From: Pseudomonas fluorescens Q2-87
GTDB taxonomy: Bacteria > Pseudomonadota > Gammaproteobacteria > Pseudomonadales > Pseudomonadaceae
NCBI RefSeq assembly: GCF_000281895.1
Contig: NZ_CM001558.1
Location: forward strand, 3,042,556 to 3,106,555
DNA length: 64,000 bases
Direction: 5' to 3'
In this document: piece after piece, positions 1 through 64,000 of the stretch
Position numbering within the stretch: the stretch's first letter is position 1
Layout: every line of letters starts with the position of its first letter
The notes under the pieces: generated by a model
Databases searched by the model: none
Told to the model about the DNA's origin: nothing
The model's input: the letters and a program-made list of their open reading frames with translations, nothing else
Program-made: the position numbers and the translations under genes

Positions 1-67
1 CGCAAATTTGCATAGCACAACCCGGATACGTGCAGGTCCTGTCTGCATATTTATAGCAGCCCCAGGA

Positions 68-775
68 TCAACCGCGACCCGAAAGCACCTCCGTGATGCT
101 GCGACGCTTGGCATTGCGCTCGCTGATGTGAATCAACTGCTCGAGATCTTCCGGGGTCACGTCGAAGAATGCCTCCATTTCCGCCAGGGCCTGCTTCAAG
201 TCTTCAGCGGTGATGGCCTGCCGGTCGACGGGGGGATGGTCCGCGGGGACGACGGCCACCGGCTCGCTGGCCCGTTTCGGATAGCGCACCCGAGTCAGAT
301 TGTTATAGGCCAGCGCGAAGGCGAGCAGGCCGGAGCCGGCCAGCATCGCGGCACCGACGGCCTGCCAGTCCAGGGCAACGATGGAGGCGTCGGCCAACAC
401 CAGCGTGGCCGCCAGGGCACCCGCCGGAGGATGCAGGCAACGCAGCCAGCACATCAGCACCAACGCCATGCCCGCCGCCAGGCAAGCGCTGCCCAAGGTG
501 CGGCCCAACACATGGGCCACCAACAGCGCAACGACCGAGGCGCACAGGTAACCGCCGAAAATCGACCAGGGTTGGGCGAGGGCGCCCGATGACACCGCGA
601 ATAAGAGCACCGCCGATGCGCCCAAGGGGCCGATCAGGTGCTGCGCGACTTCAAGGCCGAAGACCTGGCCACAGAGCCAGACACTGAACAAGGTCCCCAA
701 CGCCATGCCGATGGCGGCACGGCTCCATTCGGTGGGACGAGTATTGATTGCAGCGGGGAACCAGCGAGAAAGCAT
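68..775 (-). CDS. HPP family integral membrane protein
   Basis: A 235-residue protein with about five hydrophobic segments between residues 18 and 165, followed by a hydrophilic tail. The segment CLHPPAGALA carries the His-Pro-Pro motif that names the HPP family. HPP proteins are membrane proteins, some linked to nitrite transport in plastids, but the bacterial role is not settled. The tail (about residues 170-235) is acidic and helical, with no CBS domains visible. The start at 775 has no clear Shine-Dalgarno sequence, so the true start could lie slightly further in. It stands alone on the minus strand, downstream of ugd. Confidence 0.8.
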   Translation of the reverse strand: MLSRWFPAAINTRPTEWSRAAIGMALGTLFSVWLCGQVFGLEVAQHLIGPLGASAVLLFAVSSGALAQPWSIFGGYLCASVVALLVAHVLGRTLGSACLAAGMALVLMCWLRCLHPPAGALAATLVLADASIVALDWQAVGAAMLAGSGLLAFALAYNNLTRVRYPKRASEPVAVVPADHPPVDRQAITAEDLKQALAEMEAFFDVTPEDLEQLIHISERNAKRRSITEVLSGRG

Positions 776-799
776 TCAGCGAAAATCCAAAAAACGAAC

Positions 800-838
800 A
801 AAAAAGGGGCTTACCGGATAATCCCTGAAAGCCCTTTA
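800..838 (-). terminator. Possible rho-independent terminator downstream of ugd
   Basis: On the minus strand GGGCTT pairs with AAGCCC across a loop of about 16 bases and is followed by a run of T. It lies about 110 bases past the ugd stop and just before the HPP gene. The stem is short, so this is a modest call. Confidence 0.4.
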
Positions 839-947
839 AGTGTTCCAACAGTTGGGGGAGGAACGCCGCACAGTGTGCCGTCCGCCACTCCTGCTTACAA
901 ATTCATATTAATGCTGCTTGAGTTCATTAATTTTGAGGTAAGGGACT

Positions 948-2327
948 TCATGCGGTTCTGGACGCCTGAAACCAGTTTTGCTCGGCGAGGGGCAGGGTGT
1001 GCGACTGGCCGCGCCCCATCGGGAAGTATGTGAACCCTTTGTCTGCCATGCGCTCGGGGTCATACAGGTTGCGTCCGTCGAACACCACTGGCGCCTTGAG
1101 TCGCTGTTGGATCAAGTTGAAATCCGGCGCCTTGAACGGCTGCCATTCGGTACAAATGATCAGGGCATCGGCGCCTGGCAATACCGATTCCGGTGTGCCC
1201 ATCAGCATAAGCTTCGGCTCGTTGGGGTAGAGCAGTTGGGTCTGCTGCATGGCTTCTGGATCGAAGGCGCGGACACTGGCGCCCGCCGCCCATAGCGATT
1301 CCAGGAGGGTGCGACTCGGCGCATCGCGCATGTCGTCGGTGTTGGGCTTGAAAGCCAAACCCCACAGCGCGAAGGTCCTGCCCCGCAGATCGCCCTTGTA
1401 GAACGCGTTGATGCGTTCGAACAGCTTGTGCTTCTGCCGCCGGTTGATGGACTCCACCGCTTGCAGCAGGTCGCTGGAGCAGTTGGCTTGCTCAGCCGTG
1501 TGGATCAGGGCGCGCATGTCCTTGGGGAAACACGAGCCGCCGTAGCCACAGCCCGGATAGATGAAGTGATAGCCGATGCGCGAGTCGGCGCCGATCCCCA
1601 GGCGCACCGACTCGATGTCCGCCCCGAGGTGTTCGGCCAGTTCCGCGATCTGGTTGATGAAGCTGATCTTCGTCGCCAGCATGCCGTTGGCCGCGTATTT
1701 GGTCAGCTCGGCGCTGCGCAGGTCCATGAACAGGACCCGATCGTGGTTGCGATTGAACGGTGCGTACAGGTCGCGCATGGTTTCCCGTACTTCCTCGCGC
1801 TCGCAGCCAATGACGATGCGATCCGGGCGACGGCAATCGGCGACTGCCGAACCTTCCTTTAGAAATTCAGGATTGGAGACGATATCGAATTGCAACAAGC
1901 GACCGGCCTTGAGCAGGCATTTATCGATGTGCGTGCGCAGCACATCGCCAGTGCCCACCGGCACGGTGGATTTCTCTACGAGAATGACGGGATGCTCGCG
2001 ATGCCGGGCGACTGCATCCCCGACGGCCAGGACCTGGCACAGATCGGCCGAGCCATCGGCCCGGGAAGGCGTGCCGACGGCAATGAACAGTACCTGGCCA
2101 TGCTGCACGGCAAGTTGTTCGTCGCTGGTGAAGTGCAAGCGCCCGGCCTCCAGCCCTTCGCGCACCAGCGTCGCCAAACCGGGCTCGAAGATGCTTACCA
2201 GGCCCTGGCGAAGGCTGTCGACTTTGCGCTCGTCAATGTCCATGCACACCACGTCATGGCCGACCTCAGCCAATACGGCGGCTTGCACCAGCCCTACGTA
2301 ACCACTCCCGAACACGCTGATTTTCAT
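948..2327 (-). CDS. ugd: UDP-glucose 6-dehydrogenase
   Basis: Oxidises UDP-glucose to UDP-glucuronate with two NAD+, supplying precursor for exopolysaccharide or lipid A modification in the cytoplasm. The 459-residue protein starts with the Rossmann motif GSGYVGLV (residues 7-14). It has VEKSTVPVGT near residue 118 and the catalytic cysteine in GGSCFPKD (Cys about 266). The C-terminal UDP-binding domain includes ALWGLAFKPNTDDMRDAPS. The start at 2327 was chosen because MKISVFG begins the fold and AGGGAG lies just upstream; an ATG 39 bases further out would add a non-homologous leader. No polysaccharide genes are adjacent. Confidence 0.95.
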   Translation of the reverse strand: MKISVFGSGYVGLVQAAVLAEVGHDVVCMDIDERKVDSLRQGLVSIFEPGLATLVREGLEAGRLHFTSDEQLAVQHGQVLFIAVGTPSRADGSADLCQVLAVGDAVARHREHPVILVEKSTVPVGTGDVLRTHIDKCLLKAGRLLQFDIVSNPEFLKEGSAVADCRRPDRIVIGCEREEVRETMRDLYAPFNRNHDRVLFMDLRSAELTKYAANGMLATKISFINQIAELAEHLGADIESVRLGIGADSRIGYHFIYPGCGYGGSCFPKDMRALIHTAEQANCSSDLLQAVESINRRQKHKLFERINAFYKGDLRGRTFALWGLAFKPNTDDMRDAPSRTLLESLWAAGASVRAFDPEAMQQTQLLYPNEPKLMLMGTPESVLPGADALIICTEWQPFKAPDFNLIQQRLKAPVVFDGRNLYDPERMADKGFTYFPMGRGQSHTLPLAEQNWFQASRTA

Positions 2328-2449
2328 GACGACTCCCTGAAACATTCCGAGCGGGCGAACATGCACGGCCAGCCCATTGGCGGTCGTGCGCTCGTTTCAG
2401 AATAAGTCGGGGATGTTGCAATTCACTGACAGGCTGCGGCAGGCCGTGC

Positions 2450-3370
2450 TTAAGTCGCCTCTACGCCGCATTCTGGCGGCAACTGCGCCACGAAAGCGGC
2501 CACCACTTCCCGGGTCAGGCTGACTATGTCTTCCACCCGTTCCATTCCGGCGCCGGTTCGCCAACTGGCGACGATGTCCATCACCGGCGGCAGCGGCACG
2601 TCTTGCACCAGGGTCAACGTACCTTGGGCCAGTTCTCCCGAGACCAGTGCCGCCGGCATGGCGCCGATGCCAAACCCATCGCGAACCAGGCGAGTGATGG
2701 CCGATGCCGAGTTCACGCAGTTGATGCGCGGCGAGACGATGTTGGCCGAATGCAGCAGGTTGAGGATGTCCTGGTGGGGCCGTGAGTTGCGCGAAAACGT
2801 CACGATGCGTTCCTGGGAAAGGTCTTCCAGCGAGGCATAGGGCCGGTCGTAGCCAGAACCGCTGCGCACCACCCAATGCATGGGATAACGGGTCAGCAAT
2901 GCGTTGCGCACGCTGTCCAGGCGCAGGATGTCGGTCTGAAAAATAATGTCCTGATAGCCTTTTTCCAGCTGCGAACAGAGGTTGCTGGCGGTGTCCGCCG
3001 ACAGCTCGATTTCCAACGCCGGATAGCGCTCCATCAGGCGCGTGACCAGCGGACTGAGCCAGGTGTGGATCACCGTATCCATGGCCCCGATGCGGATCCG
3101 CCCGCGCACCTGTCGAGGATCGCGGATCACCGCCTTCATGCTTTGCATCGTGTCCATGATGCGCTCGGCATACTCCAGCACCCGCTGCCCCTCGGAGGTC
3201 AGCGACACGCCCTTGGAGTCGCGCACGAACAGGCGCACGCCCATTTCATCCTCCAGCGCCGCGATCCGGCTGGAAATGGACGCCTGGGTAGTGAACAGCT
3301 TTTCGGCGGTGAGACGAAAACTCTTCAGGCGGGCGACCCAGACGAAGGTTTCCAAGAACTTGATATTCAT
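2450..3370 (-). CDS. LysR-family transcriptional regulator (paralog 1)
   Basis: A 306-residue LysR regulator: winged helix-turn-helix in residues 1-60 (LTAEKLFTTQASISSRIAALE) and a periplasmic-binding-protein-like effector domain after about residue 90. It lies 18 bases downstream of the NTF2-like gene on the same strand, so it is probably the last gene of that transcript. It is strikingly similar to the LysR protein at 4866-5813: both begin MN-KFLETFVWVARL and share DTVIHTWLSPL and DGFGIGA-PAALV. The pair therefore comes from a duplication. The ligand is unknown, probably a small carboxylate given the hydro-lyase and OprD porin nearby. Confidence 0.9.
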   Translation of the reverse strand: MNIKFLETFVWVARLKSFRLTAEKLFTTQASISSRIAALEDEMGVRLFVRDSKGVSLTSEGQRVLEYAERIMDTMQSMKAVIRDPRQVRGRIRIGAMDTVIHTWLSPLVTRLMERYPALEIELSADTASNLCSQLEKGYQDIIFQTDILRLDSVRNALLTRYPMHWVVRSGSGYDRPYASLEDLSQERIVTFSRNSRPHQDILNLLHSANIVSPRINCVNSASAITRLVRDGFGIGAMPAALVSGELAQGTLTLVQDVPLPPVMDIVASWRTGAGMERVEDIVSLTREVVAAFVAQLPPECGVEAT

Positions 3371-3388
3371 TTGCAGGATTCCTGGGCG

Positions 3389-3931
3389 CTATTGTGTATC
3401 GGCATCCGCCAGGTAGCTGACCACCTCTTGCAGCTCGGCCAAGTCCGGTATGTTGCGCACAGCCGCTTCGGCGCTGCACCAGGGGTAGTCCAGCTGCGAC
3501 GCCCAGGCCATCACCGTAGGCAAATCAGCGCAGGGCAGCGTCTTCATGTGTTCGATGGTGATGGTCAATCGCTCGGTCAGCCCTGATTGCGGATCGAACT
3601 GCCAGTCATATAGACCGCAGCCGACGCGCGCTTCGCCGCTGGCCTTGTCCGACATCGCCACCAACCACTTGCACTGAAAGGTGCTTGCCTGCGCCGTTGG
3701 CGGGGCGCCCAAGCAAAACGTGTAGACGTTTTCGAAAGTCTGCCCGAAGCGACTGACCAGCACATCGCCAATGGCGTCACGGCCTTCAACGTGGCCGGGA
3801 AAGGAAATGGCGCCGGTACGCACGATCATGTCCAACTGCGCGTCCTGCTTGAAGGCGTGTTCGAGCAGGTGAGGGCGGTTGCCGTCCTTGGCATTGATGT
3901 ACTGTTGGATCGATAGCCTGGGGGTATTCAT
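3389..3931 (-). CDS. NTF2/SnoaL-like protein of unknown function
   Basis: A 180-residue protein with a probable cone-shaped NTF2/SnoaL-like fold. An N-terminal helical part is followed by segments such as GHVEGRDAIGDVLVSRF, which resemble the pocket-forming part of SnoaL-like proteins. The start at 3931 is preceded by AAAGGG at suitable distance; a longer frame to 3982 would overlap the upstream gene. It lies between the DUF1445 hydro-lyase and a LysR regulator on the same strand, so it is probably co-transcribed and may act on the same substrate. No catalytic residues can be named with confidence. Confidence 0.6.
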   Translation of the reverse strand: MNTPRLSIQQYINAKDGNRPHLLEHAFKQDAQLDMIVRTGAISFPGHVEGRDAIGDVLVSRFGQTFENVYTFCLGAPPTAQASTFQCKWLVAMSDKASGEARVGCGLYDWQFDPQSGLTERLTITIEHMKTLPCADLPTVMAWASQLDYPWCSAEAAVRNIPDLAELQEVVSYLADADTQ

Positions 3932-3971
3932 CGCTTGCCCTTTTCCGGTCGTAGTCGGCCTCGTTGGAGGC

Positions 3972-4775
3972 TCACAAGTCACTGTTCCATAAGTCCGTCA
4001 CCAGCATACAGCCCGGCGCGTGGGTAATGCACAGCGGTGGGCGCGACGCCTGGACCACCGATTGAGGGGTCACGCCGCAGGCCCAGAATACTGGAATTTC
4101 GTCCGCTTCCACTGGCACGGCGTCGCCAAAATCCGGTTCGTCCAGGGAGCCAATCCCGATCAGCGACGGGTCTCCGATGTGCACCGGGGCGCCATGGACA
4201 TTGGGCATGCGTCCGGTAATCTGGATGGCCTGGATGGCTGCCGCGGCTTTCATGGGTCGCATGGTCACCACCATTTTGCCTGAGAGGCGGGCGGTGGGGC
4301 GGGTGTCGATGCTGGTCCGGAACATCGCGACGTTGCGTCCCAGATCGATGTGCCGCAGACGGATGCCAGCTTCCAGCAGGGGCTGTTCGAACGAGAAGGA
4401 ACAGCCAAGGGCAAAGGCCACCCAATCGTCTTGCCAGAGATCTTCGATGTCCACCGGCTCGTCAGTCAATTCGCCGTGGCGATAGACCCGGTAGCGCGGT
4501 ACTTCATGGCGGATATCGATGGCGGCGCCCAGGTTGCGAAAGAACGGATCGCCAGGCTCGGTGACGTCCAGCAATGGGCAGGCCTGGCGATTGAGGGTGC
4601 AATAGCGCAGGAATTCATTGGCCCAGTCGCTGGGCAGGATGACGATGTTGGTTTGCACCCGACCCTGGCCCAGGCCGCTGGTATGGCCCTGGTAGTGGCC
4701 GGCGGCGATGCTTTGGCGCAAAGCGCTCGGGGCGTATTGCTGCAGTTGTTCGAAGGACAGGGCCGGTTGATTCAT
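3972..4775 (-). CDS. Putative hydro-lyase, DUF1445/UPF0317 family
   Basis: A 267-residue soluble protein of normal length for the DUF1445 (UPF0317, YcsI-like) family, annotated as putative hydro-lyases. Typical stretches are [15 protein letters not shown] near the start, [10 protein letters not shown] in the middle, and [11 protein letters not shown] followed by [12 protein letters not shown] at the end. GGAGC eight bases upstream supports the start. The reaction is not established for most members. The neighbours (NTF2-like protein, two LysR regulators, OprD porin) suggest uptake and breakdown of a carboxylate. Confidence 0.85.
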
Positions 4776-4865
4776 AAAGAGTGCTCCACGGGTTCGTGGG
4801 ATCTTTGTAGAAAACCGCGGCGATCACGTCCAACAAGGAATATTGCTACCCCCCACAAACAAAAG

Positions 4866-5813
4866 TTATTCAAGAGGCCATTGGCCGTTCAGGCCGGGCG
4901 CGGCCACCATGCGCTGCGGGCCGACATCGATAGCGTATTGGCCAACCACCTGACGACTCATCTGCATGATGCTCTCGATCAGCTCCAGGCCCATGCCGGC
5001 GCGCCACGACGCCACCACATCCAGTTGGGGGAGGGTGGCGCCGGGCTCCAGTTGGATCAACTCGCCGCTGGCCAAAGGCTTGGCCACCAGCGCAGCGGGC
5101 AGGGCGCCAATCCCGAACCCGTCGCGGATCAGCCGGGTCATCGCCGAGACCGAGTTGACACAACTGACCCGTGGCGCCCCGACGCCATGGGCGTACAACA
5201 GGTTGAGCACATCCTGGTGGGGACGCGAGTGCTTGACGAAGGTGATGATGCGCTCGCCGGCCATCTCCACCAGCGAAGCATAGGGTCGGGCATAGATCGA
5301 GTGGCTGGCGGCGATCCAGCTCATGGGGTAATGCCCCAGTTCGAGGTTGCGCACGCTTTCGTGGCGGACCAGATCGGTCTGGAACACGATGTCCAGGTAA
5401 CCCTTTTGCAGTTGCTCGCACAAATTGCGCGCTGCATCGGCGGTGATTTCGATTTCCACGGCGGGGAAGGCTTGCATCAGCATCGCCATCAACGGGCTGA
5501 GCCAGGTATGGATCACGGTGTCCATCACGCCGATGCGCACCAGGCCTTGCTGTGGACTGCTGCTGTCCAGTGACTGCTTCAGCGCTCGCTGGACTTCGAG
5601 CATCTGCTCGGCGTAGTCGAGCACCTTGAGGCCTTCGGGCGTCAGCGAAACTCCGCGCGAATCGCGCACGAACAGGCGCAGGCCCAATTCCTCTTCCAAC
5701 GAAGCGATCCGACTGGAGATGGCGGCCTGGGTGCTGAACATTTTCTCGGCGGTGAGGCTGAAGCTTTGCAGCCGGGCAACCCAGACGAAAGTTTCAAGGA
5801 ATTTGAGGTTCAT
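4866..5813 (-). CDS. LysR-family transcriptional regulator (paralog 2)
   Basis: A 315-residue LysR regulator with an N-terminal helix-turn-helix (LTAEKMFSTQAAISSRIASLEEELG) and a C-terminal effector domain. It is a clear paralog of the LysR protein at 2450-3370 across its whole length. The start at 5813 aligns exactly with the paralog; the reading frame stays open 72 bases further upstream. It is transcribed away from the OprD porin gene across a 271-base region, the classic arrangement for a LysR regulator controlling a divergent transporter. It lies about 90 bases upstream of the hydro-lyase gene on the same strand. Confidence 0.9.
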   Translation of the reverse strand: MNLKFLETFVWVARLQSFSLTAEKMFSTQAAISSRIASLEEELGLRLFVRDSRGVSLTPEGLKVLDYAEQMLEVQRALKQSLDSSSPQQGLVRIGVMDTVIHTWLSPLMAMLMQAFPAVEIEITADAARNLCEQLQKGYLDIVFQTDLVRHESVRNLELGHYPMSWIAASHSIYARPYASLVEMAGERIITFVKHSRPHQDVLNLLYAHGVGAPRVSCVNSVSAMTRLIRDGFGIGALPAALVAKPLASGELIQLEPGATLPQLDVVASWRAGMGLELIESIMQMSRQVVGQYAIDVGPQRMVAAPGLNGQWPLE

Positions 5814-6084
5814 GGGCGTTCTCTTGGCGCTTATGGTTCTTATGGTTGCAATTGTTACTCCAGATCGGACCCGCGAGCGCATCAAATTTTCTTATGTCCG
5901 ATCTGGCTTTTTTCCCGTTTGACGCTGCCAGGTCTCGATGGGAAGAATCCGCTCCACGGCGCAGGCCTCCGCCAGGACGAGCCATGTAGCCCACTGTCGC
6001 TACACCCTCTAAGAACAACAACCATCGGACGCGGTCCCAACGCCCCCGAGAGGGCACGCTCGCGTCCAAATAAAGGAGCACAGC
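5814..6084. promoter_or_regulatory. Divergent lysR-oprD control region with an 11-bp inverted repeat
   Basis: This 271-base gap separates the divergent LysR and porin genes. CCAGATCGGAC at 5860-5870 is matched exactly by its reverse complement GTCCGATCTGG at 5896-5906, followed on the plus strand by C and six T. It could be a paired operator or a hairpin in the porin leader. A direct repeat TTATGGTT occurs at 5831-5838 and 5840-5847, close to the LysR start. AAGGAG precedes the porin start. Confidence 0.6.
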
Positions 6085-7323
6085 ATGCGGCATTTCACTA
6101 CCAATTGGATTTACAGCCCGATCGGTGCGGTACTTGGCTTCAGCCTGATCGGCATACCGAACGCTCAGGCCGATTTTATCGCCGACAGCAAGGGCAGCCT
6201 GGAAGCCCGCAACTTCTACTTCAACCGCGACTTCCGCCAGCAAGGTGCGCGGGACAAGGCTGAAGAATGGGCGCAGGGTTTCTTGTTGCGAATGGAATCG
6301 GGATACACCACCGGCACCGTGGGTTTTGGCCTCGATGCCTTGGGTATGGCCGGGTTCAAGCTAGATTCCGGTGGCGGCACGGCAGGCACCAATCTTTTGC
6401 CTGCGGATTTGTCCGGCGGCTCCCAGGACCGCTATGGCGAACTGGGGCTGACCGCCAAGGTACGCGTATCCAACAGCACCTTGAAGTTGGGCACGCTGCA
6501 AATCCGCGATCCGGTGGTGAGCTCCAACGACACGCGCCTGTTACCCGGGACATTCAAGGGAGGGCTGCTGAGCGTGCAGGAAATCGATCGCTTGAAGCTG
6601 ACGGCTGGGCAACTCACGCAGATCAACTTCGTCGATTCCACCGACTACCAGGACATGACCGCCAACCGCATCGGTGGCAGCAGCGACAAGTTCCAGTTCG
6701 CCGGGGCGGACTATCAGGTCCTGCCTAATCTCACCGCGCAATACCGCTACGGAACGTTGGAAAACATCTACCAGCAAAACTACCTCGGGCTTGTCCATAG
6801 CCTGGACCTGGGGGCAGGGCAGTCCTTCAAAAGTGATGTGCGCTACGCACGCAGTACCGAGGACGGTAACTTCCGCAATCTCGACAACCGGGCGTTTGGC
6901 GCCCTGTTCACTTACAGCCTGGCGGGTCATTCGGTGGGATTGGGCTATCAGCGCATGAGTGGCGACGATCCGTTTCCCTATATCGGGCGCAGCGATCCGT
7001 ACCTGGTCAATTTCGTGCAGATCGGCGATTTCGCCAACGTCGATGAGCGCTCCTGGCAAGCGCGCTATGACTATAATTTTGCTGCCGTTGGAATGCCCGG
7101 CTTGACCTTCATGACCCGCTATATATCGGGTGACAACGTACAACGCAGTGCACCGGGGGAGGGCAAGGAGTGGGAACGCAACACGGACATTGCCTACGTG
7201 ATGCAAGACGGAAAATTGAAAGGGCTGGGGGTCAAATGGCGCAATGCGTCGGTGCGGTCGAATTTCGGGAATGATCTGGATGAGAACCGGTTGATCGTCA
7301 GCTATACGTTGGCGCTTTGGTAG
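6085..7323 (+). CDS. OprD-family outer-membrane porin
   Basis: A 412-residue porin of the OprD (Occ) family, an 18-stranded outer-membrane channel for small carboxylates or basic amino acids. It begins with a signal peptide ending near PNAQA, then DFIADSKGSLEARNFYFNRDFR, the typical OprD start. It continues with alternating beta segments and ends in an aromatic-terminated strand (SYTLALW), as needed for outer-membrane assembly. AAGGAGCACAGC precedes the ATG. The divergent LysR gene and nearby hydro-lyase suggest a dedicated carboxylate uptake route; which Occ subgroup it belongs to cannot be told from this. Confidence 0.93.
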   Translation: MRHFTTNWIYSPIGAVLGFSLIGIPNAQADFIADSKGSLEARNFYFNRDFRQQGARDKAEEWAQGFLLRMESGYTTGTVGFGLDALGMAGFKLDSGGGTAGTNLLPADLSGGSQDRYGELGLTAKVRVSNSTLKLGTLQIRDPVVSSNDTRLLPGTFKGGLLSVQEIDRLKLTAGQLTQINFVDSTDYQDMTANRIGGSSDKFQFAGADYQVLPNLTAQYRYGTLENIYQQNYLGLVHSLDLGAGQSFKSDVRYARSTEDGNFRNLDNRAFGALFTYSLAGHSVGLGYQRMSGDDPFPYIGRSDPYLVNFVQIGDFANVDERSWQARYDYNFAAVGMPGLTFMTRYISGDNVQRSAPGEGKEWERNTDIAYVMQDGKLKGLGVKWRNASVRSNFGNDLDENRLIVSYTLALW

Positions 7324-7331
7324 GCATTCAA

Positions 7332-7350
7332 CGCCGCTCAATGAGCGGCG
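7332..7350. terminator. Hairpin between convergent oprD-like and tetR genes
   Basis: CGCCGCTCA and TGAGCGGCG form a 9-bp perfect stem around a single A, in the 35 bases between two convergent genes. No T run follows on the plus strand, so termination strength is uncertain; it could serve both strands. Confidence 0.6.
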
Positions 7351-7358
7351 CTGTCTCA

Positions 7359-7958
7359 TCAAGCCGTCGTCGACGAATCACTGTCATGAGGCGGCGACAA
7401 CGACGCGAGAATGCTTGTGCGGCAGGCTTGCAAGATCTCGTCCGCCAGCGACGAGTCATCCGGGCAGGCGCGCGACAACATAACAGCACCGACTGCGTGG
7501 GCCAGCAAGTTGATCATCTTGGCCCGCATAGCCTGTCGTTGGGCGTCGTCTTGCTCGGTGAGGTCGCCCTGCAGCGCGGCGACCACTTTTTCAATCCCGA
7601 CCTCAAACGTTGCCTTGACGTCTGGGGACTGACGGGCAGCGTCTCCGCTAAGGGCCGCCATCGTACAGCCTGCGTCGCGTGTGTCACGGTGGTCTCGTGA
7701 CAGGTACAGATTGAAGAACTCAACGACGCCCAGGCCTGCGCTGTTTTGCAGGGATTGCGCAAGTCCGCACGCGGCGGCTTCGGCCATCAGGTCGGCCTTG
7801 GAGCCAAAATGCTTGTAGAACCCGCCGTGGGTGAAGCCGGCAGCCCCCATCAACTCCGCCACGCCGACGCCATCATAGCCACGCTCACGAAACAGGGCTG
7901 AAGCCGTTTCGACGATATGTGCCCGGTTCGCCTGGGCCTGTGCTTTGGTGACTTTCAT
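7359..7958 (-). CDS. TetR/AcrR-family transcriptional regulator
   Basis: A 199-residue TetR repressor with an N-terminal helix-turn-helix (ETASALFRERGYDGVGVAEL... FTHGGFYKHFGSK) and an all-helical ligand domain. Among three in-frame starts, 7958 fits best: GAGG lies nine bases upstream, but only three from the ATG at 7964. A perfect palindrome at 8006-8025 overlaps its probable promoter, suggesting autoregulation. The regulated target is not obvious: the neighbours are a convergent porin and a broken lipoprotein gene. An electrophile- or quinone-responsive role is possible, but this is inference. Confidence 0.88.
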   Translation of the reverse strand: MKVTKAQAQANRAHIVETASALFRERGYDGVGVAELMGAAGFTHGGFYKHFGSKADLMAEAAACGLAQSLQNSAGLGVVEFFNLYLSRDHRDTRDAGCTMAALSGDAARQSPDVKATFEVGIEKVVAALQGDLTEQDDAQRQAMRAKMINLLAHAVGAVMLSRACPDDSSLADEILQACRTSILASLSPPHDSDSSTTA

Positions 7959-8005
7959 GCCCATGTGCCTCGTTGTTACACCAGCGGTAGAGTCGACAAT
8001 ATACA

Positions 8006-8025
8006 TTGATGTCAAGCGACATCAA
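8006..8025. promoter_or_regulatory. Perfect palindromic operator upstream of the TetR gene
   Basis: TTGATGTC (8006-8013) and GACATCAA (8018-8025) are exact reverse complements separated by four bases. On the minus strand TTGATG, a 16-base spacer and TATATT make a plausible -35/-10 promoter for the TetR gene. The palindrome overlaps the -35 and spacer, which is where an autorepressor would bind. Confidence 0.7.
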
Positions 8026-8120
8026 AGGGTCGATCGACAAACCACCGAATCGGCGAGCGCTGTCAGTGCGGCCTTGGGGCCGATAAGCTGCGGCACCTAA
8101 TTTCAGCAAGGAAGTGTTGG

Positions 8121-8365
8121 ATGCGTTTGCTCGTCAGCGGTGTGCTGTTTTCGCTGACCCTGGCGGCACGTTGAACGGTATCGTGGCCGAGCAAGTTACC
8201 GTACCGACGGAAAACGAAAACCTGATTGTCGTGCGTGAACCCCAAGCGCCAGCGAAGAATGGTGCGTATCACGTTCAGTTGATGAAAGACCTTGCGGCTA
8301 TTGGTTACAACGGGGAGCTGGGTACTGAGGATAGTTTGATGGGGATGTATGTGAAGCGGCAGTGA
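8121..8365 (+). pseudogene. Frameshifted small lipoprotein gene
   Basis: The ATG at 8121 follows a strong Shine-Dalgarno sequence (AAGGAAG, 8108-8114). It opens a signal peptide, MRLLVSGVLFSLTLAAR, which then hits TGA. A second reading frame continues immediately with TLNGIVAEQVTVPTENENL and runs to a stop at 8365 (last residues GMYVKRQ). A loss of one base, or of four (for example TGCA from GCATGCACG), would join them and recreate a lipobox of the form L-A-A-C. The product would be a lipoprotein of about 80 residues. A sequencing error is the alternative. The family is not recognised. Confidence 0.65.
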
Positions 8366-8496
8366 GTAGCAGGTTTGGAGCTGGTTGCTGGGTTGAAAAG
8401 CGACTGGCACTGGGGCTCGTTGGTGTATATGAGACTACACATAATGTATATTATGTTAAACACCATGCAATGTCATAGGTGTTCATACAGGAATCC

Positions 8497-8826
8497 ATGC
8501 GGAGAAACGTTGACGATATCTCACTGCTCAGTAACTCACTGTTGCGCCAAGCTAGGGCCAATGGCATGTCAATCGACGCCTTAGCATTTCCAGGTGAGCA
8601 AGATTTCGAAACCAATTTGCCTACCCGCCAGAACGTGGAACTCGTAAGGGTTCGGCACACCCTGTGTCATGGCAACATCCTTGAGTATGTTAGTGCCCAA
8701 GAGGATCTGCCGGCACTCTTCACACCAGAGTGCTGCCGCGACCTTGCCAATAAGCTTCACGTTATCTCTCGTAATTGGGTAGCGAACCTTGGCGCGTTCA
8801 GAAAGCAGGCTATGGGACTGCAATAA
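8497..8826 (+). CDS. Small protein with a HEPN-type R-X4-H motif
   Basis: A 109-residue soluble, helical protein. Near residue 53 it has RVRHTLCHGNILEYV, matching the R-[NHQ]-X3-H signature of HEPN domains, many of which are RNases in toxin-antitoxin and defence systems. The start at 8497 has AGGA four bases upstream; a GTG at 8479 has no ribosome site and an in-frame stop lies just before it. The protein is shorter than most HEPN proteins, so it may be only the C-terminal part of a once longer gene. It converges on the Ntn-hydrolase-like gene. Composition is AT-richer than the surroundings, which suggests transfer. Confidence 0.55.
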   Translation: MRRNVDDISLLSNSLLRQARANGMSIDALAFPGEQDFETNLPTRQNVELVRVRHTLCHGNILEYVSAQEDLPALFTPECCRDLANKLHVISRNWVANLGAFRKQAMGLQ

Positions 8827-8872
8827 TCGATCGTCTCAAGGGTTCAAATAGGTACTCGGTCATACAGGCCGC

Positions 8873-9871
8873 TCACGCTCTACGCCTCGGAACGGTCTGT
8901 TGAAAATGATGAACACCAGCCTGAGAAGGTGAACCGTTAGAACGCAATATGGTAAAGCGCCCTTGAGTAAGCTCTGTACCAACCAGATATGCCGGAGCCT
9001 TGACTATATCGGGAAACAGCACCCATCCCGTAACACCGGCATCAGCCACAGACACAATTTTTGTTGGAGTTTCAATCACTGCTGGGTGGAGCATATCGCT
9101 GAAAAAATGGGTTTCACAGCAAATATGAGACTGGTATTCGGGCCCGTATATGGTTGCTGTATGTACGTTAGCCCCCACCGTTTTCTCAATAGTAGAGGCA
9201 AACTTAATAGTGGCCACCATTGCATCTCTTACGTCCGAGACATATTGTTCATAAGCACTGAAATCAGGAAGCCCTTGCCTTTCGTGGACTGCTTTCCACT
9301 CGACGTCAAAATAAGCTTCGGTTTCAGGGCGGCAACCAGAACCAACCATGTCGATACCGCAATTTCCCTTTATGCCGGGGCGTTCTTTGAAACCGACGGG
9401 ATTAGAGAGTTTCAAAGAACTACGGCTCCGGCTAACTTCAATGAGCACCCGCTTCCACTTATCGCGTTTGCGCTTCCACCCGGCGATCACAATCGTCAAC
9501 CCTGAGCTCAATAATTCGCCTTGAGAAATCCTAGTCAACTTCTCCTTGATCTGTTTTATGACTCCATCAAAATGAAGCTGCTTTTGCTCGCCTAAGCCGC
9601 CCAGTTGCATAGCCCAAGGATCAGACCCGTCGGTTGGGATCCTTATGCGAGTATCAAGCTGCTCTGCGATCCACTCATCTGTTGGCTTACCTCGCATAAA
9701 TGCAGCGCCACAATAGCTAATCGTTAAAATTCCATCACTGGCTTCATAAATCAGATTCTTATTTGACTTATCATCAAATTGTTGGGTCTTATCATCAGCC
9801 TGAGTCGTTAAAAGACGATCCCCCGCTTGGATAACAAACAGTGGTGATGCAACTGTAATTATCAGCGTCAT
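8873..9871 (-). CDS. Putative proteasome-like Ntn hydrolase
   Basis: A 332-residue protein without signal peptide or membrane segment. Its first 60 residues follow the proteasome beta-subunit pattern: Thr2 exposed after Met removal, an Asp-Arg (GDRLLTT) with Asp exactly 16 residues later (Asp18), a lysine around position 35-38, then a strand plus ISYCGAAF. This matches the spacing of Thr1, Asp17 and Lys33 in proteasome-fold hydrolases. The remaining 270 residues are not recognised. AGGAAG precedes the start. It converges with the HEPN-motif gene in an AT-richer islet, so a defence or conflict role is possible but unproven. Confidence 0.55.
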   Translation of the reverse strand: MTLIITVASPLFVIQAGDRLLTTQADDKTQQFDDKSNKNLIYEASDGILTISYCGAAFMRGKPTDEWIAEQLDTRIRIPTDGSDPWAMQLGGLGEQKQLHFDGVIKQIKEKLTRISQGELLSSGLTIVIAGWKRKRDKWKRVLIEVSRSRSSLKLSNPVGFKERPGIKGNCGIDMVGSGCRPETEAYFDVEWKAVHERQGLPDFSAYEQYVSDVRDAMVATIKFASTIEKTVGANVHTATIYGPEYQSHICCETHFFSDMLHPAVIETPTKIVSVADAGVTGWVLFPDIVKAPAYLVGTELTQGRFTILRSNGSPSQAGVHHFQQTVPRRRA

Positions 9872-10174
9872 GCTTACTTCCTATTTCCCTACGAAACCAG
9901 AGTGATGCGTCTTGGTCGATCCATGCATGTGCCACTAACTCTTGAGTCTCCGGCGAATGCGCCAACCAGCGTCTAAAAGCACAGCACAGGCTAGCACTAT
10001 TACTGAACCCAAGCCCCTCGACAACCAATCCGGGAGACTGAGCAGTTTGCGAACTTCGCTCCCAGTGGCGCAACCTCCCTTCCCTTCCCTTCCCTGCTCA
10101 GGCTCGCGATGCAGTGCCATCGGTTCGTCACGAGTGCCGATCCCGGCATCGACTCAACCGGGATCGGTGAATGC
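9872..10174. other. Intergenic stretch without a convincing gene
   Basis: This stretch of 303 bases lies between the Ntn-hydrolase-like gene and the first NTF2-like gene. It contains a short TTCCC/TTCCCT simple repeat near 10076-10095 and a hairpin at 10138-10166. A minus-strand frame (9935-10120) encodes a hydrophobic segment WLSRGLGSVIVLACAVLLDAGW, but it starts inside the simple repeat without a good ribosome site and is not called. Confidence 0.5.
10138..10166 (-). terminator. Hairpin downstream of the NTF2-like gene pair
   Basis: CGATCCCGG (10138-10146) and CCGGGATCG (10158-10166) form a perfect 9-bp stem with an 11-base loop, nine bases past the stop of the gene at 10175-10561. No T run follows on the minus strand, so it may stabilise the 3' end or terminate weakly. 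Confidence 0.55.
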
Positions 10175-10561
10175 TCAACCTTCGAATTGGTGATAAACCT
10201 TGGCGATGACCTTCCAGGCGCCATCCATCTTGATCAGCGTCAGGTAGTCGTTGTAGTCCGCACCAATCGCATCTTTTTCCATATCTATACGCACCACCGC
10301 TGTTGTGGGTGTGATCGCCAGGATGTCGAGCCGAGTCGTTATTTCTGGGGCACTGCCGTTTTTCTGAACGAAATCAAATAAGTTCTTGATCGGGCCGCCA
10401 AGTAGTTCACCATTTGTGAAACCGTACATCACGGCGTCTTTATGGAAGGCTTGCGCAACGCCTTCGGCACTGCCCACACGCAGACCTTCAACGTACTGGT
10501 GGGCAGTAGCGATGACCGCGTTGTACTCGGAAGTTGATACCGCCTTGATATTCTTTGACAT
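10175..10561 (-). CDS. NTF2-like/lumazine-binding-like protein (copy 2)
   Basis: A 128-residue protein with the NTF2-like cone fold as seen in the putative lumazine-binding group. An N-terminal helix (VIATAHQYVEGLRVGSAEGVAQAFHKDAVMYGF) is followed by beta strands ending in YLTLIKMDGAWKVIAKVYH. The start at 10561 has AAGGAA upstream. It is a diverged paralog of the next gene on the same strand; both share the AF-K/EHA-M-G pattern, a GG-I-NL-D segment and a closing K-D/EG-W-I-K-YH. Together they follow the Old Yellow Enzyme gene, perhaps as one transcript. Function is unknown. Confidence 0.75.
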   Translation of the reverse strand: MSKNIKAVSTSEYNAVIATAHQYVEGLRVGSAEGVAQAFHKDAVMYGFTNGELLGGPIKNLFDFVQKNGSAPEITTRLDILAITPTTAVVRIDMEKDAIGADYNDYLTLIKMDGAWKVIAKVYHQFEG

Positions 10562-10620
10562 GGTTCTTTCCTTACAATAAGGGCGAGGTACAACACATCC
10601 CGCTAGTGGTGTTTGAGGAG

Positions 10621-11001
10621 TCATGCGCTCGGGTGGGTGTGGTAAATCTTGCTGACGATTGTCCACTTGCCTTCTACCTTCAGCAGGTTGAAGAAGTCAG
10701 TGAAACGAAATCCCGAAACATTGTCGGTGTCGACCCGGGCACTGGCGGCAGTGCCCACGATGTCGATGCGCACGATGGCTGCTTTGGCTTCGGGAGATGG
10801 GCGGAAAGAGTTGTCGATGATGTCGTACAGATTCTGAATTGCACCGCCGACGAGCTTGTCGCCGTCGACCCCAAACATCGTCGCATGCTCGTTGAACGCG
10901 GGCTTCATCAAAGTGCTGTTGGCCTTGGCACCGCCTTCGCTGTATTGGCTAAGCACGTCGACGATCGCGTTGTACTCTTGAACGTAAGTTGTATTGCTCA
11001 T
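10621..11001 (-). CDS. NTF2-like/lumazine-binding-like protein (copy 1)
   Basis: A 126-residue NTF2-like protein, paralogous to the gene just downstream. It has the helix IVDVLSQYSEGG, the pocket segment NEHATMFGVDGDKLVGGAIQNLYDIID and the closing FFNLLKVEGKWTIVSKIYH. The start at 11001 is set by CAGGAG; frames extending upstream run into the Old Yellow Enzyme stop region. It is 75 bases downstream of that reductase, so co-regulation is likely. Proteins of this class often bind or turn over small hydrophobic molecules, but no active residues can be assigned. Confidence 0.75.
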   Translation of the reverse strand: MSNTTYVQEYNAIVDVLSQYSEGGAKANSTLMKPAFNEHATMFGVDGDKLVGGAIQNLYDIIDNSFRPSPEAKAAIVRIDIVGTAASARVDTDNVSGFRFTDFFNLLKVEGKWTIVSKIYHTHPSA

Positions 11002-11076
11002 GGTGGAACTCCTGATTGAAGAATTTCCGATGCCCATAAGGGCTGGATGGGCACTGTTTTGGTAGACATCGGCCAT

Positions 11077-12180
11077 TCAAGCGTTAGCTACAGGCCAATC
11101 GATATAACCTTTGGCGCCTCCTCCGTAGTAACTCTCACGGGGCGCGATGGTCAGCTCTCTGCCTCGACGCAGGCGATCCACGAGATCGGGGTTGGAAATG
11201 AACAGGCGACCAAACGCAACCGCATCTATTCGCCCCCGCGCCCGACGCTCAAGCGCCATCGCCAGGTCGTAGTTGTTGTTGCCGATGAATGCGTTTTCAA
11301 ACTGAGCACTCAGTGCATCCAGATCGACGCCATCGGGAACCGTGCGAGAGGTGGCCGTGGCGCCTTCAACGAAGTGCAGGTAGGCCAGATTGAATCGATT
11401 GAGTTGCTGGATTAGGTAACCGTAAGTCGCCATGACGTTGCTGTCTGGTGGCGTATTACCGGCATCTGGTGTCACGGGCGAAAGACGAATCCCCACTCGC
11501 TCGCTCCCCCAGATCGAAACCACTGCCTCAGTGACTTCCAGCGTCAATCGTGCACGGTTCTCAATGGAACCACCGTATTGGTCTGTGCGTTGATTGGTGG
11601 AATCACGAAGAAACTGATCGAGCAGATAGCTGTTGGCAGAATGGACTTCAACGCCATCAAAACCGGCGCGTTTTGCGTTTTCTGCCGCATGCCGGTACTG
11701 CTCGATGATCCCTGGGATCTCTGAAGTTTGCAGTGCCCGAGGCATCGACACTTCAACCATGCCATTGTTGGTGTAGGTAGTACCTTCAGCCTTGATTGCC
11801 GAAGGCGCCACTGGCGCATCGCCGTTGGGCTGTAACTCGACACTCGAAAAGCGCCCCACGTGCCACAACTGACTGACTATTTTGCCGCCCGCCGCGTGCA
11901 CTGCGCTGGTGACTTTTCTCCAGCCAGACACCTGTTCTTCTGACCAGATACCAGGGGTCATGGCGTAGCCTCGACCCTGCGCGGAAATGTTCGTCGCTTC
12001 GGCGATGATCAAACCGGCACTGGCACGCTGGGCGTAATAGGTCGCGTGCATTTCATTCGGGACGCCGTCGTCAGCCATTCGGCTCCGCGTCACGGGTGCC
12101 ATGACAATTCGATTAGCCAGTCGAAGCGCGCCCATATTCATCGGCGAAAAAAGGTCGGTGTCTACTGCGTTATCAATCAT
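11077..12180 (-). CDS. Old Yellow Enzyme-family alkene reductase
   Basis: A 367-residue FMN-dependent, NAD(P)H-using reductase of activated alkenes, quinones or nitro compounds, close in layout to NemA/XenB. It is a TIM barrel starting LFSPMNMGALRLANRIVMAPVTRSR. The substrate-binding pair is His180 and Asn183 in VEVHSANSYLLDQFL, followed by DQYGGSIENRARL, and it ends with FGRLFISNPDLVDRL. A TetR/NemR-like operator lies just upstream (12197-12211), pointing to induction by electrophiles. The ribosome site is weak. Two NTF2-like genes follow on the same strand. Confidence 0.93.
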   Translation of the reverse strand: MIDNAVDTDLFSPMNMGALRLANRIVMAPVTRSRMADDGVPNEMHATYYAQRASAGLIIAEATNISAQGRGYAMTPGIWSEEQVSGWRKVTSAVHAAGGKIVSQLWHVGRFSSVELQPNGDAPVAPSAIKAEGTTYTNNGMVEVSMPRALQTSEIPGIIEQYRHAAENAKRAGFDGVEVHSANSYLLDQFLRDSTNQRTDQYGGSIENRARLTLEVTEAVVSIWGSERVGIRLSPVTPDAGNTPPDSNVMATYGYLIQQLNRFNLAYLHFVEGATATSRTVPDGVDLDALSAQFENAFIGNNNYDLAMALERRARGRIDAVAFGRLFISNPDLVDRLRRGRELTIAPRESYYGGGAKGYIDWPVANA

Positions 12181-12196
12181 AAAAACCCCATATAAA

Positions 12197-12211
12197 TAGA
12201 CCGGTCATCTA
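12197..12211. promoter_or_regulatory. TetR/NemR-like operator upstream of the Old Yellow Enzyme gene
   Basis: TAGACCGGTCATCTA contains the 8-bp palindrome GACCGGTC flanked by TA and ending CTA, resembling the TAGACC...GGTCTA boxes bound by NemR-type TetR repressors. It sits 17-31 bases upstream of the start, next to a TATTTATAT stretch that could be the -10 element. Confidence 0.6.
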
Positions 12212-12222
12212 GTAAAAAGCTT

Positions 12223-12252
12223 AAAAAAAACGCCCCTATGCCAGCAGGCGTT
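12223..12252 (-). terminator. Rho-independent terminator of the symporter gene
   Basis: On the minus strand AACGCC pairs with GGCGTT around a loop of about 12 bases, directly followed by eight T. It lies about 30 bases past the symporter stop and separates it from the downstream Old Yellow Enzyme operator. Confidence 0.8.
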
Positions 12253-12279
12253 CACTTGTGATCGGCATCTGACGAACAA

Positions 12280-13536
12280 CTAGCTCCTCGCTGCCGGATG
12301 AGCTCGCGCAGGCTCCAGCTCGACCCTTTCCCACTTGGCGATCACCAAAGGTGCGATGGCATTACCCAAAACATTCAACGTCGTGGTGCCGCTGTCGATG
12401 ATCCTGAAAATGCCGGCAATCAACGCGACCCCTTCCAACGGCAATCCGGCAGACGCCAAGGTCGCTGACAAGATGATGATGGCAAAACCCGGCACCCCGG
12501 CTGCGCCCTTCGAAGTCAGCACCATCGTCACCACCAACAGGATCTGCTGCGACAGCGAAAGGTCGATGCCATAGAGCTGCGCCACAAAAATTGTTGCCAC
12601 ACCGAGAAAGATCGATGCGCCATCCAGGTTGAACGCATAACCCACCGGCACCACAAAACTGACGATCCGACGCGGTACACCATAGGTCTCTAATCGTGTC
12701 ATCAACTGCGGCATGACGGCAGCTGACGCGGCACTTGAAAACGCCAAAATCAGCTCGTTACGAAAGTAACGGATCAACTTGAAAATATTCTCGCCGATCA
12801 CGTAGCAAATCCCTCCGAGTATCACCAATGCGAACACTATCAGCGCCAGATAGACCACTCCAATCAACTTGAGCAACGGCAACAACGAGGCGAAACCAAA
12901 CGTCGCCACGGTCGCGCCGATCATCCCAAACACACCGACCGGCGCGTAAGCCATGACCATTGAGACAACCTTGAACATTGCATCGGAGAGGCTCTGAACC
13001 ACCGCAATGAACGGTGCGCTCCTGTCCTTCGGCAGAGCGTTCAATGCCATGCCTAACAGCACGGCGAAAAACAGCACGGACAGCAACTTCGCTTCTGACA
13101 TAGCAACCAGTACATTGTCAGGGACTATGTTCTGCAAGATGACCAATGCGCCTTTGGACGGCTCCAAAGTGATCGCTGCACTACCGTGCGAAATACCGGA
13201 AATGTCGGTACCCGTACCCGGCTGGAAAATGTTGGCGAAACACAAGCCGAGAACAATGGCCAAGGCCGTAATCGCAAAAAAGTAGCCCAGCGATTTTATT
13301 CCCATACGACCAAACGACTTATTATCGCCACCGCCCGCGATGCCCAGAATCATGCAACAGAACACAATTGGTACAACCACCATCTTCATCATCTTGATGA
13401 AGATATCACCGAGCGGTTTGAGGATCTCCGCACTCACCCATGTCTGATAATGCGGATGCGTATTGAAGTACCAACCGACAAGCACGCCAAGCAACAGCCC
13501 GGCAACGATTTGCCACACCAAGGGAATACGTTTCAT
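12280..13536 (-). CDS. Dicarboxylate/amino acid:cation symporter (DAACS family)
   Basis: A 418-residue inner-membrane symporter of the GltP/DctA type, importing C4-dicarboxylates or acidic amino acids with protons or sodium. It has about eight hydrophobic segments. The substrate-binding core includes the serine-rich hairpin AFSSAASAAVMPQL, the NLDGAS motif and GVPGFAIIILSATL. The start at 13536 (MKRIPLVWQ) begins the first membrane helix; a longer frame adds a poorly hydrophobic leader. A terminator follows at 12223-12252. It is not DctA by any obvious neighbour, so the substrate is open. Confidence 0.92.
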   Translation of the reverse strand: MKRIPLVWQIVAGLLLGVLVGWYFNTHPHYQTWVSAEILKPLGDIFIKMMKMVVVPIVFCCMILGIAGGGDNKSFGRMGIKSLGYFFAITALAIVLGLCFANIFQPGTGTDISGISHGSAAITLEPSKGALVILQNIVPDNVLVAMSEAKLLSVLFFAVLLGMALNALPKDRSAPFIAVVQSLSDAMFKVVSMVMAYAPVGVFGMIGATVATFGFASLLPLLKLIGVVYLALIVFALVILGGICYVIGENIFKLIRYFRNELILAFSSAASAAVMPQLMTRLETYGVPRRIVSFVVPVGYAFNLDGASIFLGVATIFVAQLYGIDLSLSQQILLVVTMVLTSKGAAGVPGFAIIILSATLASAGLPLEGVALIAGIFRIIDSGTTTLNVLGNAIAPLVIAKWERVELEPARAHPAARS

Positions 13537-13648
13537 GTCTAGCCTTCTTGTTGGAATGAAAGGTCTGCGTCTTTCGCAGTTGCTAGATTCATGAGCTTCC
13601 AGCTCACTTGAGATCAAATGGCACAACGTTGTTGTGCCATGGCTGTTG

Positions 13649-14074
13649 TTACTTGGCGAAGAGCTGACTCATATCTTTGAAAGCTTTGAACTCAAGAGCG
13701 TTGCCGCATGGATCAAATAAAAACATGGTGGCTTGCTCACCCACTTGGCCTTTGAAGCGAATGTAAGGTTCGATCACGAACTCGGTGTCAAACGACTTCA
13801 GACGTTCGGCCAGTGCCTCCCATTGTTCCCAACCTAAAATGATGCCGAAGTGTGGAACCGGAACATCGTGTCCGTCGACCGGGTTGCTATGGACGCTTTC
13901 CTGCGAAGCAGTTTTTGGATGTTCGTGAATCACCAGTTGGTGACCATAGAAATCGAAATCTACCCACTGCGTGCTGGAGCGCCCTTCTTCCAGACCAAAA
14001 ACCTCACCGTAAAAGGTGCGCGCTGCAGCCAGGTCGTAGACAGGAATTGCGAGGTGGAATGGCGAGAGGCTCAT
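13649..14074 (-). CDS. VOC-family (glyoxalase/dioxygenase-fold) protein
   Basis: A 141-residue vicinal-oxygen-chelate protein. Metal ligands expected for the fold are visible: a His near the start ([26 protein letters not shown]), a second His in VPHFGIIL and a Glu near the end ([12 protein letters not shown]). GGAG five bases upstream supports the start. It is the last gene before a divergent LysR regulator, which may control it. Members range from glyoxalases to ring-cleavage dioxygenases; no specific activity can be inferred here. Confidence 0.85.
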
Positions 14075-14227
14075 CAGAACTCCAATATTTTTTTGTTGGT
14101 TGCCGAAAATCCACCGTCAATTGGCTCTCAGGGATCAGCCTTTGCCGGGGGATGAAAACATCGTAGACCGGAAAACCAAGCATAAAAAACAATATATATT
14201 TCTTAGAAACACAATTATTATTTGTGA

Positions 14228-15106
14228 ATGATCAAGGAACTCAAAACACTCATCGCCGTGGCGCGGGAAGGTACATTTGCCGCTGCCGGCAACAAGATCG
14301 GCCTCACCCAGGCTGCCGTCAGCGCGCAAATCCAACGGCTGGAGGCTGAGCTCGGCTTCGAAATTTTCGACCGAAAAGGACGCTCAGCCCACCTCAACAA
14401 GATGGGTCACCAAATCCTTCTGCAAGCGCAAGAGCTGCTTAAGCTCTACGACAACCTTGGCTCCACGACGGTAGGACAACCGGCAAGTGTGCAGGTCAAC
14501 ATCGGCGCGATCGCGTCCGTACAGCGCTCCTATTTGCCGGATGCGCTGGCCAAGTTTCATCAACAATGTCCGCACTGCCGCACACGTGTCATTCCAGGGC
14601 TGTCGATGCAATTGGTGAACCTTGTCGACGCTGGCGAGATCGACATGGCCGTTATCATCCGGCCGCCCTTCTCCCTTCAAAGTGACTTACGCTGGACGAC
14701 GTTGGCGCTAGAGCCCTACCGACTGATCGTGCCACGAGACGTAAAGGGAGAGGACTGGTCGGAACTGCTGTCCAGCCAGCCATTCATTCGCTATGACCGA
14801 TCGTCCTTCGGCGGCAGGCAGGTCGATCGTTTCCTGCGGCAGATGCATTTCACTTTGCGGGAGGTCTGCGAACTGGATGAACTGGACGCCATCGTCAAGC
14901 TGGTTGAAAACGGTGTGGGCATAGCTCTGGTGCCACAGACGGAAACCTATCGAGAATGGCCCGCTGGAGTAAGAGCGCTCGATTTGCGACAGCACACCTT
15001 TCACCGGGATATTGGATTGGTACATCGGTCTCGGCAAAGTTTTACGGAGCCTGTGCGAATGTTGGCTCAGCTTATAAGTGATCAGGTAACAGCACTTTCC
15101 GGATAA
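14228..15106 (+). CDS. LysR-family transcriptional regulator
   Basis: A 292-residue LysR regulator: helix-turn-helix in residues 1-60 (FAAAGNKIGLTQAAVSAQIQRLE) and a C-terminal ligand domain. It is divergent from the VOC gene across a very AT-rich 153-base region. There is no Shine-Dalgarno sequence before the ATG; instead CACAA/TTGTG and TTTCT/AGAAA inverted repeats abut the start (14197-14226), suggesting autoregulation and perhaps inefficient or leaderless translation. The likely target is the VOC gene and symporter on the other strand. Confidence 0.9.
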   Translation: MIKELKTLIAVAREGTFAAAGNKIGLTQAAVSAQIQRLEAELGFEIFDRKGRSAHLNKMGHQILLQAQELLKLYDNLGSTTVGQPASVQVNIGAIASVQRSYLPDALAKFHQQCPHCRTRVIPGLSMQLVNLVDAGEIDMAVIIRPPFSLQSDLRWTTLALEPYRLIVPRDVKGEDWSELLSSQPFIRYDRSSFGGRQVDRFLRQMHFTLREVCELDELDAIVKLVENGVGIALVPQTETYREWPAGVRALDLRQHTFHRDIGLVHRSRQSFTEPVRMLAQLISDQVTALSG

Positions 15107-15274
15107 CAGCTCAAGCAAAAAGAGCCCTAGGGGAAAGCTGTGCAAGGCGCCGTTGTGCGCCTCGCCAAGGTCGACGAGGTATAGCATAAATAGTCTGATC
15201 AGCCTCACGTGATCCTATATAGTCGCGCCCATGATCGCGAACAACTTCCGCACGCCTCCGCCAGACCCTGACGC

Positions 15275-15931
15275 ATGAAGCGCAAACAAAAGAATCCGGT
15301 ACGTCTGATCGAATCCCCCCAAACCGCAATGGCCAGCGCCACGCTGGCGCATCCGCCGTTCTGGCATTACGTCGATGAGCAGCACAGCGCGCATGTTTAC
15401 CCGCGGGGCACCTTCGCGTTTCTCTCCGGTGGCTTTGGTTTTTTTGCCGTGCTGTTGTTCCTCTTGCCCTTTTATGGGCTTGCACTGCTGCTGATTACCC
15501 TGGTGGAGGCAGTCAAGGGTTTACCGCTTACTTACGCGCAAACCTTCACAGAACCCACCTTCCTCCTTCCTCTGATCGGTACGGCATTGATGGCGGCGGT
15601 CATGCTGAGCTTTGGCATTTCCAGTCCGGCAGTGACCGCCTTCAGTTTCGACGAAGCCAGGCAGCAACTCACTTTTACCCAGACACGCCGGCTGGGGAAA
15701 GCCATCGAAAGGCAGGTACCTTTCAGCGATATCCTTTGGATATCGGCTTACGTCTTGTCCAGTTACGGGCGTTCCGGACATTTTCAGCTCGGCTTTGTCG
15801 GGCCCAAGGGCAAATCTCTGAAGTGCCACTTGGGCCGGGATTTCCCGGTCACGGAAATGGAGTTTCACATTGCTTGGTTGAAGGGGCTGATCGGCGAGCG
15901 GATGAGCGATATTTGCTGGCTGGATACGTGA
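15275..15931 (+). CDS. Unknown two-helix membrane protein (tandem paralog 1)
   Basis: A 218-residue protein with two hydrophobic segments (about residues 45-75 and 95-115) and a cytoplasmic C-terminal domain beginning FSFDEARQQLTFTQTRR. That domain alternates short beta strands and ends in a helix (EFHIAWLKGLIGERM), which looks like a small PH-like domain, though this is only an impression. No good ribosome site is visible. Its stop shares one base with the start of the next gene, whose product is a paralog. Function unknown. Confidence 0.65.
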   Translation: MKRKQKNPVRLIESPQTAMASATLAHPPFWHYVDEQHSAHVYPRGTFAFLSGGFGFFAVLLFLLPFYGLALLLITLVEAVKGLPLTYAQTFTEPTFLLPLIGTALMAAVMLSFGISSPAVTAFSFDEARQQLTFTQTRRLGKAIERQVPFSDILWISAYVLSSYGRSGHFQLGFVGPKGKSLKCHLGRDFPVTEMEFHIAWLKGLIGERMSDICWLDT

Positions 15932-16557
15932 TGAGCCCTGAACAAGAAACTCAAGTGCACCCAGACGCAGCCGCTACACCTGCAAATGGCAGCGCGACAC
16001 CTGTGCATCCATCGTACTGGCACTACGATAAAGAACCGCCACCAGCGGAAAACCTGGCCTTGGTCTTTCTCTTTACGTCCCTTTTTATTTTCGCGGTCTG
16101 GGCAATCGCGGCGCTGCCGGGGGTCCTGAGTGAGACGACCGGGGACTTCATGGCGAACTACCTGCAAAGCATTACTGAAACACCTTATCTGGCAGTGTTG
16201 TTCGTCGTTATTTTGTTGAGTGGCGTCATAATCGGCTTGCCCATTGTCGAAGGACCGGTGATGACCTTCAACTTCGACGAGTCCAGGCAGCAACTCACCT
16301 TTACCCAGACGCGTCGTCACCAGGCACCTGTCCAGGTGCAGGTTCCATTTAGCGATATCCTTTGGGTGACCCCCTACGTAACGTCCTTTTACGGCCGCTC
16401 CGGGCAATATAGGCTGGGCTTCAAGGGGCCGGCAGATGAGCCCTCAAGGTGTTGCCTGGGCTTGGATATACCGGTTACCGAGATGGAATATCACGCGACA
16501 TGGTTAAAGGGATTGATCGGAGATCGGATGGGGCCCTTGGATTGGGGGAATGACTGA
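15931..16557 (+). CDS. Unknown two-helix membrane protein (tandem paralog 2)
   Basis: A 208-residue protein translated from an ATG overlapping the preceding stop by one base (TGATG), so the two are translationally coupled. It repeats the architecture of the upstream gene: a proline-rich start with HPSYWHYD (upstream copy: HPPFWHYVDE), two membrane segments, then FNFDESRQQLTFTQTRR and a closing TEMEYHATWLKGLIGDRM. The pair results from a tandem duplication with faster divergence in the membrane part. Function unknown. Confidence 0.7.
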   Translation: MSPEQETQVHPDAAATPANGSATPVHPSYWHYDKEPPPAENLALVFLFTSLFIFAVWAIAALPGVLSETTGDFMANYLQSITETPYLAVLFVVILLSGVIIGLPIVEGPVMTFNFDESRQQLTFTQTRRHQAPVQVQVPFSDILWVTPYVTSFYGRSGQYRLGFKGPADEPSRCCLGLDIPVTEMEYHATWLKGLIGDRMGPLDWGND

Positions 16558-16614
16558 TCACTCCCCGCTATGACAAGTAACGGTACGCCCTGAACCACCC
16601 CGGAATCAGGCTTA

Positions 16615-18057
16615 TCAGTCCGCCACAGTCGCTGCTGCGTCCCGCTTGATAGCCATTACCGATTCGGTCCCTTTGGCGGGCTTGGTGCCCGCAACCTTCA
16701 GATCCTTGGCAAACGTCCCATCCACCTCCCCCTTGAAGAAATTCTTGCCGTAGATCAGCAGGCACAACACAACGCCAATCCCGAATGCCCAGCTCGCGCC
16801 TTTGATTGCCAGTACCGCACCGATCACGCCGGCGATACCCAGGTCGCGCTGGCTGCGAGCCTCAAGGATGCCCAGGCGCACGCTGACATAACCCTGGATC
16901 AGCAACGTCAGCGACAGGGCAACACCGAGAATCGGCTGTACCAGCGTCACCACCGGCAACAGCAGCAAACCGCTGTTGGTGCCCCAGCGGAACGATCCGA
17001 CGCCGCCGATAATCGACTTCATCGCCTTCGGTCCACCTTTGAAGCGTTCGATCACCACCACCAGCATCGCCGCCCATTTGGGGCCGCACATGGCGACATC
17101 CGGGCCAACGATACTCATGAACGCATTACGCGCGCCGAAGATCAGGTGAGCGCGATCGGCGTTGTAGTCGACGATTTCATCGGTGCGGACAGTTTCTGCC
17201 TCATCGAGGAGCGATTTCGCACTGAGCACATCGCCGAAGACAATGATGTACGCCGCCAGCATGGTCGGTAGTGCCGAGATAAACATGGACAACGGAGGCA
17301 TACCCAGGCCGAACACAGTGTAGTTGTTCCAAAGTCCGGCAAAGTCCGGTTTGCTGATGCCCCATTGAATGGTTGGCCATGGGGCTTCACCAAACAATGG
17401 TGCAATCACCACCGCCAACAGAACGATCGGCAAGATGCCGAGCTTGGCGAAATTCCACCAGAAGCGGTTGCGCTGCTTGAGTTCGTTGAAGTGCTGGGAA
17501 AAGATCAAATAAAAGGCGATGCCAACTGCAATGGAAATGGTCCAGGGCAGCACATTGAATTTGCCGCCGACCTGGAACACCGCGATCACCGCACTCAAGC
17601 CGGCGCCGACGATAATCCCGGATTTGATCGCCGAGGGAACATACTCCACCACCCTCTTCGCCATTCCGGTCGCCCCCAAGGCGATTGAAAAAATCCCCAA
17701 CATCAACTGGAAGGCAATCAAGGCGTGGACACGCTCCGGGCCCATTGGGTACTGCGCGCAGTAAGCCATCAACAATGGCACCGCCGGCGTGATCCAGCCA
17801 GGCACGGTGGGGTCACCGAGTAAATGGTGCGCCAGGTAAAGCAAGCCGTTTAGCATGACCACGGCAAGTGCGACCTCAAAGGGCATGCCAAGCAGTTCGG
17901 TCATCAGCGGAATCGCGGCCAGGTCCACGGCACACATCAGCAAGCCTTGGAGATAGTCCGGGACTTCGATTTTGTAATGAACAAAGGGCAACCGGACCTT
18001 GAACGGTCCCATCGGGATGTACGGGCTTTCGCTCCGCTGCGCAGGAGTGTCAGACAT
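16615..18057 (-). CDS. SLC23/NCS2-like membrane permease
   Basis: A 480-residue inner-membrane protein with about 12-14 hydrophobic segments and hydrophilic ends. Layout and length suggest a relative of the nucleobase/ascorbate (NCS2, SLC23) transporters, though the classical motifs are weak and the substrate is unknown. The start at 18057 has AGGTGA upstream; a GTG nine bases earlier is less likely. It follows the iron alcohol dehydrogenase by 72 bases on the same strand, and both probably come from the sigma-54 promoter at 19329-19345, so it may import the alcohol or its precursor. Confidence 0.75.
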   Translation of the reverse strand: MSDTPAQRSESPYIPMGPFKVRLPFVHYKIEVPDYLQGLLMCAVDLAAIPLMTELLGMPFEVALAVVMLNGLLYLAHHLLGDPTVPGWITPAVPLLMAYCAQYPMGPERVHALIAFQLMLGIFSIALGATGMAKRVVEYVPSAIKSGIIVGAGLSAVIAVFQVGGKFNVLPWTISIAVGIAFYLIFSQHFNELKQRNRFWWNFAKLGILPIVLLAVVIAPLFGEAPWPTIQWGISKPDFAGLWNNYTVFGLGMPPLSMFISALPTMLAAYIIVFGDVLSAKSLLDEAETVRTDEIVDYNADRAHLIFGARNAFMSIVGPDVAMCGPKWAAMLVVVIERFKGGPKAMKSIIGGVGSFRWGTNSGLLLLPVVTLVQPILGVALSLTLLIQGYVSVRLGILEARSQRDLGIAGVIGAVLAIKGASWAFGIGVVLCLLIYGKNFFKGEVDGTFAKDLKVAGTKPAKGTESVMAIKRDAAATVAD

Positions 18058-18129
18058 TGAGTTCACCTGTTTTATTGGTTTTGTATGGGCGGGCGCGCGC
18101 CGGCTGAACGGCGTCGTGGCGTGTGGAGA

Positions 18130-19278
18130 TCAATAGGCTGCGCGGTAGATCTTCTCGATATCGGCGGCGGTCAGCTGGCGCGGGTTGTTGCGCATCAAGC
18201 GGTCGATCTTGCTGGCCTCTTCAGCCATCGCTGGGATGGCATCCTCCGGCACGTTGAAGCTGCGTAAGCCGGATGGGATATCCACGGCCACACATAGATC
18301 CGCCATGGCTTTAACGGCTTGATCCGCCGCATCCTTGTCGCTCAGGTTCGCGACGCGCACGCCCATGGCTTCGGCGATATCACGCAAGCGTTCGACGCAG
18401 GCCGTCTTGTTCCACTCCATCACGTACGGCAACAACAAGGCGTTGCTGACGCCGTGAGCAATATTGAAACGCCCACCCAATGGGTACGCCAGCGCATGCA
18501 CCGCGCCTACCCCTGCGTTGCCAAACGCCATGCCGGCCATCAGGCTGCCGGTGGCCATCTCCTCCCGCGCTTGCAGGTTGGTAGGATTGGCATAAGCCTT
18601 CGGCAGCGCCTTGGCGATCAGCTTGATGGCGCCCAGCGCGATAGCATCGGTGATCAGCGAGGCGTTGACTGAAAGGTAGGACTCGACCGCATGCACCAGC
18701 GCATCGACACCACTGGCCGCGGTCACACTGCGTGGACAGGTCAGCGTCATGGTCGGACTGACCAGCGCCACGTCGGGCAAGAGATAGTCACTGACGATGC
18801 CTTTCTTCAGTTGCGCTTGCTTGTCGGAGAAAATCGCTACGTTGGTAACCTCCGAACCTGTGCCGGCGGTCGTCGGGATAGCAATCAACGCAGGGCCTTT
18901 GCGTTTCACCAGATCGACACCGAACAGTTCGCTCAGCGGACCTGCATGACTGGCATACGCCGCGACACCCTTGGCGATGTCGATGGCGCTGCCGCCGCCC
19001 ACAGCAATCAACCCGTCGTGGCCGCCCTCGCGATAGGCGCGGGTGCAGTCCTCGACGATGGCCACTTCAGGCTCCGGTTTGACCTGGTCGAAAATGCCGT
19101 AAGGGCGATCACCTAATTGCGCCAGTGCCAGGTCAACAGTGCCGGATTTCAACAGAATGACGTCGGTGACGATCAATGGATTCTGCACATCGAGGCGAGT
19201 CAGTTCAGCCGAAAGCTGCTCGATAGCGCCTTGTCCAGTGATCAGTTTGTTTGCGATTTTGAATGCAGAGGTGTTCAT
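18130..19278 (-). CDS. Iron-containing alcohol dehydrogenase
   Basis: A 382-residue group III alcohol dehydrogenase using NAD(P)H and Fe(II). Motifs include GGGSAIDIAKG for cofactor binding, TAGTGSEVTN, and the iron-binding histidines in VGAVHALAYPLGGRFNIAHGVSNALLLP. The length is normal. It heads a two-gene unit with the SLC23-like permease, driven by a near-consensus sigma-54 promoter upstream. The PAS-AAA activator gene adjacent on the same strand is the obvious regulator. The substrate alcohol is not revealed by sequence. Confidence 0.93.
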   Translation of the reverse strand: MNTSAFKIANKLITGQGAIEQLSAELTRLDVQNPLIVTDVILLKSGTVDLALAQLGDRPYGIFDQVKPEPEVAIVEDCTRAYREGGHDGLIAVGGGSAIDIAKGVAAYASHAGPLSELFGVDLVKRKGPALIAIPTTAGTGSEVTNVAIFSDKQAQLKKGIVSDYLLPDVALVSPTMTLTCPRSVTAASGVDALVHAVESYLSVNASLITDAIALGAIKLIAKALPKAYANPTNLQAREEMATGSLMAGMAFGNAGVGAVHALAYPLGGRFNIAHGVSNALLLPYVMEWNKTACVERLRDIAEAMGVRVANLSDKDAADQAVKAMADLCVAVDIPSGLRSFNVPEDAIPAMAEEASKIDRLMRNNPRQLTAADIEKIYRAAY

Positions 19279-19328
19279 CAGGCTCGTCCAGTTGATGTTG
19301 TTTTATTGGAAGACGTGCCATAGGAGAT

Positions 19329-19345
19329 AGCGAAAGCCGTGCCAA
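19329..19345 (-). promoter_or_regulatory. Sigma-54 promoter of the alcohol dehydrogenase operon
   Basis: On the minus strand TTGGCACG (-24) is followed by GCTT and TCGCT (-12). The spacing GG-N10-GC is exact, and the only departure from TGGCACG-N4-TTGCW is TC for TT. It ends about 50 bases upstream of the dehydrogenase start, and a sigma-54 activator gene lies next door. Confidence 0.8.
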
Positions 19346-19418
19346 ATCCCGCAAAGCCCCACGCCGTGGGCCTTCACGTGATTGGAACGAACACAGGAGG
19401 GTTTTTTACCGCTCAGTC

Positions 19419-19473
19419 CCGATTAGTTTTCTGATCGGTATGCAGGGGCTTGATTGAAAACCTAATCGGTATG
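19419..19473. promoter_or_regulatory. Probable activator-binding sites (UAS) upstream of the sigma-54 promoter
   Basis: CCGATTAG (19419-19426) and CTGATCGG (19431-19438) form an imperfect palindrome. CTGATCGGTATG (19431-19442) is repeated as CTAATCGGTATG at 19462-19473, 31 bases away, i.e. about three helical turns. The palindrome lies roughly 100 bases upstream of the expected transcription start, the usual distance for enhancer sites. The last copy overlaps the end of the activator gene. Confidence 0.6.
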
Positions 19474-20835
19474 TTCCCAGCGTTTCATTTTCTGCACCAC
19501 GGTTGCCTGACTCACCCCCAACGCCTTGGCGGCAAGGCGCGTGGTCTTGTGTTCGCGCAGTGCGGCGCGAATCGCACTGCGCTCGGCATTTTCCAAGACC
19601 TTGCGCAGGGGTAAGTGGGCCTCATTGGAGTTCAGTGAGTTGAGGTCGAGGATCTCCTCAGGCATATCCAACGCCTCGATAGTCCCGGTCTGATTGGTCA
19701 CCACCAGCCGTTCGACGACATTGATCAGCTCGCGGATGTTGCCGGGCCAAGCGTATTCGCACATCAGGTCCAGCGCTTCGAGGCTCCATTGGACCTGGCG
19801 TTCATAACGGGTATTAAATCTGTCGAGGTAGTAATGCAGCAGCGGTGCGACCTCCTCACTGCGCTCGCGCAGTGCCGGGATACTGATCGGCACGACGTTG
19901 AGCCGGTAATACAGGTCAGCCCTGAAACGACCTTCTGCCACCAGTTGCTTGAGGTCATGGTGAGTGGCGCTGATGATGCGCACATCGACCTCCTTCAGCT
20001 CCAGGCCGCCGACAGGAATGAAGCGGTTTTCTTCAATGACCTTGAGTAACTTGACCTGTACTGGCAGCGGCAAATCACCAATTTCATCGAGAAACAACGT
20101 TCCGTTGTGCGCCAGTTCCAGCAGGCCACGCTTGCCTTTGCGGCCTGCGCCGGTGAACGCGCCAGGGGCATAGCCAAACAGCTCGGCTTCGATCAGATTC
20201 TCGGGTAAGGCACCGCAGTTCAGCGCAAGGAAGGGTTCATTGGCGCGTGGACTGGCGTTATGGATGTACTGCGCGACGAGGGTTTTCCCGACACCGGTCT
20301 CTCCTTGAAGCAAAACCTTCACCGAGCTTGCGGCAACCTGTCGGGCCAACGAGAAGACTCGGCCGGAAACCTCCTGGTCGGCCATAAGCGGAGAGCGCAA
20401 CAGATTGTCTTGCTGACCGGCATGCAGCTTGGCGGTGCTGTTGCGCAGCTGTTTAAGCTGTTGCAACTCATCGCGCTCATGTTTCATGCGCAGCAGTTCA
20501 GTCATGTCCCGCACGGTACTGACGACGTACGAAATCCGCTTATTTACGTCGAGAATCGGCGTGGCGCTGACCAGCAATTTCTTGCCCTGGCTCAGGCTCT
20601 GCATCACCGACACCGGCCGACCTCCCTGTAATACGCGCAGTGTGGCCGATTGCGAGATGACGCCCTCCTTCACCAACTCCTGCATGGATCGGCCGATGAG
20701 CACAGCACCGCTGAGTCCAGTCAGGCGCTCATAGGCTTGATTGACCTTCAAGGTCTTGCCGTCGCCATCCGTGATGTAGACGCCGTCATGCAATGCGTTG
20801 AGCAGTTCTTCAAAACTGGCGTCGTTGACGTTCAC
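19462..20835 (-). CDS. Sigma-54-dependent transcriptional activator (PAS-AAA-HTH)
   Basis: A 457-residue enhancer-binding protein. An N-terminal PAS domain (about residues 5-110) is followed by a short coiled coil and an AAA+ domain with Walker A GETGVGKT (178-185), the sigma-54 contact loop GAFTGA (225-230) and Walker B GTLFLDEIG (245-253). A TyrR/Fis-type helix-turn-helix closes the protein (TTRLAAKALGVSQATVVQKM). There is no receiver domain, so it probably senses a small molecule through PAS. The GTG start at 20835 has AAGGAA eight bases upstream. It probably drives the alcohol dehydrogenase operon. Confidence 0.93.
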   Translation of the reverse strand: MNVNDASFEELLNALHDGVYITDGDGKTLKVNQAYERLTGLSGAVLIGRSMQELVKEGVISQSATLRVLQGGRPVSVMQSLSQGKKLLVSATPILDVNKRISYVVSTVRDMTELLRMKHERDELQQLKQLRNSTAKLHAGQQDNLLRSPLMADQEVSGRVFSLARQVAASSVKVLLQGETGVGKTLVAQYIHNASPRANEPFLALNCGALPENLIEAELFGYAPGAFTGAGRKGKRGLLELAHNGTLFLDEIGDLPLPVQVKLLKVIEENRFIPVGGLELKEVDVRIISATHHDLKQLVAEGRFRADLYYRLNVVPISIPALRERSEEVAPLLHYYLDRFNTRYERQVQWSLEALDLMCEYAWPGNIRELINVVERLVVTNQTGTIEALDMPEEILDLNSLNSNEAHLPLRKVLENAERSAIRAALREHKTTRLAAKALGVSQATVVQKMKRWEHTD

Positions 20836-20881
20836 CGGGGCGTTCCTTCGAAGTTCAGAGTCGTTAAGTGTAAACGTGTGC

Positions 20882-21847
20882 TCATGCCGGTGCTTTCAAA
20901 TCCACCCCAAGCGCCCGGGCAAACGCCTTGACCAGCGGACTGCGGACGGTGTTGTGTCGCAGGATCAGATTGAACGGGGTAACGATATTGAACAGGTCCG
21001 GGCGTATGGCTCGCAACTGTCCTTGCTCGACCAGGCCGGCGGCATAGTGTTGCGGGAGAAAGCCCACGAAACGGCCAGTCTTGACCAATAACGCGACCGC
21101 TTCCACCTGGGTCGCCGAGGCGGAAAAGCCGTCGTAACGGGCGAAATTCAGTTTGTCGCGGTGGATCGCGTAGCGGTGGTTGACGCACTCATGTTCCTTG
21201 AGCACCTGGCTATCGATTTGCGCATCCGGCGTCTCGAATAGCGGGTGCCCCAGGGCGCAATAAACCAGTGAGCGTTCTTCATACAAGGCATAGTAATCAA
21301 ACTCTTCACGCTGCTGATAAACCGGCACGATTCCGGCCACTAATCGACCTTCAACTACCCCGCGCTCCACCTCATCTAGCTGGGACGCCTGAAGTTGCAG
21401 CCTTACTTTCGGTGACTCTTCGTTGATCGTTCTAAGCGCGGCAACTAGCGGTGAATGAGGGTCACTTATCGTATTGTCAATGACGCCTACGCCCAAGTCC
21501 CCAACAAGTTCGTTTTGCGCGGAACTAAGCCGGTCCCGAAAGTTGTCGACAGACGCAAAAAGATCGATCGACGCCTGATAGACCAACCTGCCCTCTTCGG
21601 TCAGGTGAAAGCCCTCGCGGCCTCGCGTGCACAGGCGCATGCCGATGCGAATTTCAAGGTCCGAGATCTGTTTGCTGATCGCTGCCAAACCCACGTTGAG
21701 TTCATTCTGGGCGGCGCTGAAACCTCCCGCCTCGACCACCGCCTTGAACACTTTGAGCAGTTTGAAGTCCAGGCCGCTGAGCGCCAACGGTGCCCGGTGA
21801 GGCGGTTTAGGCGGCGGGTTTCCGGAATTGGAAAGTGGGGTTTCCAT
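20882..21847 (-). CDS. LysR-family regulator, divergent from the argH-like operon
   Basis: A 321-residue LysR regulator with a 25-residue proline-rich leader before the helix-turn-helix (SGLDFKLLKVFKAVVEAGGFSAAQNELNVG). The C-terminal domain is of the usual ligand-binding kind. It is transcribed away from the argininosuccinate-lyase-like operon across 316 bases, making it the most probable regulator of that cluster. The ribosome site is weak (AGAGGTAA, 11 bases away). Confidence 0.9.
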   Translation of the reverse strand: METPLSNSGNPPPKPPHRAPLALSGLDFKLLKVFKAVVEAGGFSAAQNELNVGLAAISKQISDLEIRIGMRLCTRGREGFHLTEEGRLVYQASIDLFASVDNFRDRLSSAQNELVGDLGVGVIDNTISDPHSPLVAALRTINEESPKVRLQLQASQLDEVERGVVEGRLVAGIVPVYQQREEFDYYALYEERSLVYCALGHPLFETPDAQIDSQVLKEHECVNHRYAIHRDKLNFARYDGFSASATQVEAVALLVKTGRFVGFLPQHYAAGLVEQGQLRAIRPDLFNIVTPFNLILRHNTVRSPLVKAFARALGVDLKAPA

Positions 21848-22163
21848 AATGCTTATTTACCTCTGGCGCCCTATTCAACACTCTGTGCCCAACAACAAAA
21901 ACAACGCTGGCTAATAATAATGACCACAGAAAACCAAGCTTGGCAACCGCTAATAATTTTTGTATCTGGCGGCCAAGTCACTGATTTCCCGCTATTAAAA
22001 GCTGACACTTCGATCAGCCCTTTCCGCTTCGAAACTGCGCTTGTCCCCTGCCCTCGATGAATAATTAAGCCGCGTCACGCCTGGCGGATTTTCTCCGTCC
22101 AGGGTGAATGTTTCGGGCCAGACCGAACGTTTCGAGTTCGCTTCACCGATGAGGAAAACAACA
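21848..22163. promoter_or_regulatory. Divergent control region between lysR and the argH-like operon
   Basis: A 316-base region with no convincing gene. CTAATAAT occurs twice, at 21911-21918 and 21950-21957, 39 bases apart, in an AT-rich stretch that could hold LysR boxes and promoters. GAGGAAAA precedes the lyase start at 22164. Promoters are not resolved by eye. Confidence 0.45.
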
Positions 22164-23591
22164 ATGTCCCAAACCACCGACCGTCTCTGGGGTGCGCGCT
22201 TCAAAAGCGGCCCGTCCGATGCCCTGGCAGCCCTGTCGCGTTGCCCGGAACACTATTTTCGCCTGACCCCTTACGACCTCGCCGGGTCCCGCGCCCATGC
22301 CGGGGAGCTGCAACGCGCCGGGCTGCTCAGCGAAGAAGAAACCCGGACCATGCTTGCCGCCCTGGATCAGATCGGCGCCGACTTCCGCGCCGGCAGCATT
22401 GCCCCGACCCTCGACGACGAAGACGTCCACACGTTCATCGAGCGCCTGCTGACCGAGCGCCTCGGCGCCTTGGGCGGCAAGCTGCGCGCCGGTCGCTCGC
22501 GCAACGACCAGACTGCCAACGACCTGCGCCTGTTCCTGCGGGATCACGTCCGCACCCTGGCTGTCGAAGTGCTCGCCTTGCAACAGGCGCTGGTGGCCCA
22601 GGCCGAGCAACACATCGAAAGCATCTGCCCCGGCTTCACCCACCTGCAGCAGGCGCAGCCGATTGTCTTCGCCCATCATCTGCTGGCCCATGCCCAAGCG
22701 ATGCTGCGCGACGTTCAGCGTCTGGTTGATTGGGATGCTCGAACCTCGCTGTCGCCGCTGGGTGCAGCGGCCATGGCCGGTTCCGCCATCGCTCGCCTGC
22801 CCGAGCAATCGGCCAAGGAAATGGGCTACAGCGGCGTGTGCGAAAACTCCATCGATGCGGTGGCCAGTCGTGACCACGTCGCGGAGTTCCTGTTCATCGC
22901 CAGCATGCTCGGTATCAACATTTCCCGCCTCGCTGAAGAGTTCTGCCTGTGGTCGTCGCGGCAATTTCGCTGGGTCAGCCTGGACGATGCCTACGCCACC
23001 GGCAGCTCGATCATGCCGCAGAAGAAGAACCCGGACATTGCCGAGCTGGCTCGCGGCAAGGCTGGCCGCTTGATCGGCAACCTGACCGGCCTGCTGTCCA
23101 CCCTCAAATCCCTGCCGCTGTCCTACAACCGCGACTTGAGCGAAGACAAGAACGGCGTACTCGACAGCGTCGACACGCTTCTGCTGGTGTTGCCGGCCAT
23201 GGCCGGGATGGTCGCGACCATGCAGGTCAACGTTGCCGAGCTACTGCGTCAGGCGCCACTGGGTTTCACCTTGGCGACCGAAGTCGCCGACTGGCTGGCC
23301 ATGCGCGGCGTGCCCTTCAAGCAAGCCCACGAAATCACCGGCGCGCTGGTACAGGCGTGTGAGAAACACGACATCGAATTATGGGACGCATCCCCAGCGC
23401 TGCTGGCCGAGATCGATCCGCGCCTGACGCCCGAGGTACGCGATTGCCTGACCCTGGAAGCGGCCATTGCCGCCCGCAGTGGCCGGGGCGGTACCGCGCC
23501 GCAGCAGGTGCGCGAGCAGATCGGGCGCTTGAAAACCGCCCTCGCCGCCCAGCAGGCATGGACCGAAAACTATCAGGGCCTGCGCCTTTGA
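22164..23591 (+). CDS. Argininosuccinate lyase-like C-N lyase (secondary copy)
   Basis: A 475-residue member of the aspartase/fumarase superfamily, closest in layout to argininosuccinate lyase: TDRLWGARFKSGPSDAL at the start, GKLRAGRSRNDQTANDLRL, HLQQAQP and the signature loop GSSIMPQKKNPD with the catalytic Ser. Such enzymes release fumarate from an N-succinyl-type substrate. The context is not arginine synthesis but an amino-acid ABC transporter and deacetylase-fold hydrolases, so a different, catabolic substrate is likely. GAGGAAAACAACA precedes the chosen start; an upstream in-frame ATG lacks support. Confidence 0.85.
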   Translation: MSQTTDRLWGARFKSGPSDALAALSRCPEHYFRLTPYDLAGSRAHAGELQRAGLLSEEETRTMLAALDQIGADFRAGSIAPTLDDEDVHTFIERLLTERLGALGGKLRAGRSRNDQTANDLRLFLRDHVRTLAVEVLALQQALVAQAEQHIESICPGFTHLQQAQPIVFAHHLLAHAQAMLRDVQRLVDWDARTSLSPLGAAAMAGSAIARLPEQSAKEMGYSGVCENSIDAVASRDHVAEFLFIASMLGINISRLAEEFCLWSSRQFRWVSLDDAYATGSSIMPQKKNPDIAELARGKAGRLIGNLTGLLSTLKSLPLSYNRDLSEDKNGVLDSVDTLLLVLPAMAGMVATMQVNVAELLRQAPLGFTLATEVADWLAMRGVPFKQAHEITGALVQACEKHDIELWDASPALLAEIDPRLTPEVRDCLTLEAAIAARSGRGGTAPQQVREQIGRLKTALAAQQAWTENYQGLRL

Positions 23592-23648
23592 CGCCTGCTC
23601 CCGCAGCGATTGTGCCTCACCGCAAAGACCAGTTTCAGGAGCACCAAC

Positions 23649-24527
23649 ATGAGCCAGACTCAGGCAGAACAACTCCAGGCGGAACGCAAGCTGGCGGAAA
23701 ACCAGTTCGACATAACGCAGTACCAGCATGTGCCACGGCGCTACTACGGGCGGATCTTCTTCGCCTCGGTGATCGTCGTCGCCCTGCTGGGCCTGGCGCG
23801 GGCCTTCGCTGAAGGCAAGATCGAATGGTCGTACATCGGCCAGTTCCTCACATCCCAGGCCATTCTGTGGGGGTTGTTCAATACTATCGTCATGGCCGTG
23901 CTGGCGATGGCGCTGGGGATCGTGTTCGGGGTGATCACCGCGATCATGCGCATGTCCGCCAACCCGATCCTGCGCTACGTAGCGTTGACCTACACCTGGC
24001 TGTTCCGCGGCACGCCGCTGATCCTGCAACTGCTGTTGTGGTTCAACCTGGCGCTGATTTTCCCCACCATCGGCATTCCCGGCCTGATCGAAGTGGACAC
24101 CGTCAGCCTGATGACACCCTTCGTGGCCGCCCTGCTCGGCTTGAGCATCAACCAGGGCGCCTACACCGCCGAAGTGGTGCGCGCCGGCCTGTTATCCGTG
24201 GACACCGGCCAGTACGAAGCGGCCAAGTCCATCGGCATGCCGCGCCTGCAAGCGTTGCGTCGGATCATCCTGCCGCAGGCCATGCGGATCATCATTCCGC
24301 CGGTGGGTAACGAGTTCATCGGCATGGTGAAGATGACGTCCCTGGCGAGTGTCATCCAGTACTCGGAACTGCTCTACAACGCCCAGAACATCTACTACGC
24401 CAACGCCAGGGTCATGGAATTGCTGATCGTCGCCGGTATCTGGTACCTGGCCACGGTCACGGTTCTGTCCTTTGGACAAAGCCGCCTGGAGCGTCGTTTC
24501 GCCCGCGGCGCCGGCAAGCGTTCTTGA
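23649..24527 (+). CDS. Amino-acid ABC transporter permease
   Basis: A 292-residue inner-membrane permease of the polar amino-acid (HisM/GlnP) type. It has about five membrane segments and the ABC-coupling EAA loop around [36 protein letters not shown] precedes the start at 23649. It follows the lyase by 57 bases and precedes its ATPase and binding protein, so all form one uptake system. There is only one permease gene, implying a homodimer channel or an unseen partner. Confidence 0.92.
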
Positions 24528-24537
24528 GGAAAGCGAC

Positions 24538-25302
24538 ATGAGAAGCATCGTCAAGGCTGTGAGCCTGAACAAATATTACGACCAGTACCACGCGCTCAAG
24601 GACATCAACGTCGAAGTCGAGCAAGGCGAAGTGCTGTGCATCATCGGCCCGTCCGGCTCGGGCAAGAGCACCTTGCTGCGCTGCGTCAACCAGTTGGAGA
24701 AGATCGACAAGGGCGGGCTCTGGGTCGATGGCGAGCTGGTGGGCTACCGCGTGGTTGGCAACAAACTCCACGAGCTCAACGAGGCGCAGATCGCCCGGCA
24801 ACGCCTGGCCACTGGCATGGTGTTCCAGCGGTTCAACCTTTTCCCGCACATGACCGTGCTGCAAAACATCATCGAAGGCCCCTGCCAAGTGCTCAAGCGC
24901 TCGCCCAAGGAAGCGCACGAAGAAGCATTGGAATTGCTGGCCCGGGTCGGCCTGGCCGACAAACGCAACAGCTACCCGATCGAACTTTCGGGTGGCCAGC
25001 AGCAACGGGTGGCGATCGCCCGTGCATTGGCCATGCGGCCCAAGCTGATGCTGTTCGATGAACCCACTTCGGCACTCGACCCGGAACTGGTCGGTGAGGT
25101 GCTGTCGGTGATGCGCGATCTGGCGCAGACCGGCATGACCATGATCGTCGTCACCCATGAACTGGGCTTCGCTCGCGAGGTTTCCAACCGCATGGTGTTC
25201 ATGGACGGCGGGCAGATCGTGGAGGCTGGAAGCCCCGAAGAAATACTTATAAGTCCTCAAAATCCACGCACCCAAAGCTTCATTTCTGCCGTTCGAACCT
25301 AA
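24538..25302 (+). CDS. Amino-acid ABC transporter ATP-binding protein
   Basis: A 254-residue ATPase of the GlnQ/HisP type. Walker [10 protein letters not shown], the Q-loop ([14 protein letters not shown]), the signature [15 protein letters not shown] and Walker [14 protein letters not shown] are all present, with the switch His in [20 protein letters not shown] precedes the start, ten bases after the permease stop. It energises import together with the neighbouring permease and binding protein. Confidence 0.95.
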
Positions 25303-25340
25303 GCGCCGCTTGGCGCCACAACACTCAAAAGAGAACGACC

Positions 25341-26165
25341 ATGAAGAACTTCGTCATCCCAGCAGTACTCGCCAGCCTCATGGCTTGCAGCGTCAGCTTC
25401 GCCGCCCAATTGCCCGCGAGCATCAAGGACAAGGGCGAGATCGTCGTCGCGATCATGCCGAACTACCCACCGATGGATTTCAAGGACCCGGCCACCAACA
25501 CCCTGACCGGCCTGGATTATGACCTTGGCAACGCCTTGGCCGAACGCCTGGGCGTGAAGATCAAATGGCAGGAAACCGGCTTCGAACAGATGATCAACGC
25601 ACTGACCACCGATCGGGTGGACATGGTGCTGTCGGGCATGACCGACACCGCCGAGCGCCAGGCCAGCGTGACCTTCGTCGATTACTTCACCAGCGGTCCG
25701 CAGTTCTACACCTTGCAGAAGAACAAGGACATCAACGAAGCCATCGACCTGTGCGGCAAGAAAGTCGGTACCAGCCGCCGTACCACTTTCCCGGCGGAAA
25801 TCGCCGAGTTCAGCAAGGCCACCTGTGAAGCGGCCGGCAAACCGGCCATCGTCGTGATCGGCACCGAAGGTTCGGCGGACGCCCGGGCGCAACTGCGTCA
25901 GAGCCGTATCGACGCGGCCATGCAGGGCAGCGAAACCTTGTCCTATCTCAAGACCCAGGAAAAGGACATGTACAAGACCGTGGGCCAGCCGATTTCCGTG
26001 CAACTCACCGGCCTGGGCGTGAGCAAGAAAAAGCCCGAGCTGAGCGAGGCTGTCAAAGTCGCGCTGCAAAGCATGATCGATGACGGCAGCTACCAAACCA
26101 TCCTGAAGAAATGGGAATTGGAACTCGGTGCGATCAAGACCGTGACCGTCAACGCCGGCAAATAG
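25341..26165 (+). CDS. Periplasmic amino-acid-type substrate-binding protein
   Basis: A 274-residue solute-binding protein of the polar amino-acid family, with a signal peptide (MKNFVIPAVLASLMACSVSFAA) cleaved near residue 22. It carries the family stretches LTGLDYDLGNALAERLGVKIKW and DRVDMVLSGMTDTAERQ, plus Arg-Arg-Thr-Thr (about residues 150-153) where ligand carboxylates are usually bound. A small GGCGCC-rich hairpin lies just upstream. It determines the specificity of the transporter. The substrate is probably an amino acid or an N-substituted derivative, given the lyase and hydrolases in the operon. Confidence 0.92.
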   Translation: MKNFVIPAVLASLMACSVSFAAQLPASIKDKGEIVVAIMPNYPPMDFKDPATNTLTGLDYDLGNALAERLGVKIKWQETGFEQMINALTTDRVDMVLSGMTDTAERQASVTFVDYFTSGPQFYTLQKNKDINEAIDLCGKKVGTSRRTTFPAEIAEFSKATCEAAGKPAIVVIGTEGSADARAQLRQSRIDAAMQGSETLSYLKTQEKDMYKTVGQPISVQLTGLGVSKKKPELSEAVKVALQSMIDDGSYQTILKKWELELGAIKTVTVNAGK

Positions 26166-26175
26166 AACCCATCCA

Positions 26176-26247
26176 CTGTGGGAGCGACCTTGCTCGCGAA
26201 GGGCCGTGCCGGACGGCATTGACCTCGAGACGGGCCCGCTCCCACAG
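26176..26247. repeat. REP-type inverted repeat (TGTGGGAGCG class)
   Basis: CTGTGGGAGC (26176-26185) and GCTCCCACAG (26238-26247) are exact reverse complements, with GACCTTGCTCGCGAA next to the first arm. It is a Pseudomonas REP pair ten bases after the binding-protein stop and may damp read-through into the downstream genes. Confidence 0.8.
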
Positions 26248-26285
26248 GGTTGGTGATTCCATGAGAAATGAGTGGAGCGCTACTG

Positions 26286-27131
26286 ATGTCCTCGCTTAAA
26301 CCCGCCTGGCCCGACCAGCATAAAGCCTGCCTGGCCTTGGCCTTCGACCTGGACGGTCCGACCGGCGATGCGATGCTCAACGGCTCGATCTGGCACAAGC
26401 CCGAGTACTTTGGCTTCGGTGGCTATGGCCCCTATCGCGCACTGCCGCGCCTGCTGGACCTGCTCGACGCCTTCAAGATCCCGACGACGTTTTTCATCCC
26501 GGCCTGGGTCGTGGAAAACTGGCCCAGGCAATGCCAGGCAATCGTCGAACGCGGGCATGAGGTGGCGTACCACGGCTACAAGCACGAATCCTTTTACGCC
26601 TTGACGCTAGATGAACAGAAGACCGTGATGAGCAAGTCTCGCGAGGTGTTCAGCAAGTACCTGAACATCACCGCCGAAGGCTTTCGCACGCCGTCCGGCG
26701 ACTGGCGCGCCGAGACCCCGGCCATGCTGGCGGAAGCCGGCGTGATCTATTCCAGCAGCATGCGCGGCGATGACCGTCCCTATCTGGTGGACGTCCCGGG
26801 CCAGGACACCCCTTTGGTGGAAATCCCCGGCCGCTGGGAAATGGACGACTACGCCTCCCTCGCCTATACCCGCAGCCCAGACTTCCCTTCGGGACTGGAC
26901 CGTACCGCCAGTTACGAACTGACCCTGGACAACTGGTGCCGCGAATACGACGGCGCCATGGACGAAGGCTTGTGCCTGACCACCCTCTTCCACCCCAAGA
27001 TCACCGGCAAACCGGGCCGCATCCTGTTGCTGGAAAAACTCTTCGAACACATGCGCCAGCGCAATGACGTGTGGTTCGCCACCTGCCGCGACGTCGCCCA
27101 TTGGTGGCTCAAGGAGCATCATCATGGCTGA
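26286..27131 (+). CDS. Polysaccharide-deacetylase-fold hydrolase 1
   Basis: A 281-residue NodB-fold protein without signal peptide, resembling PuuE-like cytosolic deacetylases that act on C-N bonds rather than on polysaccharide. The NodB motifs are present: FDLDGP near residue 25 (catalytic and metal Asp), HGYKH with both metal His near residue 98, and RTPSGDW. GTGGAG nine bases upstream favours 26286; an ATG 18 bases earlier is possible. The next gene starts inside its 3' end, and the two products are paralogs. Confidence 0.85.
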   Translation: MSSLKPAWPDQHKACLALAFDLDGPTGDAMLNGSIWHKPEYFGFGGYGPYRALPRLLDLLDAFKIPTTFFIPAWVVENWPRQCQAIVERGHEVAYHGYKHESFYALTLDEQKTVMSKSREVFSKYLNITAEGFRTPSGDWRAETPAMLAEAGVIYSSSMRGDDRPYLVDVPGQDTPLVEIPGRWEMDDYASLAYTRSPDFPSGLDRTASYELTLDNWCREYDGAMDEGLCLTTLFHPKITGKPGRILLLEKLFEHMRQRNDVWFATCRDVAHWWLKEHHHG

Positions 27132-28011
27132 TACTCGCATTTGGCCCGACGGCTATCGTTGCGCGGTGGTCGTGACCGTCGACTACAACGACATCCATGG
27201 CATCCTCACCCAGGCCCCGGAAGTGGCCGGTCGGGACAAGACCTTGTCAGTCTGGCGATACGGCAGTCAACGGGGCGTAGAACGGCTGCTCGATCTACTC
27301 GCCGAGCTGGGCGTACCCAGTACCTGGTGCGTTCCTGGCATCGTCGGTGAAGAAAATCCCGGGCACATCCGGGCGATCCAGGCCGGTGGGCATGAGATCG
27401 CCTGCGCCGGTTATCGCCATCAGAACTACGACCACCTCACGCTCGTCGAGCAAAGCGCCGACGTCGCCAAGGGCTGCGAAGCCCTGGCCCAGCTCACCGG
27501 CAAGCGCCCGACAGGTTTCCGGATTCCCGCCGGCAATGGCGCGCCCGGATTCGTCCAGGCGCTGTACGAACAGGGGATCCGATGGTCCTCGTCCTGGCGT
27601 GGCGATGACCTGCCGTTCGCACACCCGACAGCGCCGGAGGTGATCGAATTGCCCCTGCACTATGAGCTGGAAGACGAACCCTACTTCGCCTTCAACCTCA
27701 GCCCGGCGGTCCCGCCGGGACAATCGCGGATCGCCTCCTATGGTCATACCCTGGGCAACCTTCAGATGGACTTCGCTGGGTTCCACCGATTCGGCCTCTG
27801 TTATGTATTGCGGTTGCACCCGGAAATCATCGCCACGCCGGGGCGCATCGGGCTGCTGCGCGAATTGCTGGAAGGCATCCGGCAGCATTCGGACGTGTGG
27901 CTCGCCACGGCGGATGACGTCGCGCAATGGTGGGCGGATTCGGCGATTGCCGTGGCCGATGACCATCCAGCGGCGGTGTATGAGCGCCATTACCGGAATC
28001 ACGGCGTATGA
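27124..28011 (+). CDS. Polysaccharide-deacetylase-fold hydrolase 2, lacking one metal histidine
   Basis: A 295-residue NodB-fold paralog of the upstream gene, overlapping it by eight bases with AAGGAG before the start. The first motif is VDYND, but the HxxxH metal site reads CAGYRHQ, so the first His is replaced by Ala. The third motif is FRIPAGNG. Loss of a metal ligand recalls metal-independent PuuE-type allantoinases, or the protein may pair with its neighbour. Its stop overlaps the start of the MmgE/PrpD gene (ATGA). Confidence 0.82.
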   Translation: MADTRIWPDGYRCAVVVTVDYNDIHGILTQAPEVAGRDKTLSVWRYGSQRGVERLLDLLAELGVPSTWCVPGIVGEENPGHIRAIQAGGHEIACAGYRHQNYDHLTLVEQSADVAKGCEALAQLTGKRPTGFRIPAGNGAPGFVQALYEQGIRWSSSWRGDDLPFAHPTAPEVIELPLHYELEDEPYFAFNLSPAVPPGQSRIASYGHTLGNLQMDFAGFHRFGLCYVLRLHPEIIATPGRIGLLRELLEGIRQHSDVWLATADDVAQWWADSAIAVADDHPAAVYERHYRNHGV

Positions 28012-29381
28012 GCGATATACGCGCCTGCCAACGTCTCAGCGCCATGGAACGCCTGGCGCAGTTCTGTGTGCAAACCCGGTTCGACGATTTGCCCGTGGCG
28101 CTGGTGACCCAGGCCAAGCGCCACATCCTCGACACGTTTGGCGCGGCCCTCGCCGGGGCTGGCAGCGAGGTGGCGAAACAGGCACAAGCGGTGTTTCGCG
28201 ATGAACCAGGTGATACGCCGGTGTGGGGCACCCCTTTACGCACCAGCACCGCCCAGGCAGCGATGCTCAACGGCATCTCCGCCCATGCCCTGGAGCTGGA
28301 CGACACCGGCGGTTGCGATCATTCCGGCGCCGTGGTGCTGCCGGCCGTGATGGCGGCGGTGTCGATGGCGGGCAGAGCCGTGGACGGCCGCGAGTTCATC
28401 ACCGCCGTGGTGATTGGCTACGAAATCGGCCGCCGCGTGCTGGAAGCCTGCGGCGGTTATTCGGCGCACAACGGCGCCGGTTGGCACTCCACGGCCACCT
28501 GCGGAGTGTTTGGCGCAGCCGCCGCCAGCGCGCGGTTGCTCGGCCTGGACGCCGCCCAGACCCTGTCTGCCCTCGGCATCGCGGGCAGTTTCAGTGGTGG
28601 GCTGTGGGCCTTCATCCACGACGGCTCCCACAGTAAAAAGCTCCACAGCGGCCGGGCTGCCGAGGGCGGCTTGCTCGCCGCTCGATTCGCCCAGTGCGGC
28701 ATCACCGGACCGAGCCACTTGTTCGATGACGTCTGGGGCGGATTTCTCAAAACCCTGGCTGCCGAGACTGCTGTTCCCGAGGCGCTGGATGCGGACCTGG
28801 GCCGCGTCTGGAAACTCGCCCGCTGTTCGATCAAGCCCTACGCGGCGTGCCGTGGCACCCATTCGGCAATCGACGCCCTGGGGCTGCTACTCGCGCAGTT
28901 GCAGGTGGGCGCCGGGCAGCTAGAGGACATCCAGGTAACGCTGTGTGGGTTGCTTCGGGACATGTGTGGCGGGCAGGATGTCGCCAGCCTGGCGGCGGCG
29001 CAGATGAGCCTGCGCTACGCCCTCGCCGCGCGGCTTGTGCTGGGGCACTGCCGATTGGACGCCTATGACGATGCATCACGCAGCGATCCTCGGATTGCGC
29101 ACTGGGTTCCGCGCATTCGCCTTGAAGTCGATCCGGCGCTGTCGCAGGATGGCGAGCCCATCGTGACCGTGCGGACCCTGGACGGTCGGTCGGCAAGCCT
29201 GTGCGTAGACGTTCCGTTGGGCGCGCCAGGCAATCCGCTGAGCGAAGCGGCGCTGGAGGAGAAATTCCTCAGTCTGGCCGGTCGGGCACTTAACCAGCGC
29301 CAGGCCCAGGTGTTGCTGGCCCAGCTGCGACAGGTCGAAACCTTGGAATCGGCGGCGACGCTGTATCAATGGCTGGCGTGA
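28008..29381 (+). CDS. MmgE/PrpD-family protein
   Basis: A 457-residue protein of the 2-methylcitrate dehydratase-like (MmgE/PrpD) family, which dehydrates or isomerises branched carboxylates. Characteristic stretches are AKRHILDTFGAALAGAGSE, AMLNGISAHALELDDTGG, HPSA-like SGAVVLPAVMA and GWHSTATCGVFGAAAASARLLGL. Translation is coupled to the preceding deacetylase by an ATGA overlap. No prpB/C genes are nearby, so propionate catabolism is unlikely; it should handle a product of this operon. Confidence 0.88.
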   Translation: MSDIRACQRLSAMERLAQFCVQTRFDDLPVALVTQAKRHILDTFGAALAGAGSEVAKQAQAVFRDEPGDTPVWGTPLRTSTAQAAMLNGISAHALELDDTGGCDHSGAVVLPAVMAAVSMAGRAVDGREFITAVVIGYEIGRRVLEACGGYSAHNGAGWHSTATCGVFGAAAASARLLGLDAAQTLSALGIAGSFSGGLWAFIHDGSHSKKLHSGRAAEGGLLAARFAQCGITGPSHLFDDVWGGFLKTLAAETAVPEALDADLGRVWKLARCSIKPYAACRGTHSAIDALGLLLAQLQVGAGQLEDIQVTLCGLLRDMCGGQDVASLAAAQMSLRYALAARLVLGHCRLDAYDDASRSDPRIAHWVPRIRLEVDPALSQDGEPIVTVRTLDGRSASLCVDVPLGAPGNPLSEAALEEKFLSLAGRALNQRQAQVLLAQLRQVETLESAATLYQWLA

Positions 29382-29436
29382 ACATGGCGTTGCCGGTACA
29401 GGACCCTACAGAATCTAATAAGGACATTTGCCCCAC

Positions 29437-30618
29437 GTGGCCACCTACTCCCTCGTGATACGCCGATTGATGATCTGCTCGCTGACCATTGTGGTCAGTC
29501 GCGCTATCACCAGTCCTCTGCTGACGCTGTTCTTGAGCAACAAACTCGGCCTCAACCAACAGGACGTCGGCCTGTTGCTGGGCATCGCCGTGTTCATCGC
29601 CACGTTGCTCGCGCTCTATGGCGGCTACGTCATCGACCGGCTGGACAAGCGCCAGTTGCTGATCCTGGCGATGCTTTCCAGCGCCATCGGCTTCGTCCTG
29701 CTGACCTTCGCCGAAAACCTCTACCTGACCACCGCGATCCTGGTCGTCACCGAAACCGCTTCGGCGTTATTCCTGATCGGCTCCAAGGCCATCCTCAGCG
29801 AACAACTGCCCATGGGCCAGCGGGCCAAGGCGTTTTCCCTGCGTTATACCTTGACCAACATCGGCTACGCCACCGGCCCGATGCTCGGCGTGGTGATCGC
29901 CGGGGTCTATCCGACAGCGCCCTTTCTGATTGCTGGCGGCATCGCGTTCATGAGCATTTTCCTGATGAGCGCCATTCCAAAAGACGCCGCACAGGTCCCA
30001 GTCATAGGCCCACCACCGAGTTTCCTGAAGACCCTGACCACCCTCAAGAACGACCGCACCCTGATCATGTTCACTTGCGGCTGCCTGTTCAGCACGGTGG
30101 TCCATGGGCGATTTACCTTGTACCTGTCGCAGTACCTGCTGGTGACGAATGATTCCAAGCGCGCCCTGCAAACCATGGCCGCCCTGCTCGCCTGCAACGC
30201 CATCAGCGTGATCCTGCTGCAATACCAGATCGGCCGCTTCCTCAAGCGCGAGCAGTTGCGCTATTGGATTGCCGGCGGCACCGGTCTGTTCATCCTGGGC
30301 TTGATCGGTTTCAGCTTGGCCAATAGCTTGTTGAGCTGGTGTGTGGCGATGTTCATTTTTACCTTGGGTGAAATGATCATCTATCCGGCCGAGTTCCTGT
30401 TCGTCGACACCCTCGCCCCGGAAGACTTGCGCGGCAGCTACTACGGCGCGCAAAACCTGGCCGCACTCGGCGGCGCGTTGAGCCCGGTAATCTGCGGTTT
30501 TCTGCTCCTGCATACCCCGGCGCCGACGATGTTTTATGCCCTTGCCCTGCTGACAGCGATGGGTGGGACGCTGTGCTTTATGGCCGGGCGGCGGGTGGCG
30601 CTGGGGCAGAAACATTAG
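29437..30618 (+). CDS. MFS transporter
   Basis: A major facilitator superfamily transporter of about 393 residues with 12 hydrophobic segments, resembling MdtH-type exporters. The loop GGYVIDRLDKRQLLIL corresponds to the conserved MFS loop 2-3. The start is uncertain: GTG at 29437 has AAGGAC 11 bases upstream, while TTG at 29428 is too close to it. It lies 55 bases after the MmgE/PrpD gene on the same strand and may belong to that operon as an exporter or an alternative importer. Confidence 0.85.
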   Translation: MATYSLVIRRLMICSLTIVVSRAITSPLLTLFLSNKLGLNQQDVGLLLGIAVFIATLLALYGGYVIDRLDKRQLLILAMLSSAIGFVLLTFAENLYLTTAILVVTETASALFLIGSKAILSEQLPMGQRAKAFSLRYTLTNIGYATGPMLGVVIAGVYPTAPFLIAGGIAFMSIFLMSAIPKDAAQVPVIGPPPSFLKTLTTLKNDRTLIMFTCGCLFSTVVHGRFTLYLSQYLLVTNDSKRALQTMAALLACNAISVILLQYQIGRFLKREQLRYWIAGGTGLFILGLIGFSLANSLLSWCVAMFIFTLGEMIIYPAEFLFVDTLAPEDLRGSYYGAQNLAALGGALSPVICGFLLLHTPAPTMFYALALLTAMGGTLCFMAGRRVALGQKH

Positions 30619-30662
30619 CCCGCTGAAGATCTTCCGCGGCTCATTGGCGGCAGCAATCCAAC

Positions 30663-31721
30663 CTAAAGATCATCAGGCCACTGCTGCCATTGCACCCCAT
30701 TGATGAGATGCCCCCTGCGAATGAACAAGCCACTGTTGAAGGCCTTGAGTAATCGGGAATCGTCGGTCCCGCTGAACCCTCGTTCGGAGGCATCCACGAC
30801 TTTTCCGAGATTCCAATTGGAAACCTTGGAAGCTGCATATTCAATCCCCACGCCCTCGTTCGTGCGCTTCTCGAGCCGGTAATTCAAAGACCAGTTCAAC
30901 AGGGGGTAAGCCTCGCGCTGCGCAGCATCCATTAGAAACCTGTTCAAATTGCTGGGTGCACGGAAGTCGAGTTTGTCCGTGCATCTGAACGCCACCGCTG
31001 CGGCATTCGATGGATCGCCCTCTCGATCGAACAAATACTCCCAGAGGTACCGCCTCACCGTGTTGGACTGGTCGATAGACTGAATGGTCTGGCGGCTGAT
31101 CCACCGTTTGACATCCTTGAACATGGCGCCGGCCTTGGGGCCGAGCTTCAAGCCAATGCCAATCAGGTACCACTGGATTCTGTGAGTATGCTCACCGTGC
31201 CAAGGACCGGCACCGAGATCCTTGAAGGGGCGTCCCGATGCCAGTTGAGCGTTGAACAACGACAAGACGTTACCGACCAGCAAGTCTGCCGGTAAGTGCT
31301 TACTTGAAAAGAATTCCTTGTCGACATCGAAGCCGTTATCGGCCTCCCAGCGGGACAACACCGTCGTCAGCAGCTTGCCGGTGGTTTCCTTTGCCACTTC
31401 GGCAAGCCTATGGAATTCATTGGGTGTGCCTTTCTTCCATTTTTTTCTCATGCCGCTCAGATGATTGAATAGATTCAACACCGTGTCTGGCGTGATGGTG
31501 ACGCCGCTGGAGCGTAGAGCTGCCTGGGCAGCCATTATCCGTTCAGAGAACAATAGAAATAACTGGTGCTCCAGATACGCCAGTGCGCCCCTGCAATTTT
31601 CTTCTGCTGACAGAAACGCCCCCACATCGCAGAAGTCCTGGAAGTAGGCACTATTCTGAAACGCTTGGGAAAAGTTATTGGTTAAGTCCAAAGCTACACT
31701 GGCTTCGCTCTGAGCGGGCAT
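30663..31721 (-). CDS. Unrecognised 352-residue protein next to the VgrG island
   Basis: A soluble, mostly helical protein without signal peptide or clear membrane segment. The start at 31721 is chosen because GGAGG sits eight bases upstream; a further ATG at 31736 overlaps that site. A compact motif, GPWHGEHTHRIQWYLIGIG (about residues 185-203), is rich in His and Glu and could be catalytic. I do not recognise the family with confidence; the LirA/MavJ effector group is a weak guess from memory. It is divergent from vgrG, so it could be a type VI cargo or an unrelated gene. Confidence 0.5.
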   Translation of the reverse strand: MPAQSEASVALDLTNNFSQAFQNSAYFQDFCDVGAFLSAEENCRGALAYLEHQLFLLFSERIMAAQAALRSSGVTITPDTVLNLFNHLSGMRKKWKKGTPNEFHRLAEVAKETTGKLLTTVLSRWEADNGFDVDKEFFSSKHLPADLLVGNVLSLFNAQLASGRPFKDLGAGPWHGEHTHRIQWYLIGIGLKLGPKAGAMFKDVKRWISRQTIQSIDQSNTVRRYLWEYLFDREGDPSNAAAVAFRCTDKLDFRAPSNLNRFLMDAAQREAYPLLNWSLNYRLEKRTNEGVGIEYAASKVSNWNLGKVVDASERGFSGTDDSRLLKAFNSGLFIRRGHLINGVQWQQWPDDL

Positions 31722-31990
31722 CGCGTTTTCCTCCATGGATGACCTCTTCAGCCTAGTCCCGGAACACAGCGCTGCTCGCTCCTTGGTAGCCGTGATCCAG
31801 TTGTTTTATTTTTTTTCGCAATAAAACCTATAGCTAAGAAGCCTAAGCAACGTCTTCCTGTCGCCTATCTTGAAACACAATTCAGCGCTGTTCCCTTGGT
31901 CGAATAGCGTCTCCAGATAACGGCAGATGTTATCCATGGAAACGCATTCTTCCATCCGTAAGCGCTGACGGGTGTGAATGACGAGGCGAT

Positions 31991-34216
31991 ATGGAAATCA
32001 CCCAAAACCACCGCCTGGTGCAAGTCGACAGCCCCCTCGGCGACAATGTCCTGCTGCTAAAGAGCCTGGAAGGCAGCGAAGAATTGGGGCGGTTGTTCCA
32101 CTATGAAGTGGACCTCACCTCCGAAGACCGGGCGATCACCTTCGACCAGTTGCTGGGCAAACCGATGGGCCTGACCCTGGAGCTGTATGACGGTGGCAAG
32201 CGCTACTTCCACGGCATTGTCTGCAGTTGCCGGCAGCTGACCGGCCACGGCCAGTTCGCCGGTTACCGCGTCAGCCTGCGGCCGTGGTTCTGGCTGCTCA
32301 CGCGCACTTCCGATTGCCGTATTTTCCAGAACAAAACCGTGCCGGACATCATCAAGCAGGTGTTCCGCGACCTGGGCTATTCCGACTTCGAAGACAGCCT
32401 CAGCGGCAGTTATCGCGAGTGGGAGTACTGCGTGCAATACCGCGAAACCAGCTTTGACTTCATCAGTCGGTTGATGGAGCAGGAAGGCATCTATTACTAC
32501 TTTCGCCACGAAAACTCCCGCCATGTACTGGTGCTGGCCGACGCCTACGGCGCCCATTCCACGGTGGCAGATTACGCCTCGGTGCCGTTCTACCCGCCGG
32601 ATCGGCAAATGCGTGAGCGCGATCACTTCTACGATTGGCAACTGGCGCGCGAAGTCCAGCCCGGCTCACTGGCCCTCAACGACTATGACTTCCAGCGCCC
32701 GCGCGCCAGCCTTGAGGTGCGCTCCAACGTGCTGCGCAACCACAGCAACAGCGACCATCCGCTCTACGACTACCCGGGTGAATACGTACAGAGCAACGAT
32801 GGCGAGCACTATGCGCGTACTCGCATGGAAGCCATTCACAGCCAGTTCGAGCGGGTGCAGTTGCGTGGCCGCGCCCGAGGGCTGGGCTCCGGCCATTTAT
32901 TCAATCTGACGGGCTACGACCGTGAGGACCAGAATCGTGAATACCTGGTGGTGGTCGCACGCTATCAGATCCGCCAGGATCCCTATGAAAGCGGGCAGCC
33001 GGACCTGGGCGAGCAGTTCATCAGCGAACTGGACTGCATGGACGCCAACCAGGCCTTCCGCCCTCTCCCGCTGACGCCCATGCCGATTGTCCGTGGGCCG
33101 CAGACCGCCGTGGTGGTGGGCCCCAGTGGCGAGGAGATCTGGACCGACCAGTACGGCCGGGTCAAAGTGCATTTCCACTGGGACCGCCACGACCAGTCCA
33201 ACGAAAACAGCTCCTGCTGGATTCGCGTCTCACAGGCCTGGGCCGGCAAGAACTGGGGCTCCGTGCAGCTCCCGCGGATCGGTCAGGAAGTGATTGTCAG
33301 CTTCCTTGAAGGCGATCCGGATCGGCCGATCATCACCGGCCGTGTCTACAACGCCGAGCAGACCGTGCCCTATGGGTTGCCCGCCAATGCCACCCAAAGC
33401 GGCGTGAAAAGCCGTTCAAGCAAGGGCGGCTCACCGGCCAACTTCAATGAAATCCGCATGGAGGACAAGAAAGGCGCCGAGCAACTGTTTATCCACGCCG
33501 AGAAGAACCAGGACATCGAGGTCGAGAACGACGAGACCCACTGGGTCGGCCATGACCGCCGCAAGACCATCGATAACGATGAAACCGTGCACGTCAAACA
33601 CGACCGGACCGAAACCGTCGATAACAACGAAACCATCACCATCGGTGTGGATCGCAAGGAAAAGGTCGGCAATAACGAAACCATCTCCATCGGCGTGAAC
33701 CGTACCGAGGATGTTGGCAGCAACGAGAAAATCACCATCGGCGCGAATCGCACCGAGAGCGTGGGCAGCAACGAGACCATCACCATCGGCGCGGACCGCA
33801 CGGAAAAGGTCGGTGCCAACGAAAAAATCAGCATTGCCAGCAACCGGACCGAGGACGTAGGCGGCAACGAGACCATCGGCATCAGCGGCAACCGTAACGA
33901 AACGGTCCAGGGCAACGAAGGCATCGAGATCAACGGCAACCAGAGCACCCAGATCGGCCAGAACGAATCCCGCGACGTTGCCCAGAACCGCACCACTGGC
34001 ATCAAGCAGAACGACAGCCTGGACGTCGGCAAGCATTTTTCCCTCACGGCCGGCGACTCCATCACCCTGACCACGGGCGCAGCCAGCATCACCATGAAGA
34101 AGGACGGCACGATCATGATCAGCGGCAAGAACATCACCATCGACGGCTCAGGCGCCATCAAGATCAAGGCCGACCGGAACGTGGTCGTCAAAGGCCAGAA
34201 GATTCTGCAGAACTAG
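31991..34216 (+). CDS. vgrG: Type VI secretion tip protein VgrG
   Basis: A 741-residue VgrG spike protein. The gp27-like part covers about residues 1-370 and the gp5 OB fold (TDQYGRVKVHFHWDR, then WIRVSQAWAGKNWGSVQLPRIGQEV) about 375-475. A long beta-helix then carries a 16-residue repeat of the form VG-NE-I-IG-RTE (nine units, nt 33569-34000). The C terminus has no extra enzymatic domain, so cargo is carried by partner proteins. It begins a seven-gene plus-strand island. No tss structural genes are in the window, so the island depends on a secretion machine encoded elsewhere. Confidence 0.96.
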   Translation: MEITQNHRLVQVDSPLGDNVLLLKSLEGSEELGRLFHYEVDLTSEDRAITFDQLLGKPMGLTLELYDGGKRYFHGIVCSCRQLTGHGQFAGYRVSLRPWFWLLTRTSDCRIFQNKTVPDIIKQVFRDLGYSDFEDSLSGSYREWEYCVQYRETSFDFISRLMEQEGIYYYFRHENSRHVLVLADAYGAHSTVADYASVPFYPPDRQMRERDHFYDWQLAREVQPGSLALNDYDFQRPRASLEVRSNVLRNHSNSDHPLYDYPGEYVQSNDGEHYARTRMEAIHSQFERVQLRGRARGLGSGHLFNLTGYDREDQNREYLVVVARYQIRQDPYESGQPDLGEQFISELDCMDANQAFRPLPLTPMPIVRGPQTAVVVGPSGEEIWTDQYGRVKVHFHWDRHDQSNENSSCWIRVSQAWAGKNWGSVQLPRIGQEVIVSFLEGDPDRPIITGRVYNAEQTVPYGLPANATQSGVKSRSSKGGSPANFNEIRMEDKKGAEQLFIHAEKNQDIEVENDETHWVGHDRRKTIDNDETVHVKHDRTETVDNNETITIGVDRKEKVGNNETISIGVNRTEDVGSNEKITIGANRTESVGSNETITIGADRTEKVGANEKISIASNRTEDVGGNETIGISGNRNETVQGNEGIEINGNQSTQIGQNESRDVAQNRTTGIKQNDSLDVGKHFSLTAGDSITLTTGAASITMKKDGTIMISGKNITIDGSGAIKIKADRNVVVKGQKILQN
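33569..34000 (+). repeat. 48-bp tandem repeat coding for the VgrG beta-helix
   Basis: Nine in-frame units of 48 bases. Each encodes about 16 residues with Asn-Glu and Arg-Thr-Glu at fixed positions; the central units are the most alike. The repeats build the triangular beta-helix spike and are prone to unit-number change. Confidence 0.85.
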
Positions 34217-34232
34217 CCAGGGAGTAGGCGCT

Positions 34233-34691
34233 ATGACCGTTGAATATCACCTCCCCGTCGCCTCCGCCGCCACGCCGGCGCGCGTGGAGGGCGTCGTGAT
34301 TGGCGTGTTGCTGGACGTGCCCAAGGCGGACGCCCCGGTGGTGGCCTTTCCCGGCTGCCCCGTTGACTCAGGCCTCGCCGCGCGCACCACCACCCCGCTC
34401 ACCCGCGAAGACATCGGTGCCCAGGTCGCCCTGATGTTCGAGGCCGGCGATGTGGCCCGGCCGCTGGTGATCGGGCGCATCCAGCGTCTGCCGGAAACCG
34501 CGCCGCCTGCCGTCGCCCACCTGGACGGCGAGCGCTTGGAATTTACTGCCGAGCTGGAAATCGTCCTGCGCTGCGGCAAGGCCAGCATCACCCTCACGCG
34601 TGAAGGCAAGATACTCATCCGAGGGGCCTACCTGTCGAGTCGATCATCCGGCGTGAACCGCATCAAGGGCGGTTCGGTGCAGATAAACTAG
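34233..34691 (+). CDS. DUF6484-type VgrG-associated protein
   Basis: A 152-residue soluble protein with an OB-like stretch: ARVEGVVIGVLLDV, then DIGAQVALMFEAGDVARPLVIGRI, recalling a shortened gp5 core. It closes with ASITLTREGKILIRGAYLSSRSSG-NRIKGGSVQIN. This pattern fits the DUF6484 family found next to vgrG genes. It sits 16 bases after vgrG with GGGAGT before its start. It may extend or cap the spike, or help loading; the role is not established. Confidence 0.75.
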   Translation: MTVEYHLPVASAATPARVEGVVIGVLLDVPKADAPVVAFPGCPVDSGLAARTTTPLTREDIGAQVALMFEAGDVARPLVIGRIQRLPETAPPAVAHLDGERLEFTAELEIVLRCGKASITLTREGKILIRGAYLSSRSSGVNRIKGGSVQIN

Positions 34692-34705
34692 AAGGTAGTC
34701 GATCC

Positions 34706-35818
34706 ATGGAGCTGCTCAACGCCAGCAAACTGGTGGCTGCCTACACCCTGGGCATGGCAAGCGACGGCCGTGAATCCCTGGTGGTGGTGGCCAAGGGGAC
34801 CTTCGGTCTTCCGTTGGACGGTCGCGCCGCGACCCTCGCTGAGATGCAGCAACCGCTGCTGATGGCTGACACTTTTATTGGCGAACCCGGCCTCAGCGCG
34901 CCTTTGCAGGAAATGGATTTCGCCCCGGTCAAGCCATTCTGCGATGTGCTGGTGCGTGGCAAGGCCTATGCGCCAGGCGGACGGCCGGTCACACAGTTGA
35001 CCGCAGGCATTCGTGTTGGTCAGATGACCAAGGCCTTTTCCGTCCTTGGCCCTCGGCAATGGCAACCAGGACTGTTGGGCGCTTCTCCCGGCTTACCGCA
35101 GCCCTTCACCGAGCAGGACATCTCTTATGCCCAGGCCTTCGGCGGCAGCCATCCGGTGGCGAACGAGCCCGACATGCGTCACTGCTACCCAGCCAATCCG
35201 ACCGGTCGCGGCTGGTATCCGCACCGTTTGAGCAGTGCTGACATCGTGGGCACGCCGATGCCGAACACCGAGGAATTGGGCAAGGCGATCGACAGCCCCT
35301 CTGGCGACTTTCGTCCGATGGCCCTCGGCCCGGTCGGCCGTAGCTGGCCGCAACGCGCCCGCTTCGCCGGCACCTACGACGATGCCTGGTTGGCCGACTG
35401 CTTTCCGTTTTTGCCAGGGGACTTCGACAATCGCTACTTCCAGGCGGCCCCTGACGACCAGCAGGTTCCTTACCTGCGTGGCGGCGAGAATGTACAGCTG
35501 CTCAACCTCACCCCCCAAGAGCGGGCAGGTTTTCGCATTCCCGAAATGGCTGTGCCGGTGACTTTCTTTCTGAAAAAAGGCGGTCATGAGACTGTGCAGG
35601 CGGTGATTGACACCTTGCTGATCGACACCGACGCTCGCCAGGTGCAGTTGACGTGGCGAGTCGCTCGTCCGCTACGGCGTAACATTTTCGAGATTGCCCA
35701 GGTGCTGGTCGGCACTATGTCGACAGCGTGGTGGCGTGCCCGTGAACTGGGCAAGGATTACTACCCGTCGCTTGGCGCCTTGGTGAAAGCCAAGCGCGCC
35801 CCCGAGGAGACGAACTGA
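34706..35818 (+). CDS. DUF2169 domain protein (type VI effector adaptor)
   Basis: A 370-residue soluble protein with the DUF2169 layout: LVVVAKGTFGLPLDGR near the start, FAPVKPFCDVLVRGKAYAPGG, then QAFGG and YPANPTGRGW. DUF2169 proteins bind PAAR-type effectors and load them onto VgrG. Here it lies between vgrG and the PAAR-like toxin gene, as expected for the adaptor of that toxin. Its stop overlaps the next start (TGATG). Confidence 0.85.
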   Translation: MELLNASKLVAAYTLGMASDGRESLVVVAKGTFGLPLDGRAATLAEMQQPLLMADTFIGEPGLSAPLQEMDFAPVKPFCDVLVRGKAYAPGGRPVTQLTAGIRVGQMTKAFSVLGPRQWQPGLLGASPGLPQPFTEQDISYAQAFGGSHPVANEPDMRHCYPANPTGRGWYPHRLSSADIVGTPMPNTEELGKAIDSPSGDFRPMALGPVGRSWPQRARFAGTYDDAWLADCFPFLPGDFDNRYFQAAPDDQQVPYLRGGENVQLLNLTPQERAGFRIPEMAVPVTFFLKKGGHETVQAVIDTLLIDTDARQVQLTWRVARPLRRNIFEIAQVLVGTMSTAWWRARELGKDYYPSLGALVKAKRAPEETN

Positions 35819-36855
35819 TGACTGCCCTTTGCATCATCGGTTCGGGGATGATCAGTGCTGTCGGCTTGAGCGCGCCGGCGAGCTGTGCGGCGATCCGCTG
35901 TGCCATCGACAACTTCCAGGAAACCCGCTTTCTCGACCGCGCCGGTGAATGGCTGATTGCCGCCAGCGTGCCTCTGGAACAGCCCTGGCGCGGCCGCACC
36001 AAGCTGATCAAGATGGCTGCCCGCGCCATTGCCGAGGCATTGCAGAGCACTCCCGGCATCGACCCGGAAAAGACGCCGCTGCTGCTGGGGCTGGCGGAAG
36101 CCGAGCGTCCCGGTCGCCTCGCTGGTCTCGACCAGGGGCTGCGGCACGCCATCGAAGCCGAACTGGGCGTCCGTTTTCATCCTGGTTCCTGCGTCATCGC
36201 GCGGGGCCGGGTCAGTGCCGCCGTGGCCCTGCTCAACGCGCGTGCGTTGATACATCAAGATGGCCATCGTCACGTGATCATTGCCGGTGTCGACTCCTTC
36301 CTTAATGGAGCGACGCTGGCCGCCTTCGAAGAACGCGAACGGCTGCTTACCAGCGAGAATTCAAACGGTTTTATCCCCGGCGAAGGTGCCGCAGCGGTGG
36401 TGCTGGCCGCTCCCGTCGCCCGCGAAGAGCCGCAATTGGCCTGCATCGGCCTGGGGTTCGGCGTGGAACGGGCCACGGTGGAAGCTGAAGACATTCCCCT
36501 GCGCGCCGAAGGCCTGACTCAAGCGGTACGGGCGGCCCTGAGCGAAGCCGGCTGTGGGTTGGAGCAAATGGATTATCGGCTCACCGACATCTCCGGCGAG
36601 CAGTACTACTTCAAGGAAGCCTCCCTGGCCCTCAGCCGGACCCTGCGTGTGCGCAAAGAGTTCTTCCATCTCTGGCACCCGGCCGACTGCATCGGCGAAG
36701 TCGGCGCCGCCATCGGCCCGGCCATGCTCGCCGTGGCGTTGGCCGCCAGTCGCAAGGGTTACGGCGAAGGCCCGAATATCTTCTGCCATCTCGGCAACGA
36801 CGCCGGCGAACGCGCCGTTGCATTGCTCAGTTACCTGACTGTGAGGGCTGCGTAA
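35818..36855 (+). CDS. Ketosynthase-fold protein lacking catalytic residues
   Basis: A 345-residue thiolase/ketosynthase-fold protein with recognisable scaffold: IIGSGMISAVGLSAPASCAA, VIIAGVDSFLNGATLAAFEERERLL and FIPGEGAAAVVLA. The catalytic triad is gone. The cysteine position falls in VIARGRVS with no Cys, the first His motif reads DISGEQYYF, and the second reads CIGEVGAAIG in place of GH..AA. It is therefore unlikely to condense acyl groups and probably acts as a structural or loading partner. It is coupled to the flanking DUF2169 and PAAR genes by one-base overlaps. Confidence 0.8.
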   Translation: MTALCIIGSGMISAVGLSAPASCAAIRCAIDNFQETRFLDRAGEWLIAASVPLEQPWRGRTKLIKMAARAIAEALQSTPGIDPEKTPLLLGLAEAERPGRLAGLDQGLRHAIEAELGVRFHPGSCVIARGRVSAAVALLNARALIHQDGHRHVIIAGVDSFLNGATLAAFEERERLLTSENSNGFIPGEGAAAVVLAAPVAREEPQLACIGLGFGVERATVEAEDIPLRAEGLTQAVRAALSEAGCGLEQMDYRLTDISGEQYYFKEASLALSRTLRVRKEFFHLWHPADCIGEVGAAIGPAMLAVALAASRKGYGEGPNIFCHLGNDAGERAVALLSYLTVRAA

Positions 36856-37943
36856 TGGCCAACCAAGTCTTCGCCAATAATATGGAAATTTCCTGCAAGG
36901 CGGCGGACGGCAAGTCGATTGCCTGCTTCCCGGATGTCTGCTTCACCCCGCCCCAGGCCCCGCCCACCCCGCTCGGTGTGCCCATCCCTTATCCCAATAC
37001 CGGTATGGCGAAGGACACGGCCAAGGGAAGTCGGACGGTGAAGATCACCCGTAAAGAAGTCATGCTTAAAGACAGAAGTTACTTTAAGACCAGCTATGGC
37101 GATGAGGCCGGCTGTGCGCCGAAGAAGGGCGTGATTACCGGTAAGATCAAGGGCAAAGTGTACTTCACCTCTTGGTCGATGGATGTGAAGTTCGAAGGCC
37201 TGAACGTTGTGCGGAACATGGATCTGACCACACATAACCATGCATCGCTCCCCGGAAACACACCGACCTGGCCCTATTTGGACGAAGCGGCCTTCGCCGA
37301 CGATAGTGATCATGCCTGTGCCCCGCTGGCTAAAAAACTCAAGACCCACTGCGAAAAGCACGTTAAACGGACCAAGAAAGGCCAGTTAAAAAGGAAGTCA
37401 TCAAAGGACGCCATGTGTGCCGATCGTAAATGTAAGGCCGCGATGAAGTGTTCTCTATCACCCTATTCCCCCTCGAATTGCTGCGATGGGAAAACCCCCC
37501 ATCATGTAATACCTAAGCACTGCATCCAGAAGCCTAATCAAGGAAACTCTTCCAACCCTGACGTATATACCGGCTGCGAGGGCTATAACTCCAAATTAGC
37601 CCCGTGTGTATGCGTGTCTGGACATGACAAGAGCACCGGGCAGCACAAAAAAGTGCACGACATATTCGACAAGGCCGAGGATAAAAACCTCGTTAACGGC
37701 AAGGCTGGGACCTGGACTTATGAGGCCGCAGCAAATAGCGGAGCAACGGCGGTCAGCCAAGTATTACGATGCGACCCGAAATGTACACGGTCCCAGTTGG
37801 ATGCTTATCACCAGCAGCCCAATAGATCGGCGGTTCCTCCGAAAAGCCCCAACATCAGCAATACCACCAATCTACGTGCTGACAGCAGCGGAAACAGGAC
37901 CCCGGAAAACTTCTCAACAGTTGCCAGCGGCACATTTGGATAA
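36855..37943 (+). CDS. PAAR-like (DUF4150) effector with GHH/HNH-type nuclease end
   Basis: A 362-residue type VI effector. Residues 1-130 form a PAAR-like tip (DUF4150): VFANNMEISCKAADGKSIACFPDVCFTPPQAPPTP, later VVRNMDLTTHNHAS. The C-terminal part has many cysteines and the motif GKTPHHVIPKHCI followed by CVCVSGHDKS-GQHKKVHDIFD, typical of the GHH2 branch of HNH/endonuclease VII toxins. It should cut DNA in rival cells. The final 60 residues are low-complexity. Codon use becomes AT-richer through the toxin part, indicating an exchangeable module. The next gene is the probable immunity gene. Confidence 0.85.
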   Translation: MANQVFANNMEISCKAADGKSIACFPDVCFTPPQAPPTPLGVPIPYPNTGMAKDTAKGSRTVKITRKEVMLKDRSYFKTSYGDEAGCAPKKGVITGKIKGKVYFTSWSMDVKFEGLNVVRNMDLTTHNHASLPGNTPTWPYLDEAAFADDSDHACAPLAKKLKTHCEKHVKRTKKGQLKRKSSKDAMCADRKCKAAMKCSLSPYSPSNCCDGKTPHHVIPKHCIQKPNQGNSSNPDVYTGCEGYNSKLAPCVCVSGHDKSTGQHKKVHDIFDKAEDKNLVNGKAGTWTYEAAANSGATAVSQVLRCDPKCTRSQLDAYHQQPNRSAVPPKSPNISNTTNLRADSSGNRTPENFSTVASGTFG

Positions 37944-37952
37944 GGAGCAACC

Positions 37953-38861
37953 ATGACATCATCCAGGCATTATTTCATTGATGGCTTCACTCCCACCAAG
38001 GGACTCCTGGGCGCAGTAGCCTTTCCATATGCACTCAAAGGCGAGGACACGGAGTACACCACGTTCTATACGACCGTCGACGGACAGTGGGCGCAGCAAA
38101 AATTCGACTTTGACAGCCGCTCAATCACCTATTTGATACAGGGCGAATATCGAGCATGGTGGATACTCGGAAAGCGCGGAGAAGTGGTTGAGATCAAACA
38201 GGGAACCCCCTCCTTCGAGTTGATCGCTGACGCAGGGACCGGCGGCGAGAAATTAGGTTACATGAACAAAATTACCGTTATCGACGGGGAACTACACGCC
38301 TGTGGCTATAGCCGGCAGGTGTACCGTCGAAGTAATGGGATATGGGCGCATATGGACCAGGGGCTGATCTATATCGGCACAGAAGATGGCATAAGCCTGG
38401 AATCCATGGCGGGCCATTCCAAAAGTGACATTCATGCCGTTGGCAATGCGGGTGAGATATGGTTTTTTGATGGCTCACTCTGGAGGCAATGCGATAGTCC
38501 AACGAACGTCGATCTGAATGAAGTGGCGACGTTCGACCAGGACAAGTACATCGCATGTGGCGATGATGGGGTGATATTAGTCGGATCGAAAGATTGTTGG
38601 AAAGTTATCCAGAATGATGAAGTCGAAGGTGACCTATGGGGGGCTGTTTCCTTTCAAGATGTACTTTATGTCGCCGGATTCGAAGGGATAGGCGTCATAG
38701 ATAACAATCAGGTGAAAAAACTCGCCATCCCAGGCGTGAAGAAAATGGATGGTTATCGCCTTCGGACATGTGGCGATTATCTATGGTCCATTGGTAACGA
38801 TCAGATAATGCGATTTGACGGGACTCACTGGGCAGAAATCATTTGCCCTGACAATATATGA
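37953..38861 (+). CDS. Probable immunity protein with beta-propeller-like repeats
   Basis: A 302-residue soluble protein lying nine bases after the toxin stop, with AGGAG before its start. It contains repeated short beta motifs (WWILGKRGEVVEI, HAVGNAGEIWFFDGSLWRQC, IACGDDGVILVGS, LYVAGFEGIGVID), suggestive of a beta-propeller. Position directly after a nuclease effector and its lower GC content argue for the cognate immunity protein. Immunity proteins against GHH2 toxins are diverse, so the family cannot be named. Confidence 0.65.
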   Translation: MTSSRHYFIDGFTPTKGLLGAVAFPYALKGEDTEYTTFYTTVDGQWAQQKFDFDSRSITYLIQGEYRAWWILGKRGEVVEIKQGTPSFELIADAGTGGEKLGYMNKITVIDGELHACGYSRQVYRRSNGIWAHMDQGLIYIGTEDGISLESMAGHSKSDIHAVGNAGEIWFFDGSLWRQCDSPTNVDLNEVATFDQDKYIACGDDGVILVGSKDCWKVIQNDEVEGDLWGAVSFQDVLYVAGFEGIGVIDNNQVKKLAIPGVKKMDGYRLRTCGDYLWSIGNDQIMRFDGTHWAEIICPDNI

Positions 38862-38907
38862 AACCCGTTTGCGCATGCGAGGGTGAAATTATCGCCCCTA
38901 CTCAGGG

Positions 38908-40191
38908 ATGGTCCCTCGGAGTTATTCTGAATTGAACACCGAACTTTCGTTCCTAGTAGACCAACACGCCGAAGAAGCCAGCTTCCTCGCCGTCCTGCGT
39001 GACTATGCCCTACGCGCACCGCACTACGACATCGAGCACCTCGACAACCTCGATAACCGCCTCGACGCCCACCTCGACGGCTTGCGAATCGCCGAACACA
39101 CAGGTCTTGAAACGCTGCTGTCCCAACTCGGTCCACACGCCATCGGCGAGATGTTCGCCAGTGTGGTGCTGGCTTTCGAGGCAGGTAACGCGCAGCTGTT
39201 GTCGCGGCTCAGCGAGCACTTGCGAAGCGCTGAGGATACAGAGCGCGGTTATCTGATGGCCTTGGGATGGCTCGACTGGGAGCGGATATCGCCCTGGATC
39301 GACCGTATGCTCGCCGCCTCCGATCCGCTGTTCCGACGCCTAGGCTTGGCTGCCTGCGGGATGCATCGGCGCGATCCAGGTTCTGCCCTGCCGACCGAGC
39401 TGTCCCTGGCCGACCCCTGCGTGATGGCGCGTGCCGCAAGAACTGTCGGCGAACTGCGCCGGCGTGACCTGCTGCCGATACTTCGGACCCACCGCCTGCA
39501 CCCGGATGCGCCCACGCGCTTCTGGGTCAATTGGGCCGCCGCGCAGATGGGCGACGAACAAGCACTGGAACCGCTGCGCCAGTTCGCCGAGCAGCCAGGA
39601 GCGTTCCAATATCGTGCGCTCGGCGTGTCGTTGGCTTGGCAACAGCGTGAGGCCAGCATCGCCTGGATACGCCAGTTGGTACAAAATCCGGCGCAGCGGC
39701 GCAGCGGCATCCAGGCACTGGGGCTGCTGGGCGATCCGGTCTGTGTGCCCTGGCTGATTCAGCAGATGAGCGACCTTCCCTGCTCACGGGTCGCCGGTGA
39801 AGCCTTCAGCCTGATCACCGGAGCTGACCTTGCGCTGCTCGATCTGGAATTGCGCGATCTGCCGGATTTCGATGCCGGGCCGAATGACGATCCTGAGGAT
39901 CCCAATGTTGCCATGGACCCTGATGAGGACCTGCCCTGGCCCGACCCGCAGGCGATCGAAGTCTGGTGGCGGGGCCATGGCGCGGATTTCCAGGCAGGCA
40001 CCGGCTATGTGCTGGGTTTAGCGCAGAGCGAACGCAGTTTTCAGCTGGCCCTTGTCCACGGCCAGCAACGCCAGCGCATCGCTGCCGCCTGCGGCATCGC
40101 GCGCTTTCGGCCAAACGAGGTGTTGTTCCCCACCAGTGCACCGGCCTGGCGGCAAAAGAAGTGGCTTGAAGCGAGGCACACGCATCCATAA
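38908..40191 (+). CDS. TIGR02270 family HEAT-repeat protein
   Basis: A protein of about 427 residues built of helical HEAT-like repeats (LRRLGLAACGMHRRD, VMARAARTVGELRRRDLLPIL, RSGIQALGLLGDPVCVPWLI). It resembles the TIGR02270 family, which recurs next to type VI vgrG genes. The start is uncertain: ATG at 38908 has a poor ribosome site, while a TTG at 38932 has GGAG ten bases upstream. HEAT scaffolds suggest a protein-binding role in effector loading. It ends the island; an unrelated molybdenum enzyme follows. Confidence 0.75.
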   Translation: MVPRSYSELNTELSFLVDQHAEEASFLAVLRDYALRAPHYDIEHLDNLDNRLDAHLDGLRIAEHTGLETLLSQLGPHAIGEMFASVVLAFEAGNAQLLSRLSEHLRSAEDTERGYLMALGWLDWERISPWIDRMLAASDPLFRRLGLAACGMHRRDPGSALPTELSLADPCVMARAARTVGELRRRDLLPILRTHRLHPDAPTRFWVNWAAAQMGDEQALEPLRQFAEQPGAFQYRALGVSLAWQQREASIAWIRQLVQNPAQRRSGIQALGLLGDPVCVPWLIQQMSDLPCSRVAGEAFSLITGADLALLDLELRDLPDFDAGPNDDPEDPNVAMDPDEDLPWPDPQAIEVWWRGHGADFQAGTGYVLGLAQSERSFQLALVHGQQRQRIAAACGIARFRPNEVLFPTSAPAWRQKKWLEARHTHP

Positions 40192-40366
40192 CGCCAATCA
40201 GAGCGGCCTCAGAACGGTCGCTGGGCGTCGGGTGGAAACCTGCTGAACCGCCAGGCTCGACGGTTTATTCGCACGATCAGGCAATCATCCGCCTGGATTG
40301 TGCAAATCACCCCATCGATTGCTTTCTATAGTTAACCAGAGCCAAACCATCTGGAGCTGGTCCCTT

Positions 40367-40840
40367 ATGAGCGCCCTCAACATAAACGGCCGCGATTACA
40401 CGGTCGACGTAGACCCCACTACCCCAATCCTCTGGACCCTGCGCGACACGCTGGGCATGACCGGTACCAAGTTCGGCTGCGGTGCGGCGCTGTGTGGCGC
40501 GTGTACCGTGCACCTGGACGGCCAGGCCATTCGCTCCTGTGTAACACCGATTGCCGCCGCTGAAGGCAAGAAGATCACCACCATCGAAGCGGCCACCGAC
40601 GGCAGCGACCCGGTTGGCAGCGCTGTGCATGAAGCCTGGGTCAAGCACGACGTGGCGCAATGTGGCTACTGCCAGAGCGGCCAGATCATGAGCGCGACCG
40701 CATTCCTCAAGGCCCAGCCCAAGGGCAAGCAACCTACGGTGGCCGAAATCGACTCGGCCATGGCCGGCAATATTTGCCGCTGTGGCACCTATGCCCGTAT
40801 CCGCGCTGCGGTGGCCGATGCCGCCAAAGCCCTTGCCTGA
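40367..40840 (+). CDS. iorA: (2Fe-2S) subunit of an IorAB-type molybdenum hydroxylase
   Basis: A 157-residue small subunit of an isoquinoline-oxidoreductase-like molybdenum hydroxylase. The plant-ferredoxin cluster ligands are in FGCGAALCGACTVHLDG with a fourth Cys in SCVTP. The second cluster ligands are in CGYCQSGQIM and CRCGTY. It passes electrons from the molybdenum subunit encoded 12 bases downstream. The start at 40367 gives the typical SALNINGRDY opening. No FAD or cytochrome partner is adjacent. Confidence 0.9.
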   Translation: MSALNINGRDYTVDVDPTTPILWTLRDTLGMTGTKFGCGAALCGACTVHLDGQAIRSCVTPIAAAEGKKITTIEAATDGSDPVGSAVHEAWVKHDVAQCGYCQSGQIMSATAFLKAQPKGKQPTVAEIDSAMAGNICRCGTYARIRAAVADAAKALA

Positions 40841-40852
40841 TCGGAGCTCGCC

Positions 40853-43090
40853 ATGTTGAACGAGATTTTCCCCCAAGAAACGCCGCGCGCCTTGCAACAG
40901 ATGCTTGAGCGCGATGCTGGTGACGGCCCCGCTACGCTGGCCCGCCGCAGTTTCCTGAAGATCGTCGGTATCGGTGGGCTGGCGCTAGGCGCCTTTCCTC
41001 ACTTGGCCCTGGCACAGCAGGCCGGCGATGGCCAGGCAGTGCTCAAGCCGACCCAGCAACCCGCGGCTTTCGTACAGATCACACCCAGTGGCGAAGTCAC
41101 CGTAACGATCAACCGCCTGGAGTTCGGCCAAGGCGTACAGACTGCCTTGCCGATGATTCTCGCCGAAGAGCTGGATGCCGACTGGAGCCTGGTGCGCACG
41201 CGCAACGGCAGCAATGACGCCGCCTACATGGACCCCAGCTTCGGCATCCACCTCACCGGCGGCTCCAATTCGATCAAGAATAGCTACACCCAGTACCGCG
41301 AACTCGGTGCCCGCGCTCGCGCCATGTTGCTGGCGGCCGCCGCGGCGCGCTGGAACGTCGACGTCGCGAGCCTGACCACCGAGGCCGGCAAAGTCCTGGG
41401 CCCAGGGGGACGGCAAGCGAGCTACGGAGAACTGGCCGAAGCCGCGATGGCGATGCCGGTGCCCGAACAGGTCACGCTCAAGGACCCCAAGGATTTTCGC
41501 ATCATCGGCCAGGCCACCACCCGCATCGATGCCAAGGCCAAGAGCAGTGGCCGGCAGGATTTCGGCATTGACATGCACCTGCCGGGGCAGCTCACGGCCG
41601 TTGTTGCCCGCCCACCGGTGTTCGGTGCCAGGATCGCTTCTTTGGATGACAGTGCCGCTCGCGCGGCCAAAGGCGTGAAAGCGGTGTTTCGTGTGCCGCT
41701 GGACCGTGGCGCTGAAGGCGTGGCTGTCGTCGCCGAAAGCTATTGGCAAGCCAAGACGGCCCGCGATGCGCTGAAAGTGGAATGGGACGTGAGCCGCGTC
41801 GAAAAAGTCGACAGCGATAAACAACTGCTCCAGTACCGGGAACTGGCCGACCAGCCTGGCCCGCTTCACTTCGATGCCGACATGGCGCCCCTTGCCACTG
41901 CGCCCCATCGTCTGGACGCCGAGTTTCTCTTCCCCTATCTGGCCCATGCGCCCATGGAGCCGTTGAACTGTACGGTGCAGCTGGCCGAGGATGGCGCTCA
42001 GCTGTGGGTCGGCACCCAGTTTCCGGGAGGTGACGGCGCGGCCGCCGCCAAAGTGTTGGGCCTCAAGCCCGAACAGGTCCAGGTGAACGTGCAGACCGCC
42101 GGCGGCGGCTTCGGGCGGCGTGGCGTGCCCACCAACGACTTTGCGGTGCTCGCGTGCGAGGTGGCCAAGGGCGCCCGCGCGGCCGGGTTCAATGCCCCCG
42201 TGCGCACGCTTTGGAGCCGGGAAGACGACATCAAGGGCGGCTATTACCGGCCCATGCATTTGCACCGCGCACGCATCGGTTTCGATGACAGCGGCAAGGT
42301 CCTTGCCTGGGATCACGCCCTGGTCGGGCAATCGATTATCACCGGCACCGTGTTCGGCGGTCGTGTGAAGAACGGCATCGACCCTACCGCCACCGAAGGC
42401 TTGCGCGATCCTTATCCGCTGCCGATGCGCCTGACGGTTCATCATCCCGAACTCAACGTCCCTGTGTTGTGGTGGCGCAGCGTGGGCTCCACCCACACGG
42501 CGTTCGTCATGGAGACGCTGATCGATGAGATCGCCCGGACAACCCAGCAAGATCCGGTGGCCTACCGGATGAAACTGTTCGGTGATCAAAGCCCTCGCCA
42601 TCGCGAGGCCCTGCAACTGGCCGTGGACAAGAGCGAATATGGCAAGCGCCAATTGGCGGTGGGCCATGCCTGGGGCGTGGCGGTGCACGAGTCGTTCAGT
42701 TCAGTGGTGGCGTATGTCGTCGAGGCCTCGGTGCAGGACGGACGTCCGGTGCTGCATCAGGTCACCGCCGGCGTTCACTGCAACCTGGTCGTCAACCCGC
42801 GCAGCGTGGAAGCCCAAGTACAAGGTGCGGCGCTGATGGGCTTGTCCATGTGCTTGCCGGGGGGCGCCATCACGTTGAAGGACGGCGTCGTGCAGCAAAG
42901 CAACTTTGCCGACTTCAGCGTGCCGCGTATCACCGACATGCCGGCGTTTGCCGTGCACATCGTACCCAGCGCCGAACCGCCGACCGGAATGGGCGAACCC
43001 GGCCTGCCGGCACTGGCCCCGGCTTTTGCCAACGCCATTGCCAGCCTGACGGGCAAGCCGATACGGCAACTGCCCTTCAAGCTGGCGTGA
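40853..43090 (+). CDS. iorB: Molybdopterin-binding subunit of an IorAB-type hydroxylase
   Basis: A 745-residue xanthine-dehydrogenase-family large subunit that hydroxylates N-heterocycles or aldehydes. A twin-arginine signal (RRSFLKIVGIGGLALGAFPHLALA) starts near residue 26, directing the folded enzyme to the periplasm. Molybdopterin-domain motifs include RLEFGQGVQTALPMILAEELD, GGGFGRRG and a glutamate-containing GMGEPGLP near the C terminus, where the catalytic Glu is expected. It pairs with the iron-sulfur subunit upstream; the electron acceptor must be encoded elsewhere. Confidence 0.9.
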   Translation: MLNEIFPQETPRALQQMLERDAGDGPATLARRSFLKIVGIGGLALGAFPHLALAQQAGDGQAVLKPTQQPAAFVQITPSGEVTVTINRLEFGQGVQTALPMILAEELDADWSLVRTRNGSNDAAYMDPSFGIHLTGGSNSIKNSYTQYRELGARARAMLLAAAAARWNVDVASLTTEAGKVLGPGGRQASYGELAEAAMAMPVPEQVTLKDPKDFRIIGQATTRIDAKAKSSGRQDFGIDMHLPGQLTAVVARPPVFGARIASLDDSAARAAKGVKAVFRVPLDRGAEGVAVVAESYWQAKTARDALKVEWDVSRVEKVDSDKQLLQYRELADQPGPLHFDADMAPLATAPHRLDAEFLFPYLAHAPMEPLNCTVQLAEDGAQLWVGTQFPGGDGAAAAKVLGLKPEQVQVNVQTAGGGFGRRGVPTNDFAVLACEVAKGARAAGFNAPVRTLWSREDDIKGGYYRPMHLHRARIGFDDSGKVLAWDHALVGQSIITGTVFGGRVKNGIDPTATEGLRDPYPLPMRLTVHHPELNVPVLWWRSVGSTHTAFVMETLIDEIARTTQQDPVAYRMKLFGDQSPRHREALQLAVDKSEYGKRQLAVGHAWGVAVHESFSSVVAYVVEASVQDGRPVLHQVTAGVHCNLVVNPRSVEAQVQGAALMGLSMCLPGGAITLKDGVVQQSNFADFSVPRITDMPAFAVHIVPSAEPPTGMGEPGLPALAPAFANAIASLTGKPIRQLPFKLA

Positions 43091-43123
43091 TGATTTGGCC
43101 TGGCATCGGCCTTTGGTACGCCG

Positions 43124-44197
43124 TCAGAGATGATCGGCGTCCATCACAGCCTGGGCGAATGCCTGCGGGGCCTCCTGCGGCAGGTTGTGGCCGACGCCGC
43201 CATCGATCAGCCGATGCTCGTAATGGCCGCTGAAACGCTTGGCATAAGCCTCGGCTGGCGGATGCGGCGCGCCATTGGCATCGCCTTCCAAAGTGATGGT
43301 GGGCACGCTGATGGCTGGGAACGTCGCGAGCTTTTTCTCCAGCGCGGCGTATTTGGCTTCGCCCTTGACCAGGCCCAGGCGCCAGCGATAGTTGAAGACG
43401 GTCACGGCAACATGGTCGGGGTTCTGCAACGCAGCGGCGCTGCGATCATAGGTCGCGTCATCGAAATTCCACTTCGGTGAAGCCAGTTTCCAGATCAGCT
43501 TGGCGAAGTCATGGGTGTTTTTCTGATAGCCCAACTGGCCGCGCTCTGTCGCAAAGTAGAACTGATACCACCACTGCAATTCGGCGGCGGGCGGCAGTGG
43601 CGCCTTGCCCGCTTCCTGGCTGCCGATCAGGTAACCGCTCACCGCCACCAGTGCTTTCACCCGTTCCGGCCAGAGCGCCGCGACGATGTCTGCGGTGCGT
43701 GCGCCCCAGTCGTAACCGCCGAGCACGGCTTGCTTGATGTTCAAGGCATCCATGAAGTCGACGAGGTCGCTGGCCAGCGCGGAAGGCTGGCCGTTGCGCA
43801 GGGTCTTGGCCGACAGGAAACGCGTCTCGCCATAGCCGCGGGCATACGGAATCAACACCCGATAACCCTTCTCGGCCAGGGCCGGTGCGACGTCGGCGTA
43901 GCTGTGGATGTCGTAGGGCCAACCGTGCAACAGGATCACCACCGGCCCGTCGGCCGGTCCGACTTCAGCGTAGGCCACGTCCAGCAGGCCGGCCTTGACG
44001 TGCTTGAGTGGGCCGAACGAGGTGTGACTGCCGGGCGTGACGGTGCCGATGGAGCTTGCGGGCACATCGGCGGCGCTTGCCTGGGACGAGGCCACACCCA
44101 AGGCACCCACTTGCATCAAGGCGAATGCCAGGATCGAAGGCGCCAGCAGGCGCCGATGCCGGGGGGTGGGTTTGTGTTGCGACAGCGTCATGTCCAT
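43124..44197 (-). CDS. Exported alpha/beta hydrolase, epoxide-hydrolase-like
   Basis: A 357-residue alpha/beta hydrolase with an N-terminal signal (hydrophobic core LAPSILAFALMQVGALGVA, cleavage near ASA). The oxyanion motif is HGWP, and the nucleophile elbow GGYDWGA carries Asp, as in epoxide hydrolases and haloalkane dehalogenases. The His lies in GVGHNLPQEAP. AAGGAGATCCACC fixes the start at 44197; a longer upstream frame is not coding. It converges with iorB, and the two periplasmic enzymes need not be related. Confidence 0.88.
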   Translation of the reverse strand: MDMTLSQHKPTPRHRRLLAPSILAFALMQVGALGVASSQASAADVPASSIGTVTPGSHTSFGPLKHVKAGLLDVAYAEVGPADGPVVILLHGWPYDIHSYADVAPALAEKGYRVLIPYARGYGETRFLSAKTLRNGQPSALASDLVDFMDALNIKQAVLGGYDWGARTADIVAALWPERVKALVAVSGYLIGSQEAGKAPLPPAAELQWWYQFYFATERGQLGYQKNTHDFAKLIWKLASPKWNFDDATYDRSAAALQNPDHVAVTVFNYRWRLGLVKGEAKYAALEKKLATFPAISVPTITLEGDANGAPHPPAEAYAKRFSGHYEHRLIDGGVGHNLPQEAPQAFAQAVMDADHL

Positions 44198-44462
44198 GGT
44201 GGATCTCCTTGCGAACGGCGGATGGGCCTGTGAGACGGCTGCTGCTGTCTCGATGGGGCTCATTTCACGCCGTCCAGGTATCCCGGATGTGTCAGCGATT
44301 GGCGGTAACCGCAACGTTTCGTGTCTGTCGCGGCGGTTGATACACAGGGATACATTGCGCTTCAAGCCTTGAGTGGGCAGCCAATCCCCGGCATGGGCAA
44401 CGCTTGGCGCAAACTTTGTTCTATCATGCCGGCATCTCACTTGCTGATCTGATGGAACCACC

Positions 44463-45611
44463 ATGACTTTCGATTTCGACACGGTATTGGAGCGCCAAGG
44501 TACCGGTAGCACCAAATGGAGCCGTTACCCGGCCGATGTGCTGCCGATGTGGGTGGCCGATATGGACTTCGCGGCCCCGCCCGCCGTCATCGAGGCACTG
44601 CACACGCGCCTCGCTCATCCGATGCTTGGCTACAGCGTGGCCCAGGACGATTTGCGCGCCGCCATCGTGGCCGATCTCTGGAACAAGTACGCCTGGCGCG
44701 TCGAACCCCAGCAGATCGTGTTCCTGCCCGGGGTGGAGCCTGGTTTCAACATGGCGCTGCATGCGCTGGTCGAGCCGCAGCAGAACGTCGTGGTGCAGGT
44801 GCCTAACTACCCACCGTTGCGTCATGCCCCGGGCCACTGGGGGTTGAATAAAGTCGAGTTGCCGTTCAATCCGATTGACGGCGCCTTCCAAACGCCACTG
44901 GCCGAGTTGCGTGAAGCCTTGCAGGGCGGCGGCGCGTTGCTGCTGAGCAATCCTCACAACCCGCTAGGCAAGGTCTTCGACCGCGAAGAGCTCAAGGCCG
45001 TGGCGGACATTTGCCTGGAGCAGAATGCCTGGATCATCTCCGACGAGATCCATGCCGAGCTGTGTTTCGACGGCCGAGTGCACATCCCCACCGCCTCCCT
45101 CAGCCCGGAAATTGCCGCGCGTACCATCACCCTGATGTCCGCCAGCAAGGCCTATAACATCGCCGGTTTGAAAACCTCGTTCGCGATTATCCAGGATGCC
45201 AAGGTGCGCGAGCGGGTCAACGGCGCCCGTGCAGGCATGGTCGACAGCGTCAATGCCCTGGGCCTGGAAGCGACCCGTGCGGCCTACAGCGAAGCCGGAC
45301 CGTGGCTCGACGCCTTGAAGGCCTACCTGCAAGCCAACCGCGATTATTTGGTCGAAGCGGTGAACACTCGCCTACCGGGCATCAGCATGACCGTGCCGCA
45401 AGGCACTTACCTGGCCTGGCTGGATTGCTCAGCCTTGGGATTGGAAAACCCTCAGGGATTTTTCCTGAAGGAAGCCAAGGTCGGCCTCAGCGCCGGGCTG
45501 GATTTTGGCGACGACGCTGGGCAGTTCGTGCGCCTGAACTTCGGCTGCCCGCGGGCGTTGCTGGAGGAAGGGATTGCGCGGATGGAGCGCAGCCTGAAGG
45601 CCCGACGCTAA
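44463..45611 (+). CDS. MalY/PatB-family PLP-dependent aminotransferase or C-S lyase
   Basis: A 382-residue fold-type I PLP enzyme of the MalY/PatB branch, whose members cleave cystathionine or related C-S bonds and may also transaminate. It opens with the family hallmark KWSRYPADVLPMWVADMDF. It has SNPHNPLGKVF, the Asp-contacting DEIHAEL and the PLP lysine in SASKAYNIAGLK (Lys about 230). The length is normal. It stands alone on the plus strand, with a long inverted repeat after it. Substrate is not inferable from context. Confidence 0.92.
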   Translation: MTFDFDTVLERQGTGSTKWSRYPADVLPMWVADMDFAAPPAVIEALHTRLAHPMLGYSVAQDDLRAAIVADLWNKYAWRVEPQQIVFLPGVEPGFNMALHALVEPQQNVVVQVPNYPPLRHAPGHWGLNKVELPFNPIDGAFQTPLAELREALQGGGALLLSNPHNPLGKVFDREELKAVADICLEQNAWIISDEIHAELCFDGRVHIPTASLSPEIAARTITLMSASKAYNIAGLKTSFAIIQDAKVRERVNGARAGMVDSVNALGLEATRAAYSEAGPWLDALKAYLQANRDYLVEAVNTRLPGISMTVPQGTYLAWLDCSALGLENPQGFFLKEAKVGLSAGLDFGDDAGQFVRLNFGCPRALLEEGIARMERSLKARR

Positions 45612-45630
45612 GTCACTGACCACCCCCCCC

Positions 45631-45762
45631 TGTGGCGAGGGAGCTTGCTCCCGCTGGGGCGCGAAGCGGCCCCAAACCAGAGCATGCGGTGTATCTGAAC
45701 GACCGAGTCGGCTGAATTAAGGGCCGCTTCGCGCCCCAGCGGGAGCAAGCTCCCTCGCCACA
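45631..45762. repeat. REPIN-like element with a perfect 42-bp inverted repeat
   Basis: Bases 45631-45672 and 45721-45762 are exact reverse complements over 42 bases, beginning TGTGGCGAGGGAGC, with a 48-base spacer. It lies between the convergent malY-like and VOC genes. The same core recurs at 54096-54214 and 60559-60651. Confidence 0.9.
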
Positions 45763-45806
45763 CATAAAGTTCATTCATGCATCCCCGGCGCATGAACAAA
45801 ACACAG

Positions 45807-46175
45807 CTAGTTCCCCTCCGGATCGCGGCAATAGGCACCGAAATACCCCTCGCAATATTGCGGTCGCAGGCCTGGCGCACCTTCATCGAAGCCGCCCAGG
45901 GCAATGGCCTGTTCCCAGGCCGCGCGCACGGTCTCGGGGGAGTCGGCGGCGAAGCTCACTTGCATGCCGTTGCCCCAGGTAGCGGGCAAGCCATTAAAAG
46001 GCAATTGGACGAACACTTGCGGCCAGCGCTTGCCCGGTTGCTGCCAGCCCTCCCCCGGCGGCCCCGAGTCATTTTCGCTCGCCATGCGCACCAACCCCAG
46101 GCATCCCAGCACCGCATCATAAAAAGCGACCATTTTCGGCAGGTCGCGCGCGCCGATTTGTATATGGCTGAACAT
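45807..46175 (-). CDS. VOC-family protein (short C terminus)
   Basis: A 122-residue vicinal-oxygen-chelate protein with His4 in FSHIQIGARDLPKMVAFYDAVLGCLGL and the segment MQVSFAADSPETVRAAWEQAIALGG. It ends at CRDPEGN; related proteins usually run on for several residues, so the C terminus is slightly short here. GGAGC precedes the ATG. Metal-dependent chemistry is plausible but not demonstrable. Confidence 0.8.
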   Translation of the reverse strand: MFSHIQIGARDLPKMVAFYDAVLGCLGLVRMASENDSGPPGEGWQQPGKRWPQVFVQLPFNGLPATWGNGMQVSFAADSPETVRAAWEQAIALGGFDEGAPGLRPQYCEGYFGAYCRDPEGN

Positions 46176-46364
46176 TGTCCCGCTCCTTATCGAATTGAGT
46201 ATTGGATTGGAAATACAGCCGCGCCGGACGTTCGCCCCTGCCGACGACTCAGCGACGAAACGCCACCATCACGCTCATCGACCGGCTGGAAAATCCAACC
46301 GAACTCTGCCCAAAAAACCACAGTCCACCCTCCATCTCAACCACATTGAGCATGGAGAACGACA

Positions 46365-47222
46365 ATGGCCGATTACCCTTTTCCACCCTTTCCGAAACAA
46401 AGCCAGCCCGTGCCTGGGTCGCAGCAGAAGATGGATCCCTACCCGGACTGTGGCGAACAGAGCTACACCGGTTCCGGACGCCTGGCCAACAAGATAGCCC
46501 TGATCACCGGCGCCGACAGTGGCATCGGGCGCGCGGTGGCCATTGCCTTCGCCCGTGAAGGCGCGGATGTGGCGATCGCCTACCTGGATGAACATGAAGA
46601 CGCCAAGGAAACCGCCCGCTGGGTCGAACAGGCCGGCCGCCAGTGCCTGCTGTTGCCCGGTGATCTGGCCGACAAGGCCCAATGCAGCAAAATCGTCGAG
46701 CAAACCGTCTCGCGCTTCGAGCGCATCGACGTGCTGGTCAATAATGCTGCCTTCCAGATGACCCATGAGCGCCTGGAGGACATTCCGGACGAAGAATGGG
46801 TGCGCACCTTCGATATCAACATCACGGCGATGTTCAGGATCTGCCAGGCCGCTGTGCCGCACATGAAGCCGGGCGGCTCGATCATCAACACCAGTTCGGT
46901 CAATTCCGACATGCCCAAGCCCACGTTGCTGGCCTATGCCACCACCAAGGGCGCCATCGCCAACTTCACCGGCGGCCTGGCGCAGATGCTCGGGCCCAAG
47001 GGCATCCGGGCCAACAGCGTGGCGCCGGGACCGATCTGGACGCCGCTGATCGTGGCGACCATGCCCGAGGAAGAAGTACAGAATTTCGGCTCCCAGACGC
47101 CCCTCGGCCGTCCCGGTCAACCGGTGGAAGTGGCACCGATCTATGTGCTGCTGGCTTCGGATGAGTCCAGCTACATCTCCGGGTCGCGGTATGGGGTTAC
47201 GGGCGGTAAGCCGATGCTTTAA
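46365..47222 (+). CDS. SDR-family oxidoreductase
   Basis: A 285-residue short-chain dehydrogenase/reductase with a 40-residue N-terminal extension (PFPPFPKQSQPVPG...), as in YghA/YhdF-like stress-associated SDRs. The cofactor site is TGADSGIG; NNAA, the catalytic Ser (NTSSVNS) and the YATTK motif are in place. The closing LASDESSYISGSRYGVTGG is typical. It is followed by a duplicated REP element and stands alone on the strand. Confidence 0.92.
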   Translation: MADYPFPPFPKQSQPVPGSQQKMDPYPDCGEQSYTGSGRLANKIALITGADSGIGRAVAIAFAREGADVAIAYLDEHEDAKETARWVEQAGRQCLLLPGDLADKAQCSKIVEQTVSRFERIDVLVNNAAFQMTHERLEDIPDEEWVRTFDINITAMFRICQAAVPHMKPGGSIINTSSVNSDMPKPTLLAYATTKGAIANFTGGLAQMLGPKGIRANSVAPGPIWTPLIVATMPEEEVQNFGSQTPLGRPGQPVEVAPIYVLLASDESSYISGSRYGVTGGKPML

Positions 47223-47231
47223 CGATCTCCA

Positions 47232-47503
47232 TGTGGGAGCGAGCCTGCTCGCGAAAGCGGTGGGTCAGCTTGCATCGCTATTGGATGTTCCGACGCCTTC
47301 GCGAGCAAGTCCGCTCCCACAGTGGAGGTGTGTTCGTTCACAAGATCCATGTCCAACACACAAACCCTGTGGGAGCGGGCTTGCTCGCGAAAGCGGTGGG
47401 TCAGCTTGCATCGCTATTGGATGTTCCGACGCCTTCGCGAGCAAGCCCGCTCCCACAGTGGAGGTGTGTCGTTCACAAGATCCATGTTCCACACACAACC
47501 CTG
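47232..47503. repeat. Tandem duplication of a 136-bp REP-containing unit
   Basis: A unit starting TGTGGGAGCG at 47232 is repeated from 47368 with only a few changes, covering about 136 bases each. Each unit holds an inverted pair GTGGGAGC ... GCTCCCAC with GCTCGCGAA/TTCGCGAGC inner arms, plus a shared linker (TTCACAAGATCCATG). It lies between the convergent SDR and DUF421 genes. Confidence 0.9.
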
Positions 47504-47509
47504 CGGTGC

Positions 47510-47959
47510 TCAGGGTTTGTCGTTGGCGATCACCGAAATCTTTCCGTTACGCTCGATAATCGCAAACTTGATCTGGTCCAGGGTCTCGATGCCCTGGCTG
47601 GAGCGTGCCGCTTCCATGATGTCGGCTTCCACCAGCCGGGCGTGGCGCATGCGGGCCTCAAGGATCCGGCCGTTTTCGACAATGATGGTGGGCTCCCCGT
47701 CGATCAACTGCAAAACCCAGGTCGACCGTTGCTTGAGCAATGAAAAACCGATGTCGATGGCAATCAGGGTGACGATCACCATCAGCGAGTTGGTCATGGA
47801 AAAATCGTCCCCCAGCAGCGCTTGCTGGGTGGCCTCGCCGATGATCATCAGCAGTACGAAGTCGAAGGTGGTGAGCTCCGCCAACGAGCGGCGCCCGGCG
47901 ATCTTGAACAACACCATCAACGCCATGTACATCGCGGCGGCCCGCAACACCGAGTCCAT
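47510..47959 (-). CDS. DUF421 (YetF/YcaP-like) membrane protein
   Basis: A 149-residue inner-membrane protein with hydrophobic segments in the first 75 residues (MDSVLRAAAMYMALMVLFKIAGRRSL...) and a small C-terminal domain (DGEPTIIVENGRILEARMRHARL) characteristic of DUF421. The function of this family is unknown. It is the last of three minus-strand genes with a membrane protein and CinA upstream; spacing is only eight bases. Confidence 0.85.
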   Translation of the reverse strand: MDSVLRAAAMYMALMVLFKIAGRRSLAELTTFDFVLLMIIGEATQQALLGDDFSMTNSLMVIVTLIAIDIGFSLLKQRSTWVLQLIDGEPTIIVENGRILEARMRHARLVEADIMEAARSSQGIETLDQIKFAIIERNGKISVIANDKP

Positions 47960-47967
47960 ACGTCACC

Positions 47968-48486
47968 CTATGGGAAAATGAATTGATCGAAACTCACCGC
48001 AGCCCCACCAGGCGCGGTGATGCGGCTGCTGTAGAGCCCCAGCCCCTCGGCCAGCAGCGACAAATGCAGGCTGGCGTGCCCTTGGGCATCGGCCTGGATC
48101 CAAACCCGCATGCCCTGCCCGGCGCTCGCCGAACGCAAGGGCTGAGGCTGCAGCGTCTGCACATCAAAGCCGTCCAGCCACTCACCGCCCAGTTCAATCT
48201 CCAGCACGGCGTTGGGCTGGCCCCTGAGGTGGACGATCATCGGGTTGGTGGAGCCGTTTCGATGGAACATCTCGTATTCGACGTCGAGACGGCCATCGCT
48301 GCTGTGCGCCTCACGGGAACTCAATGGGCCGCGGGAAAACAATCCAAGCAAAGTCAGGATCACCAACAGGACCAAGATGTACCAGCCCACCCGCTCGAAA
48401 CGCCAGGCCTTGAGCTGGAACGCCATGTCTTCGCGCACCGGAAATTCTCGGTTGCGAAACTCCTCGGGGTCGCTGTACTGGGTCAT
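47968..48486 (-). CDS. Unknown single-span membrane protein
   Basis: A 172-residue protein with a cytoplasmic start, one membrane helix (VGWYILVLLVILTLLGLF, about residues 33-50) and a beta-rich outer domain of about 110 residues. It sits between CinA-like and DUF421 genes with short gaps, so it is co-transcribed. The ribosome site (AGG...GGGGG) is imperfect. I do not recognise the family. Confidence 0.65.
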   Translation of the reverse strand: MTQYSDPEEFRNREFPVREDMAFQLKAWRFERVGWYILVLLVILTLLGLFSRGPLSSREAHSSDGRLDVEYEMFHRNGSTNPMIVHLRGQPNAVLEIELGGEWLDGFDVQTLQPQPLRSASAGQGMRVWIQADAQGHASLHLSLLAEGLGLYSSRITAPGGAAVSFDQFIFP

Positions 48487-48495
48487 CTGGGCCCC

Positions 48496-48996
48496 CTACC
48501 TGTATTCACCGGCCAAGGCACGTTGATGAAAATGCGGCAGTTGAGCCAGGGCATGTTCGGCAGCCCACAATTGCACTTGGCTGCGACTGCCGAAGAAGCG
48601 TTCCTGGCGACTGAACAGCGCCCGACGGCCATTCACATCGAAGGCCCAGGCAAAGCACACCGTGCCGGCGGGTATGCCGTCCATGTCGTCCGGCCCGAGG
48701 ATGCCAGTGGTGGCCACCGCGACGTTGGCATTGGCGTCATGCAGGGCGCCGATGGCCATTTCTTCGGCCACTTCACGGCTGGTGAGGTTAAAGGTTTCGA
48801 TGGTCCGTGGATTGACCCCAAGCAAGCGCTGTTTTGCCTCCGGGGAATAGACCACATAACCACTTTCGATCATTGAACCGCTGCCCGGCACTTCGGCCAC
48901 CAAGGTCACGATTTGCCCGGCGGTACAGGATTCGGCGGTGGTCAGGCGCAAGTCGTGTTCACGCAGGTAATCCACCAGGGAATAAGCGATGGTCAT
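48496..48996 (-). CDS. CinA-family nicotinamide-nucleotide amidase
   Basis: A 166-residue stand-alone CinA C-terminal domain, which deamidates nicotinamide mononucleotide in pyridine-nucleotide recycling. The family motifs TAESCTAGQI, GVVYSNEAK-like GYVVYSPEAKQRLLGV and ATTGILGPD are visible. The ATG at 48996 is preceded by AAAGGA at ten bases; a GTG at 49002 is an alternative. It leads the three-gene minus-strand unit. Confidence 0.9.
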   Translation of the reverse strand: MTIAYSLVDYLREHDLRLTTAESCTAGQIVTLVAEVPGSGSMIESGYVVYSPEAKQRLLGVNPRTIETFNLTSREVAEEMAIGALHDANANVAVATTGILGPDDMDGIPAGTVCFAWAFDVNGRRALFSRQERFFGSRSQVQLWAAEHALAQLPHFHQRALAGEYR

Positions 48997-49162
48997 GGTC
49001 ACAGGTTCCTTTCATGGTGCTGTTGGGTTGACCCCCGCCGTCCCGATTCATTCCCTTTATCGCACCGCTGCCCGTGTAGCCAAATAAATGAAACCCCTGC
49101 CAGTTCCCGTACCTCAAAAACATAGGGCCTCATGCAGAGGCCGTCTGGATCAGGAGGTCGTC

Positions 49163-49774
49163 ATGTCCGCACCTATCGTCAAATTGTTTACGCACCCCGA
49201 ATTCGCCTGGAAGGACATCCGTGAGCAAGAGCAGGAACATCCGCGGCATTACCTTGCGCACCTGCTGCTGTTGGCACTGATTCCGGCGGTGTGCCTGTTC
49301 ATCGGCATCACCTGGACCGGTTGGAGCCTGGCGGAAAACGAAACCGTGCGGCTGAGCAGCGCCAGCGCACTGCAATTGTGCGTGCTGTTGTACCTGACCA
49401 TCGTCGTCGGCGTGGCGCTCATGGGCTTGTTCATCCGCTGGATGTCGCGCGCTTTCGAGACCCGTCCAACCCTCAATCAGTGCATCGGCTTTGCCGCCTA
49501 CACCGCCACGCCGTATTTCCTCGCCGGTATTTTCGGCCTCTATCCCAGCCGTTGGCTGGCGGTGGCGGTGCTTGCAATCGCCTCTGCCTACTCGACATTC
49601 CTGCTGTTCGTCGGGCTGCCGAAGTTCATGGGGCTGAAGAAGGAACAAGGTCTGCTGTATTCGGCTAGCGTATGGGGTGTCGGCTTGCTGGTGCTGGTGA
49701 CCATCCTGGTGGAAATGATCCTGCTATGGTTCAACGTCTTGCAGCCGGAATATTTACGCGCGCCGATAGGTTGA
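49163..49774 (+). CDS. Yip1-family integral membrane protein
   Basis: A 203-residue protein with five hydrophobic segments and a short N-terminal cytoplasmic part (KLFTHPEFAWKDIREQE), fitting the Yip1/YIP1-like domain of bacterial membrane proteins. CAGGAGGTCGTC before 49163 decides the start. It is transcribed alone, toward the large kinase gene. Function unknown. Confidence 0.85.
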   Translation: MSAPIVKLFTHPEFAWKDIREQEQEHPRHYLAHLLLLALIPAVCLFIGITWTGWSLAENETVRLSSASALQLCVLLYLTIVVGVALMGLFIRWMSRAFETRPTLNQCIGFAAYTATPYFLAGIFGLYPSRWLAVAVLAIASAYSTFLLFVGLPKFMGLKKEQGLLYSASVWGVGLLVLVTILVEMILLWFNVLQPEYLRAPIG

Positions 49775-49919
49775 CGCCCCATGAGGTCGCGCAGCGCCAG
49801 TCGAACATTGGACGCACGCGATTTCGCATTTCGGACACAACCCGATTATCCTCGGTGTCTTTGCATTCTTGAATCGAGTCGGCTCGCCGGACTGCCTGCC
49901 GACCTTAAGGCCAATAATT

Positions 49920-52900
49920 ATGTCGTCTTCCAGCAAACGCTCTCCCAACGTGCCGCAGCGTAGAGAGCTGAGCCCCAGCACACTGGACTTTCCGGTGGTA
50001 GGTATTGGCGCCTCGGCGGGCGGTTTGCAGGCCATCAAAACCTTCTTCGAACACATGCCGAAGGACAACGGCATGGCGTTTGTGATCATTCTGCACTTGG
50101 CACCCAACCATCAGAGCATTGCCGGCCAGATCATCCAGGAATCGACCAAGATGCCGGTGCTGCAAGTCACCGAGTCGGTCCCGATCCAGAAAAACCACGT
50201 CTACGTCATTGCCCCCTCCCAACAATTGCAAATGAATGATGGCTATTTGAGGGTCGCTCCGGCGGAGCCACGCGTAGGGGGGCACGTCGCCATCGATCTG
50301 TTTTTTCGCGATCTGGCTGACGTGCACAAGGAACGGGCCTTTTGCCTGGTCTTGTCCGGCACCGGTACCGACGGCGCGGTGGGGCTTTCGCGGATCAAGG
50401 AACAGGGCGGCGTGACCATCGCCCAATCGCCGACCGATGCCGAATTCGATGGCATGCCACAAGCGGCCATCGACACCCAGATGGTGGACCTGGTACTGCC
50501 GGTGGCGGAAATGCCACAGAAACTCATGGAGCTGTGGCGCAACAGCCAGGCCATCCGCCTGCCAACCGCCAACGACCCGGAAATCCATACCCATCCACCG
50601 GCTGACGAACGTGAAGCCGTCGCGGCCGAGCAGGTCTTGCAGGACATCTTGGTGCAACTACGGGCCGGCACCGGGCATGACTTCAAGCACTACAAACGCG
50701 CCACCGTGCTGCGGCGCATCGAGCGGCGGATGCAGGTCACCGCCCAGCCGGACTTGCCCAGCTATTACACCTACCTGCAAAACCATCCGGACGAAACCAA
50801 GGCCCTGTTGGGCGATCTGCTCATCGGCGTGACCAACTTCTTTCGTGACCGCGAGGCGTTCGAGGCTCTTGAACGCGATGTACTGCCCAACCTGCTCAAG
50901 CCGGTCGAACCGGGCGCCACGCCATCGGATGAGATACGCGTCTGGTCGGCCGGCTGCTCGACGGGCGAAGAGGCCTATACCTTGGCGATGCTGCTCAGCG
51001 ATCAACTGCAACACGACGGCAGTAGCGCCAAGCTGCAAGTGTTCGCCACCGATATCGATGAGCGCGCCATCACGGCGGGCCGCGCCGGGGCCTATCCCGA
51101 GGCCATTGTCACCGACGTACCGCCGACCCGCCTGCGCCAGTACTTCCACAAGGATGGTTCGGTCTATCGGGTGCGCAAGGAAATCCGCGAGCGCGTGTTG
51201 TTCGCCAAGCACAGCCTGTTGTCCGATCCGCCCTTCTCGCAGATCGACTTGATTGTTTGCCGCAACCTGCTGATCTACCTGGATCGTGAAGTGCAACGGG
51301 AAATCCTGCAGATGTTCCATTTCGCCCTGCGCCCCGGTGGCTACTTGTTCCTGGGCTCTTCCGAATCGGCCGACGCCTGCCAGGACCTGTTCACCCCTGT
51401 AGACAAACGCAACCGGATATTCCGCGCCAAGTACGGCACCAGCAGCAGCCGCCGTACCCCGACCATGCCCCGTGGTGGCTACATTCGCAGCACCCTGGCC
51501 CCCACGCCGCAAATCCTGGTTCCGCGCAAAGTGTCGTTTGCCGATATCCACCTGCGCGCGATCGAGCATGCCGCGCCGCCGAGCATGATCGTCGATGCCA
51601 ATGCCGAAATCCTGCACATGTCCGAAAGCGCCGGGCACTTTCTGCGGCACGTCGGCGGCGAGATGACGCGCAACCTGCTGACGCTGGTCAACCCACAGTT
51701 GCGCCTGGAAGTCCGCACCACGTTGTTCCAGGTGCATCAGAGTGGCCAGGCGGTCAAATCCCGCCAGGTCAGCCTCGAGCGCGACGGCCGTCGCTATCAC
51801 GTGGACCTGCTGGCCCAGCCCTACCGCGACGAGGAGTCCGATGGGGACTTCGTCCTGGTGATCTTCGAGGAGTCGGAGGTCGACCCCGCCGAACTGCTGG
51901 AAACCAGTGCCAGCCAGACTGAAAACCAGGTGCTGTCCAACCTCGAGCGCGAGCTGCAACGTACCAAATTGCAGTTGCAGGACACCATCGAGCAGGCTGA
52001 AGTCTCCAGCGAGGAGCTCAAGGCTTCCAACGAAGAAATGCAGGCCATCAACGAGGAGTTGCGCTCGGCCACCGAGGAGCTGGAAACCAGCAAGGAAGAG
52101 CTGCAATCGATCAACGAAGAGCTGCTGACGGTCAATTACGAACTCAAGACCAAGGTGGAAGAGACCGACAAGATCAATGATTACCTGACCAACCTGATCG
52201 CCTCCACCGACATCGCCACGGTATTCGTCGACCGCAGCATGCGCATCAAGTGGTTCACCCCCCGCGCCACCGAGATTTTCAGCATGTTGCCGGTGGACAC
52301 CGGGCGTTCGCTGCTGGACATCACCCATCGGCTGGATTACCCGGAGCTGGGCGCGGACGCCACGCAGGTGTTCGAATCGCTGAGCATGATCGAGCGGGAA
52401 GTCAGCAGCAAAGACGGCCGCTGGTACATCGCCAGGCTGCTGCCCTACCGCTCCAGCGAGGACCATATCGACGGGACCGTACTGACCTTTATCGACATCA
52501 CCACGCGCTGGGCCGCCGAAGAAGAGCTGCGCCTGGGAGAGGAACGCATGCGCCTGGTGGCTGAAAGCACCCGGGACTACGCCATTATCCTGCTGGACGA
52601 ACAGGGTGTGATCAGCAGCTGGAACACCGGCGCCGAGCTTATCTTCGGCTACACCAAGGGCGAAGCCGAGGGCGCCTACTACGATTTCATTTTCTCGACC
52701 GAAGACCGTAGCAACGGTGTCCCGGAAACCGAACTGAGCACCGCACGTACCCATGGTCGCTGCGAGGATGAGCGTTGGCACCAGCGCAAGGACGGCAGCA
52801 AGTTCTTTTGCAGTGGCGAGGTAACGCTACTCAGCAGTGATCATCTGCAGGGCTACGTGAAGATCGCCCGCGACCTTACCGGTCACAAGCGCATACATGA

Positions 52901-54065
52901 AGAACAGACCCAGCGGTTGATGGAAACCCAGAACACCAGTCATTTGAAGGACGAGTTTTTCGCGGTCATGTCCCACGAACTCAAGCATCCGCTGAACCTG
53001 ATCCAGCTCAACGCCGAGTTGCTGCGCCGCCTGCCGGTGACCAAGACCGTCAGTGCAGCGGCGAAGGCCATCAACACCATCTGCGATGCCGTCGCCAGCC
53101 AGGCGCGCATCATTGATGACCTGCTGGACGTGGCGCGGGTGCGTACCGGCAAGCTGCGCCTCAAGCGCCAGGCGGTGGACCTGGGCCGGGTGCTGCAGGA
53201 CATCTATACCGTGGTCATCAACGACAACCACCCCAACAAAGTGTCTTTGGAACTGCCCGAAGGTCCTGGCGGCGAGCTGGTGGTCTATGCCGACCCGACG
53301 CGGTTGGAGCAGATCATCTGGAATCTGGTGAACAACGCCGTCAAGTTCACGCCAAGCGGGGGCCGCGTACAACTGGTTGCATGCCGTGAAGGCAACGTCG
53401 CGCGACTGGACGTGACCGACTCGGGCGTAGGCATCGCCGCCGAACATCTGAATGAGGTGTTCGACTTGTTCGGCCAGGCCGAAACCCAGCACGCCACCCA
53501 TCAACGCGAGGGGCTCGGCATTGGTTTGTCGTTGGTCCGACAATTGACCGAGGCCCACGGCGGCAGTATCGAAGTCAAATCCGAAGGGTTGGGCAAGGGC
53601 TGCACGTTTATCCTGCGCCTGCCCTTGAGCAAGACCGACGAGGCCGAGGCCAAGCCGTCGAACGCCGATGAGCAGGTCGGACGCTTGCGGGGGCTGACCA
53701 TCCTGCTGGTGGACGACTCCCCCGACGTGCTGGAGACCCTCAAGCTCCTGCTGGAGATGGAAGATGCCGAGGTCGTTGGCTTCGACCAGCCACTGCAAGC
53801 GCTGGAAGCAGCCAAGAATGCACGTTTCGACGTGGTCATTTCCGACTTGGGCATGCCCGTGATGAATGGGCACGAATTGATGCAGGCGCTGCGCGAACTG
53901 CCTCACCTCAAAAACGTGCCCGCCATCGCCCTGACCGGCTACGGTGCCTCCGTCGACAAGCAGAAGTCCCGCCAATCGGGGTTCGACCAGCACATCGGCA
54001 AGCCGGTGTCCTATGACGAAATGATCGAGACGATCGAGCAGTTGCGGCGCTCTCATGTGAGCTAA
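49920..54065 (+). CDS. CheB-CheR-PAS hybrid sensor histidine kinase
   Basis: A 1381-residue cytoplasmic fusion protein with no membrane segment. In order: CheB methylesterase (GIGASAGG about residue 24-31, HLAPNH), CheR methyltransferase (about 240-500, VWSAGCSTGEEAYTLA), a PAS-like region, a long coiled coil with EELKASNEEMQ repeats (about 670-750), two more PAS domains, HisKA with MSHELKHPLN (His about 1020), HATPase (NNAVKFTPSGG) and a receiver (VISDLGMP, phospho-Asp about 1306). It probably links adaptation-type methylation to phosphorelay signalling. No separate chemotaxis genes are adjacent. Confidence 0.94.
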   Translation: MSSSSKRSPNVPQRRELSPSTLDFPVVGIGASAGGLQAIKTFFEHMPKDNGMAFVIILHLAPNHQSIAGQIIQESTKMPVLQVTESVPIQKNHVYVIAPSQQLQMNDGYLRVAPAEPRVGGHVAIDLFFRDLADVHKERAFCLVLSGTGTDGAVGLSRIKEQGGVTIAQSPTDAEFDGMPQAAIDTQMVDLVLPVAEMPQKLMELWRNSQAIRLPTANDPEIHTHPPADEREAVAAEQVLQDILVQLRAGTGHDFKHYKRATVLRRIERRMQVTAQPDLPSYYTYLQNHPDETKALLGDLLIGVTNFFRDREAFEALERDVLPNLLKPVEPGATPSDEIRVWSAGCSTGEEAYTLAMLLSDQLQHDGSSAKLQVFATDIDERAITAGRAGAYPEAIVTDVPPTRLRQYFHKDGSVYRVRKEIRERVLFAKHSLLSDPPFSQIDLIVCRNLLIYLDREVQREILQMFHFALRPGGYLFLGSSESADACQDLFTPVDKRNRIFRAKYGTSSSRRTPTMPRGGYIRSTLAPTPQILVPRKVSFADIHLRAIEHAAPPSMIVDANAEILHMSESAGHFLRHVGGEMTRNLLTLVNPQLRLEVRTTLFQVHQSGQAVKSRQVSLERDGRRYHVDLLAQPYRDEESDGDFVLVIFEESEVDPAELLETSASQTENQVLSNLERELQRTKLQLQDTIEQAEVSSEELKASNEEMQAINEELRSATEELETSKEELQSINEELLTVNYELKTKVEETDKINDYLTNLIASTDIATVFVDRSMRIKWFTPRATEIFSMLPVDTGRSLLDITHRLDYPELGADATQVFESLSMIEREVSSKDGRWYIARLLPYRSSEDHIDGTVLTFIDITTRWAAEEELRLGEERMRLVAESTRDYAIILLDEQGVISSWNTGAELIFGYTKGEAEGAYYDFIFSTEDRSNGVPETELSTARTHGRCEDERWHQRKDGSKFFCSGEVTLLSSDHLQGYVKIARDLTGHKRIHEEQTQRLMETQNTSHLKDEFFAVMSHELKHPLNLIQLNAELLRRLPVTKTVSAAAKAINTICDAVASQARIIDDLLDVARVRTGKLRLKRQAVDLGRVLQDIYTVVINDNHPNKVSLELPEGPGGELVVYADPTRLEQIIWNLVNNAVKFTPSGGRVQLVACREGNVARLDVTDSGVGIAAEHLNEVFDLFGQAETQHATHQREGLGIGLSLVRQLTEAHGGSIEVKSEGLGKGCTFILRLPLSKTDEAEAKPSNADEQVGRLRGLTILLVDDSPDVLETLKLLLEMEDAEVVGFDQPLQALEAAKNARFDVVISDLGMPVMNGHELMQALRELPHLKNVPAIALTGYGASVDKQKSRQSGFDQHIGKPVSYDEMIETIEQLRRSHVS

Positions 54066-54095
54066 GCGCCGCTTTCTGAAATCGGCTTGGGTTTG

Positions 54096-54214
54096 TGTGG
54101 CGAGGGAGCTTGCTCCCGCTGGAGCGCGCAGCGGTCCCAAACAGCTCGGACACGGTCTGAGTGCCTGGCTTAAGGACTGCTGCGCAGCCCAGCGGGAGCA
54201 AGCTCCCTCGCCAC
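54096..54214. repeat. REPIN-like element (TGTGGCGAGGG class)
   Basis: Imperfect inverted arms of about 40 bases: the first starts TGTGGCGAGGGAGC at 54096 and the second ends GCTCCCTCGCCAC at 54214. It lies between the convergent kinase and ligase genes and shares its core with the elements at 45631-45762 and 60559-60651. Confidence 0.85.
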
Positions 54215-54221
54215 GAACGGC

Positions 54222-56849
54222 TTACCGCTCTTTCTTCATCCCGATCCGCCGGCGCATGTCGGCGGTGATGCTCTGGCGGGTTTTCTTCAAACCAGCCCAC
54301 GGCTCGTGACCGACTTCCGCCAGGCGTTCATGGACGTTGTGCACGTTCCACAGGTTCGCGCCCTTGAGCTCGGCCACTTCTTCGCGAAAGATCGGCACCG
54401 ACACCGGCAATCCTTCCCGGGTGCGTGCGGCATAGGCGCAAATGGTGGTGGCACCCAGGCCGTTGCGCAGGTAATCGATGAAGATCCGCCCTACCCGGTT
54501 CTTCGGCCCGGAGACGGCGGAGAAACGGTCCGGCAGCAGCTTGGCCATGTGGCTGACGATGGCATGGCTGAAACCCTTGACCTCGTCCCAGCCCAATTTG
54601 CGCGTCAGTGGTACCACGATATGGATACCTTTGCCGCCGCTGGTCTTGAGAAATGCCTTGAGGCCCAGTTCATCGAGCACCGACAAGGTCAGTTGCGTCG
54701 CTTCGACCATGCTTTTCCAGGGCAGCGCCGGATCCGGGTCGAGGTCCAGAACGAAGCGATCGGGTTTGTCCAGGTCCACTGAGGTCGCGTTCCAAGTGTG
54801 CAGCTCCACAGTGCTCATTTGCACCGCGCCGATCAGCGCCTCGGCGTTATTGATCATCATCACCGGGTGCCCCGTCACGGACTTGTCCAGGCTGGTGATG
54901 CCGGGAATGGCCAGGCGCTCGGCATTCTTCTGAAAAAACAGCTCGCCAGCGATTCCGTCCGGCGCCCTGACCAGCGCGACCGGGCGCTCGGCCAATTCGG
55001 GCAGGATGAACTCGGCGACGCTGGCGTAATACTCAGCCAGTTGCAACTTGGTAGTACCGCTGCTCGCGTCGATGATCCGCTCCGGGTGAGTGATACGGAC
55101 CTTGCCGTCCATGGCCGGCGCCTGGGCGGCTTTGGCTTTGGCTTTCGCCTTGGAATTGGTCGACGGCGCCTCGGGCTCGTCCTTGGCTGCGGTTTTCTTG
55201 GTTGCAGCGGGCTTCTTCACCGGTTTGGCAAGTTCCTGGGTGATCTCCTTGGCCGGCTTATCGTTGCGCAAGCCATGAAACACCGCATGGCGGACCGAGC
55301 CTTCCTTGGTCATCTCGGCATAAGCCACTTCAGCCAGCAAGGTCGGTTCCAGCCAATGCACGCCCTTGGCGTCGTAGCCGGTGGGCGGGTTGACCACTGC
55401 GGGCTTTTTCGTTTCCAGGGGCAGCAACTGTTGGTAGATGCTTTTCAGGGTGGTTTCGTTGAACCCGGTGCCGACCTTGCCGGCGTAGCGCAATTCACCA
55501 CTGTCGGCATCATGCAGCCCCAACAGCAGCGCGCCGAAGGCACTGCGGGCGCCCTTGGGTTCGCTGAAACCGACGACCACGAACTCCTGGCGGTTCTTGC
55601 ATTTGAGCTTGATCCAATCGCTGCTGCGTCGGGACACATAGGCGCTGCCCATGCGCTTGCCGATCAGGCCTTCCATGCGCATCTGGCATGCGCTGTTGAG
55701 CAGGGCCTCGGGGGTTTCTTCGAATGCATCGGAAAAACGCAGCAAGGGGTTGTCGTTATCCTTCAATACCGCTTCCAGCGCCGCCCGCCGTTCTTCCACC
55801 GGGACCTTGCGCAAGTCCGCGCCGTTGAGATACGGCAAATCGAACAGGTAATAGGCAATCTTGCCGCTGCTGCCGGCGTCGAAGGCGTTCTGCAGTGCCT
55901 GGAAGTCCGGCACGCCTTGGTCATCGGCGACGACCATTTCCCCGTCGAGCCAAGCCGACTCCAACCCCAACGCGGCCAGGGCTTCGGCCTGCTTTGGCAG
56001 TTTATGGGTCCAGTCATGGCCGTTGCGGGTGATCAGCCTGGCCTCGCCATTTTCGATCCGGGCCATGACCCGGTAGCCGTCGAACTTGATTTCGTAGAGC
56101 CACTCGCCATCGGGCGCGCTTTCCACCAAGGTCGCCAGCTCCGGCTTGAGGGTTTCCGGGATCGGTCCGGCCACTGCGCCGCTGAGGCTGGTTTTCGAGG
56201 TCTTCTTGGTCGACTTCGGTTTAGCGGCTTGTTCCGGTGCCTTCACAGCTTTGGCAGCGGCGGCCTTGCCGCGACGCTTGGGCACGATGGTACGGTCGCT
56301 GAGCACACTGTCCGGCTCGGCCTGCACCACGTCGTAATCGCTTTCGGGACGGGCCGCTTCGTCTTGATGCTTGATCAAAAACCATTGTTCTTGCTTGCCG
56401 GGCATATGAGTGCGCACCAGGTTCCACAGGCCACTGAGCTTTTCACCTTGCAGCTCGAACTTGAGCCGGCCCTTTTCATAGGCCTCAGAGGGATCGCCCT
56501 GGGGAATCCATACGCCACGGTCCCAGACAATGACATCGCCGGCACCGTAATGCCCCTCGGGGATGCTGCCTTCGAATGTCGCGTAATCGAGTGGGTGATC
56601 CTCGACATGCACCGCCAGGCGCTTGACCTTGGGGTCCAGGGACGGCCCCTTCGGCACTGCCCAGCTCTTGAGGGCGCCGTCCAGTTCCAGGCGGAAATCG
56701 TAATGCAGCCGCGTCGCGTCGTGTTTCTGGATGCAGAACTGCAAGGCGTGGGCGGTTTTTGCCGATTTGCGCGGGCGCTTCGCCGCCGGCTCCGAGGTGG
56801 CGGCGAAATCGCGCATGCGGTTGTAGTCGTCGAGGTTCTTGCTGCTCAT
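54222..56849 (-). CDS. ligD: DNA ligase D (phosphoesterase-ligase-polymerase)
   Basis: An 875-residue enzyme of bacterial non-homologous end joining. Domain order is phosphoesterase (about residues 30-180, QKHDATRLHYDFRLELDG), ATP-dependent ligase (about 230-540, nucleotidyl lysine in EIKFDGYR) and primase/polymerase (about 585-865, DLDPDP metal Asp pair). A Lys/Ala-rich linker separates ligase and polymerase. Its Ku partner is not in the window. It is the last gene of a minus-strand operon, its start overlapping the preceding stop (ATGA). Confidence 0.96.
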   Translation of the reverse strand: MSSKNLDDYNRMRDFAATSEPAAKRPRKSAKTAHALQFCIQKHDATRLHYDFRLELDGALKSWAVPKGPSLDPKVKRLAVHVEDHPLDYATFEGSIPEGHYGAGDVIVWDRGVWIPQGDPSEAYEKGRLKFELQGEKLSGLWNLVRTHMPGKQEQWFLIKHQDEAARPESDYDVVQAEPDSVLSDRTIVPKRRGKAAAAKAVKAPEQAAKPKSTKKTSKTSLSGAVAGPIPETLKPELATLVESAPDGEWLYEIKFDGYRVMARIENGEARLITRNGHDWTHKLPKQAEALAALGLESAWLDGEMVVADDQGVPDFQALQNAFDAGSSGKIAYYLFDLPYLNGADLRKVPVEERRAALEAVLKDNDNPLLRFSDAFEETPEALLNSACQMRMEGLIGKRMGSAYVSRRSSDWIKLKCKNRQEFVVVGFSEPKGARSAFGALLLGLHDADSGELRYAGKVGTGFNETTLKSIYQQLLPLETKKPAVVNPPTGYDAKGVHWLEPTLLAEVAYAEMTKEGSVRHAVFHGLRNDKPAKEITQELAKPVKKPAATKKTAAKDEPEAPSTNSKAKAKAKAAQAPAMDGKVRITHPERIIDASSGTTKLQLAEYYASVAEFILPELAERPVALVRAPDGIAGELFFQKNAERLAIPGITSLDKSVTGHPVMMINNAEALIGAVQMSTVELHTWNATSVDLDKPDRFVLDLDPDPALPWKSMVEATQLTLSVLDELGLKAFLKTSGGKGIHIVVPLTRKLGWDEVKGFSHAIVSHMAKLLPDRFSAVSGPKNRVGRIFIDYLRNGLGATTICAYAARTREGLPVSVPIFREEVAELKGANLWNVHNVHERLAEVGHEPWAGLKKTRQSITADMRRRIGMKKER

Positions 56850-58009
56850 GGGCCACCTGCTACCTGTTGCAAGGTCGGGTCGGCCACGGGCATCCCGGCT
56901 GTTTCCGCCAGCAATTGATCGACGACCCGACCCAACGCCTCCTCGATGGAGTCACCCAGCAGCAACCCTTGCTCGTAAAGGACAACCTGGCGATCGGCGC
57001 TGGTGCCTTCCTGCACGATGCGACGTGCTTGGGTGAACACATCCTCGACACCCAGCTGCGCGGCTGTCTCGCCAAAGGTCTGTTCCGCCAACGTCAGCCA
57101 TTCGCCCATGAGCATCGGCTGCTCCTGCCCTTCGGCGATGAACTCCGCCAGGCTTCCGTGGCGCTTGGCCCGCCAGCGGTTTTCCTTGAGGATCCAGTGG
57201 GACATCAAGCTGTAGTTATCGCCAGGCCCGGGCTGGGCGACGGCATGAGCCACCATCAGGCGAAACAGTGAAACGATGCACAACACATCCTCGATCCTCG
57301 GACAGGCATCGCAGATTCGCAGCTCAAGGGTTGGATAGCGCGACGAAGGCCGTATGACCCACCAGCAGTCGCTGGGCTGGTGAATAGAGCCGGTCCGCAT
57401 GAGCATGCCCACATAGCTGGCGAACGCCGCCTCGTCCTTGAAGAATTCCGGCACCCCCATGCGCGGCCATTCATCGCAAGCCACCTGGCGGTAACTGCTG
57501 AACCCGCTGTAGGCGCCGTTCCAGAACGGTGAAGAAGCGCTCAGGGCCAGCAACATCGGCAGCCACGGCAAGACCTCGTTCATCACCCGGACCCGATCCC
57601 TGTCCACCGGCACTTCGACGTGTACATGCAGGCCCGACAACACGCTCCGTCGCGCCACGCGCTGGTAATCATCGAACAGTTGCTGAAAATGCAATTCATC
57701 GGTGGGCTGCAAGACTTGGGTGGTCATTGGATGCGACCCCGCGCTGAGCAGGCCCAAGCCATGGGGGGCCAGGCACTGGTTCAGGCCGGTACGCACCTGG
57801 TTCAAGTACTCGGCGGCTTCCGGCAGGCTCTGAAAGATCGGCGACGCCATCTCGACCTGGCTCTGGAACATTTCATGGGCGAAGTGTTCGCCCAACTCGA
57901 CCCGACAAGCCTGTACCGCCGCCAAGGACGGCTGTTCGGGCATGCAGCGGGTTTGCAGGTCTGTGATGAAGTATTCCTCTTCAATGCCGAACTTCAGATG
58001 CCTATTCAT
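56846..58009 (-). CDS. YbdK-type carboxylate-amine ligase (GCS2 fold)
   Basis: A 387-residue member of the glutamate-cysteine ligase family 2, which forms gamma-glutamyl-type amides with weak GCS activity in known YbdK proteins. The ATP/metal motif GIEEEYF is at the start, followed by GLHVHVEVP and LELRICDACP. The start at 58009 follows from the family opening; the upstream frame overlaps the methyltransferase gene. It overlaps ligD by four bases, implying coupled translation. Confidence 0.88.
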   Translation of the reverse strand: MNRHLKFGIEEEYFITDLQTRCMPEQPSLAAVQACRVELGEHFAHEMFQSQVEMASPIFQSLPEAAEYLNQVRTGLNQCLAPHGLGLLSAGSHPMTTQVLQPTDELHFQQLFDDYQRVARRSVLSGLHVHVEVPVDRDRVRVMNEVLPWLPMLLALSASSPFWNGAYSGFSSYRQVACDEWPRMGVPEFFKDEAAFASYVGMLMRTGSIHQPSDCWWVIRPSSRYPTLELRICDACPRIEDVLCIVSLFRLMVAHAVAQPGPGDNYSLMSHWILKENRWRAKRHGSLAEFIAEGQEQPMLMGEWLTLAEQTFGETAAQLGVEDVFTQARRIVQEGTSADRQVVLYEQGLLLGDSIEEALGRVVDQLLAETAGMPVADPTLQQVAGGP

Positions 58010-58982
58010 CGACAATCCCTCCGATGCCCGCACCGATGCGGGTTACCACCAACGCCACCACGGCGATCCTTTCCACGTCCTGATAACCCGGGGTCAGCAG
58101 CTCTTCGCCGAAAACGTCCGGATCCAATTCTCGATAAGTCCAGGCAAACTCCGCCGAGTCACGCCAGCGCCCCAGCGCTTCAAGGAACGGATCACGGCCG
58201 TCGACCATCGCCACGCCGGTGTAGAGCACCAGCGAACCGCCGGCCGTGAGCCGGGGCAAGGCCTGCTCGACGATGCGCAGCGACAGCCCGGCGCCCAGCA
58301 CACCACCGCCATGGCGGTAGGCGCGCTCGGCCGGGTCGGCCATATACGGTGGGTTGGCGACGATCAGGTCGAATTCGCCTTCCACATCCTGGAGCACGTC
58401 GCTGTGGGCGACCTCGATATTGCCGACTTCGGCCAGGGCGGCATTCACCGCGCACAGGCGCAGTGCCTGCGGATTGATGTCCAGGGCCAGCACTTGCGCC
58501 TCGCGCCGGGCCCGGGCGATCACAATCGCCCCGACACCGGCGCCGCAGCCAATGTCCACCGCACGGTGCACGGCGCCGAAGTTCTGTTGCAGGTGAGTAT
58601 GGATCAGTTGAGCGAAGCGGTAGCTGTCCGGGCCGAAGAACACCGCATCGGTGGCCTGGGTGGGAAATGGCGAGTGGGCGAACAGCAAGCCATCCAGGCT
58701 CGACCAGCGCACCTGGCTATACAACAGGCCATCGCGAGCCTCCAACACATGGGCGTCTTGCAGTTGGCGCTGTTCATCGGCGCTGATCAATCCCGGCGCA
58801 AAGGGTCGGGACCAGCCGAATACGTCGCGCAAGGTCTTGGAACGTTCGTTGCCGGGCCGCTGGTTGACCCGTTCGTGGGTCAGCGGCGTCGGGGTGATGA
58901 AGCGATAGCCGTCGGCGTGCAGGCGTCGGCCCAGCTGCAACAGCGCCAGGTCGGGTTCGGACAGGCGTTCCTCCTGATTCAT
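58002..58982 (-). CDS. Class I SAM-dependent methyltransferase with NPPY motif
   Basis: A 326-residue methyltransferase. An N-terminal helical domain of about 125 residues precedes the SAM-binding core (DIGCGAGVGAIVIAR about 142-156) and the NPPY motif (about 209-212) characteristic of amide-N or exocyclic amine methylation, as in PrmC/HemK-like and N6-adenine enzymes. The substrate could be a protein Gln, rRNA or DNA base. It overlaps the YbdK-type gene by eight bases and follows the iron enzyme by nine. Confidence 0.85.
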   Translation of the reverse strand: MNQEERLSEPDLALLQLGRRLHADGYRFITPTPLTHERVNQRPGNERSKTLRDVFGWSRPFAPGLISADEQRQLQDAHVLEARDGLLYSQVRWSSLDGLLFAHSPFPTQATDAVFFGPDSYRFAQLIHTHLQQNFGAVHRAVDIGCGAGVGAIVIARARREAQVLALDINPQALRLCAVNAALAEVGNIEVAHSDVLQDVEGEFDLIVANPPYMADPAERAYRHGGGVLGAGLSLRIVEQALPRLTAGGSLVLYTGVAMVDGRDPFLEALGRWRDSAEFAWTYRELDPDVFGEELLTPGYQDVERIAVVALVVTRIGAGIGGIVDE

Positions 58983-58991
58983 ACAGGGCTC

Positions 58992-60377
58992 CTAGCGAAG
59001 TATGGATTTGAGTTCGATGAACCGTCGGGTCGCCAACAGTCCAGCCGGGTGGCTGTGACAGCGGGCCGAAAGCCAAGGCAGCAGGGTCTGTATCTGTTGG
59101 TCCGGTGACTGGCTGCGCAGCGTTTGCTCCAAGCGCTGGACGTCCGGGTCTTGCACCGGCATCGGCGGCTCACAGCTTGCACCGTGGGCCCGCCGTGGGC
59201 TTCGACGTGGGCCTTTTTCCAGCCAGTCTCCGGCGATCCAATCGTGCAGGAGTTGTTTTTCATAGGGGCTGAACACGCCGAACATGGCCGCGCCGGCACC
59301 TTCGATCAGCGTCCAGAACCGGCTGTCCTGCGGGTCCTGGTGGCGCTTGATCCAGCCCTTGCCTTGCAGCGCCTCGAGAAAACCTTCCAATTGCCCTGGC
59401 ACTGCCAGCCATTGATTGACGGTCTTGCCTTCGAACTTGCAGTAGTCGGAATGCATGTGTTGGCCGAAGGGCCGCTTGCGTTCGAGCATGTCGAGAACTT
59501 CGCGGTACACGTCGAACGACTCGATGATCGCCCGGCTGCCCTGCCCCAGGTCATTGAGGCGATAGCCCAGGGTTACCCGACGCCAGAATGCTTCGCGGTC
59601 CGCTTCCATCGGCATCAACTGCATGAGCGATTGCACGGCCTTGTGGGCATGGCCGGTGCTGGCGTTATCGATGGTCACGTGCAGCGTGAAATAGTAGGGA
59701 TCGATCTCCAGTTCGGTCAGCTCATAGGCGCTGATCAACAAATGCAGAGGCAGTTGTTCGTAGCCCAGGTTGTAGCCGATGACCTCGGGCAGGTATTCAT
59801 CGCCTGCGTACCCCAATGCCAGTTGCACCGCACCTTGCAGGTAGCGCTCGTCGTCGATGTCTGGCGCATCCGGCAGTCCGTGTTCGGCCAGCAGCTTGCG
59901 GTAGATCACCACATGGTTCTGCGCTGGATAACCGTCCCCCAGCTCTTCCAGGTAAGTGCAGAGCAGCCCTTCGAAACGGTGGTCATGCCAGTGCTTGAGT
60001 ACGCCGTAGAGCCAGGCGCCATCCACCAGTTTGGTCGGTGCCACGGCTTGGAGGAAATACAAGGCGTGGGCCTTGCTGGTGAAAAATTCGCGGGGGCCAC
60101 CGCTTTTGCGCCGTTCCAGGTACTCGGCGTATTGTCGAGCGACGCCGGCACTGTGTTGTTCGACCCAGGCTTGTAGCGCGGCGGGATCGTCCGGCATGTC
60201 CTGGGGCAGCGCGCTGGCCTGTTCGAGGCACGACTGCAGGAGCGCTTGGGCGAGCGTTTGTTTGTCAGCGTCGTCCGGGGCATGGAGCAGCCGTTCGTAG
60301 GATTGGCGAACGGTTCCGGCATGAGTGACCGGTTGTACAGTGGCAGGCCGGGCCTGGAGGGGTGTCAGCACAGTCAT
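58992..60377 (-). CDS. Iron-containing redox enzyme, heme-oxygenase-like fold
   Basis: A 461-residue all-helical protein resembling the heme-oxygenase-like di-iron oxidase (HDO) group. Conserved acidic and His positions are clustered in EDGYPAQNHV-type and ELTELEIDPYYFTLHVTIDNASTGHAHK segments (about residues 220-250), as in other iron-containing redox enzymes. GAGGCCC precedes the start. It heads the four-gene operon ending with ligD. The chemistry is unknown; the family includes oxidative fragmentation and N-oxygenation enzymes. Confidence 0.75.
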   Translation of the reverse strand: MTVLTPLQARPATVQPVTHAGTVRQSYERLLHAPDDADKQTLAQALLQSCLEQASALPQDMPDDPAALQAWVEQHSAGVARQYAEYLERRKSGGPREFFTSKAHALYFLQAVAPTKLVDGAWLYGVLKHWHDHRFEGLLCTYLEELGDGYPAQNHVVIYRKLLAEHGLPDAPDIDDERYLQGAVQLALGYAGDEYLPEVIGYNLGYEQLPLHLLISAYELTELEIDPYYFTLHVTIDNASTGHAHKAVQSLMQLMPMEADREAFWRRVTLGYRLNDLGQGSRAIIESFDVYREVLDMLERKRPFGQHMHSDYCKFEGKTVNQWLAVPGQLEGFLEALQGKGWIKRHQDPQDSRFWTLIEGAGAAMFGVFSPYEKQLLHDWIAGDWLEKGPRRSPRRAHGASCEPPMPVQDPDVQRLEQTLRSQSPDQQIQTLLPWLSARCHSHPAGLLATRRFIELKSILR

Positions 60378-60558
60378 AAGGGCCTCTTGGGTTTTCTGCT
60401 GGACGCTGAATCAGCACGTCTCTCCTTTTGCAGAGCCTTGCGCGCGGTGAAAAATTCCCTTGAGTTGAAAAGCAGCCGGATAAACGGGGCCGCACGGTTT
60501 TGACGGGAACCCTCGCTTCGCTGCGGGTCTCGAATGCTTTAAGTCGGAAACGCTGTTA

Positions 60559-60651
60559 TGTGGCGAGGGTGCTTGCTCCCGCCCACGTGCGTAGTGCTTG
60601 CGGTTTTTGGGGCCGCTTCGCAGCCCAGCGGGAGCAAGCTCCCTCGCCACA
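60559..60651. repeat. REPIN-like element (TGTGGCGAGGG class)
   Basis: Arms beginning TGTGGCGAGGGTGC (60559) and ending GCTCCCTCGCCACA (60651) with a short spacer. It lies in the 358-base gap between the HDO gene and the divergent antiporter gene, which otherwise shows only a CAGGCCACAAG direct repeat near 60656-60680 and the antiporter ribosome site AAGGAG. Confidence 0.85.
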
Positions 60652-60735
60652 GAAGCAGGCCACAAGAACAGGCCACAAGCATCGGTTCCAGCCGTTCGTT
60701 TGAACGACCCACGCCAGGCCATCCAAGGAGCAACG

Positions 60736-62073
60736 ATGATTTTCTCAGTATGGGTGGCGGTGCTCGGCGCCGTGTTGTTGACCTTGGCATTGACCTCTTC
60801 CTACCTGCGCTGGATGCCGGTGACGACATCGGCGATCTGCCTGGTGCTAGGGGTGGTGATCGGGCCGATGGGCCTTGGGCTGCTGAGGCTGGACGTTGGC
60901 GACTCTTCGGTCTGGATGGAACACCTCACGGAAGTCGCGGTGGTGTTCTCGCTGTTCGTCAGCGGCCTGAAACTGCGCCTGCCGCTCAACAACCTGACCT
61001 GGCGCGTCGCCTATGGGTTGGCCGGTCCGGTCATGATCCTGACCATCGCCGGGCTGTGCCTGGCGTTGCATTATCTGTTTGGCCTCGGTTGGGGGGTGTC
61101 GATGCTGATCGGTGCGATGCTCGCCCCCACCGATCCGGTGCTGGCGGCGCTGGTCCAGGTCAACGATGCGCGGGATGACGACCGGGTGCGTTTCGGCCTC
61201 TCGGGCGAAGCCGGGCTGAACGACGGCACCGCGTTCCCCTTCGTGATCCTGGGCCTGCTGATGCTGCGTGAGGACGGCAGCGGATTTCTCGGCGACTGGA
61301 CCCTGCGCCATGTGCTGTGGGCGGTGCCGGCGGGTTTGCTGATCGGCTACTGGATGGGCCGTGGCATCGGCAAGCTGACCTTGTCGATGCGCATCAGGAA
61401 CGCCGACAGCACGTTGTCACCCAACGATTACCTGGCTCTGGCCCTGATTGCCCTGGCCTACGTCGCGGCGGATTCGGTCCAGGCCTATGGCTTTCTCTCG
61501 GTGTTCGCCGCGGGGCTGGGACTGCGCCAGGCCGAGGTGCAATCGACTGACGGCGACGAGACGCCGGCTGAACATCGGGTGCAACCGGTGGTCGGCCATG
61601 AGGCTGTCGATCCTCAGCAAGCCGTGGTAGGCGATACCGAATCCCTGGACGAAGGCCAGGTCGCCGCCGGGGTAATGATGGGCGACATGCTGGCGTTCGG
61701 CAGCCTGGTGGAACGCTCGATGGAAGTGTTCCTGGTGACGCTGCTGGGCGTGGTCCTGGCCAATCATTGGGACTGGCGAGCGTTGGCCATCGGCGCCCTG
61801 CTCTTTGCCGTGATTCGCCCGTTGAGCGTAATGGTGATCCCTTGGGGCCCGCTGTTGGATCGACCGCAACGCCTGCTCATCGGTTGGTTCGGCATCCGCG
61901 GCATCGGCAGCCTGTTCTATCTGTTCTACGCCTTGAATCATGACTTGCGCCCCGACGTGGCGCAGCTGTGCATCAATCTCACGCTGTCGGTGGTGGCGCT
62001 GAGCATTCTGGTGCATGGGCTGAGCACACAGCCGACCCTGGGGTGGTACGAACGTCAACAGAAGCCGGATTGA
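60736..62073 (+). CDS. Cation/proton antiporter (CPA1-like)
   Basis: A 445-residue inner-membrane antiporter with about 11 hydrophobic segments. The ion-site motif APTDPVLAALVQVN, the helix GLSGEAGLNDGTAFPFVILGLL and the late segment WFGIRGIGSLFYLFYAL are those of NhaP/CPA1 exchangers. A hydrophilic insert (about residues 270-310) interrupts the middle. AAGGAG decides the start at 60736; a longer frame runs through the repeat. It exchanges Na+ or K+ for protons. Confidence 0.92.
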   Translation: MIFSVWVAVLGAVLLTLALTSSYLRWMPVTTSAICLVLGVVIGPMGLGLLRLDVGDSSVWMEHLTEVAVVFSLFVSGLKLRLPLNNLTWRVAYGLAGPVMILTIAGLCLALHYLFGLGWGVSMLIGAMLAPTDPVLAALVQVNDARDDDRVRFGLSGEAGLNDGTAFPFVILGLLMLREDGSGFLGDWTLRHVLWAVPAGLLIGYWMGRGIGKLTLSMRIRNADSTLSPNDYLALALIALAYVAADSVQAYGFLSVFAAGLGLRQAEVQSTDGDETPAEHRVQPVVGHEAVDPQQAVVGDTESLDEGQVAAGVMMGDMLAFGSLVERSMEVFLVTLLGVVLANHWDWRALAIGALLFAVIRPLSVMVIPWGPLLDRPQRLLIGWFGIRGIGSLFYLFYALNHDLRPDVAQLCINLTLSVVALSILVHGLSTQPTLGWYERQQKPD

Positions 62074-62095
62074 ACCCTGGCGTGCAGGCTGCGGT

Positions 62096-62632
62096 TCAGC
62101 CGCCGGGATCGGTCACCTGGATGAACACCGAATACACCCCCAGCAGCACCCAGAAACTGGCAAAGATCCACGGGGTACGCAGCGAAAACAGCAGCGACTT
62201 GCGGTAGCCCTTGTGGGTCGATTCACGCTCGCTGAACAGCGGCGACTCGTCATAGACCAAGCCCATCAAGGGTTCGGCGCGCAACAGCTCGCTTTGTTTG
62301 AAATGCCAATGGTCGATGATCTCGTACGCCGCGCGGATGCCCGGCCAGGCGTTGAGCGAACTCAAGAAGCCCAGCAAGGCCAGCAATGGCGGCACGATCA
62401 GGGTAAACAGCTTGCCCCACTCAGGATTCAGATTGGCCATGCACGAGGCAAAGGCAATCACCAAAAAAGATTGGGCAGCCAGGTAGGCATCGGTTCGATT
62501 GGCCAGGATGCTGGTTTCGTACTGGATCTCCCGACGATAGAAATCCAGCCGCTCCTTGGGAGAGCCGAACAGCTTGGCGTTGTGTTCGGTCAGTTCTTCG
62601 TCCGGGGTCTGGCCGGTCAGGATCTTGGGCAT
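62096..62632 (-). CDS. Unknown membrane protein
   Basis: A 178-residue protein with an N-terminal soluble part (DEELTEHNAKLFGSPKERLDFYRREI), two hydrophobic segments in the middle (about 50-95) and one near the end (about 150-172). It could belong to the RipA/YqjE-like class of small membrane proteins, but I do not recognise it firmly. It converges with the antiporter gene, 22 bases apart. Confidence 0.65.
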   Translation of the reverse strand: MPKILTGQTPDEELTEHNAKLFGSPKERLDFYRREIQYETSILANRTDAYLAAQSFLVIAFASCMANLNPEWGKLFTLIVPPLLALLGFLSSLNAWPGIRAAYEIIDHWHFKQSELLRAEPLMGLVYDESPLFSERESTHKGYRKSLLFSLRTPWIFASFWVLLGVYSVFIQVTDPGG

Positions 62633-62782
62633 TGCGCGGAGGGTTCCTCGGCGATGATTGGGACTTATTAGGAAACCCGCGACCGGGCAAGTTCAAGCCA
62701 ATGGACCAAAGGCGCAGCGGATTCAACGAAACGCTCGCAGGCCGTCAGGGTCAGAAGATCGTCGAGGCCTGAGGACCTGAGT

Positions 62783-63013
62783 GTGGATTATCTTGGATGG
62801 GTGCAATGGCCGGCGATGGCCGTCACGGTACTGGCCGCCTGGTTGATCGGCTCCCGCCAGCCGCGGCGGCGGGTGGCGGGGTTCAGTTGTTTTATCGCCA
62901 GCAATATCTTGTGGGTGGTCTGGGGGCTTCATACCGACGCGTATGCGCTGATCGTGCTGCAGTTTTGCCTGTGTGCGATGAACTTGCGCGGGTTCAAGAA
63001 AAATACCGAGTAG
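62783..63013 (+). CDS. Small PQ-loop-like membrane protein
   Basis: A 76-residue protein, almost entirely hydrophobic with three short membrane segments. It uses a GTG start with GAGGAC eight bases upstream. The pattern WVQWPAMAVTVLAAWLIGS ... NILWVVWGLHTDAYALIV ... CAMNLRG resembles half-length PQ-loop/SWEET-type proteins, which would act as homodimers. Its role is unknown. It converges with the truncated kinase gene. Confidence 0.65.
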   Translation: MDYLGWVQWPAMAVTVLAAWLIGSRQPRRRVAGFSCFIASNILWVVWGLHTDAYALIVLQFCLCAMNLRGFKKNTE

Positions 63014-63048
63014 GCAGGTGCCCTGCGGCGAGCCAGGCTGTCCGGCTG

Positions 63049-64000
63049 CTAGCTGATCGTCTGCCCAATGATTCGCACCAGGTCGATCTGCTTGAACGGC
63101 TTGATCAACCGAGGCAACTGCGTGGCAAAGCCTTCCAGGCGCTCGGCATAACCGGTGGCCAGGATGATGGGCAGTGTCGGTTGCCGCTCGCGCAGCAGTT
63201 TCGCCAGTTGCGCGCCGTCCATCTGAGGCATGGCCATGTCGGTGATGACCAGATCGATATCCGGATGACGCTCGAGCAACTCCAGCGCCTGGGCACCCGA
63301 CGGCGCACAAATCACCCGGTGCCCGAGGTCTTCGATCAACAATCGGGTGCTGGTCAGCACCAGGCTGTCATCGTCCACCACCAGCACCAGCAATTCATGG
63401 ACCGGCTGCGGTTGTAGCGCTTGAACCGGCGAGTTGCCTGGCGCCGAATCGCCGGCAACCGGCAACCATAGCTCGGCGGTGGTGCCCGTGCCCTTCTGGC
63501 TCTTGAGCGTCAAGCGCCCACCCAATTGCTCGGCCAGGCCATGGACCATGGATAACCCCAGCCCTGTGCCCTTGCCGACGCCTTTGGTGGTGAAAAAAGG
63601 ATCGATGGCCGACGCCAATGTCGCCTCATCCATGCCCTCGCCTTCGTCGACGATCGACAGGCAAACATAGCGCCCCGGTGGCATCGGCACATCTGTGGCG
63701 GTTCCGGTGTCCGGGCTCTCTTCGGCCGCGATCAGTATCCTACCGCCTTGAGGCATGGCGTCCCGGGCGTTGGTTGCCAGGTTGAGGATCGCCAGCTCTA
63801 ATTGGTTGATATCGGCCAAAACCGGCGGCAGTGACTCGGCGAAGCGGGTCTGGACATTGATCGAAGGCCCCATGGAGCTTCGCAACAAGCCGCTGATACC
63901 CTGCACCAGGACCGGCAGTTCCACTGATTCGTAGGTCAGTTTCTGCCTTCTGGCAAACGCCAGCATGCGTTGGGTCAGCGAAACGCCGCGTAGCGCTCCC
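63049..64000 (-). CDS. Hybrid sensor histidine kinase, C-terminal part (cut by window edge)
   Basis: The gene enters from the right edge; the visible 316 residues include GVSLTQRMLAFARRQ just after the phospho-His helix. They also contain the ATPase domain (NLATNARDAMPQGG; DEGEGMD; TKGVGKGTGLGLSMVHG) and a C-terminal receiver (VDDDSLVLTSTRLLIEDLG; phospho-Asp in LVITDMAMPQMDG). It resembles blue-light or PAS-type hybrid kinases, but the sensor region is outside the window. Confidence 0.93.
   Translation of the reverse strand, partial: GALRGVSLTQRMLAFARRQKLTYESVELPVLVQGISGLLRSSMGPSINVQTRFAESLPPVLADINQLELAILNLATNARDAMPQGGRILIAAEESPDTGTATDVPMPPGRYVCLSIVDEGEGMDEATLASAIDPFFTTKGVGKGTGLGLSMVHGLAEQLGGRLTLKSQKGTGTTAELWLPVAGDSAPGNSPVQALQPQPVHELLVLVVDDDSLVLTSTRLLIEDLGHRVICAPSGAQALELLERHPDIDLVITDMAMPQMDGAQLAKLLRERQPTLPIILATGYAERLEGFATQLPRLIKPFKQIDLVRIIGQTIS

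What the first reader, a model, noticed from the sequence alone, without database searches (positions are those of the whole stretch)
20882..30618. Possible undescribed catabolic operon: ArgH-like lyase, amino-acid ABC transporter, two NodB-fold hydrolases, MmgE/PrpD
Seen: a LysR regulator faces eight same-strand genes with short gaps or overlaps. They encode a fumarate-releasing C-N lyase of the argininosuccinate-lyase type, a polar amino-acid importer, two cytosolic deacetylase-fold hydrolases, an MmgE/PrpD protein and an MFS transporter. Known: EDDS lyase and similar enzymes belong to the ArgH superfamily, and PuuE-type NodB proteins open ureides or amides. Inference: the cluster imports an N-substituted dicarboxylic or ureido amino acid, hydrolyses an amide or ring, splits off fumarate and processes the remainder.
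Basis: partly seen in the sequence, partly recalled or inferred. Interest (0 to 1): 0.75.

Follow-up and report, generated by a model that had tools for sequence, protein, structure and literature searches.

The report
Undescribed lyase and importer catabolic operon
Many soil and plant bacteria carry the same unstudied set of genes, which looks like a machine for importing a small nitrogen-rich acid and cutting it into fumarate and a guanidine-type compound, so an enzyme that databases call arginine-biosynthetic is probably doing something else.

Summary
In detail: a LysR gene faces eight same-strand genes at the stated places. The cluster is widely conserved. Its eight-gene core (LysR to MmgE/PrpD) stands in the same order in 70 of 72 testable loci from Pseudomonas and Enterobacterales and recurs in Burkholderia, Caballeronia and, rearranged, in rhizobia. 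The MFS gene is a Pseudomonas add-on (53 of 53 loci in one group; 0 of 23 elsewhere). The lyase passes the argH model, yet 14 of 14 cluster genomes tested keep a separate ArgH. It forms one clade (100/100), keeps the catalytic residues checked, and has lost two residues invariant in the ArgHs compared. Two loci hold only lyase, importer and LysR. A guanidino-acid-type ureohydrolase lies in or beside the cluster in several lineages (P about 3e-4), but not at the window. Best reading: catabolism of an N-(1,2-dicarboxyethyl) guanidino compound, argininosuccinate-like but not argininosuccinate. NodB opens a ring or amide, MmgE isomerises, the lyase frees fumarate. NodB2 has lost its metal motif. 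The substrate is not identified. My searches of the held papers found no description of the cluster.

The parts
20882..21847 (-). LysR-family regulator, divergent from the operon
   Evidence: PF00126 and PF03466; divergent LysR found in 71 of 72 related loci with enough upstream DNA (all but L100)
21848..22163 (.). intergenic regulatory region (316 bp); no sigma-54 type -24/-12 pattern found in the window or in 15 relatives
22164..23591 (+). ArgH-superfamily lyase, apparently neofunctionalised; predicted to release fumarate from an N-(1,2-dicarboxyethyl) compound
   Evidence: TIGR00838 531 bits vs cut-off 279.5; catalytic residues kept, two ArgH-invariant residues lost; one clade 100/100; 43% identical to the genome's own ArgH
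23649..24527 (+). polar amino-acid ABC transporter permease
   Evidence: PF00528; searched as 23640-24527, start here is my reading
24538..25302 (+). polar amino-acid ABC transporter ATPase (GlnQ/EhuA-like, below their cut-offs)
   Evidence: PF00005; searched as 24532-25302, start here is my reading
25341..26165 (+). periplasmic solute-binding protein, family 3; carboxylate-binding Arg kept, alpha-amine-binding Asp replaced by Gly
   Evidence: PF00497; Gly in 18 of 18 cluster SBPs, Asp in 11 of 15 readable other SBPs of the genome; roles of the residues recalled from LAO/HisJ structures
26286..27131 (+). NodB1, metal-type polysaccharide-deacetylase-fold amidohydrolase (probably catalytic)
   Evidence: PF01522; Asp and HxxxH kept in 17 of 17 types, the single NodB of five loci counted here
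27124..28011 (+). NodB2, paralogue without the HxxxH motif; probable partner subunit or metal-free hydrolase
   Evidence: PF01522; HxxxH in 0 of 12 types that have a separate NodB2
28008..29381 (+). MmgE/PrpD family protein, distinct subfamily; predicted epimerase or isomerase of the succinyl carbon
   Evidence: PF03972, PF19305; best PDB hits B. subtilis IRG1 125 bits, IDS-epimerase 117 bits; HN in place of the HY pair of IDS-epimerase in 18 of 18 types
29428..30618 (+). MFS transporter (YdeE-like), lineage-specific add-on
   Evidence: PRK10054 220 bits, below its cut-off of 582; next to MmgE in 53 of 53 testable Pseudomonas loci of L038-L091, 0 of 7 P. syringae-group, 0 of 16 Enterobacterales loci

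Best explanation
An inducible catabolic operon for N-(1,2-dicarboxyethyl) guanidino compounds: molecules like argininosuccinate in which a guanidine nitrogen carries a succinate, but whose other end is not a free arginine alpha-amino acid. The ABC importer takes up the acid (SBP keeps the carboxylate site and lacks the alpha-amine site). NodB1, probably in a complex with the metal-less NodB2, opens a cyclised (imide- or lactam-like) or acylated form. MmgE/PrpD moves a proton on the carbon next to a succinyl carboxylate and so converts the wrong isomer. The ArgH-like lyase eliminates fumarate. The freed guanidino compound goes to a ureohydrolase (in or beside the cluster in several lineages; in the window strain perhaps the chromosomal homologue at 4.459 Mb). 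Shown by sequence: families, conservation, kept and lost residues, gene co-occurrence. Inferred: every reaction, the order of steps, and the substrate.
For: Conserved order 70 of 72. Lyase: one clade, 100/100; catalytic Arg, Asn, Thr, His, Ser, Lys kept in 38 of 38 rows (two pairs of them identical); the position of duck Asp33 is Tyr/Phe/His in 38 of 38 against Asp in 22 of 22 canonical ArgH of the tree set; the position of Gln328 is Ser/Ala/Ile/Gly in 38 of 38 against Gln in 22 of 22 (larger sets 75 vs 31). Separate canonical ArgH in 14 of 14 genomes. Two loci with only LysR, lyase, permease, ATPase, SBP (L235, L238). Ureohydrolase beside or in the cluster in Agrobacterium, Neorhizobium, Rhizobium, Gemmobacter, G988, G1048, G146, G718 and Erwiniaceae; of the 14 genomes, 4 have it within 7 kb where 0.13 is expected, P 1.2e-5, or 3.1e-4 with genera collapsed. 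Nearest solved structures of the Agrobacterium copy are 3-guanidinopropionase and guanidinobutyrase. Arginase and ornithine cyclodeaminase beside the Paracoccus cluster. MmgE/PrpD enzymes act on 1,4-dicarboxylates (PMC12290011, passages). NodB1 relatives include the HpPgdA structure, which is related to cyclic imidases (PMC9304392, passages).
Against: No substrate, activity or growth datum. Loci of the window type in Pseudomonas L038-L091, the P. syringae group, Rahnella, Rouxiella and Burkholderia, and those of S. meliloti and Shinella, show no ureohydrolase in the DNA held, usually 10 kb on each side. In Erwiniaceae the ureohydrolase (44-47% to the Agrobacterium one) sits in a set (GldA-like dehydrogenase, ureohydrolase, LysR, then a long ORF that looks like dinG by recall) at varying distance from the cluster, so there it may be a landmark; the G146 copy is of that sort too (46%). 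Close homologues (65-74%) lie away from the cluster in G773, G456 and G754, so this ureohydrolase group is not tied to the cluster. MmgE lacks the second base (Tyr145) of IDS-epimerase in 18 of 18 types, against a plain epimerase. The Ensifer/Ochrobactrum-type loci use a different ArgH-like lyase that keeps the Asp and Gln (4 of 4), which would fit real argininosuccinate. Bosea has the importer and MmgE with an M20 hydrolase and neither lyase nor NodB in the 21 kb seen. Of the two lyase + importer loci, G606 also has a full cluster elsewhere and of R. rosettiformans I saw only 19 kb, so NodB or MmgE may be supplied from elsewhere. No known natural product of the proposed kind comes to mind.
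Confidence: 0.4

Rival explanations
1. Argininosuccinate scavenging: the operon imports argininosuccinate, its spontaneous cyclic anhydrides and its epimer, and the lyase is a second, catabolic argininosuccinate lyase yielding arginine and fumarate.
For: Lyase passes TIGR00838 (531 bits, cut-off 279.5) and its best solved relative is 6iem, an argininosuccinate lyase (511 bits; M. tuberculosis by recall). Arginase (288 bits, cut-off 227.6) and ornithine cyclodeaminase beside the Paracoccus cluster. The Ensifer-type loci carry a lyase with the ArgH Asp and Gln intact (4 of 4). Anhydride formation by argininosuccinate is recalled chemistry and would explain NodB.
Against: Asp and Gln, invariant in 31 of 31 and 22 of 22 canonical ArgH, are lost in 75 of 75 and 38 of 38 cluster lyases. 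A canonical ArgH is already present in 14 of 14 genomes. SBP lacks the alpha-amine Asp in 18 of 18, the Ensifer-type ones included. The Agrobacterium ureohydrolase is nearer to guanidinopropionase (285 bits) than to any arginase (108 bits or less).
Confidence: 0.22
2. Aminopolycarboxylate catabolism: an N-succinylated amine or amino acid of the IDS, EDDS or marasmine type is epimerised by MmgE, freed of amide or lactam by NodB, and split by an EDDS-lyase-like enzyme.
For: A lyase plus an MmgE/PrpD epimerase is the known pair for iminodisuccinate (recalled; IDS-epimerase is among the best solved relatives of MmgE, 117 bits). The lyase + importer unit fits it equally well.
Against: The window lyase is far closer to ArgH (511 bits) than to EDDS lyase (6g3d by recall, 208 bits). 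MmgE lacks Tyr145. The ureohydrolase and arginase neighbours are unexplained.
Confidence: 0.18
3. N-acyl amino acid catabolism: NodB1 is a true deacylase that removes an acyl group from the product or substrate, and the lyase handles an N-alpha-blocked argininosuccinate-like acid.
For: Binding protein without alpha-amine site. An M20 hydrolase (ArgE/DapE-like, below the cut-offs) is at the Bosea locus, which lacks NodB. GNAT acetyltransferase genes of two sequence groups lie nearby in ten loci.
Against: NodB and M20 are absent from the two lyase + importer loci. The GNAT genes are mostly upstream of LysR, not in line with the operon, and GNATs are common genes.
Confidence: 0.12
4. Biosynthesis: the lyase runs in reverse, adding an amine or guanidine to fumarate, to make a secreted chelator or toxin exported by the MFS protein.
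For: ArgH-type reactions are reversible (recalled; also stated for ASL in PMC2779060, passages); the MFS gene resembles the efflux protein YdeE.
Against: The binding-protein gene is in all 18 locus types compared and the importer in both lyase + importer loci, the MFS gene only in one Pseudomonas group. Ureohydrolase neighbours and the layout point to breakdown.
Confidence: 0.05

Closest known systems
Argininosuccinate lyase ArgH (TIGR00838)
   Same: Fold family, length, the catalytic residues checked; 511 bits to 6iem, an argininosuccinate lyase
   Different: Separate clade on a long stem; Asp33 and Gln328 (duck numbering) replaced in all cluster-clade members compared; sits with an importer and LysR; a canonical ArgH is present besides in 14 of 14 genomes
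Iminodisuccinate (IDS) degradation: IDS-epimerase + C-N lyase; EDDS lyase
   Same: Logic of an MmgE/PrpD protein plus a fumarate-releasing ArgH-superfamily lyase (pathway recalled)
   Different: Lyase much nearer ArgH than EDDS lyase (511 vs 208 bits); MmgE lacks Tyr145; NodB pair and ureohydrolase have no counterpart that I know of
PuuE allantoinase and cyclic-imide hydrolases (P. putida imidase, A. nidulans HxnM, HpPgdA group)
   Same: NodB-fold amidohydrolases; NodB1 and NodB2 hit the PuuE and HpPgdA structures
   Different: Far below the PuuE model cut-off (78 and 88 bits vs 424.6); tandem pair of a metal-type and a metal-less copy
[quoted passage not shown]
   Same: Family, the base His and the WH motif; 1,4-dicarboxylate substrates expected (PMC12290011, passages)
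   Different: Own signature GGCDH[ST]G and HN in place of the HY pair in 18 of 18 types
3-guanidinopropionase GpuA / guanidinobutyrase GbuA
   Same: The in-line ureohydrolase of Agrobacterium is nearest to these (285 and 259 bits) and over the TIGR01230 agmatinase cut-off (193 vs 174.3 bits; under that of PRK02190, 275 vs 302)
   Different: Its group (64% or more to the Agrobacterium copy) also has members away from the cluster, so it is not cluster-specific; the homologue of the window genome is 46% and not near the cluster

Membership tests
Argininosuccinate lyase (ArgH, TIGR00838) | Curated score cut-off of the equivalog model | tested here: met
   531.4 bits vs 279.5
Argininosuccinate lyase (ArgH, TIGR00838) | Catalytic residues of the superfamily | tested here: met
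   kept in 75 of 75 and 38 of 38 cluster lyases
Argininosuccinate lyase (ArgH, TIGR00838) | Residues of the arginine subsite (Asp33, Gln328 duck numbering; role recalled) | tested here: not met
   Asp in 0 of 38, Gln in 0 of 38; 22 of 22 each in canonical ArgH
Argininosuccinate lyase (ArgH, TIGR00838) | Cleaves argininosuccinate | not testable with these tools
   needs an enzyme assay
IDS/EDDS degradation | EDDS-lyase-type lyase | tested here: not met
   208 bits to 6g3d (EDDS lyase by recall) vs 511 to an ArgH
IDS/EDDS degradation | Two-base epimerase (His99, Tyr145) | tested here: not met
   His kept, Tyr is Asn in 18 of 18 types; residues named in PMC7347537 (passages)
PuuE allantoinase | Curated score cut-off of TIGR03212 | tested here: not met
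   78.1 and 87.8 bits vs 424.6
NodB-fold metal amidohydrolase (CE4-like), NodB1 | Asp-His-His metal triad | tested here: met
   Asp and HxxxH in 17 of 17 types
NodB-fold metal amidohydrolase (CE4-like), NodB2 | Asp-His-His metal triad | tested here: not met
   HxxxH in 0 of 12 types with a separate NodB2
MmgE/PrpD family | Both Pfam domains over cut-off | tested here: met
   212.5 and 97.3 bits vs 32.1 each
Catabolic operon of a guanidino compound | Guanidine-hydrolysing enzyme tied to the cluster | tested here: inconclusive
   ureohydrolase within 7 kb in 4 of 14 genomes, P 1.2e-5 to 3.1e-4, but none near the window cluster nor at most window-type loci, and close homologues lie elsewhere in three genomes

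The most novel reading that the evidence does not exclude
A whole unknown branch of bacterial nitrogen catabolism, spread across Alpha-, Beta- and Gammaproteobacteria and in part carried by plasmids: import and fumarate-eliminating cleavage of a plant or soil guanidino-succinate that nobody has recorded, with its cyclic form opened by a two-subunit NodB enzyme (one live, one dead subunit) and its isomer converted by a new MmgE/PrpD isomerase type.
Probability: 0.25. Interest if true: 0.75.

Novelty: new variant of a known kind. Interest (0 to 1): 0.6.

Why it matters
Genes that score as 'argininosuccinate lyase' in dozens of species (74 of the 80 loci gave a usable cluster lyase) are probably not arginine-biosynthetic enzymes, which misleads metabolic models. 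The cluster points to a nutrient that many plant-associated bacteria use and that chemistry may not have named; the binding protein gives a direct way to fish for it. It would also add a reaction to the MmgE/PrpD family and a possible live/dead heteromer to the NodB family.

Tried and rejected
Plain second ArgH: set aside as first choice because the two residues are lost in every cluster-clade lyase compared and every genome tested keeps a canonical ArgH; kept as a rival. EDDS/IDS membership: not met. PuuE membership: not met. MFS transporter as a conserved part: rejected. Sigma-54 promoter in the intergenic region: none found by pattern. Literature: searched the held open-access library; going by titles and abstract beginnings, none of the listed papers is about this cluster (searches found no paper at all; the term argH2 had no occurrence in the 15 papers listed). 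Subscription papers are not held. Papers seen only as passages: PMC7347537, PMC12290011, PMC9304392, PMC3484140, PMC3616915, PMC2779060. The two S. meliloti papers name SMb20706 and SMb20705, a guess of mine for this locus that I could not check because the record carries no gene table. Structure prediction was not used: a monomer model would not show a three-chain active site.

Dropped or partial rows: five of 20 SBP loci of the genome were read in a wrong frame (L239, L240, L248, L249, L257) and left out of the 11-of-15 count; three more of the 23 SBP matches gave no locus. In one search one lyase row (L180) was misread and is read correctly. Eight of 80 loci had too little upstream DNA for the order count and four of 80 too little downstream DNA for the MFS count. 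The 14 genomes are 5 chosen of 41 Pseudomonas genomes with a close MmgE plus 9 from other groups, all chosen for carrying the cluster; two of them (G773, G456) have the Ensifer-type lyase, and weaker or partial hits (G1100, G929, G827, G1057, G1112) were left out. For G988, G1048 and G718 I had already seen the ureohydrolase; the end of the G718 cluster was entered by estimate (true distance about 1.3 kb, not 0.9). In the tree the program warns of long branches meeting (L204 with the two outlying lyases), and canonical ArgH is not one side of a branch.

Recalled and from no call: roles of Asp33/Gln328 in ArgH, of the Asp and Arg in LAO/HisJ-type SBPs, argininosuccinate anhydrides, the IDS lyase pathway, that 6iem is the M. 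tuberculosis enzyme and 6g3d is EDDS lyase, the dinG label, VgrG.

Full report
What is there. The window lies in a 6.37-Mb one-contig genome (G000); the best named relatives of its MmgE are Pseudomonas. A LysR gene (20882-21847, -) faces eight + strand genes: ArgH-superfamily lyase 22164-23591, permease, ATPase and solute-binding protein of a polar amino-acid importer, NodB1, NodB2, MmgE/PrpD, MFS. Pfam and NCBIfam agree with these labels. Gaps are 57, 10, 38, 120 and 46 bp and two overlaps are 8 and 4 bp (starts are my reading).

Conservation. One scan with the MmgE protein matched 199 stretches, of which the best 80 loci were kept. Of the 72 with at least 8.5 kb upstream, 70 show LysR (divergent), lyase, permease, ATPase, SBP, NodB1, NodB2, MmgE in this order; the two exceptions are a locus without a LysR hit over threshold (L100) and one whose ATPase match is in two pieces (L117). 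They are Pseudomonas (mostly the fluorescens side), P. syringae/viridiflava relatives, and Enterobacterales (Rahnella, Rouxiella, Serratia sp., Erwinia, Pantoea, Winslowiella, Acerihabitans and others). The MFS gene follows MmgE in 53 of 53 loci of the first group and in 0 of 7 and 0 of 16 of the others (76 of 80 loci had enough DNA). In 298 Pseudomonas genomes, the own one included, 41 have a nearly full-length MmgE of 54% identity or more and one more has it in pieces. In 397 genomes drawn from the phylum, the own one included, 9 have a NodB1 of 53% or more. Plasmid records add Burkholderia (same order), Caballeronia (same order), and rhizobial forms.

Modules. The rhizobial forms show what may be core and what optional. 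LysR, lyase, permease, ATPase and SBP alone make a locus in Rhizobium rosettiformans and a second locus of genome G606, which also has the full cluster elsewhere. Rhizobium sp. CC-CFT758 has these plus one NodB and a ureohydrolase, no MmgE. Agrobacterium and Neorhizobium have lyase, importer, MmgE, one NodB and a ureohydrolase in line. Gemmobacter has the ureohydrolase adjacent on the other strand. Paracoccus has importer, NodB1, NodB2, MmgE and LysR, with arginase and ornithine cyclodeaminase next to them and no lyase at the locus. Bosea has importer, MmgE, LysR and an M20 hydrolase. Ensifer, Ochrobactrum, G773 and G456 have the importer, NodB1, NodB2 and MmgE with another ArgH-like lyase. 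I infer that the lyase can act on an imported compound directly, and that NodB and MmgE widen the range to other forms of it; but for the two lyase + importer loci these enzymes may be supplied from elsewhere in the genome (in G606 they exist, in R. rosettiformans I did not look).

The lyase. It scores 531 bits against the argH model (cut-off 279.5), so pipelines call its relatives argininosuccinate lyase (for example). But all 14 genomes tested also hold a canonical ArgH (599-692 bits) besides the cluster lyase (505-564 bits; the two highest are the Ensifer-type ones). In a tree of 66 rows (64 different) the 38 cluster lyases form one side of a branch with support 100/100 and a long stem; the Ensifer-type lyases are a separate branch (100/100). 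The catalytic set (window numbering Arg111, Arg113, Asn114, Thr159, His160, Arg236, Ser281, Lys287, Asn289, Tyr321, Lys329) is kept in 38 of 38, while position 31 (duck Asp33) is Tyr 27, Phe 10, His 1 against Asp 22 of 22, and position 326 (duck Gln328) is Ser 17, Ala 16, Ile 4, Gly 1 against Gln 22 of 22. In the first comparison the numbers were Tyr 75 of 75 against Asp 31 of 31, and Gln 0 of 75 against 31 of 31. That these residues hold the arginine end is my recall of the duck delta-crystallin complex; searches for a held paper that states it did not give one (the passages of PMC2779060 name only fumarate-side and interface residues). The reading is: fumarate half intact, amine half rebuilt, partly with aromatic residues.

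The other proteins. The SBPs of 18 of 18 cluster types have Gly where 11 of 15 readable other SBPs of the same genome have Asp (five wrongly read rows left out); by recall that Asp holds the alpha-ammonium group, and the Arg of the carboxylate site is kept in all. NodB1 keeps the Asp and HxxxH in 17 of 17 types (the single NodB of five loci counted here), NodB2 keeps HxxxH in 0 of 12. NodB1's nearest solved structures are an uncharacterised deacetylase (3rxz), HpPgdA (3qbu) and PuuE-type proteins; HxnM of A. nidulans, a cyclic imidase, is described as similar to HpPgdA and to a P. putida imidase (PMC9304392, passages). MmgE's nearest are B. subtilis IRG1 and IDS-epimerase (125 and 117 bits). 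PMC12290011 (passages) says that the known members act on a 1,4-dicarboxylate and suggests an enolate mechanism for the family. The base His99 of IDS-epimerase is kept, but Tyr145 is Asn in 18 of 18 types, so a plain two-base epimerase is not shown.

The guanidino link. The Agrobacterium-type ureohydrolase is over the TIGR01230 agmatinase cut-off (193 vs 174.3 bits) and under that of PRK02190 (275 vs 302); its nearest solved structures are 3-guanidinopropionase (285 bits) and guanidinobutyrase (259 bits). In 14 cluster genomes (87.7 Mb) there are 37 homologues; 4 clusters (G146, G718, G988, G1048) have one within 7 kb where 0.13 is expected (P 1.2e-5; 3.1e-4 with the two genomes of one genus collapsed). 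I had seen three of the four before that count, so the P value is flattering. In Erwiniaceae the gene lies about 1.2-6.5 kb from MmgE in 8 of 9 loci (the ninth, L106, is cut short), in a set of its own, which may be a landmark. The P. fluorescens-side, P. syringae-group, Rahnella, Rouxiella, Burkholderia, S. meliloti and Shinella loci show none, and close homologues lie away from the cluster in G773, G456 and G754.

How it most likely works, and how sure I am. Import of an N-(1,2-dicarboxyethyl) guanidino acid, ring or amide opening by NodB1 (with NodB2), isomer conversion by MmgE, fumarate release by the lyase, urea release by a ureohydrolase: confidence 0.40 as a whole (0.42 before I checked the report; lowered because one search shows close ureohydrolase homologues away from the cluster, and the argininosuccinate rival raised from 0.20 to 0.22). 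By my judgement it is about 0.8 likely that the lyase is not a normal argininosuccinate lyase, and about 0.9 that this is a dedicated conserved catabolic unit. The substrate is not identified. The result most against the reading is the Ensifer-type loci, whose lyase keeps the ArgH residues in 4 of 4: either the substrate there is argininosuccinate itself, or my residue argument is too strong.

Known or new. The parts are known families; the combination and the lyase clade I could not find described in the held library. I file it as a new variant of a known kind: lyase-based breakdown of N-succinylated compounds, as known (by recall) for iminodisuccinate and EDDS.

Noticed in passing
G000:C1:3577345-3582209 (L259 7346-12210): A second, divergent ArgH-like lyase (32% to the window lyase over 323 residues; 380 bits against argH) directly beside two permease genes, a solute-binding protein and a divergent LysR: a second lyase + importer unit in the same genome.
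   Followed up: partly
L172, L173, L177, L178, L182, L184, L186, L188, L192, L201: GNAT acetyltransferase genes of two sequence groups lie close to the cluster in these ten loci, four of them Sinorhizobium.
   Followed up: partly
L184 12582-14398; L099 and L111 after MmgE: A second binding protein and a PIG3-type quinone oxidoreductase follow the cluster both in Shinella and in P. viridiflava/syringae.
   Followed up: no
L092 1923-3017; L105 12946-14046: A GldA-like iron alcohol dehydrogenase lies upstream of LysR in Serratia sp. M24T3 and next to the ureohydrolase in Erwiniaceae.
   Followed up: no
window 18130-20835: An iron alcohol dehydrogenase and a PAS/sigma-54 activator (best model PrdR, below its cut-off) lie just beyond LysR; among the related loci compared only L091 and L192 had a match to the activator (35-36%) and only L184 to the dehydrogenase (33%), so they are probably not part of the system.
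   Followed up: partly
window 22164-23591: The lyase scores 511 bits against one solved argininosuccinate lyase (6iem, M. tuberculosis by recall) but 354 or less against the others, though its own genome's ArgH is only 43% identical; a possible actinobacterial link was not followed.
   Followed up: no
L188 10627-11957; L177 11409-12011: MmgE of S. meliloti 1021 matches in two pieces and NodB of one S. medicae plasmid is unannotated with a broken frame: decayed or mis-sequenced copies.
   Followed up: no
window 31991-34216: Downstream ORF of 741 aa that looks like a VgrG-type (type VI secretion) protein with a repetitive C-terminal part (my reading of the translation; not searched).
   Followed up: no
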